The notes under the pieces were generated by a model, which was not told the origin of the DNA, searched no databases, and was given only the letters and a program-made list of their open reading frames with translations. Of a DNA stretch of 21,814 bases, positions 1 to 21,814 are shown piece by piece. The stretch comes from a virus. The stretch covers positions 1 through 21,814 of IMG/VR virus record IMGVR_UViG_3300025425_002733. The stretch is one strand, 5' to 3'. Numbering within the stretch: the stretch's first letter is position 1; the number at the start of each line of letters is the position of its first letter. Position numbers and translations under genes: made by a program.

Positions 1-285
1 AAAACTACAGATAAATATATTTGTTATGCCCAAAATAATAGCCCTGAACAAATAGAGTTTTATGTAACAAAGCCCCATAATAAAGAAGCAGCTACTTATG
101 GTAATGGCACAATGATTTCATTTATGGTTGATTCAACTAAAGCAGTTGATAGCTTCCATGCTATTGCATTAGAAAATGGTGGCGTTAATGAAGGATTACC
201 AGGAATAAGAACTGATGGCAATTATTACGCTTATGTCCGTGATCCAGAAGGTAACAAAATTTGTGCTAGATATAATTCTAAATAA
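1..285 (+). CDS. VOC (glyoxalase/bleomycin-resistance fold) protein, 3' end
   Basis: Frame 1 is open from the first base to a TAA at 283-285, giving the last 94 residues of a protein whose start lies outside the window. The sequence contains QIEFYVTKP, a GNGTMISFMV strand, a predicted helix with AVDSFHAIALENGG, and the C-terminal strand YYAYVRDPEGNKIC, all typical of the C-terminal half of small VOC-superfamily proteins. In that family the E of DPEGN-type strands often contributes a metal ligand. The substrate cannot be inferred. It lies outside the 129-base repeat and is read as host chromosome. Confidence 0.75.
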   Translation, partial: KTTDKYICYAQNNSPEQIEFYVTKPHNKEAATYGNGTMISFMVDSTKAVDSFHAIALENGGVNEGLPGIRTDGNYYAYVRDPEGNKICARYNSK

Positions 286-339
286 ATGAAAAAACTTTTA
301 GGGATCGTGGTTCTGGGTTATAGGATTATCTGGGACAGA

Positions 340-361
340 CTAGACTATAACTAGACTATTT
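340..361. repeat. 11-bp tandem repeat next to attL
   Basis: CTAGACTATAA (340-350) is followed directly by CTAGACTATTT (351-361), in host DNA just outside the left attachment repeat. A related CTAG-centred tandem lies on the other side of the element at 21261-21284. The function is unknown. Confidence 0.5.
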
Positions 362-365
362 TCCA

Positions 366-494
366 AGTGAGAACAAAATGTTCTCTTGCTTAACTTGGGT
401 TCTCTTTCAAAAAGTTAATGTAATCAACAACTTCTTGAAACTTTTCATCAGGAATATCTTTATATGAGTTGCCAAACTTCTCTTTGACACAGAT
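366..494. other. attL, left copy of 129-bp attachment repeat
   Basis: Bases 366-494 are identical to 20980-21108. The match stops at AGTGAG on the left and CACAGAT on the right; beyond it the two sides differ, apart from a TTTCC shared just before the left edge. The copy carries the last 34 codons plus stop of the gene at 21004-21231 and a 7-3-7 dyad (GAGAACA-AAA-TGTTCTC, 369-385). The crossover must lie somewhere inside this identity block. Confidence 0.9.
390..494 (-). pseudogene. 3' fragment of the attachment-site host gene
   Basis: This is the 105-base leftover of the host gene split by integration, identical to 21004-21108. It encodes the C-terminal 34 residues (from ICVKEKFG to the stop). 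Upstream on this strand the frame runs into element DNA with no matching start, so it should not be translated. Its intact counterpart is at 21004-21231. Confidence 0.85.
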
Positions 495-517
495 TGTAAT
501 AGTAAAAACTACCTAGA

Positions 518-537
518 CTTCGTTACCCTTCGTTAAC
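518..537. repeat. Tandem CTTCGTTACC/CTTCGTTAAC near attL
   Basis: Two adjacent 10-base copies with one mismatch lie between attL and the integrase start. The position fits a binding site for integrase, excisionase or a regulator of int. No SD or clear sigma-70 promoter is visible in 495-599. Assignment to a protein is inference. Confidence 0.4.
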
Positions 538-599
538 CTAAAAGTCATTTGTTTATTTTGTCTTTTTAAAAAAGTTGTTGTAGTGATTGGGTATTACTA

Positions 600-2273
600 A
601 TGAAGAAACTTATAGACAAACCACCAACAATTCCGAGTAAGGGAACTGCCAACAAAAGAGATACTAACTTTTCTTTTGCAATATTACCTAAACAAAGAAA
701 GACTTTACAGTTCAATAATAAAGCCATTGATAATTATTTACCTACCTTTGGTAATCTACGACACAAAACTATTCCCTTCAATGTTCCTCTTAAGTCACAT
801 CTTAAGGGCCTAACACTTCAGATGTCTAAAGCAACTAAATCAAAATACTTTATATTAAGATACTGGTTTCAGAATAAATATAGACCCTACACACTAGGAA
901 CTTATGGACCTGGATTTGGTGTCAAAGAAGTTAGTGTTAAACTATTTGATATCCACGACAAACACACAAACGACAAAGGCCTATGGATAATAGACCCAAA
1001 GCTTACAAAGATTGATGAAGAAACTAAAATAACTAAATCACAGTTCAAAGATAGCCAGAAAAAAACAGTAAGAGAAACAATAGAACTGCTTTGTATAGCT
1101 GGATTTCCTAGGCAGAAAATGGGTGGTACTTTAACTGCTAAAACTATTGCTAATGTTGTTCGTGTTCTTATTGGTTATAGCTGGAGAACTGCTCACTTAA
1201 GATATAGAGATCACAATGATGGCTCTGGTTATGTTGAATTCAGAGTGAATAAAACATATTCAAGAAGAAATAAAAAAGCAAAAGTAGTTGATGGTTGGGG
1301 AGGATTGTTTAAGAAATTTCCACCAGGAGACCCTAAACATTTTCTATTAGAGAAATCCAAAACTAGAAATCCTAATGGTTACAGATCGTTATATGATGAT
1401 GACCAATTTGGTAAACTTCTTATGGAGGACTTTAATGTTGGAGCTATTAAAAGATTTGTTTCTGGGTTCGCAGGATATGGAACTAAAATTCAGATATTGT
1501 ATTCACTCAAAGTGTTGTGGACCTTTGCTAAAGACACTGGATTATTAGGTGATAAGCCTGGACAAAATCCTGTTCTTGAAGTTCCCAACAAAAAGCCTGT
1601 AATTACACAAAGAACTCCAGGGTCAGATAGCTCTTTTAAATTGCCAGAACTAGAAAAGATTTATAAGGCCAGCAGAGAACTTGAGGAACAATATCCTTTT
1701 CAAGTACAGTTAATTCAGATGGAAATGTTTACTGGGAGAAGAAAACCAGAGCTAATGAAAATCCAAGAACAATATATTGATTATGCAAATAGACAAATAC
1801 ACCTACCAGCTCATACTCATAAGATTAGACAAGTAGATCAATTCATAACAATTACAGAACCAGTGGCAATGATATTAGAGAACTTACAAAGATTAAAAAC
1901 AGACCCTAGATTTGAGAAGATTAAAGATGTCCCTTGGATATTCCCTGGATTTAGATGGCCCAAAAAGATGAGACATGACATGAATTTTATCAATACAGAG
2001 ATGACTAAAATGAAGACTGTTCATCACTGCTGGGAAGATATTAGAAAACTTGCTGGCATAAAAGGTACACAAAATATGTTTAGAAAAACATACTCAACGA
2101 TTGGTAAAGATGAAGCTGATCTATCTTCAGAACATATGATTAGATTAACTGGTCACTTAAATGAAGATACACTAGATAGATATTATTATAAATCTCACAA
2201 AGAAGTTATTCAAAAAGATGCCGATAAGGTAGCCACATTATTTGACTTTGCTAAACACAAAAGAACTGCATAA
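600..2273 (+). CDS. int: Tyrosine recombinase (integrase)
   Basis: This is a site-specific recombinase of the tyrosine family, 557 aa, long for the family because of a large N-terminal region that should bind arm sites. The catalytic domain occupies about residues 345-550. It has Arg381 in TGRRKPEL, Lys408 in HTHKIRQ, Arg495 in QNMFRKTYST, His519 in LTGHL and the nucleophile candidate Tyr528 nine residues later. Box II reads N-x-x-R rather than the usual H-x-x-R. The gene starts 105 bases inside attL and points into the element, the standard position for an integrase. The ATG has no good Shine-Dalgarno. The first codons contain a copy of the arm-type repeat found at the other end. Confidence 0.93.
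   Translation: MKKLIDKPPTIPSKGTANKRDTNFSFAILPKQRKTLQFNNKAIDNYLPTFGNLRHKTIPFNVPLKSHLKGLTLQMSKATKSKYFILRYWFQNKYRPYTLGTYGPGFGVKEVSVKLFDIHDKHTNDKGLWIIDPKLTKIDEETKITKSQFKDSQKKTVRETIELLCIAGFPRQKMGGTLTAKTIANVVRVLIGYSWRTAHLRYRDHNDGSGYVEFRVNKTYSRRNKKAKVVDGWGGLFKKFPPGDPKHFLLEKSKTRNPNGYRSLYDDDQFGKLLMEDFNVGAIKRFVSGFAGYGTKIQILYSLKVLWTFAKDTGLLGDKPGQNPVLEVPNKKPVITQRTPGSDSSFKLPELEKIYKASRELEEQYPFQVQLIQMEMFTGRRKPELMKIQEQYIDYANRQIHLPAHTHKIRQVDQFITITEPVAMILENLQRLKTDPRFEKIKDVPWIFPGFRWPKKMRHDMNFINTEMTKMKTVHHCWEDIRKLAGIKGTQNMFRKTYSTIGKDEADLSSEHMIRLTGHLNEDTLDRYYYKSHKEVIQKDADKVATLFDFAKHKRTA
616..641. repeat. Arm-type repeat inside the int coding region
   Basis: This stretch matches 20960-20985 at 24 of 26 positions, including AAACCACCAAC (618-628) and TTCCGAGT. 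The right-end copy runs directly into attR. In the circular form these would lie on opposite sides of the attachment core, as expected for integrase arm sites. Here the site overlaps codons 6-14 of int. Confidence 0.55.
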
Positions 2274-2276
2274 ATC

Positions 2277-2300
2277 CTAGATATCAAATAAACAATCTAG
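2277..2300. terminator. Weak dyad between convergent int and helicase genes
   Basis: CTAGAT (2277-2282) and ATCTAG (2295-2300) can pair around a 12-base loop in the 61-base gap between two converging genes. There is no U-tract and the stem is AT-rich, so terminator function is only suggested by position. Confidence 0.25.
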
Positions 2301-2334
2301 TCATTTAGCCTGCATTGAGAAACGGAGTAAATAA

Positions 2335-5085
2335 TTACTTTTTCTTGCCTAAAAAATCAGGCCAACCTTTCCATTGTTTGATATAATAAGTTTGTGGACT
2401 GGAAGGAATGGTGTTTGGTTTTTTTTTAAATTGGATTAAATTTAAAAAATCTACATATCTATTTAGTTTAAATTTTTTTATGATTTTTTTAGCTTCATTG
2501 AATTTAACAAATATATCTTTTTTGTATTGGTCGGCAATTCTTCCAGTTCCTAAAAAATCACCAAGTGATACCCAGTCTTTACCATAAACTCTTTTGCCAG
2601 GGTACTTGGGTAAACCATAAGGAAGTTTATTTTTTTTTCCAATTATTATGTATTCTGAAAGTGATTTACATTTTAATTTTTTTGCAATCTTCCTAGCATC
2701 AGTGTAATTTAGATATTCACTTGACACACCTCTATTAGTGCCCAAAAAATCAATCCAGTTTTTCCAACCCTTGTTTTTATATGATCTGTTTGGAATCGCA
2801 GGAATTAAATGCTTATTTTCATAAGATTTATAAAAACTATAATAATCAGCTGAAATTTTAATATTATGAGATCTAACTAATTTTTTAACTTCTTTATATG
2901 AGATGAATTTTTTATTTTTATTATGAACTCTTCCTGTTCCAAGAAAATTTCCCCAATCTACCCACTTATCTATATAAACTTGATTAGGATTATAAGGAAT
3001 ATCTTTTGGAATTTTGTTTTGAATTTTGAGTTTTCTGAAATCTTTTAAATAATATATTTTTTTTTGTTGAACATATTTTTTTGCGTCCTCATATTTTCTG
3101 AAGTTAACAACAGCAACCTTATCCCAAACCTTTAATTTAATAGCTTTATCAAATTCCTCTGCTTCAATTTTATAAAGACTATTTACTGAAGTTATTCCAT
3201 CAACTGGAGATCCACCTTTAGGTTTTTTACCTTCTGCTATTACTCTTAAATATTCAGTAATTCTTGTGTCTGTTGTTGCTAAAGCCCTAACGGTCAATGC
3301 AATATCATCAAACCCTTGTTCTTCAGCAGCTTCATTAAAATCAGCTCCATCTGGAATAAATATTGGAATTAGTATGTAACCAAATTTTTTTCCTTTAGAT
3401 AAACGAAGCGCACGTCCAGCAGCTTGAACAATATCAACCTTACTTCTCTTTGGATCAGTGAAAACTACACAATCAATTGCGGGTAAATCCACACCTTCTG
3501 TTAAACACCTAGCATTAGTCATTAACCCTTCACCTTCAGCAAAATTTCTCATTTGAATTGCTCTATCCGATGTTGGCATATCTCCTCGAACGTGGAAGGA
3601 TTTAAGCTTTCCATATGATGGAAAAATCTTTGTAATTAGATCTTGCTGTACTCTAAAGTTATCAGCTCTTCTTATTGATCTATGAAATGATATAGCGTTC
3701 TTAATTTTTAGTTTCTTAATTGCTTTTCTTAATGCAATAGCTGTTGCAAACTCTCTTGCTGTAATATCTTTTAATACCTTCTTAACCTCTAGGTATTTAT
3801 TAGATTCATATATTTCCTGTATCTCTGGTGTTGTTATTCCAAAAGTGATTATTTTATAGTCAGAAATAATAGGTGGCTTTGAATTAATTGCATCCTTAAA
3901 GCTTAACTCATACATTAAATCTCCATAATCTCTAGGATCATCCATTGACATAAACTCATCGCTATCCCCTCTAAATAATCTCTCTGTTGCAGTCATAAAG
4001 ATACGTTTTTTAATCTTCACATATTTTTGATGCAGTAGATGAGCCATCTCTTTAGTTTTAGATCCAACTGTCTTATGAGCTTCATCCATTATACCAAGGT
4101 CATACGTAAATCCTTTTGATCCCTTTGCTGTGGCTCTTCCAGATTGGTAAGTAGTGAAGACTACTTTTATCTTTGATGTCTTTTTCTTTAGAAATTGTTT
4201 AATTAAACTTGGATCCGTATCAACTTTAATACCAAGATCAGCAGTATCAGTTACATAGTCATCTTGTTCATCTTTTACGGTTCCATCACTACATACACAA
4301 AACCATTCAGGTTCAATTCCATTGATTAAAAACTCTCTAGTCCAAACTTTTAAAGTTTGTTGAAGTAGGGCTAAACTTGGAACGGCAACTAATATTGACT
4401 TAACTCCCATTTGTTTTGCTATCCAAAATGCAGTTAAACTTTTACCTGTTCCACAAGGCATAATAATTTTACCTCGTTCATTAGATTTAAAATGTTCAAT
4501 TGTTTTCTTAATAGCAACAACTTGATGAGGCCTAGGTTTTAAAATAGTTGGTTTATAAACTTTACCAACAGTTTTTGCTTTTATTTGAGTAAATAAATCC
4601 CCATCATCTAAAGCAAGCCAAGTTTCTAATGTTTCAAAACCAATACTCTTTAATAACTTTATCTTCTTTGGAGGTTTGTTAACTGTTGCACAAACAATTG
4701 CGTGAGTAATATTCTTACAATACGTAAAAGCTAAATTGTTAAAAGTAGATAAGTCTCCCTTAACAGTTAATGTTTCATTAGGGTCAGATCTATATTTGCA
4801 TTGAATGGCCCAGTATTCTTTATCAAAAGTTTCGGCTATTAAATCAATACCCTCATCCGTATTAGGTAAATTTAGTTTCTTTTTAATATTATTTGGTACT
4901 TCATTAAGTAAATAAACTTTTCTTAATTTAGATTTATAATGAGGAGCTGTCTCTAAATAGAGTTTGGTTAAATACTCAAAAATATCTCCTGCAAGTTTTG
5001 AACGTTTAGATTTAGTAAAGCCCTCTAAAGTCTTGTTTAAATCTTTCCAGGATTTAGAACTTTGAATAATCTTTTTAATATTCAT
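2335..5085 (-). CDS. Mrr-like nuclease + SF2 DEAH helicase with C-terminal DFLG repeats
   Basis: A 916-aa multidomain protein. Residues ~25-155 resemble an Mrr/PD-(D/E)XK restriction domain, with Asp81 in EGIDLIAE and Gln95-Cys-Lys97 in the QxK position. Residues ~180-600 are an SF2 helicase: Walker A CGTGKS (211-216), DEAH (334-337), FMTATER, TEGVDLPAIDCVVFTDP and motif VI QAAGRALR (554-561). The C-terminal ~240 residues hold about four ~60-aa repeats ending in W..W.DFLGtgr, a unit known from other helicases and phage-integrase-repeat proteins. Together this resembles a single-chain restriction or DNA-translocating defence enzyme. No methyltransferase is nearby, so how self DNA would be spared is unknown. 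It is the last gene of a leftward operon, 23 bases after the 123-aa gene. Confidence 0.85.
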   Translation of the reverse strand: MNIKKIIQSSKSWKDLNKTLEGFTKSKRSKLAGDIFEYLTKLYLETAPHYKSKLRKVYLLNEVPNNIKKKLNLPNTDEGIDLIAETFDKEYWAIQCKYRSDPNETLTVKGDLSTFNNLAFTYCKNITHAIVCATVNKPPKKIKLLKSIGFETLETWLALDDGDLFTQIKAKTVGKVYKPTILKPRPHQVVAIKKTIEHFKSNERGKIIMPCGTGKSLTAFWIAKQMGVKSILVAVPSLALLQQTLKVWTREFLINGIEPEWFCVCSDGTVKDEQDDYVTDTADLGIKVDTDPSLIKQFLKKKTSKIKVVFTTYQSGRATAKGSKGFTYDLGIMDEAHKTVGSKTKEMAHLLHQKYVKIKKRIFMTATERLFRGDSDEFMSMDDPRDYGDLMYELSFKDAINSKPPIISDYKIITFGITTPEIQEIYESNKYLEVKKVLKDITAREFATAIALRKAIKKLKIKNAISFHRSIRRADNFRVQQDLITKIFPSYGKLKSFHVRGDMPTSDRAIQMRNFAEGEGLMTNARCLTEGVDLPAIDCVVFTDPKRSKVDIVQAAGRALRLSKGKKFGYILIPIFIPDGADFNEAAEEQGFDDIALTVRALATTDTRITEYLRVIAEGKKPKGGSPVDGITSVNSLYKIEAEEFDKAIKLKVWDKVAVVNFRKYEDAKKYVQQKKIYYLKDFRKLKIQNKIPKDIPYNPNQVYIDKWVDWGNFLGTGRVHNKNKKFISYKEVKKLVRSHNIKISADYYSFYKSYENKHLIPAIPNRSYKNKGWKNWIDFLGTNRGVSSEYLNYTDARKIAKKLKCKSLSEYIIIGKKNKLPYGLPKYPGKRVYGKDWVSLGDFLGTGRIADQYKKDIFVKFNEAKKIIKKFKLNRYVDFLNLIQFKKKPNTIPSSPQTYYIKQWKGWPDFLGKKK

Positions 5086-5108
5086 AGTTTAATTTACCAT
5101 AATTTAAT

Positions 5109-5480
5109 TTAGAATTTAATACTTACTCCAAACAGTATATTTAACTCTTTAATTAATTTTTTAAACGTTTTTGGAAACTTTTCATATCCAGTTGAATATT
5201 TTGCTCTTCCATCTCTATTTCTTAATTTTACTTCCCAAGTATATCCATCGGTTATTGCCATTTCATCTTCATATCTTTTATTCCAATTCCAAACATTTAA
5301 TTCATCAATTCTTTTCCAAAAATACAATATTTTAGATTCATCTAATTTTACCTTTTTTATTTCACCAGGCATCTCTTCATCCATATTCATATAGTCTGAT
5401 TCTAGATAACCATTTATCAGCTCACATTTTGCAAAGGGTCCGTATGCACCAGCGTCAAAATAAATAACTTCTTTTTTCAT
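5109..5480 (-). CDS. Hypothetical 123-aa protein
   Basis: A cytoplasmic protein with no signal peptide or membrane segment. It has the pattern W-x-W-N-x-R-Y (residues ~63-69), then DGYTWEV, TGYEKFP and a C-terminal helix. The arrangement W..Y...DG..W......G...(F/Y)P is seen in a widespread group of small uncharacterised bacterial proteins, some encoded near toxins or defence genes. It lies one base after the lipoprotein stop and 23 bases before the helicase start, so it is surely co-transcribed with both. A modulator or immunity-type role for the helicase is a guess. Confidence 0.7.
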   Translation of the reverse strand: MKKEVIYFDAGAYGPFAKCELINGYLESDYMNMDEEMPGEIKKVKLDESKILYFWKRIDELNVWNWNKRYEDEMAITDGYTWEVKLRNRDGRAKYSTGYEKFPKTFKKLIKELNILFGVSIKF

Positions 5481-5481
5481 T

Positions 5482-5748
5482 TTAGTTTAACACACTGTGT
5501 CCCCTGTTAATTAGACATTTTCTGATCAACGATTCCTTTTTAGTATCCATTGTTGGACTTAAAGACCAATAAACAATATTCCCGACAAAAGTAGAGTTGT
5601 CTTTAGCTATTGTTTTACAATGTTGAATATCGTTTGTTATTTCTTTTGCTTGATCTGTATTAAAAGTTCCTGATTTTCCAGCAGTATCTATAACTGGCTT
5701 ATAACTACAGGCTTGTAACAGTAACATTATTATTATTATTTTTTTCAT
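5482..5748 (-). CDS. Small lipoprotein, glycine-zipper-family ends without the zipper
   Basis: An 88-aa precursor with a short hydrophobic signal and lipobox LQAC (Cys14), so it should be a lipid-anchored periplasmic or outer-membrane protein. The mature part begins CSYKPVID and ends IRKCLINRGHSVL, with DIQHC in the middle. These blocks match the two ends of the family of glycine-zipper lipoproteins, but the glycine-rich middle is absent. The same blocks occur in the rightward lipoproteins at 6465-6722 and 8550-8798. It has a good Shine-Dalgarno (AAGGAG, complement of 5755-5760 area) and is first in the leftward operon. Confidence 0.75.
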   Translation of the reverse strand: MKKIIIIMLLLQACSYKPVIDTAGKSGTFNTDQAKEITNDIQHCKTIAKDNSTFVGNIVYWSLSPTMDTKKESLIRKCLINRGHSVLN

Positions 5749-5821
5749 ATTTTCTCCTTTTCAATAAAATTACTAAATTTAGGGGATGAGTTTTAATGAA
5801 ATAAAAATTAGATTTTTCACT

Positions 5822-5859
5822 AAAAAAAACCCCTGGAAGAGAGAGATCGACCAAGGGTT
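5822..5859 (-). terminator. Rho-independent terminator-like hairpin, leftward
   Basis: Read leftward, AACCCTTGG (5859-5851) pairs with CCAGGGGTT (5836-5828) with one internal mismatch around a 14-base loop, and is followed by a run of T (complement of the A-run 5822-5829). No leftward gene lies upstream. It could block antisense transcription from the right operon or act as a leader terminator ahead of the leftward operon 74 bases further on. Confidence 0.5.
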
Positions 5860-5891
5860 AATTTCTTAAGATATGAATAATGAAGGTATAA

Positions 5892-6413
5892 ATGAGAATA
5901 ATTAATAGGTATAATGAAATAGAATTTATATTTTTCATTAAGCAAAATAAGGACTTTATGACTGTAGTAAGAGACTTTGGAACCATTGAACAAGCATTAG
6001 CTCATAGTTTAAAACATTTAAAAGAAGAAGAAGTTAAGGCGGCAACAGGAAAAAGCTTATCTCATTTTAGAAAATGTTCAGACCAATCCAATAAAGATAA
6101 TGTTCTCCATTTAGAAGATGCCGTCAAATTAGATATTATTCTCGATAGGATAAATGAAGGTACTCCATTATTAAATACCTTCCTTCACGTAATTGATAAA
6201 AAAAGAAGTGAAAGTAATAAAGAAAGTTCTATCTCACATAGCATTATGCAAATTGTTTCCCGAATTGGTAAATTGACTGATGTAACTGAAAAAGCTTTAG
6301 ACCCTGATAGCCCAGGTGGAACATCATTAAATACTCAAGAAAAAGATAAAATATACAAAGCATTAAAAGAAGTAGAAGCTAGAATTGCTTCGCTAAAAAA
6401 ATCTATTGATTAA
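5892..6413 (+). CDS. Putative phage CII-like DNA-binding regulator
   Basis: 173 aa from this ATG. Met23 (ATG at 5958, preceded by AAGGA) is an equally good and perhaps better start, giving 151 aa beginning MTVVRDFGTIEQAL. The region AHSLKHLKEEEVKAATGKSLSHFRKCSDQSN followed by LHLEDAVKLDIILDRINEGTPLLNTF resembles alphaproteobacterial phage regulators of the CII type: a helix-turn-helix, then a 'LSLEQAxxLDxxxxxxGxGTPFL'-like segment. The C-terminal part (~110-173) is helical and may form an oligomerising coil. It sits between the divergent operons, so it is a candidate switch for either or both. The assignment rests on motif resemblance only. Confidence 0.7.
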   Translation: MRIINRYNEIEFIFFIKQNKDFMTVVRDFGTIEQALAHSLKHLKEEEVKAATGKSLSHFRKCSDQSNKDNVLHLEDAVKLDIILDRINEGTPLLNTFLHVIDKKRSESNKESSISHSIMQIVSRIGKLTDVTEKALDPDSPGGTSLNTQEKDKIYKALKEVEARIASLKKSID

Positions 6414-6461
6414 CCCTCATTCCACCAACTGGACACCTTATTTGAATATTGGTAGGGTTAA
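6410..6461 (+). promoter_or_regulatory. Structured spacer that may mask the lipoprotein ribosome-binding site
   Basis: TTAACCCT (6410-6417) is fully complementary to AGGGTTAA (6454-6461), and directly inside it ACCAA (6424-6428) pairs with TTGGT (6449-6453), leaving a 6-base left bulge and a 20-base loop. The 3' arm contains the only SD-like bases (AGGG) for the ATG at 6465. The stem could attenuate translation of the cargo operon or mark the end of the upstream transcript. There is no U-tract. Confidence 0.45.
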
Positions 6462-6464
6462 GTT

Positions 6465-6722
6465 ATGAAGAATATATTTTTGATTATATCTATAAGTTTT
6501 TTAATTGTTGGTTGTGCTTATAAACCTTTAATCAATCCAGAAACCTCTAAAGATCCAGTTACTGGGGAAAGTATAGCAGGTAACTATTGGAAAGATTTGC
6601 ATGCATGCAGATATATTCATGAACAAAATACTGGTGTGGCAGTCAAGAAACTTGGCATATCTGACAAGAAGATATTTGTTAAAAAATGCATGGAAGATTA
6701 TGGTTATTCAATCTTGAGATAA
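6465..6722 (+). CDS. Small lipoprotein, copy 1 of duplicated pair
   Basis: An 85-aa precursor with a hydrophobic signal and lipobox IVGC (Cys17). The mature part begins CAYKPLINPETSKDP and has DLHACRY and a terminal KKCMEDYGYSIL block. These features place it with the leftward lipoprotein at 5482-5748 and, at its ends, with glycine-zipper lipoproteins, here without any glycine zipper. It is nearly identical in its first two thirds to 8550-8798. The next gene begins two bases after its stop, so it is the first gene of the UDG-like/nuclease operon. A surface role such as excluding other phages is possible but unproven. Confidence 0.8.
   Translation: MKNIFLIISISFLIVGCAYKPLINPETSKDPVTGESIAGNYWKDLHACRYIHEQNTGVAVKKLGISDKKIFVKKCMEDYGYSILR
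6507..6556. repeat. 50-bp exact direct repeat, copy 1
   Basis: Bases 6507-6556 are identical to 8592-8641 (period 2085). Both lie in the same codons of the two lipoprotein genes. The repeats flank exactly the two genes 6724-8553. Confidence 0.85.
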
Positions 6723-6723
6723 A

Positions 6724-7293
6724 ATGGACAAAATCCATTTTGAAAAAATAAAAAAGTTGTATGGAAATTATGCTAGTTGGGCTATTTGGGCCGAAGAAGG
6801 TGATAAGCCAAAAAGCAATATGGACAACTTAAGTATTTTTGAAGATAAAAATATTTTATCACAATTAAATCCTAATATTATTCTTGTGGGATTAAATATA
6901 TCTAAAAGAGATGAGCTTAATAAGCCTTTTGAAAATTTTCATGGCCCACTTGGGGGAGCATATAAAATTAGATATGCGTTTAAAAACTCTCCATATTGGG
7001 GAGGATATATGACAGATGTTATTAAAGATTTTGCAGAAAAAGCTTCTAATAAAATGATGAGTTATTTAAAAGAAAATAAAATATTTGAAAAAGAAAACAT
7101 AAATAGTTTTTTAAAAGAATTAGAAGATTTAGAATCTAATAATCCAACTATTATAGCATTTGGAAATGATGCTTATTCTGTTCTGATTAGAAATTTAAAA
7201 GATAGCTATAATATAAAAAAAGTTCCTCACTATTCGACATACATGAGCAAAGAAAATTATAGAAATGAAGTTCAAACTATTTTAAAATTTTAA
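6724..7293 (+). CDS. Uracil-DNA-glycosylase-superfamily-like protein
   Basis: A 189-aa cytoplasmic protein. Key segments in order: YGNYASWAIW (13-22), IILVGLNIS (52-60), NFHGP (71-75), IRYAF..SPYWGGYMTDVIKD (82-102), TIIAFGNDAY (142-151) and VPHYSTYMS (167-175). The G-L-N-x-S loop after a beta strand, the FGNDA segment and the late PHxS loop mirror the architecture of UDG/MUG-like glycosylases (GxNPG ... HPS). The family is divergent and catalytic activity cannot be read from sequence. It is followed after three bases by the PD-(D/E)XK gene, which suggests a two-step mechanism in which one protein recognises or excises a base and the other cuts. That pairing is an inference. Confidence 0.65.
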   Translation: MDKIHFEKIKKLYGNYASWAIWAEEGDKPKSNMDNLSIFEDKNILSQLNPNIILVGLNISKRDELNKPFENFHGPLGGAYKIRYAFKNSPYWGGYMTDVIKDFAEKASNKMMSYLKENKIFEKENINSFLKELEDLESNNPTIIAFGNDAYSVLIRNLKDSYNIKKVPHYSTYMSKENYRNEVQTILKF

Positions 7294-7296
7294 TTT

Positions 7297-8553
7297 ATGA
7301 GAAACATCTTTGATCAATATTCTCAACCAGAAAACCGTTTAACTCATGCTTTAATATCTAGCTTAAATGAAGATAAAAAATTGCTGTCTAGCTTTATAAA
7401 GAAGTTTTGTAATAACTATTTTTCTGATGTTGGTTCACTAAAAATTGACCAACAAACTTTACCAGGTCTTAAATCTCTACAAAATTTAGAAGGAGGCAAA
7501 AAAGGTCTGCCCGATGGAGTTATATACAATGATGAAAAATGCTTAATTATAGAGTGTAAAATAAACCTTGAGCTTACTGAAGATCAACTGATTAGACATG
7601 AACGAACCGTTAAAAGAAAAGGCTTTGATAACACTTTTGGTCTAACAATCACGAAAGATCCTATCTCAAATATTAATTTAAAAAACTGGATACACATTAC
7701 TTGGAAAGAAGTTTATAATTGGGCTTATGAGGAAAAAAGCAAATCGAATTGGTCTCTTAAATTATTAGATTATTTGAATGTTGCTGAAAATAAAATGGTA
7801 GAAGACGAATATTTAACAGAAGGTTCAATAACAGAATTCAATGGAATTCATTTTGATAAAGAAAATGAATATACATATTTAGAAGGTAAAAGATTATTAA
7901 AACTCTTAATAAAAAAGATTAAAAGTCATAATGTTTTAAAAAGTGAACTTGGGATGCATATTGATGCAAAACAAAAAAGAGGTATTAAAGATGAAGGAGC
8001 ACTTTGGGATTATTTAACATTCACTTCATTAAAAGATAAAGCTTCATTTACAAGCCAACCACATGGAACAATTGCATTATGGCATAATAAAGCTAGTGCA
8101 GCCATTACAATTCCAAATGGAATGGGAGGAAGTTTTAAAAAAAAAATTAAAAAACTTACATTTAATCAATTTGAAGAAATGACTTATGATGTTGCAAAAA
8201 ATTATTTTAATAATTTTGGTAATAATCCTGGTTTTAGACCTTCTATTGGCACATATCAAAGAAGATGGTTAACGCAAAGCTCTAAACCTTTTAATGATGG
8301 AGAAATTAATTTTGATATGAGAACGGCATTTAAAGAGTTTGCATCAACTTTAAAACCCGAATTAAAAATTCAGAAAGAATGGTTAAAGATTATTTATGAA
8401 TTTATTAAAAATAAAAACTCAAATATGCAAATTGGCTTTGGTGCGGAGTTTTATTTTACCAAGCACAACATGATCAATAATAAAGATGCTGATCAAGTAA
8501 TTGTTAAATCACTTTTATCATTAAAACCTTTGGTGGATGTATTATTTAAATGA
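7297..8553 (+). CDS. PD-(D/E)XK nuclease-like protein, putative defence effector
   Basis: A 418-aa cytoplasmic protein. The N-terminal domain (1-~150) starts NIFDQYSQPENRLTHALISSL. It has the PD-(D/E)XK core: Asp73 in LPDGVIY, Glu86-Cys-Lys88 in LIIECKI, and Gln97 on the following helix. The remaining ~260 residues, with LEGKRLLKLLIKKI, ALWDYLTF and a basic SFKKKIKKL stretch, match nothing I can name. The 'QPENRLTHAL' opening is typical of nuclease-like proteins found near defence genes. It is translationally coupled to the following lipoprotein (ATGA overlap at 8550-8553) and lies three bases after the UDG-like gene. Confidence 0.7.
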   Translation: MRNIFDQYSQPENRLTHALISSLNEDKKLLSSFIKKFCNNYFSDVGSLKIDQQTLPGLKSLQNLEGGKKGLPDGVIYNDEKCLIIECKINLELTEDQLIRHERTVKRKGFDNTFGLTITKDPISNINLKNWIHITWKEVYNWAYEEKSKSNWSLKLLDYLNVAENKMVEDEYLTEGSITEFNGIHFDKENEYTYLEGKRLLKLLIKKIKSHNVLKSELGMHIDAKQKRGIKDEGALWDYLTFTSLKDKASFTSQPHGTIALWHNKASAAITIPNGMGGSFKKKIKKLTFNQFEEMTYDVAKNYFNNFGNNPGFRPSIGTYQRRWLTQSSKPFNDGEINFDMRTAFKEFASTLKPELKIQKEWLKIIYEFIKNKNSNMQIGFGAEFYFTKHNMINNKDADQVIVKSLLSLKPLVDVLFK

Positions 8554-8798
8554 AAAATATTCTAACTATTATATTTTTAAGCACACTGATAGTTGGTTGT
8601 GCTTATAAACCTTTAATCAATCCAGAAACCTCTAAAGATCCTGCTACTGGAGAAAATATTGCAGGAAATTACTGGAAAGATCTACATGCTTGCAGATATA
8701 TATTTAAACAAAACACTGGAAAATTAGCAATCTTACCTGATGAAAAGGGGTTTATTAAAAAATGTATGAAAGATTACGGCTATGCTATCTTGAGGTAA
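8550..8798 (+). CDS. Small lipoprotein, copy 2 of duplicated pair
   Basis: An 82-aa precursor with lipobox IVGC (Cys17), then CAYKPLINPETSKDPATGE, DLHACRY and a terminal KKCMKDYGYAIL block. It is very close to 6465-6722 except for the stretch between residues ~57 and ~66, where the two differ in length and sequence. It overlaps the nuclease stop by four bases. The 50-base identity to copy 1 suggests recent duplication or insertion of the two genes between the copies. Confidence 0.8.
   Translation: MKNILTIIFLSTLIVGCAYKPLINPETSKDPATGENIAGNYWKDLHACRYIFKQNTGKLAILPDEKGFIKKCMKDYGYAILR
8592..8641. repeat. 50-bp exact direct repeat, copy 2
   Basis: Identical to 6507-6556, inside the second lipoprotein gene. 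Recombination between the copies would delete 2085 bp carrying the UDG-like and nuclease genes and leave one lipoprotein. Confidence 0.85.
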
Positions 8799-8810
8799 AA
8801 ATTAAACATT

Positions 8811-9380
8811 ATGGATAAAAATATCGAAGGTAATGAAATATCTCAACTAGCCCAGAAAAGTCTAAATCATATCGAGACAAAAGAACTTTCTAAAACTGAA
8901 CTTATAAATTTTTTTAATAATATTAATAATAGTACAAAAATAACAGACTATGAGAGAGAAGTTTTAACAGAAGCTGTTGAAAAAAAAATGCGTGTCAAAT
9001 TTCCCAAAAGTGCAAAAGGAATTTTAGGTGGTAAAAGTGCTAAAGCCCAAGAGCTACTTGAAGAAATTTTTAGTGTATTAATAAAAGAATTTGATTGGTC
9101 AAACAATAAAGTTAAGACCAAAGTGAAAGATGGTGGAAAAATGATAAGTGGTGAATGGTTTGTTGATTGTTATATTTCCTATAAAAATAATGATGATTAT
9201 GCAACAGGATTTGGCTATATACAAAAAAAACCAGAGGAAGACCCATTTCTATCAATTAATTACGGGAGAGTTGGAAAAAAATATGAAAATGAAACCAAAG
9301 AAGAAAAAAACTTTCCAGTTGAATTAAAAGATGATGCTTTAAATCTTTATAGAAATTTCCTAACCAAAACTATTAAATGA
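8811..9380 (+). CDS. Hypothetical 189-aa protein
   Basis: I do not recognise this protein. It is soluble, with a helical N-terminal half (residues 1-~95, containing LTEAVEKKMRVKFPKSAKG and KAQELLEEIFSVLIKEF) and a strand-rich C-terminal half (GEWFVDCYISYKN, YATGFGYIQKK, FLSINYGRVG). It sits 12 bases after the second lipoprotein, and its stop overlaps the next ATG by four bases, so it belongs to the cargo operon. No catalytic motif is visible. Confidence 0.7.
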   Translation: MDKNIEGNEISQLAQKSLNHIETKELSKTELINFFNNINNSTKITDYEREVLTEAVEKKMRVKFPKSAKGILGGKSAKAQELLEEIFSVLIKEFDWSNNKVKTKVKDGGKMISGEWFVDCYISYKNNDDYATGFGYIQKKPEEDPFLSINYGRVGKKYENETKEEKNFPVELKDDALNLYRNFLTKTIK

Positions 9381-9550
9381 AAAAAATTGAAAAATACTTT
9401 GAAGGAAAAATATCTTACAAAGCAATTGATGATTTTGTTGATAAAACTAGAGCAGCATTAGACCCTGATGATGATTTTTATATTGAATGGCATATTCAAG
9501 AAGATTATCAATTTATAAGTGTTAATGTTGTAGATAGAGTACTTCATTGA
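9377..9550 (+). CDS. LH-family small acidic protein, copy 1
   Basis: 57 aa, too small for many gene callers. The start ATG overlaps the upstream TGA (ATGA at 9377-9380), and the stop overlaps the next ATG (TGATG). It shares with 10541-10714 the pattern GKxSYxxIDxxxDxxRxxLDPDDxF, then a strand with Q.I, ending DRVLH. The third member is at 9729-9908. Three related ORFs with conserved protein sequence but diverged DNA argue that the gene is real. The function is unknown; the size, acidity and repetition recall anti-effector or antitoxin-like small proteins. Confidence 0.75.
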   Translation: MKKIEKYFEGKISYKAIDDFVDKTRAALDPDDDFYIEWHIQEDYQFISVNVVDRVLH

Positions 9551-9726
9551 TGAAAAAAAAAGAAATTGATAAGCCAGGATTTCGAAAAACTATCAAATAC
9601 ATTTATAATAACTTTAGCTTTGATTACCTTGTAGAGACGTTATTTGAATATATATTTAAAGGCCTGTTGATTTTTGGTAGTATTTTTCTTGTGGTAAAAC
9701 TAATTAAATTTTTTTGGTTCATCTAA
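9550..9726 (+). CDS. Small inner-membrane protein, 58 aa
   Basis: It starts at the A of the TGATG overlap with the LH gene before it. The first ~30 residues are basic and polar (MKKKEIDKPGFRKTIKY). Residues ~35-57 form a hydrophobic segment (LLIFGSIFLVVKLIKFFWF), so one transmembrane helix is expected. It is translationally coupled to the LH protein, which may be its partner. No family is recognised. Confidence 0.65.
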   Translation: MKKKEIDKPGFRKTIKYIYNNFSFDYLVETLFEYIFKGLLIFGSIFLVVKLIKFFWFI

Positions 9727-9728
9727 AA

Positions 9729-9908
9729 ATGATAACCTTTAAAAAAACATTTGATTATTATGCAACGGATAATGAACTGGGTGATTATATAACTTTAATG
9801 GCAGATGTTGTTGAGGGAGATATCGATCCACAAATAGATTTTGATGTTGAGAGTGATGATGAGCATCGTTATGTTATTGTTAATATTTTAAATCAAGCTT
9901 TGCATTAA
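9729..9908 (+). CDS. LH-family small acidic protein, copy 2 (divergent)
   Basis: 59 aa from the ATG at 9729. An upstream in-frame TTG at 9714 would add five residues but overlaps the previous gene, so the ATG is preferred. It aligns end to end with the other two copies: M-x-x-F-x-K-x-F near the start, an IDxxxDxxx-type helix, DPQIDFDVE, a strand RYVIVNI and the ending NQALH. It is the most divergent and most acidic member. The next gene follows after four bases. Confidence 0.7.
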   Translation: MITFKKTFDYYATDNELGDYITLMADVVEGDIDPQIDFDVESDDEHRYVIVNILNQALH

Positions 9909-9912
9909 TAAT

Positions 9913-10371
9913 ATGATCTTTGGAATGTTGCATGATCCATTACCTGACGCTGAATTTATTTTAGATAGATTTAGAGAAATTAAAAAAAAATTACATCTCA
10001 TTTATAAGAAAAAAAATTATTTTGTTGAAGGTGATCTTGAAAAATATTTCAAAAATAAAGAGATAATTTGGACACCTCCCTCTTATGAAGTGAAAAAGAT
10101 TAAAAAAAATGAAAAAATTACTATGAAAAATTGTGATAAATTTAACTGGCAATATAAAAAAGATGAAAACTTTACGTTTCATTTGATGCCTATGTTTGGA
10201 GTTGCCTTTAGGTGTTACTCACTCAATTTTCCAGGTTTTGAAGCTGTAATGGAGTTCAGGAAAGAAGATAAGAATATAGTATTAAGAACACAATCTGATG
10301 ACACATCAATAAAATCTACAAGACTTGCTAAATATTTACAGAAAAATTATAAATTTTATAATCCTACTTAA
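9913..10371 (+). CDS. Hypothetical 152-aa protein
   Basis: I do not recognise this protein. It is lysine-rich, with an N-terminal helix (LPDAEFILDRFREIKKKLHLIY), a central strand region (FNWQYKKDENFTFHLMPMFGVAFRCYSLNFPGF) and a C-terminal helix. There is no signal peptide. It follows LH copy 2 by four bases. The position 'gene directly after an LH gene' repeats for the 58-aa membrane protein and the 180-aa protein. Confidence 0.7.
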   Translation: MIFGMLHDPLPDAEFILDRFREIKKKLHLIYKKKNYFVEGDLEKYFKNKEIIWTPPSYEVKKIKKNEKITMKNCDKFNWQYKKDENFTFHLMPMFGVAFRCYSLNFPGFEAVMEFRKEDKNIVLRTQSDDTSIKSTRLAKYLQKNYKFYNPT

Positions 10372-10388
10372 TTGTAATAATAAAAATT

Positions 10389-10544
10389 ATGTCAACATTT
10401 TATAAATCAATAGTCATAGCAGGTGCAGGCATAGGACTTGGTTGGGGTGTAGCAGAAGGATATGGTATTGGTGGAATTATAGGTTTGATGTTAGCAGGTG
10501 GATTTATTGGAGCAATGATTTCACTATTAAAAGAAAAAAAATGA
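10389..10544 (+). CDS. Small glycine-rich membrane protein, 51 aa
   Basis: Reads from ATG 10389 to TGA 10542-10544, overlapping the next ATG by four bases. The sequence is dominated by SIVIAGAGIGLGWGVAEG and IGGIIGLMLAGGFIGAMISLL, two short hydrophobic helices rich in G-x-x-G spacing, so a glycine-zipper membrane hairpin is likely. Such proteins can oligomerise in membranes; pore or holin-like behaviour is a guess. A longer frame that overlaps it from 10442 is an artefact. Confidence 0.7.
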   Translation: MSTFYKSIVIAGAGIGLGWGVAEGYGIGGIIGLMLAGGFIGAMISLLKEKK

Positions 10545-10714
10545 AAACTTTTGTGAAAACTTTCAGAGGAAAAATGTCTTATACTAAAATAGATAAATAC
10601 ATTGATTTAGTTCGTAGAACCCTAGATCCAGATGATTATTTTGATTTAGAAATTCAATATGATGAAGGTTGGCAGTATATAAGAATTGAAGTTTGGGATA
10701 GGGTGTTGCATTAA
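10541..10714 (+). CDS. LH-family small acidic protein, copy 3
   Basis: 57 aa, starting at 10541 in an ATGA overlap with the small membrane protein and ending at 10714, where its final A starts the next ATG. Strongly similar to copy 1: GKMSYTKIDKYIDLVRRTLDPDDYF, then WQYIRIEVWDRVLH. The frame is open further upstream to 10442, but that extension is read out of frame through the membrane protein and lacks any resemblance to the other copies. Confidence 0.75.
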   Translation: MKTFVKTFRGKMSYTKIDKYIDLVRRTLDPDDYFDLEIQYDEGWQYIRIEVWDRVLH

Positions 10715-11256
10715 TGGACTTTATAGACAAATTAGATAAAAAATTATCTGATAAAAAAAATAAAAAGAAATTAAAAGAAGAAGAAGAAAGACTAGAATAT
10801 GAAAAACGAGTAGAATTATTTAAGCCAATTCAAAACTTTTGTATGGAAGTTTATGAAAAACACTTGGCTGATGATTTTATAAAATTAGAAAAACTATTTA
10901 AAAAACATACCAAAAATCAAAAAGCAATTCGTATTTTATTTAATAGTAGGGGTCTTCTATCAAAATTAGAAATTGAATTAACATATGACGAAATTAATTA
11001 TCACACACAAGAGATAAAAATTCAATTTTGGCACAAAGATAAAAAAGAAGTAAGTCTTTACTCTAATGAGCTAGAACACATTAAAGCTTATAAATTTCTT
11101 GATACCAATTTATGTTTAAGAGTTTATTCTTGCACTGCTTCTGTTGATTACACAGAATTTGAATTAAAAGATAAAGAAAAAGCATATGAATATTTTAATG
11201 ATTTGTTTCAAAAAGAAATCATATCGTTTGGAGAAGATATGGGAGTTATTAAATGA
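10714..11256 (+). CDS. Hypothetical 180-aa coiled-coil protein
   Basis: Residues 1-~55 are highly charged and lysine/glutamate-rich (DKKLSDKKNKKKLKEEEERLEYEKRVELF), a likely coiled coil. The rest is mixed, with RILFNSRGLLSKLEIELTYDE, an IQFWHKDKKEVSLYS strand pair and a C-terminal helix. No family is recognised. It shares one base with LH copy 3 (TAATG) and four with the following secreted protein. Confidence 0.7.
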   Translation: MDFIDKLDKKLSDKKNKKKLKEEEERLEYEKRVELFKPIQNFCMEVYEKHLADDFIKLEKLFKKHTKNQKAIRILFNSRGLLSKLEIELTYDEINYHTQEIKIQFWHKDKKEVSLYSNELEHIKAYKFLDTNLCLRVYSCTASVDYTEFELKDKEKAYEYFNDLFQKEIISFGEDMGVIK

Positions 11257-11618
11257 AAAAATTCTTATATCTTATCTTTTTTTCCTTACTGTTCAGCGTG
11301 AATGCTTACGCTGATAATCACATCATAACTATTCAGTGCAAAAATGATGATCCAGATTTGTCAATCTTTAGACCAATCTATGTAATAAATCTTGAAACCA
11401 AAAAAGTTGAAGTTGGGGCTACTTATATGCAGGTCGTTAAGTATTCAGAAAAAGAAATACTTTTGGGTAAATCCAATGCTGGTGTTTCAGAGATGATGCA
11501 AATTGACAGACTAACAGGTCGTTATAGTTCTGAACAAACATTTTGGGGGAAGAGCGAAGAGGAAAAGAAAATAATAATCAGCACTGGTTATTGTATTAAA
11601 ATAAAGAAAGCTTTTTAA
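11253..11618 (+). CDS. Secreted 121-aa protein of unknown function
   Basis: Begins MKKFLYLIFFSLLFSVNAYADN, a clear Sec signal peptide with a likely cut after SVNAYA, so the mature ~100-aa protein should be periplasmic. It has two cysteines in the mature part (IQCKN and GYCIK near the end) that could form a disulphide. The pattern 'IITIQCKN...VYVINLE...YSEKEILLG...IDRLTGRYS' suggests a small beta-rich protein, similar in style to other uncharacterised proteins of marine bacteria. It overlaps the previous gene by ATGA. Confidence 0.75.
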   Translation: MKKFLYLIFFSLLFSVNAYADNHIITIQCKNDDPDLSIFRPIYVINLETKKVEVGATYMQVVKYSEKEILLGKSNAGVSEMMQIDRLTGRYSSEQTFWGKSEEEKKIIISTGYCIKIKKAF

Positions 11619-11621
11619 TTA

Positions 11622-12269
11622 ATGAAAAGATACTTAACGAGGTTTAAAATTTTAGCTTTTTTAATAATTGGTTTAATTGTTGTTGGTTGTTCAAGAGAAG
11701 ATAAAGATCGTAAAGCTATATCTCACTGTTCTGATATTAAATTCATTAGTTATGCCAATAATAATCCACACTTATTCATTGATCCTTCAAAGGCGATAGC
11801 TGAAACAAAGAAACGAGATATAAAAATAAAAGAATGGATTAAAATTAACCATGATCCAAAAGATTTAATGTCTATAGGAAAATTAAGAGCCAAAATGAAT
11901 AACAAAGTTGATGAGATTAGCTACCCACTCCACCTAGAAACTATTTTTATATTCTCTAAAGCCCTAAATGTTACGATGTTAAATGATAAAATAATTGACT
12001 GGGCAATAGACTACAAAAGAGAAGAGCTTAAAAATTATGAGATTTTTTATCAAGAGTGTGTTGATGAGTATATGGTGGAATATGCAAAAATGAATGAAGG
12101 TGAAGATTTTATTAAGAAGTATTACGAGTGGCAAAAGCAAGATGTTTCTAATCTAAATAAATATCATCACAAAGTTTTTGATGACATTGAAACTTTTTCA
12201 AAAGACTATCCATTCACAACTGTAATGTGGGAATTACAAAAGAAATTGATGAAAGCTGTACCAAGATAA
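11622..12269 (+). CDS. Lipoprotein, 215 aa, unknown function
   Basis: The N-terminus has a basic start, a hydrophobic core (FLIIGLIVV) and lipobox VVGC (Cys23), so it is predicted to be lipid-anchored. The mature part is alpha-helical and charged, with ICF-type short motifs absent and two further cysteines (SHCSD, QECVD). It is unrelated in sequence to the three small lipoproteins. It starts three bases after the secreted protein and closes the cargo operon, since a 63-base gap follows. Confidence 0.75.
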   Translation: MKRYLTRFKILAFLIIGLIVVGCSREDKDRKAISHCSDIKFISYANNNPHLFIDPSKAIAETKKRDIKIKEWIKINHDPKDLMSIGKLRAKMNNKVDEISYPLHLETIFIFSKALNVTMLNDKIIDWAIDYKREELKNYEIFYQECVDEYMVEYAKMNEGEDFIKKYYEWQKQDVSNLNKYHHKVFDDIETFSKDYPFTTVMWELQKKLMKAVPR

Positions 12270-12332
12270 TGATCTTATTAATATTCTCCTAAAGTTATTG
12301 ATCTATCCCTTGGAATTATATAGAGAATACAT

Positions 12333-12833
12333 ATGCCCAAGAAAGAAGATAAAGACACATCATTAAAGATAACTGAAATAATGAAGGTAGGTCCTAGTGT
12401 ACCTAAAATAAAAGGTAATAGTGCTAGAGACTGGGAATTTCTTATTTATGAATTAAAAAAAATGCAAGTCACACCTGGCGAAGCTTATAGAATTATTAAT
12501 CAGAAAAAAGGTGATACTGACATGAGGTTTCAGTGGAAAATGATGAGACTTACAATGTTTATCTGGGCTAGAGTAGAAGAAGACAAAGGCATGTATCTTA
12601 AACCTAAAATTGATACTGTAAGAGGTGTGGTAAGTGCTAGAAAGTTTGAACAATTTTTTCGTGGCTATTTCCCAGACCTTGAATTTGACCATGACAAAGA
12701 AGTGAAATTACTTAATAAATTAATAGCAGACAAAGGAGTGAGACCTTATTTCAAAGAGGGTTATTACTTATATGAAGGAACAAAGAGACATATTCCACAG
12801 AAGCATTTAGATAAGATTCTCTGGGACAAATAA
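12333..12833 (+). CDS. Hypothetical 166-aa protein
   Basis: I do not recognise this protein. It is soluble and basic, with an N-terminal charged tail (MPKKEDKDTSLKITEIMKV), a helical middle (RDWEFLIYELKKMQVTPGEAYRIINQKKG) and a block RGVVSARKFEQFFRGYFPDLEFD near residues 95-118. The YYLYEGTKRHIPQKHLDKIL ending resembles a small DNA-binding or virion-associated region, but no call is warranted. It stands alone between the cargo operon and the promoter at 12849 and lies just ahead of the replication module. Confidence 0.7.
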   Translation: MPKKEDKDTSLKITEIMKVGPSVPKIKGNSARDWEFLIYELKKMQVTPGEAYRIINQKKGDTDMRFQWKMMRLTMFIWARVEEDKGMYLKPKIDTVRGVVSARKFEQFFRGYFPDLEFDHDKEVKLLNKLIADKGVRPYFKEGYYLYEGTKRHIPQKHLDKILWDK

Positions 12834-12848
12834 TCTGATATCTATTGC

Positions 12849-12877
12849 TTGACAAAGTTCACGCAATAACATAATGT
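12849..12877 (+). promoter_or_regulatory. Sigma-70-type promoter for the replication module
   Basis: TTGACA (12849-12854) is a perfect -35. Downstream, CATAAT (12870-12875) is a 5/6 match to the -10 at a short 15-base spacing, and TAATGT (12872-12877) is a weaker match at 17. Transcription would start within or next to the ATG at 12887, so the message is leaderless or nearly so, unless translation begins later. Confidence 0.6.
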
Positions 12878-12889
12878 TTACACATTATG
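12870..12889. promoter_or_regulatory. 20-bp perfect dyad operator over the -10 and start codon
   Basis: CATAATGT and ACATTATG are exact inverted repeats around TTAC. The dyad covers the probable -10 and the ATG of the HTH gene, so a bound dimer would block both transcription and translation initiation. The HTH protein it precedes is the obvious candidate for autoregulation. Confidence 0.6.
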
Positions 12890-13189
12890 GAAACGAATAT
12901 TAATCAAAGATATACCTATCCTTTTAAATATTGTAATTCACAACAACTGTGTGATGTTCATGGTATTACTCGTAACACCCTAGAGAGATGGGTTAGAGAA
13001 GAAAAAGATTTAGGCAAAACTATACCAGGTCAAATTAAGATACCTGGAGTTAGAAGTTATATCTGGAGCCCAACAATATTTCACGATCAGTATTTGCTTC
13101 CTAAAATAAATGGTCCAGTTCGTAACGAGTATGAACAAAGAGATCATTTGTTAATCATAAACAATCTAAAAAAAAGGAAAGTATCATGA
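12887..13189 (+). CDS. Helix-turn-helix protein, AlpA/excisionase-like
   Basis: A 100-aa protein with a winged-helix/MerR-like HTH at about residues 18-40 (QQLCDVHGITRNTLERWVREE), followed by a wing segment PGQIKIPGVRSYIWSP. This layout is usual for excisionases (Xis), AlpA-type activators and small replication regulators of phages and satellites. It is the first gene after the module promoter and its start codon lies in the dyad operator. It could control the switch to excision and replication. It overlaps the next gene by four bases. Confidence 0.75.
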   Translation: METNINQRYTYPFKYCNSQQLCDVHGITRNTLERWVREEKDLGKTIPGQIKIPGVRSYIWSPTIFHDQYLLPKINGPVRNEYEQRDHLLIINNLKKRKVS

Positions 13190-13392
13190 GCAAAAAATAT
13201 AATTGGAGAGTAGCAGACTGGACCGACAAAGAGGATTATACAGTAGCTGAAGCAGTTGAGGATTGTAAAAAAACCCCAGTTGTTGCATGGAAAGTTTCAG
13301 CAGAAAGCCCATTTAATGATTTTTATAATTATGTAATCCAGGGTGAGAGAAGATCAGTGGTTTTAAACATGAAGAAATCGGAGGTTAAATAA
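13186..13392 (+). CDS. Hypothetical 68-aa protein
   Basis: A small soluble protein with a good SD (AAGGAAA, 13174-13180) and a four-base overlap with the HTH gene. It is tryptophan-rich for its size (WRVADW, VVAWKV) and has no recognised motif. It lies immediately before the ssDNA-binding protein and shares one base with it. Confidence 0.65.
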   Translation: MSKKYNWRVADWTDKEDYTVAEAVEDCKKTPVVAWKVSAESPFNDFYNYVIQGERRSVVLNMKKSEVK

Positions 13393-13931
13393 TGCATATC
13401 AAACAAATATATGGCACTGCTAAATGGAGTTTTTTATCAGACCCAGACGAAGGATTTGGAGCTAAAAAATATCATGTTGTCCTCGAGGTTCCAAAAAGTG
13501 AAGCCACAGAACATATGGCAGATATCAAAAAGATCATTGGAAAAGAGATAGTTGAGCAAGGTAAAACAACACCTCATGCGACTACTAAATTTAAGGAAGC
13601 TCCACTACCATTTATAGACAATGGAGAGACTGTTGATTTTAAAATCCATTCTCAATTCAAACCTAAATTCTTTGACAGAAAAGGAAAAGCTTTAGGTGAA
13701 GAAGTTAAGATTTGGAAAGATAGTTCAATGTGGATTACTTACAAAGCTCAAGGTTACAACAAAGGCATGGGAATAGGATGTACTTTATATATTCAGTCTG
13801 GCCAAATAGATGAGCTTGTTACAGGCAATTCTCAAAACTGTCCTTACCCAAATAGAGATGAAGCAGAAGACACAGTTAACAAATTAAAGGAGTTTATTGT
13901 TGATGACCATATCCAAACACAAAAGCAATAA
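13392..13931 (+). CDS. gp2.5/DUF2815-type ssDNA-binding protein
   Basis: A 179-aa protein with the layout of phage ssDNA-binding proteins of the T7 gp2.5/DUF2815 kind: an N-terminal beta-barrel opening (MHIKQIYGTAKWSFLSDPDEGFGAKKYHVVLEVPK), a GETVDFKIHSQFKPKFFDRKG segment, a strand pair SSMWITYKAQGYN and a GIGCTLYIQSGQIDELV strand, ending in an acidic tail. It would coat single strands for the SF3 helicase at the replication fork. The SD GGAGG (13380-13384) is strong. The calling is by overall resemblance and by its place in a replication operon. Confidence 0.72.
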   Translation: MHIKQIYGTAKWSFLSDPDEGFGAKKYHVVLEVPKSEATEHMADIKKIIGKEIVEQGKTTPHATTKFKEAPLPFIDNGETVDFKIHSQFKPKFFDRKGKALGEEVKIWKDSSMWITYKAQGYNKGMGIGCTLYIQSGQIDELVTGNSQNCPYPNRDEAEDTVNKLKEFIVDDHIQTQKQ

Positions 13932-14082
13932 TGAAGTTGCAACTAAAGTTAGGGTTGATCTTGAGTTAGAAAAAAGAGCAAGACAATCAGAAGAGTACAT
14001 ACTTGTGAGAGAGAAATATAAACCATTTAGGAAAATAAAAAATCCTAATTACAACCCAGACAAAAACAGGAGAACACAATGA
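13903..14082 (+). CDS. Hypothetical basic 59-aa protein
   Basis: Starts at ATG 13903 (ten bases after AAAGGAG at 13886-13892; in-frame TTGs at 13897 and 13900 are closer and could be used). It overlaps the end of the ssDNA-binding gene by 29 bases and the next gene by four. The protein is highly basic (KHKSNNEVATKVRV, REKYKPFRKIKNPNYNPDKNRR), suggesting nucleic-acid contact. No family is recognised. Confidence 0.55.
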   Translation: MTISKHKSNNEVATKVRVDLELEKRARQSEEYILVREKYKPFRKIKNPNYNPDKNRRTQ

Positions 14083-14345
14083 GTAGAAAAAATGGAAGTG
14101 TAAATTCAATAGATAAGAAATTAGAAGCTGTCTCATCAACAATGACAGCAGATAAGGACCCACTTCATCATATAGAGTTAGAGCTTGCTGGAACATTAAA
14201 ACAAATGTTTGAGGAAGCTAAACAAGAAGGCTTTAAAGGTGATTTCAATTCTTACCTGGACAGCTTAAGTTTAGAAGAACTTAAATCTGTCGGTGCTAAA
14301 AATGGTGGAATGATCAAAAAACTATATGAAGTTAAAAAAGCATAA
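14079..14345 (+). CDS. Hypothetical 88-aa protein
   Basis: A small acidic-helical protein with SD AGGAG (14068-14072). Contains LAGTLKQMFEEAKQEGFKGDFNSYLDSLSLEELKSV, a likely helical bundle with an FKGDFNSYLDS turn. Proteins of this sort are common in podovirus-like replication regions of marine phages. No function can be assigned. It is co-transcribed with its neighbours (four-base overlap upstream). Confidence 0.65.
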   Translation: MSRKNGSVNSIDKKLEAVSSTMTADKDPLHHIELELAGTLKQMFEEAKQEGFKGDFNSYLDSLSLEELKSVGAKNGGMIKKLYEVKKA

Positions 14346-14392
14346 AGTTAAATATGAAAAAAATAAAAAGTTAAAAGTTATGACTAAAGTTA
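14344..14392. repeat. Four AAAGTTA repeats in the only sizeable gap of the replication operon
   Basis: AAAGTTA occurs at 14344-14350, 14367-14373, 14374-14380 and 14386-14392, in the gap before the 250-aa gene. The repeats are short and AT-rich. They could be replication iterons or a regulator site, or a low-complexity leader. Confidence 0.35.
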
Positions 14393-14395
14393 AAA

Positions 14396-15148
14396 ATGGA
14401 TAAAAAGCAATTAAGATACATAGTTGATAGATCAACAACTCCAGTAGATCAGATGGATAATGAGACAAAGGTTCGTTTAGGCATGAACCCTGGAGAGACA
14501 TGGCAACAGTTCCTTAACAGAGAAGGCAGAGATCAAAAAGGTAATTTAAAACCATTGATATCAAAAAGCCACCTAGAACATTCCCTGGATGTATTTGGTG
14601 ATGGTGTTCCAAAGTTAGAAAATATTTCTGTACTGAATAGAAATAAAAAGTATGGAAGACCTAAACCAGTAAACCTATATGACAAGAGTACATACATGAG
14701 TAATCCAGAAGTTAAAAAAGGACTTGATCTTTGGGAGCAGAAACTGGAGCTGGCTAAAAACCCAAAAAATAAAGAAGAAAGACTGGACGCAAAAGACACT
14801 AGAAGAATGATAATGAAAGACTACAACAATCCAAAGATGAGAAAGTTTGTAGGTGATGACGAGTTAAAACTAATCGGTAAACATAAATCACAATTAAACA
14901 GGCCAGTAGTTACTCCTGTGATTACTCCAGTGATTAAACCTCAAGTAAAAGAATTTAACCCAAGACTTCCAGAGAGAGACTTAAGAGATATCATAGAGGA
15001 AAACACTAGGATGAAACCTGGGTTATCAGAAGACTTCGTAAAGCTGAAATCCGATATTAAAGAAAATATGGATTATGTTATGGGGAATAGAAAGACACCA
15101 AGTGGTGAGAAAGAAGAGAGCCAAGACCCAATAAAAGGAGATAATTAA
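14396..15148 (+). CDS. Hypothetical 250-aa protein
   Basis: I do not recognise this protein. It is soluble and polar. Residues 1-~45 include MNPGETWQQFLNREGRD, the middle is rich in K/N, and residues ~165-190 form a proline-rich linker (RPVVTPVITPVIKPQVK) followed by a helical C-terminus with PGLSEDFVKLKSDIKENMDYV. A similar T-P-(G/V)-I-T-P-V motif recurs in the 310-aa HTH protein at 19569-20501, so the two may share an origin or partner. It overlaps the next start by one base (TAATG). Confidence 0.68.
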   Translation: MDKKQLRYIVDRSTTPVDQMDNETKVRLGMNPGETWQQFLNREGRDQKGNLKPLISKSHLEHSLDVFGDGVPKLENISVLNRNKKYGRPKPVNLYDKSTYMSNPEVKKGLDLWEQKLELAKNPKNKEERLDAKDTRRMIMKDYNNPKMRKFVGDDELKLIGKHKSQLNRPVVTPVITPVIKPQVKEFNPRLPERDLRDIIEENTRMKPGLSEDFVKLKSDIKENMDYVMGNRKTPSGEKEESQDPIKGDN

Positions 15149-15342
15149 TGACTAATCGGCATAAATATAAATCAATTAGCCTTAAAAACTCTACCTATCA
15201 AAAGCTTACTGATCTCACCAAAGAGTTAATCCCAGGAGTACACTTAAGTGGAGCTAAAGCAGTAGAAGTTATGATTGATAAGGTGAGCAGTTTTGAGGGC
15301 CCAACAGAAACTGTAAATGAAACTACCAAAAAAACCACTTAA
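15148..15342 (+). CDS. Small ribbon-helix-helix-like protein
   Basis: A 64-aa protein with SD AAAGGAG (15134-15140). HKYKSISLKNSTYQKLTDLTKELIPGVHLSGAKAVEVMIDKV reads as a beta strand followed by two helices, the size and layout of CopG/Arc-type repressors and of phage RHH proteins. The C-terminal tail is Thr/Lys-rich (ETVNETTKKTT). It overlaps the following gene by 26 bases. The DNA-binding role is inferred from the fold pattern only. Confidence 0.6.
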   Translation: MTNRHKYKSISLKNSTYQKLTDLTKELIPGVHLSGAKAVEVMIDKVSSFEGPTETVNETTKKTT

Positions 15343-16057
15343 GAAAATATTTCTCAAACAAAAAAAGTTACTTCCCTGGTTTAAGAGAGATGAGAAGACT
15401 TTCAAGAACATCCTGGCCAGGAAGATTAATATAGAGACTGCAACCAAAGAGCAGATGAGAAAGGGCTTCATTGGACTAGAGAAAATCTTAAGAACTCAAC
15501 AGAGAACTATCTACAATGTGTGTGAGGAGGTAAGGTGGCAAAGAAACTATTTAAGAATTCTAATTATTGAAGCCAGAGGTTACACAAAAAAGTTTAATAA
15601 AGATTTTGAAAACCAAGAAGCCAAAAATGATGCCCTAGTTTTTATCTTAAGAAATAAAATTGAGAAGTTAGAAGTTAACATTAAAACTCTAGAAGGTACT
15701 TGTGGGGAATGGTACGACAGAGACCAAGAGTGGAAGAAGATAACTAAAAAAAGAGAGAAGGAATATCTCAAAGCAAAGAAGATGTGGGAGAAGGTCCACA
15801 AAGATATTCTAGAGAAGAACAAAGACTGTATCAAAAAGAATAGAGATATAATTAAAGATCATGCAGAAGTAACTAGAGCTTATAATGGCCTTCACATGTT
15901 TGGTAAGTTTGCTGAAGATCAAGGCATAGATATTACAAAGCACACTAAACAACTTCCAGAGAACATCACAGAGTTTGAACAGGAACATAAGTTACTTGAG
16001 AGTGGCAAGGTTCAACACTCATATAAATTTAAAGTACCACCAAAGAAAAAAAACTAA
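15317..16057 (+). CDS. Coiled-coil 246-aa protein
   Basis: A strongly basic, helix-rich protein: KILRTQQRTIYNVCEEVRWQRNYLRILIIEAR, then a long charged stretch (NDALVFILRNKIEKLEVNIKTLEG, EWKKITKKREKEYLKAKKMWEKVHKDIL) with heptad-like spacing. No enzymatic motif. It could be a structural or replication-complex scaffold. The start at 15317 overlaps the RHH-like gene, and the next start is 14 bases after its stop. Confidence 0.65.
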   Translation: MKLPKKPLKKIFLKQKKLLPWFKRDEKTFKNILARKINIETATKEQMRKGFIGLEKILRTQQRTIYNVCEEVRWQRNYLRILIIEARGYTKKFNKDFENQEAKNDALVFILRNKIEKLEVNIKTLEGTCGEWYDRDQEWKKITKKREKEYLKAKKMWEKVHKDILEKNKDCIKKNRDIIKDHAEVTRAYNGLHMFGKFAEDQGIDITKHTKQLPENITEFEQEHKLLESGKVQHSYKFKVPPKKKN

Positions 16058-16070
16058 TGGATAATGAATA

Positions 16071-16262
16071 ATGAAAAATGAATTTTGGAATAAAGAACGA
16101 AAGCAACACTGCCTAAAGTTGGTGGCTAAAGAAGTGAAAAGAGCAATTTATATTAAAAGCTATATGGCTCGTAAGAGAGCTGAAGGCAAAATCAAACACT
16201 GGAGACAGTACAAATTAGAAAAGGAAGCAAATGGTATTACTAAAATCCAACAAAATAAATAA
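16071..16262 (+). CDS. Hypothetical basic 63-aa protein
   Basis: A small, lysine- and arginine-rich helical protein (KERKQHCLKLVAKEVKRAIYIKSYMARKRAEGKIKHWRQYKLEKEA). It overlaps the following gene by 32 bases. It keeps tight operon spacing and reads like other small basic proteins of this module; nucleic-acid binding is plausible. Confidence 0.55.
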   Translation: MKNEFWNKERKQHCLKLVAKEVKRAIYIKSYMARKRAEGKIKHWRQYKLEKEANGITKIQQNK

Positions 16263-16488
16263 ATGTGATGAGAAGAAGTGTTTACTAAATGATAGAGAAG
16301 ATGACATATCAATTTATATAGACCATGAGATCACAGCATTAATCCAAAGAATAGAATTAAGAAACACAGATGTTCACCCTGGTTGCTTGCATGTTTTAGT
16401 TAAGAAACATCTTGAGTATCAGTCTGTAAAAATATTTGCAGAACTCATGGAAAAATATCCAGGTGGTGAAGAAGTGAGGATATCTTAA
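16231..16488 (+). CDS. Hypothetical 85-aa protein
   Basis: Starts at ATG 16231 preceded by AAGGAAG. Contains two N-terminal cysteines (NKCDEKKCLLN), then DISIYIDHEITALIQRIELRNTDVHPGCLHVLVKKHLEYQSVKIFAELMEKYPGG cut into helices. The stop shares a base with the start of the helicase gene (TAATG), suggesting translational coupling to it. No family is recognised. Confidence 0.6.
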   Translation: MVLLKSNKINKCDEKKCLLNDREDDISIYIDHEITALIQRIELRNTDVHPGCLHVLVKKHLEYQSVKIFAELMEKYPGGEEVRIS

Positions 16489-18998
16489 TGAGTATTGTTA
16501 ATAAAAATATATCCATAGTAAATAAAAAATCAAAACCCATAGAAGAGAAAGCAAAAAAAGAACTTAAGTTAGGTATTGCTCCAAGTAATGGTAAGGATTG
16601 TAATCCTAGTTTTGTCTGGGCCATGCAAGAGTTGACTGGAACTGAAAATGCTTACTATCATTATAGAAATCATAAGAAGGAAAATTGTTTTTATATAAGA
16701 AGATATGAGCCATATGACAAAGGTAATGATAGCCCTAAAAAGAAAATAATCCCTTATTCTTATGACTTAATTACTGCTACCTGGGTTTGTTATGCCTGGG
16801 AGAAGAATAGACCTTTATTCCATGAAGATAGATTAGACCTACATAAGCCAGTGATAATTGTAGAAGGTGAGAAGACTGTTCTTGAAGCTGAAAAATTATT
16901 CAAAGAATATAATGTTGTTACTTGGAGTGGTGGTTCTAAAGCTATGAGCCATACTACCTATGAAGTACTTAAAGATAAAAGAATAATCTTATTTCCAGAT
17001 AATGATAAGCCAGGTGTTCTGGCAATGCATGAAGTAGCAAAGATATTAATTGAAGAAGATATTTCAGATGATGTCTCTATGGTTACTTTACCTAAAGGCT
17101 TGCCTGATGGATGGGATTTAGCAGATCAAATAAATATACCTGGAGTTACCTATGAAGGAATATTAGATAGCCACACAGAGTATGACCCAGAAGAACACAG
17201 TAAGATTTGGGAAAAAATAAATAAGAGAGATGACAAAAAGAAAACTAAACAAACTGTAAAAGCTATCGCTAAAGATTATTGTTATATTATGGCAAATGAT
17301 ATGTATAATAAAATTGGTACTGGAGATTTCTTCAACTCTTCCCAATTAAATAATATGCACAGTCACCAGGTGGCAGAAGGAACTCTCACAGAAAAACTAT
17401 TGAATGACCCAATGTTTTCTAAAGCTGAAACTTTTGTAACCAGTGCAAAGTTTAAACCTGGACTACTAGAGATTACAAAGCCTGGGACTATTCCATTGAT
17501 AGACAAAGGAACTGTATTAAATATTTATATCCCTAATTACTTATCTCCAAAGAAGGGTGATGTTAAATTTCTAATTGATCTTTTTATATGGCTTATAGGT
17601 TTAGATAAGTGGAAGATCATTGAGCAATGGATAGCCTACAACATCCAATACCCAGGAGACAAAATGAAGTGGGCTATTGTATTAGTGTCAGAGATAGAAG
17701 GAGCTGGTAAAGGATTGTTGGCTAGAATTATCTCAAGAATACTTGGTCAAGCTAATGTAAATGAAAATGCTAACTACAAACATCTTGTCAACACACACAA
17801 TACTCTTTTAATTGGAACTCAAGTTTTAGTACTGAATGAAGTATCACTTGGAGATTTTAAAAGTAAAAGTGAAGGAACCAACTCACTTAAGAACTTTGTA
17901 GCAGATGATATCTATTCATGTAACTTCAAAGGGAAGCCAATGGTTAAGCTGGCCAACTTTACTAACATCATGTTATTCTCAAATGACATAACTGTATTAG
18001 GTGTAAGTAATGGGTCCAGAAGATATTTCTTTTGTAAGATCAATAGATCAGAAGAAGAGTTAATAAAAATTACAGACAATGGAACTTTCCAGAGAGCCTG
18101 GGATTTTGTTGATAGTGATGAAGGAGCTTCTTACTTAATTAATTATTTTAAGAATGAAGTAAAGATACCAGACATAACAATCTTCAAGAAAAGAGCTCCA
18201 CAAACTGCTGATCTAATAGAGTTAATAGAGCAGTCCAAACATCCAATGCAGAAGATTTTGGAACACGATTTATCCAGACCAGACCTACTAAATAGAAGGA
18301 TATTTAGTGGTAGTTTTGCTGGGATTATAACCTTTGATGAGCTTAATGAAGCCTTAAGAACTACTGATAAAGATGAGACTAAACAATTTAAGTGGCCTTC
18401 TTATGGAGATGACGCACTATATAAATTTTTAACAACCAACTCCAGCAGATGGAACAATGGAGATACTACCAGGCAGATAAGTATAAAAGGTGTCAGACAG
18501 AGGTTTCATTTATTAGATGACAGTAGATGTCCTATTCCTGGGAAGAGTTACAAAGATTTAACTCCTAAACAAATAGAAACTATCTACCTGGACTATGTGA
18601 AGATTTGTAGTGCCATCCACAATGAGGAACCAGATTACCATGAAGCAATCAAACTGGAGCCAGAAAAAGTTGAAGCACTTAAGAAGAAGCTTGAGAGTGA
18701 CTGTAAGGAATCAAAACATAAGTATCGTTCCGATTATGCTGGCAGAAACCCAGAAGAACTTTTTGATAATCTTATGACTGGAACTGAAAAGCTTGCACAC
18801 AATGACCAGTTCCAAGTAGAGAGTATAAGGAAGATGAGAATTATTCTGTATAGAGGAATAAGAACCCCAGAAGCAATCCTATCAGATTTTTCTAATGATA
18901 TTCCTTATCCAATGAAGCCAGAGTTAGCTCCCAATATGGAACTCAAGACTTATCCTGAAGGTTTAGGCCCAGAGAAGAAAGTAGCTTTTGGCCTATGA
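16488..18998 (+). CDS. Replication protein: TOPRIM domain + SF3 (DUF5906-like) helicase
   Basis: An 836-aa protein, the likely replication initiator or fork helicase. TOPRIM region ~118-215: Glu126 in IIVEGEK, then LFPDNDKPG with Asp171 and Asp173. SF3 helicase region ~360-530: Walker A EGAGKG (404-409), Walker B-like VLVLNEV (446-452), polar LFSND motif (496-500) and NGSRRYF (508-514). The remaining ~300 residues are probably a winged-helix C-terminal part. No CHC2 zinc finger is seen, so primer synthesis is uncertain. The architecture parallels satellite P4 alpha and D5-type proteins of phages. Start by TAATG coupling to the preceding gene, preceded by GAGGA. Confidence 0.88.
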   Translation: MSIVNKNISIVNKKSKPIEEKAKKELKLGIAPSNGKDCNPSFVWAMQELTGTENAYYHYRNHKKENCFYIRRYEPYDKGNDSPKKKIIPYSYDLITATWVCYAWEKNRPLFHEDRLDLHKPVIIVEGEKTVLEAEKLFKEYNVVTWSGGSKAMSHTTYEVLKDKRIILFPDNDKPGVLAMHEVAKILIEEDISDDVSMVTLPKGLPDGWDLADQINIPGVTYEGILDSHTEYDPEEHSKIWEKINKRDDKKKTKQTVKAIAKDYCYIMANDMYNKIGTGDFFNSSQLNNMHSHQVAEGTLTEKLLNDPMFSKAETFVTSAKFKPGLLEITKPGTIPLIDKGTVLNIYIPNYLSPKKGDVKFLIDLFIWLIGLDKWKIIEQWIAYNIQYPGDKMKWAIVLVSEIEGAGKGLLARIISRILGQANVNENANYKHLVNTHNTLLIGTQVLVLNEVSLGDFKSKSEGTNSLKNFVADDIYSCNFKGKPMVKLANFTNIMLFSNDITVLGVSNGSRRYFFCKINRSEEELIKITDNGTFQRAWDFVDSDEGASYLINYFKNEVKIPDITIFKKRAPQTADLIELIEQSKHPMQKILEHDLSRPDLLNRRIFSGSFAGIITFDELNEALRTTDKDETKQFKWPSYGDDALYKFLTTNSSRWNNGDTTRQISIKGVRQRFHLLDDSRCPIPGKSYKDLTPKQIETIYLDYVKICSAIHNEEPDYHEAIKLEPEKVEALKKKLESDCKESKHKYRSDYAGRNPEELFDNLMTGTEKLAHNDQFQVESIRKMRIILYRGIRTPEAILSDFSNDIPYPMKPELAPNMELKTYPEGLGPEKKVAFGL

Positions 18999-19339
18999 AA
19001 CAGAACTCCAGAAAAGCGAAGGGCAGATATCTTCAGAATATTGTAAGAGACAGGATAGTTAAATTATATCCATCACTCACGAAGAAGGATATTAGAACTT
19101 CAACAGTAGGAGAGAATGGAGCTGATGTTAAGTTACTAACTAATACAGCAAAGAAACTATTTCCTTATTCTGTTGAGACAAAGAATGTTAAGTCTTACAG
19201 ATTACTGTATGAGGCCTTTAGACAGGCCAAGAGACACACCAACATGGAACCATTGCTAGTCTTAAAAGGTCAGAGAGAAAAGCCTGTGGTGATCCTGGAC
19301 ATGGAACACTTCTTTGAATTGTTAGAAGGAGAAGATTAA
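18995..19339 (+). CDS. PD-(D/E)XK nuclease, resolvase-like
   Basis: A 114-aa protein with the PD-(D/E)XK pattern of small phage endonucleases/Holliday-junction resolvases: GENGADVKLL (Asp44), YSVETKNV (Glu61, Lys63) and AFRQAKRH (Gln77). The N-terminal GRYLQNIVRDRIVKLYP helix is usual for this group. It overlaps the helicase gene by ATGA, so both are made together. A role in resolving branched DNA during replication or recombination is the likely one; the substrate is not proven. Confidence 0.72.
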   Translation: MKQNSRKAKGRYLQNIVRDRIVKLYPSLTKKDIRTSTVGENGADVKLLTNTAKKLFPYSVETKNVKSYRLLYEAFRQAKRHTNMEPLLVLKGQREKPVVILDMEHFFELLEGED

Positions 19340-19442
19340 TCAAACAACTCATGCAATTCCAAAATAAAACTACCACCAAAGAAAAACAAATCCCCAAAGA
19401 TTATTTATTACTGCTCTGTAAAAGGGGTGAGTTGGTTGAGAT

Positions 19443-19471
19443 GGTTGAGAGGATATTTAAAGGACTATAAT
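19443..19471 (+). promoter_or_regulatory. Promoter with perfect TATAAT, preceded by GGTTGAGA tandem
   Basis: TATAAT is at 19466-19471, and TTGAGA (19445-19450) can serve as -35 at a short 15-base spacing. GGTTGAGA is repeated at 19434-19441 and 19443-19450, a possible activator or repressor site. The predicted start of transcription (~19478) favours the ATG at 19569 over that at 19470 for the next gene. Confidence 0.55.
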
Positions 19472-19568
19472 GTTTTGTAATTTGATTGAAAGCTCTGTAA
19501 AATATAACTTCTGGTGCTTAACTACACCACCCTTACATAAGTTAATTAACAGTAACAAGAGTACAACA

Positions 19569-20501
19569 ATGACAATATTAAAAGGCCAGGCAGAACTAGA
19601 TAGTTTCAAACTTACGAAGAAGGAAGTGGCAGATTATCTAGGTATATCAACCAATGCAGTCCGAATGTCTATGAAGGGAAACAATTATCACAATTTGGAT
19701 TATCGTTTTGATGGCTACCAATATCTTTTTAAAGTTCCAACGAGACCTCGTGTTTACATAGCAGACCACACCACCCCTGGTCCAGAGCCAAGATCAAATA
19801 AAACAAGTACTCCTGGGATTACTCCTGTGAAATCTAAAGTTAACAGAGGAGCTACTCATAGAGGGGAAGCAAACTATAAGAACCAGGCTACTAAATTATA
19901 TAATGAGGGTAAGATATTAAAGAATATTGAAGACAAATTTAAAAGCCCAGAGCATAAAAGAATATTTAACGACATGACCCAGGCCAACTGGGATAAGGCC
20001 TATGAACAAAGCTTGAAAGAGAAAGAAGCAGAGTTTCAGAAAGAAAATCCTAGGATTAACCCTAGAGGTACAGTCATGGGAAGCCCTAGAACTCATGGAG
20101 TATATGGGGGCATGTTAAATGGAAAAGGGTTACAGAATATAGATAATAAGGAACACCAAAGATTGGCCAGACGAGAAGAAGAAGCAAATGGTATTAAAAT
20201 GCAAGAAAAGTACATTGAGAAACCTCAAATGGATGGCTCATATAAGAGAGAGCTTACTAGAATAAATGTTCCAGACTTTTCAGATAGAAGCTCCAACAGT
20301 TCCTTCTTTGTTGGTCGTGCTGTATATGATGATTTTAGCCAGGACTATCATGTTGATAAAGAAGATGTAGCAGTCTCATTCTCACAATATGATTTGGATA
20401 GATATGGCAAGCCAGAAGAAAGAACTGAATTTAAAAGTAAGGTTGAAGAAAGTATTTACAGGACCAAAAAACATCTACTGAAGACCAGGGGCTCGTATTA
20501 G
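19569..20501 (+). CDS. HTH-bearing 310-aa protein
   Basis: The N-terminal ~60 residues hold a helix-turn-helix (KLTKKEVADYLGISTNAVRMSM), then a strand-rich DYRFDGYQYLFKVP. A linker with TPGITPVKSKV follows, then a long, mainly helical region with no named motif (ATKLYNEGKILKNIEDKF, KAYEQSLKEKEAEFQ). An upstream in-frame ATG at 19470 with an SD would add 33 residues unlike the rest. That ATG overlaps the TATAAT of the promoter, so I prefer 19569. It may be a regulator or a DNA-end/origin-binding protein of the element. It is transcribed apart from the replication operon. Confidence 0.65.
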   Translation: MTILKGQAELDSFKLTKKEVADYLGISTNAVRMSMKGNNYHNLDYRFDGYQYLFKVPTRPRVYIADHTTPGPEPRSNKTSTPGITPVKSKVNRGATHRGEANYKNQATKLYNEGKILKNIEDKFKSPEHKRIFNDMTQANWDKAYEQSLKEKEAEFQKENPRINPRGTVMGSPRTHGVYGGMLNGKGLQNIDNKEHQRLARREEEANGIKMQEKYIEKPQMDGSYKRELTRINVPDFSDRSSNSSFFVGRAVYDDFSQDYHVDKEDVAVSFSQYDLDRYGKPEERTEFKSKVEESIYRTKKHLLKTRGSY

Positions 20502-20504
20502 TTC

Positions 20505-20516
20505 AAGGACTATAAT
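20505..20516 (+). promoter_or_regulatory. Second copy of AAGGACTATAAT promoter motif
   Basis: The 12 bases are identical to 19460-19471, ending in consensus TATAAT. No -35 consensus is evident upstream, so activator dependence or chance is possible. It points into the non-coding right end and could start an RNA at about 20523. Confidence 0.4.
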
Positions 20517-20522
20517 TATTTG

Positions 20523-20644
20523 TATTAATTATTAATCTCACTATATTAACATCATTAGTAATACTTCTTGTGGGAGCAACAACCTAATTCGTTTCCAGAC
20601 AATTTAATTTTGTTTCCACAAGTTGCTTTTCAAATATTTTTTTT
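20523..20644 (+). ncRNA. Candidate small RNA with pseudoknot potential
   Basis: CTTGTGG (20567-20573) is complementary to CCACAAG (20616-20622), and AGCAAC (20575-20580) to GTTGCT (20622-20627). The order on each side is interleaved, so the two helices would form an H-type pseudoknot rather than a nested hairpin. A T8 run (20637-20644) follows 9 bases later, and the twin promoter motif lies just upstream. No ORF over 50 codons covers it. Speculative. Confidence 0.35.
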
Positions 20645-20695
20645 GGGATTTTTTTGCTGGAATTTTTTCAGTGATATTTTTTTTTCACATTTTTT
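20637..20695. other. Spaced T-tracts, possible bent DNA
   Basis: Five runs of 6-9 T occur at 20637-20644, 20649-20655, 20663-20668, 20677-20685 and 20690-20695, with centres 11-16 bases apart. Phased A/T-tracts of this sort bend DNA and are common near recombination and replication sites. The spacing is only roughly helical. Confidence 0.4.
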
Positions 20696-20724
20696 CTAAA
20701 ATGAAATTTTACCTCTAAAGCTCT

Positions 20725-20755
20725 GTCTAACTGTAATCTAATAGTCTAACTATTA
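20725..20755. repeat. 7-3-7 dyad and GTCTAACT direct repeat at the right end
   Basis: TAATAGT-CTA-ACTATTA (20739-20755) is a perfect dyad with the same geometry as GAGAACA-AAA-TGTTCTC in att. GTCTAACT is present at 20725-20732 and 20744-20751, 19 bases apart. A dimeric regulator or excisionase site is plausible. Confidence 0.45.
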
Positions 20756-20779
20756 ACATCCATTCTACACAGAAGGTGA

Positions 20780-20807
20780 TTGACCTTTTAAAGACTTTTC
20801 TTATTCT
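20780..20807 (+). promoter_or_regulatory. Rightward promoter candidate near the right end
   Basis: TTGACC (20780-20785), 5/6 to -35, and TATTCT (20802-20807), 4/6 to -10, at 16-base spacing. It faces attR. In the integrated state it reads toward the 3' end of the host gene; in a circular form it would read through attP into int. Confidence 0.4.
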
Positions 20808-20859
20808 AGGATTGTTTGGGACCCCTCGGATTAAGAACAAAACAAGTCATATCCTCTAA

Positions 20860-20920
20860 AGTGTAATTGGTGTTAAATGCCCTGTTTGGCTACACTACAT
20901 GTAACAATGAAACAGTGTAA
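20860..20920. repeat. Three AGTGTA/TACACT half-sites
   Basis: AGTGTAA at 20860-20866 and 20914-20920 with the inverted TACACT at 20891-20896. The arrangement resembles arm- or Xis-binding half-sites in an attachment region. Confidence 0.35.
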
Positions 20921-20950
20921 AAGTTAATATTAAGAAAGCTTAATTCACAA

Positions 20951-20972
20951 AAACCACCAACAAACCACCAAC
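20951..20972. repeat. Tandem arm-type repeat beside attR
   Basis: AAACCACCAAC occurs twice in direct succession (20951-20961 and 20962-20972), eight bases before the attR block. A third exact copy is at 618-628 in the integrase gene at the opposite end. In lambda-like systems such repeats are the sites bound by the N-terminal domain of integrase. Confidence 0.6.
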
Positions 20973-20979
20973 ATTTCCG

Positions 20980-21108
20980 AGTGAGAACAAAATGTTCTCT
21001 TGCTTAACTTGGGTTCTCTTTCAAAAAGTTAATGTAATCAACAACTTCTTGAAACTTTTCATCAGGAATATCTTTATATGAGTTGCCAAACTTCTCTTTG
21101 ACACAGAT
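20980..21108. other. attR, right copy of 129-bp attachment repeat
   Basis: Identical to 366-494. It supplies the last 34 codons and the stop of the gene at 21004-21231 and the dyad at 20983-20999 located four bases after that stop. The gene stays intact, which is the usual outcome when an element carries a copy of its target's 3' end. Confidence 0.9.
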
Positions 21109-21231
21109 AGCAACGTGGGCGTAGGGGTTCCTTCCTTTTGGGTGATTTGGATGACTTGGTAATTGACCAAGTAAATAATCACCAGCTTCCTGTATCATTT
21201 TCCAGAGTTTACGCCGATTATCATCATTCAT
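21004..21231 (-). CDS. Attachment-site host gene, 75-aa ORF6C-like protein
   Basis: An intact 75-aa protein whose C-terminal 34 codons come from the element side of attR. HVAICVKEKFGNSYKDIPDEKFQEVVDYINFL resembles the end of phage antirepressor ORF6C-type domains ('SYKDIPxxxFxEVxxYI'). The N-terminal part contains GDYLLGQLPSHPNHPKGRNPYAH. It may itself be a phage-derived gene kept by the host. The start ATG at 21231 has no strong SD. The resemblance is by motif only; its function is unknown. Confidence 0.7.
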   Translation of the reverse strand: MNDDNRRKLWKMIQEAGDYLLGQLPSHPNHPKGRNPYAHVAICVKEKFGNSYKDIPDEKFQEVVDYINFLKENPS

Positions 21232-21260
21232 ACTACTCTAAACTATGATTTATCTCTAAA

Positions 21261-21284
21261 TGATCTAGTCTATGATCTAGTTTA
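21261..21284. repeat. 12-bp tandem repeat upstream of the attachment gene
   Basis: TGATCTAGTCTA (21261-21272) is followed by TGATCTAGTTTA (21273-21284), one mismatch. It lies in the upstream region of the 75-aa gene and may be its operator. Confidence 0.4.
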
Positions 21285-21634
21285 GCACCAATTAATATCT
21301 ATTTCATTAACAATTTTTATAATTCTTCGGCTCTAGTTTGGACTCTAAAAAGACTCTGTTTCCTCACTTTTAAGGTTGTGGATAAATATCGTTATCTTCG
21401 TCTTTTGTTCTTATTGCTCCGGCTGTTGACCTCGGCAAAAGGGGGCCAATCAATAGTGGGCCCCAAGCAAACTCGTTCTATGGCGTTTTAAAAAGGGTGT
21501 ATAGGCAGTTTTAGTTTAGGGGAGGTAATAGTTTTACCTTTAGAGTTAGTTCTAGACAGTTAAAGCTGTTGAAAACTAATTGAAAAAAAATAATTTTCAA
21601 AAAAATATTACTTAAAAATATTATAGAAAAAATT
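21285..21634. other. Non-coding flank with a consensus DnaA box
   Basis: No convincing gene is seen. TGTGGATAA (21377-21385) matches the consensus DnaA box on the opposite strand, but it is alone. AGGTAA/TTACCT (21523-21528, 21534-21539) is a short dyad. The GC-richer block 21416-21500 (GGGGGCC, GGGCCCC) stands out from the surrounding AT-rich DNA but is not tRNA-like by eye. Confidence 0.35.
21580..21600. repeat. AT-rich inverted repeat before the last gene
   Basis: TTGAAAA (21580-21586) and TTTTCAA (21594-21600) are exact inverted repeats around a 7-base loop, 34 bases before the ATG at 21635. It could be an operator or a weak hairpin. Confidence 0.35.
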
Positions 21635-21814
21635 ATGGCTTGGAATAACAGAGAAAATCATTTAACGAACCGGCATGACCAAACGCCAGTTATCGACCGT
21701 TGTATCAACTGTGGAGATCACGAACAGGTTTATGCTCAAATTACAATGGAGTTTGGAGAAGGTAATCTTAACACCGGTCCAATATGCAAGAAGTGTTATT
21801 CTACTAATCTTTGA
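21635..21814 (+). CDS. Small two-CxxC zinc-ribbon-like protein
   Basis: 59 aa, ending with TGA at the last base of the window. It contains CINC (residues 23-26) and CKKC (51-54), a pair of CxxC motifs about 25 residues apart, the spacing of a small zinc ribbon that binds one zinc. Asn/His-rich N-terminus (MAWNNRENHLTNRHDQ). It belongs to the host side beyond attR. No partner is visible, and its function is unknown. Confidence 0.6.
   Translation: MAWNNRENHLTNRHDQTPVIDRCINCGDHEQVYAQITMEFGEGNLNTGPICKKCYSTNL

Follow-up and report, generated by a model that had tools for sequence, protein, structure and literature searches.

In Methylopumilus, the fGI-2 region was described as additive flexible genomic islands with recurring tRNA-end repeats, in which small islands of 330 bp to 42 kb follow each other in series and about 80% of the encoded proteins are unknown (PMC10872708). 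VEIMEs, tycheposons, PICIs and PICMIs have been named as phage satellites or marine integrative elements, and integron CALINs and MITEs as cassettes that are mobilised by the enzyme of another element (PMC11389934). The kind of element considered here is thus known in outline, both as additive islands with tRNA-end repeats (PMC10872708) and as marine satellites and hitcher elements (PMC11389934). No description of the protein family termed LH in the following, of its spread over many sites or of the match between the arms of islands and circular elements in SAR11 was found in the literature searched, which does not prove that they are new. The SAR11 bacteria, which possess small genomes, count among the most abundant groups of the surface oceans. 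SAR11 strains differ in many short hypothetical genes, the mode of spread of which is, to our knowledge, poorly described. We consider it reasonably probable that LH travels as stand-alone cargo on satellite-like elements and on mini-islands without integrase, whereby the latter are probably moved in trans and their ORFs shuffled whole.

The window, i.e., the whole stretch of DNA analysed (21,814 nucleotides of the IMG/VR record IMGVR_UViG_3300025425_002733), holds an element of about 20.6 kb between two 140-bp direct repeats (360-499 and 20974-21113), which are 98% identical. The left copy comprises the 3' part of a 75-aa attachment gene and a terminator-like palindrome, while the intact gene, a conserved SAR11 gene serving as attachment site, locates to 21004-21231 on the minus strand; its labelling as 'ORF11CD3-like' was rejected, as there was no Pfam match. 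On the plus strand, the element encodes a tyrosine-type integrase (600-2273; PHROG 1, E 4e-14), a primase/helicase (16488-18998), a RusA-like resolvase (18995-19339) and an HTH protein (19470-20501). The cargo zone (about 5.1-12.3 kb) holds the string of LH genes, duplicated lipoproteins and a PDDEXK-like protein (weak, E 0.005), and it is adjoined by a minus-strand gene for a Type IIG-like restriction protein consisting of an Mrr-type nuclease and a helicase (2335-5085; PADLOC E 4.5e-89). One lipoprotein cargo gene (11622-12269, plus strand) has a homologue in L057, an LH-bearing Pelagibacter region. Small lipoprotein genes starting with CAYKPLINPETSKDP are duplicated at 6465-6722 and 8550-8798 and occur also at 5482-5748 on the minus strand; the duplicates share 81% DNA identity over 170 nt and each stands ahead of a different larger gene, a pattern which resembles that of LH in that a small gene is repeated and its neighbour changes. 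At positions 1-359, ahead of the left attachment site, a glyoxalase-like gene is represented by its C-terminal part, after which come an MKKLL start and ACTAGAC arm-like repeats, and this stretch is apparently the end of another island abutting the window element.

A search with the window primase led to eight IMG/VR contigs from viral metagenomes (L004-L011), seven of 8.9-9.2 kb and one of 14 kb, all of which carry terminal direct repeats of 29-141 bp and are for this reason probably complete circles. Primase and RusA are common to all of them, as is a protein homologous to the window HTH protein, and five (L007-L011) encode an integrase related to that of the window. The 239-aa HTH protein homologue of L007 matched the terminase small subunit family PHROG 57 (E 1.7e-5), a match that the window copy did not give. 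In the 14-kb member, about 5 kb are taken up by genes for small cargo proteins, most of them secreted. No structural genes were recognised in the window element and in L004-L011 among the proteins scanned, which covered the small ORFs in part. One trait of phage satellites, namely an integrase and a replication module without structural genes, was found for the window element and for L004-L011. The latter are likely a family of SAR11 satellites, and the window is an integrated relative of them, which is larger and has LHs among its cargo.

A first-pass annotation of the window had placed three related small ORFs in the cargo zone, and all three are present on the plus strand at exactly the positions claimed, namely LH1 (9377-9550, 57 aa), LH2 (9729-9908, 59 aa) and LH3 (10541-10714, 57 aa). 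LH1 and LH3 are 49% identical (BLAST, one-genome search, E 9e-14); LH2 is more distant (21-25% pairwise identity to the other two), and in profile-profile comparison its subfamily matches the LH1/LH3 subfamily over the full length (E 5.6e-9). For both subfamilies a beta-alpha-beta-beta order was predicted by AlphaFold, with a pLDDT of 83 for LH3 and a weaker one of 73 for LH2. BLAST, profile-profile comparison and predicted fold thus bear out the assumption of a single true family. The supposedly common LDPDD-type block is found in LH1 and LH3 (class A), whereas LH2 (class B) is without strict LDPDD and has GDIDPQ; likewise, the description as acidic applies to LH1 (pI 4.7) and LH2 (pI 4.1), is mild in LH3 (pI 5.7) and fails as a rule for the family, the pI of which ranges from 4.1 to 9.4. 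Across the family, LH proteins are 57-62 aa long and fall into four sequence classes, i.e., LDPDD, DIDPQ, ...FDEKIS and ...KRCLN. Pelagibacter relatives are 56-96% identical to the window LHs, and for close LH pairs omega is about 0.03-0.3, mostly 0.03-0.25 (Nei-Gojobori), which denotes strong purifying selection of these small ORFs across relatives; LH is therefore conserved as an encoded protein and not as DNA alone, and its ORFs do not exist by chance. Pelagibacter chromosomal copies are 96% (LH1), 88% (LH2) and 86% (LH3) identical, and since each LH is closer to its chromosomal copy than to the other two, the three did not arise by local duplication. The relative of LH1 is found in L012, where the flanking sequence is unrelated, and that of LH3 in L016 (5279-5449). 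Searches of LH against Pfam, NCBIfam, PHROG and PDB sequences gave sub-threshold matches only, and Foldseek against PDB and BFVD returned nothing at E <= 1e-3; its best match, a 57-aa mycobacteriophage protein (TM 0.74, E 0.026), was treated as a common small fold.

LH was identified in 11 of 397 genomes sampled across the order (genome-contig scan and profile searches) and, using a better profile, in 22 of 399 Pelagibacter genomes (genus by record titles), meaning a patchy occurrence in about 5%. The collection scans, which detect close relatives only, found LH in none of 278 other alphaproteobacterial genomes, gave nothing significant in 50,697 phage records and revealed no IMG/VR contig with LH besides the window, the circular elements L004-L011 included, so that the window is the sole LH-bearing integrase element seen. 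A match in the viral contig L003 proved to be a chance LDPDDYFD in an unrelated protein. So far, the LH family was found only in Pelagibacterales (SAR11). The alternative that survives best assumes LH to be an anti-defence or anti-phage protein, which satellites string together with similar genes and which acts alone on a common target. Patchy distribution, the presence of three divergent copies in one cargo region and carriage by satellite-like elements beside restriction and nuclease genes are in line with this; nuclease- or defence-like neighbours are the Type IIG-like REase-helicase in the window and HNH, T5orf172 and MkoA/PDC-S37-like proteins elsewhere. However, neither homology nor a fold match to a known anti-defence protein was found, many neighbours are secreted proteins without a link to defence, and LH is not uniformly acidic, hence no simple DNA mimic, an idea which was dropped in view of the pI range. 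An anti-defence role is accordingly regarded as conceivable but rather doubtful.

The window LHs have changing neighbours, all on the plus strand. LH1 overlaps the directly upstream 189-aa gene (8811-9380) by 4 nt and is followed with a 1-nt overlap (TGATG) by p58, a single-TM protein of 58 aa (9550-9726); LH2 is followed after a 4-nt gap by the 152-aa p152 (9913-10371); and LH3, the start of which is overlapped by p51, a glycine-rich small membrane protein of 51 aa (10389-10544), is followed with a 1-nt overlap (TAATG) by the 180-aa p180 (10714-11256). Each LH hence directly precedes a different gene (at -1, +4 and -1 nt), as originally described. For p152 and p180, no significant family match was obtained in Pfam, NCBIfam, PHROG and PADLOC. 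Sensitive profile searches, which had been proposed along with the claim of variable partners, found the LH family ahead of other partners in Pelagibacter, the followers being secreted proteins starting with MKKLLGIVVLGLL, small TM proteins, a 4-TM protein, HNH proteins and other LHs, and such changes of partner were found repeatedly. A follower lies within -4 to +5 nt for 22 of 35 LHs, while for 11 of the 35 there is no gene within 30 nt downstream.

From this arrangement the first-pass annotation had derived an antitoxin or immunity array, in which each LH would neutralise the toxic product of the next gene. Small and sometimes acidic proteins ahead of membrane or nuclease-like genes, with overlaps, would fit such an array, as would the recurrent pairs of LH with a 62-aa TM protein (three loci), an HNH protein (two) and the 4-TM protein (two). 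However, the consistent pairing expected of a toxin-antitoxin or immunity pair was not found. The 62-aa partner, matched in 17 of 300 genomes, has an LH upstream in two of 15 loci examined and none in 13, other genes preceding it elsewhere, sometimes with the identical TAATGG overlap; LH stands before the HNH partner in one of three genomes and is missing in two. Furthermore, about a third of the LHs are without a close follower, as mentioned above, three LHs stand in tandem without partners in L012, the followers, for the most part secreted or membrane proteins, are of unrelated kinds, the predicted LH model contains neither an HTH nor a ribbon-helix-helix, and no significant toxin or antitoxin homology was obtained for LH, p152 and p180 (Pfam, NCBIfam, PHROG, PADLOC). 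That LH keeps changing its neighbours argues against each LH guarding a fixed toxin partner, and an antitoxin or immunity pairing is therefore unlikely; what endures of the original reading is a true conserved family with changing partners and nuclease- or defence-like neighbours.

It is likewise improbable that LH serves as a translational-coupling leader, the task of which would be to supply the following gene with ribosomes. A leader would suit the finding that, where a gene follows closely, LH mostly shares exactly 1 nt with the ATG of that gene, about 10 nt upstream of which the C-terminal DRV/DKV codons often give AGG or AAG, and overlaps or gaps of 1-4 bases had been taken as a sign of translational coupling. 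Yet for same-strand SAR11 neighbours of 150 codons or more, taken from 20 control regions, the median gap was 2 nt and 57% of the pairs fell within 5 nt, so that the spacing between LH and its follower is ordinary in these genomes and coupling was dropped as a special LH feature. In addition, LH is often the last gene of its island, and its sequence varies at synonymous sites, whereas the amino acids are conserved over the entire length. Where all genes abut, a small conserved protein with a changing partner should thus not be taken for a toxin-antitoxin system by default.

Most LH loci sit in recurring chromosomal spots. By self-comparison, direct repeats of 27-156 bp were found to bracket LH in 19 of 28 non-window loci as compared to two of 20 control regions (Fisher p 8e-5); in the remaining nine loci no bracketing repeat was found at this sensitivity, some contigs being short. 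The repeats are ends of tRNA-Thr, -Leu, -Met, -Ser, -Gly or tmRNA, or else the 5' end of the 75-aa protein gene or an MKKLLGIVVLG start, so that 19 of the 28 loci show at both borders the direct repeats of a tRNA, tmRNA or protein-gene end that characterise a tRNA-type mini-island. The bracketed units comprise 0.8-3.7 kb (median 1.6 kb) and 2-5 genes, and none of the 19 gave a significant integrase match when queried with the integrase family of the window and the satellites; together with the arm repeats detailed below, this corresponds to CIME- or hitcher-like elements, which have attL and attR without an integrase of their own. Both control-region matches turned out to be islands of this kind that lack LH, located at tRNA-Leu and tRNA-Met. 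In L012, L068 and L071, island units lie side by side, and some of these contain no LH; SAR11 thus possesses a wider class of mini-islands, for which LH is one type of cargo. That LH is instead a mobility factor of these islands (an excisionase/RDF or integrase helper) is very improbable, since, although it recurs in many small islands without integrase, it is spread over many attachment sites, which presumably depend on different integrases, is missing from neighbouring or control islands, a finding for which together with the many sites an excisionase role was dropped, was not found in the integrase-bearing relatives L004-L011 and has a predicted model that is not winged-helix.

Two further observations concern the content of these islands. 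In L012 (4124-7854) and L056 (638-2763) the bounding repeats lie in the start of an MKKLLGIVVLG signal-peptide coding sequence (ATGAAAAAACTTTTAGGGATCGTGGTTCTGGGTT); nearly identical in DNA, this start heads many unrelated secreted proteins in LH islands and is also seen at window positions 286-330, and it may be an attachment site at which new cargo is joined to a signal peptide already in place. An AAA helicase-type protein of about 1530 aa is encoded near LH in two Pelagibacter genomes (L053 953-5539, L065 8339-12934) by a candidate SAR11 defence gene, the L053 copy of which is matched by PADLOC MkoA/MkoC/PDC-S37 (E about 1e-36 to 1e-39).

In three circular elements (L007, L008 and L010) a 5'-end fragment of the 75-aa gene lies beside the integrase, i.e., of the same gene that borders the LH islands L013, L054 and L060. 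The 46-nt end of the L060 island matches L008 at 40, L009 at 37, L010 at 41, L011 at 42 and L007 at 35 positions, a match that covers one attachment site only, while the best control match comprises 26 positions in about 200 kb of control DNA. At the opposite island end, paired ACTnnnnn repeats followed by GAGATAAA are present in islands and in L007, L010 and L011. Such matches are what non-autonomous islands served by one integrase family would show, and judging from these sequences the LH islands without integrase are probably moved in trans. The paired arm repeats (L053 6990, 7257 and 9536; L013 6680; L054 9443; L060 4642) differ between islands (ACTAGATAC, ACTCGACAC, ACTATACC, ACTAGTAGC) and agree within one island, hinting at arm-type specificity of different integrases.

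As for the cargo itself, nine of 13 LH pairs with at least 90% DNA identity have no detectable common flank, the homology ending at the ORF ends. Window LH1 and its L012 counterpart are 98% identical, with 30-nt flanks at about 37-40%, and the gene order is LH1-p58-LH2 in the window versus LH1-LH3type-LH2 in L012, where p58 holds the slot of the LH3-type gene, a difference that looks like a one-ORF swap. A conserved motif adjoining LH that would explain such ORF-precise exchange was not found.

Within the reading of LH as stand-alone cargo, LH would be a cytosolic small domain transported on mobile DNA by two kinds of carriers: (i) satellite-like elements that integrate and encode an integrase, a primase, RusA and a protein resembling the terminase small subunit, with the window as an integrated example, and (ii) tiny islands without recognisable integrase, bounded by repeats of tRNA, tmRNA and protein-gene ends. 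The islands would be integrated and excised in trans by integrases of the first carrier type or of phages, whole cargo ORFs would be exchanged, which would explain why LH meets different neighbours, and the operon of shuffled cargo would be read through start/stop overlaps. With low confidence, LH is suggested to act alone in phage/satellite conflict, probably through binding to a protein of phage, satellite or host rather than as antidote to the product of the next gene, a functional reading drawn from the company of LH and not from homology. Slightly short of even odds are given to the wider proposal of a two-tier cargo system in SAR11, in which integrase suppliers of about 9-20 kb stand beside arm-bearing, recombinase-less islands of about 0.8-4 kb that are moved in trans, and in which ORF-precise swapping of mini-genes makes new operons. 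If this holds true, such swapping keeps making new operons in streamlined genomes. As LH islands are very small, have exact borders and recognisable attachment sites, and share their arm repeats with candidate helpers, a route of SAR11 gene exchange becomes directly testable.

Compared with known systems, LH resembles type II toxin-antitoxin or immunity arrays in being a small protein ahead of a changing partner, but differs from them by the absence of obligate pairing, of an antitoxin DNA-binding fold and of toxin homology. With integron CALINs and MITEs (PMC11389934) the LH islands share the nature of non-autonomous cargo that would require a helper recombinase in SAR11; however, neither attC nor terminal inverted repeats were seen, and their ends resemble the arm-repeat-bearing attachment sites of tyrosine integrases. 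Like VEIMEs, tycheposons, PICIs and PICMIs (PMC11389934), the window element and L004-L011 have an integrase, a primase and no recognised structural gene, and L004-L011 in addition circular forms among viral metagenome contigs and a protein whose L007 copy resembles TerS, whereas a core of about 9 kb with a SAR11 attachment gene sets them apart. Finally, the LH islands parallel Methylopumilus fGI-2 (PMC10872708) as small islands in series with variable content, bounded by tRNA-end repeats, but they differ in residing in SAR11 at several tRNAs, the tmRNA, the 75-aa gene and a signal-peptide start, whereby one protein family recurs across these sites and integrase-bearing elements share the arm repeats.

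Follow-up and report, generated by a model that had tools for sequence, protein, structure and literature searches.

The DNA analysed here, the whole 21,814-nt stretch of IMG/VR record IMGVR_UViG_3300025425_002733 (hereafter the window), contains an element of about 20.6 kb from att to att. Its anatomy is that of a phage satellite: probably it is a mobile island, integrated in a SAR11 chromosome, that is replication-competent, lacks virion genes, is packaged by a helper and carries cargo for host defence or surface change. At the sequence level, it is inserted at a specific site, encodes a replication gene set and has no recognised virion genes. Its features are listed in Table 1.

Table 1 Features of the element and its flanks in the window.
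Feature	Position	Strand	Evidence or remarks
attL, 129-bp exact repeat	366..494		host-protein remnant coded (aa ~42-75 of 75), plus terminator palindrome
Tyrosine integrase, 557 aa	600..2273	+	phrog_1 4.2e-14; R381/K408/R495/H519/Y529 invariant in alignment
Mrr-like nuclease and ResIII/DEAD helicase fusion, defence-like	2335..5085	-	Pfam ResIII 2.9e-18, Mrr_cat_2 6.1e-14
Cargo block, including other small or secreted proteins	5109..12269
Three related short lipoproteins	5482-5748; 6465-6722; 8550-8798	-; +; +	within cargo block
173-aa protein, weakly CII-like	5892-6413		within cargo block
418-aa protein, weak PDDEXK_4	7297-8553		within cargo block
166-aa backbone protein, family F22	12333..12833	+	homologues in L059 (62%) and L123 (36%)
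Small HTH protein, F6	12887..13189	+	weak matches, E 0.003-0.05
Gp2.5-like ssDNA-binding protein	13392..13931	+	phrog_112 E 1.7e-7
88-aa core protein, F1	14079..14345	+	14/15 elements
250-aa core protein, F2	14396..15148	+	13/15 elements; middle low-complexity, C-terminal motif conserved
64-aa small protein	15148..15342	+	also in relatives
246-aa charged protein, F15	15317..16057	+	probably coiled-coil
TOPRIM primase and SF3-type helicase, F0	16488..18998	+	Pfam/PHROG matches, motifs
RusA-like Holliday-junction nuclease, F3	18995..19339	+	phrog_244 1e-11
310-aa winged-HTH protein, F4	19569..20501	+	Xis/MerR-like N-terminus and helical hairpin; model, fold comparison
Non-coding region at the place of relatives' conserved AT-rich ori-/packaging-like region	20600..20900		degenerate in window
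attR	20980..21108		identical to attL
75-aa SAR11 host gene	21004..21231	-	3' end restored by element
Probable end of second satellite	21240..21814		59-aa zinc-ribbon gene (21635-21814) within; flank match to L006-L010

Boundaries and insertion site

The exact direct repeat that flanks the element is 129 bp long, whereas 50 simulated Markov sequences of the same composition contained none longer than 17 bp. At attR, this repeat makes up the 3' end of the 75-aa gene, which is intact there, and the arrangement reads as 3'-end integration into this gene with restoration of the target. Between the repeats, the integrase comes first, followed by approximately 10 kb of defence-like and secreted cargo, and then by the replication block. 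The original prediction had placed this module at 12333-19339; its genes are indeed found there, but the module runs on to 20501, since the likely start of F4 is 19569, and lies inside the larger att-flanked element. Positions 616-641, where the integrase gene begins, hold 26 bp that recur at 92% beside attR (20960-20985) and may be integrase arm sites or the remnant of another copy.

The host is most likely SAR11 (Pelagibacteraceae). The 75-aa gene was found in 1 of 398 genomes drawn from the phylum; in the family to which this genome belongs, 96 of 247 genomes have it. This family, which has small genomes, includes those that we take to be SAR11 strains HTCC1062, HIMB5, IMCC9063 and HTCC7211, and the assignment of the host follows from this distribution. 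SAR86, suggested as a host by L012, was rejected, as the gene was not found in any of 35 genomes of L012's SAR86 family; nor was it found in 369 genomes drawn from L012's class.

Integrase and replication backbone

Alignment of the integrase revealed the full set of conserved catalytic residues. The gene calls of the original prediction for an HTH protein, an ssDNA-binding protein, a TOPRIM/SF3 helicase and a resolvase-like nuclease were verified, with the nuclease specified as RusA-like and the HTH protein weakly supported, although its gene is kept in 9 of 15 compared elements. The primase-helicase F0 matched Pfam DUF5906 (1.2e-11), DUF6371 (7e-8) and Toprim_4 (7.8e-6), together with several PHROG primases, and contains a Walker A motif (EGAGKG at 404) and TOPRIM motifs (VEGE at 125, PDND at 170). 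No known homologue was recognised for F1 or F2.

Structure prediction had been proposed as a check on the small proteins. The model of the 166-aa protein had a pLDDT of 41, too low for use. The model of the 310-aa protein F4, of low overall confidence, consists of a winged HTH and a helical hairpin, and fold comparison favoured excisionase/MerR proteins (best Z 5.7). On this model, F4 is better read as an excisionase or regulator than as a small terminase. The small-terminase reading was not convincing, with lambda Nu1 giving no match and the fold comparison pointing to an Xis/MerR-type winged HTH; phrog_57, which also matched in all 14 control genomes at E <= 10, matched F4 only in L006 (1.4e-5), L007 (0.0031) and L122 (0.046), and not the window copy.

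Relatives of the element

Scanning of viral contigs with the helicase and integrase yielded ten distinct relatives of 8.9-16.0 kb (L003-L010, L122 and L123); a further contig, L011, is a piece of the window's own element. All ten relatives end in exact terminal repeats of 29-141 bp and are therefore complete circles, a proportion (10 of 10) that a possible bias of IMG/VR to short circular contigs would inflate. Common to the circles is a backbone of a TOPRIM- or AEP-type primase-helicase, a RusA-like nuclease, an Xis/MerR-like winged-HTH protein, small conserved proteins and a tyrosine integrase. Across 15 elements, F0 was present in 15, F1 in 14, F2 and the RusA-like nuclease in 13 each, and F4 in 10. 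Gene order in L123 is the same as in the window, the 166-aa protein and ssDNA-binding protein included, with cargo again between the integrase and the 166-aa gene, and this order recurs, with no cargo, in the SAR11 chromosome L059. At its N-terminus, F0 is of the TOPRIM type in the window and L003 (and in L004 by alignment), and L005, L006 and L063 have a primase domain of the AEP type there; this alternation, noted among the F0 proteins of L003-L010, L059 and L063, is a domain swap within one helicase family.

Copies in SAR11 chromosomes are found at tRNA-Leu(taa) (L059, L063) and tRNA-Thr(tgt) (L060), with flanking repeats of 40, 41 and 56 bp. Read by eye, the 5' half of a tRNA-Leu-like sequence precedes the L122 integrase, and that of a tRNA-Cys-like sequence the L123 integrase.

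Absence of recognised virion genes and probable mode of transfer

No virion family was matched at a credible level by the window backbone and cargo proteins scanned (PHROGs, Pfam), and no terminase, portal, capsid or tail gene was recognised in the ten circular relatives or in any other family member examined, in agreement with the original prediction that none is recognisable in the element. As the circular relatives are complete, the absence is not an effect of fragmentation, and the element probably spreads in particles made by other phages.

After the last gene, several elements with different integrases and sites have an AT-rich tract and then ...TATATAG..ACTATTAGGATCCC..., with a DnaA box (TTATCCACA) following in L006-L008 and L010. 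This shared non-coding signature may act as a replication origin or in packaging. In an exact scan of viral contigs for TATATAGN{2,6}ACTATTAGGATCCC, the carriers were satellites only, and the signature thus identified no helper. It had no convincing phage similarity, and the cos/pac sequences shared with phages that had been suggested as a test did not emerge, no phage with the signature being found. A DNA-level search for a helper in INPHARED gave no match, and neither did the integrase, the 166-aa protein or the replication-block DNA among 50,697 phage records.

These results bear on an alternative in which phage particles play no part and the element, an integrative plasmid or genomic island, moves by natural transformation, in vesicles or by conjugation. 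In its favour are the failure to find any packaging gene or phage-shared cos/pac, and the AT-rich tract and DnaA box beside the integrase in most of L006-L010, which fit plasmid-style replication. We consider it rather unlikely: the circular relatives were all drawn from a collection of virus contigs, scans of window proteins recognised neither a relaxase nor a conjugation protein, and the combination of integrase, primase-helicase, ssDNA-binding protein and RusA-like nuclease is satellite- or phage-like.

Phage-type replication genes together with an integrase would also suit a prophage in decay whose virion genes have been lost. This origin is improbable, since the virion-less layout is conserved and intact in the ten complete circles and in SAR11 chromosomes of diverged sequence (F0 identity 46-51%), with open frames maintained, and since the viral-contig scans found no phage that combines this backbone with virion genes. 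As a reservation on the satellite reading, the conserved F1 and F2, for which no function was recognised, could hide divergent virion or packaging functions. A complete virus with a very divergent, unrecognised capsid is the least probable reading of all: F1 and F2 are nearly as widespread as the helicase and without known homologue, but the backbone has few proteins, which are small and in part of low complexity, and no terminase ATPase was recognised in any element compared.

Comparison with known satellites

As in phage satellites generally, att repeats accompany an integrase, and the element has its own replication genes without a complete virion gene set. P4 satellites combine an integrase with a multi-domain primase-helicase and lack virion genes, and the window element shares this combination. 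It differs from the P4 family in its primase, which scored 26.5 bits with the TIGR01613 model against a cut-off of 108.7; none of the proteins scanned against Pfam and PHROGs matched helper-use genes of the Psu/Sid/Delta type, a search that diverged versions could escape, and no P4 gene for packaging or capsid size was recognised. By the tests made, the element is not a P4-family member. The label "P4-like" in the original prediction holds for function only; its satellite-type profile without virion genes is supported. As for TerS-encoding PICIs, the weak phrog_57 matches of F4 are confined to three relatives and do not include the window copy.

The most likely class is that of marine satellites resembling VEIMEs, tycheposons or PICMIs. 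VEIMEs are described as marine integrative satellites with tyrosine recombinases, defined by their presence inside virions (Eppley et al. 2022, PNAS 119:e2212722119, via PMC10803314, PMC10187409). Compared by that description, the window element is, by its anatomy, likewise a marine integrative satellite with a tyrosine recombinase. Tycheposons are described as cargo-carrying tyrosine-recombinase elements at tRNA genes of streamlined ocean bacteria (Hackl et al. 2023, Cell, via PMC10872708). On this description, cargo, recombinase and a streamlined ocean host are shared, and several relatives of the window element lie at tRNA genes (tRNA-Leu, tRNA-Thr), whereas the window element itself lies at the 3' end of a protein-coding gene and has a full replication block. 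PICMIs are small integrase and primase satellites without capsid-remodelling genes that are packaged as concatemers, adjoin fis in Vibrionaceae and carry AlpA (PMC10803314). The window element shares the integrase, the primase and the lack of capsid-remodelling genes, but differs in site and host: its insertion is in the 75-aa gene and not beside fis, and no AlpA match was found among the proteins scanned.

Cargo and proposed life cycle

The Mrr/ResIII protein is similar to restriction enzymes. It matched PADLOC REase_MTase_IIG (4.5e-89) over the N-terminal part of the profile, and no methyltransferase domain was recognised in it. A simple heuristic marks 5 of the window's 16 cargo proteins as probably secreted, compared with 11 of 15 in L123, 7 of 12 in L005 and none in the backbones. 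Two of the three lipoprotein genes share 81% DNA likeness over 170 bp. The 189-aa cargo protein was considered as an encapsulin and rejected, its ENCP4 match (E 0.0088) reaching about half the cut-off and being judged a chance hit.

From this anatomy we infer excision, helper use and packaging. Upon phage infection or other stress, the island would excise, with F4 as the candidate excisionase, and its replication, in circular or concatemeric form, would start in the region beside attP. The terminase of the helper would then package island DNA into helper capsids, and the integrase would re-insert it in a new cell, where the cargo (the Mrr/ResIII protein, the nuclease-like protein and the lipoproteins) may provide phage defence or a change of the host surface. 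SAR11 are among the most abundant ocean cells and have very small genomes. If confirmed, the element family would account for part of their gain and exchange of defence and surface genes, and would provide a concrete satellite-helper system with named sites, an integrase, a candidate origin/packaging region and culturable host strains.

The 75-aa gene as a possible attachment hub

The region preceding the integrase contains the 75-aa gene's 5' end in L006, L007 and L009, and matches the upstream region of that gene in L008 and L010. With the window element at the 3' end, the gene thus appears to be entered from both ends. Among 53 SAR11 loci examined around the gene (L066-L078, L082-L121), repeats of its 5' region were present in 19, presumably including those of HTCC1062 and HTCC7211. 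Most lie 1.3-5 kb upstream and therefore bound islands of that size. The backbone proteins and integrases tested had no match within ~9 kb in any of the 53 loci. Homologues of window cargo are found near the gene, with the 215-aa (69%, L066) and 57-aa (60%, L121) proteins placed by position inside an island bounded by the 5' region, and further ones nearby for the 189-aa (55%, L101) and 173-aa (43%, L115) proteins.

A tentative reading, which we regard as possible though doubtful, is that the 75-aa gene serves as a two-sided attachment hub, which satellites enter either at the 3' end, as in the window, or at the 5' end, as in L006, L007, L009 and probably L008 and L010, and at whose 5' end islands of 1.3-5 kb with no recognised integrase accumulate, in an integron-like exchange of cargo. 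We hypothesize that such islands would be mobilised in trans by a satellite integrase.

With self-matches of the window ignored, positions 21173-21632 in the right flank match the stretch that, in circles L006-L010, lies after the last gene and ahead of the integrase; on its other side, the 75-aa gene therefore probably borders a second element. The 59-aa zinc-ribbon gene of this flank has relatives in L060 and L122. On the left, positions 284-343, between the end of a glyoxalase gene and attL, are 93-94% identical to sequences that in L069 precede both the 75-aa gene and a fragment of it, and this flank may therefore also be island-derived.
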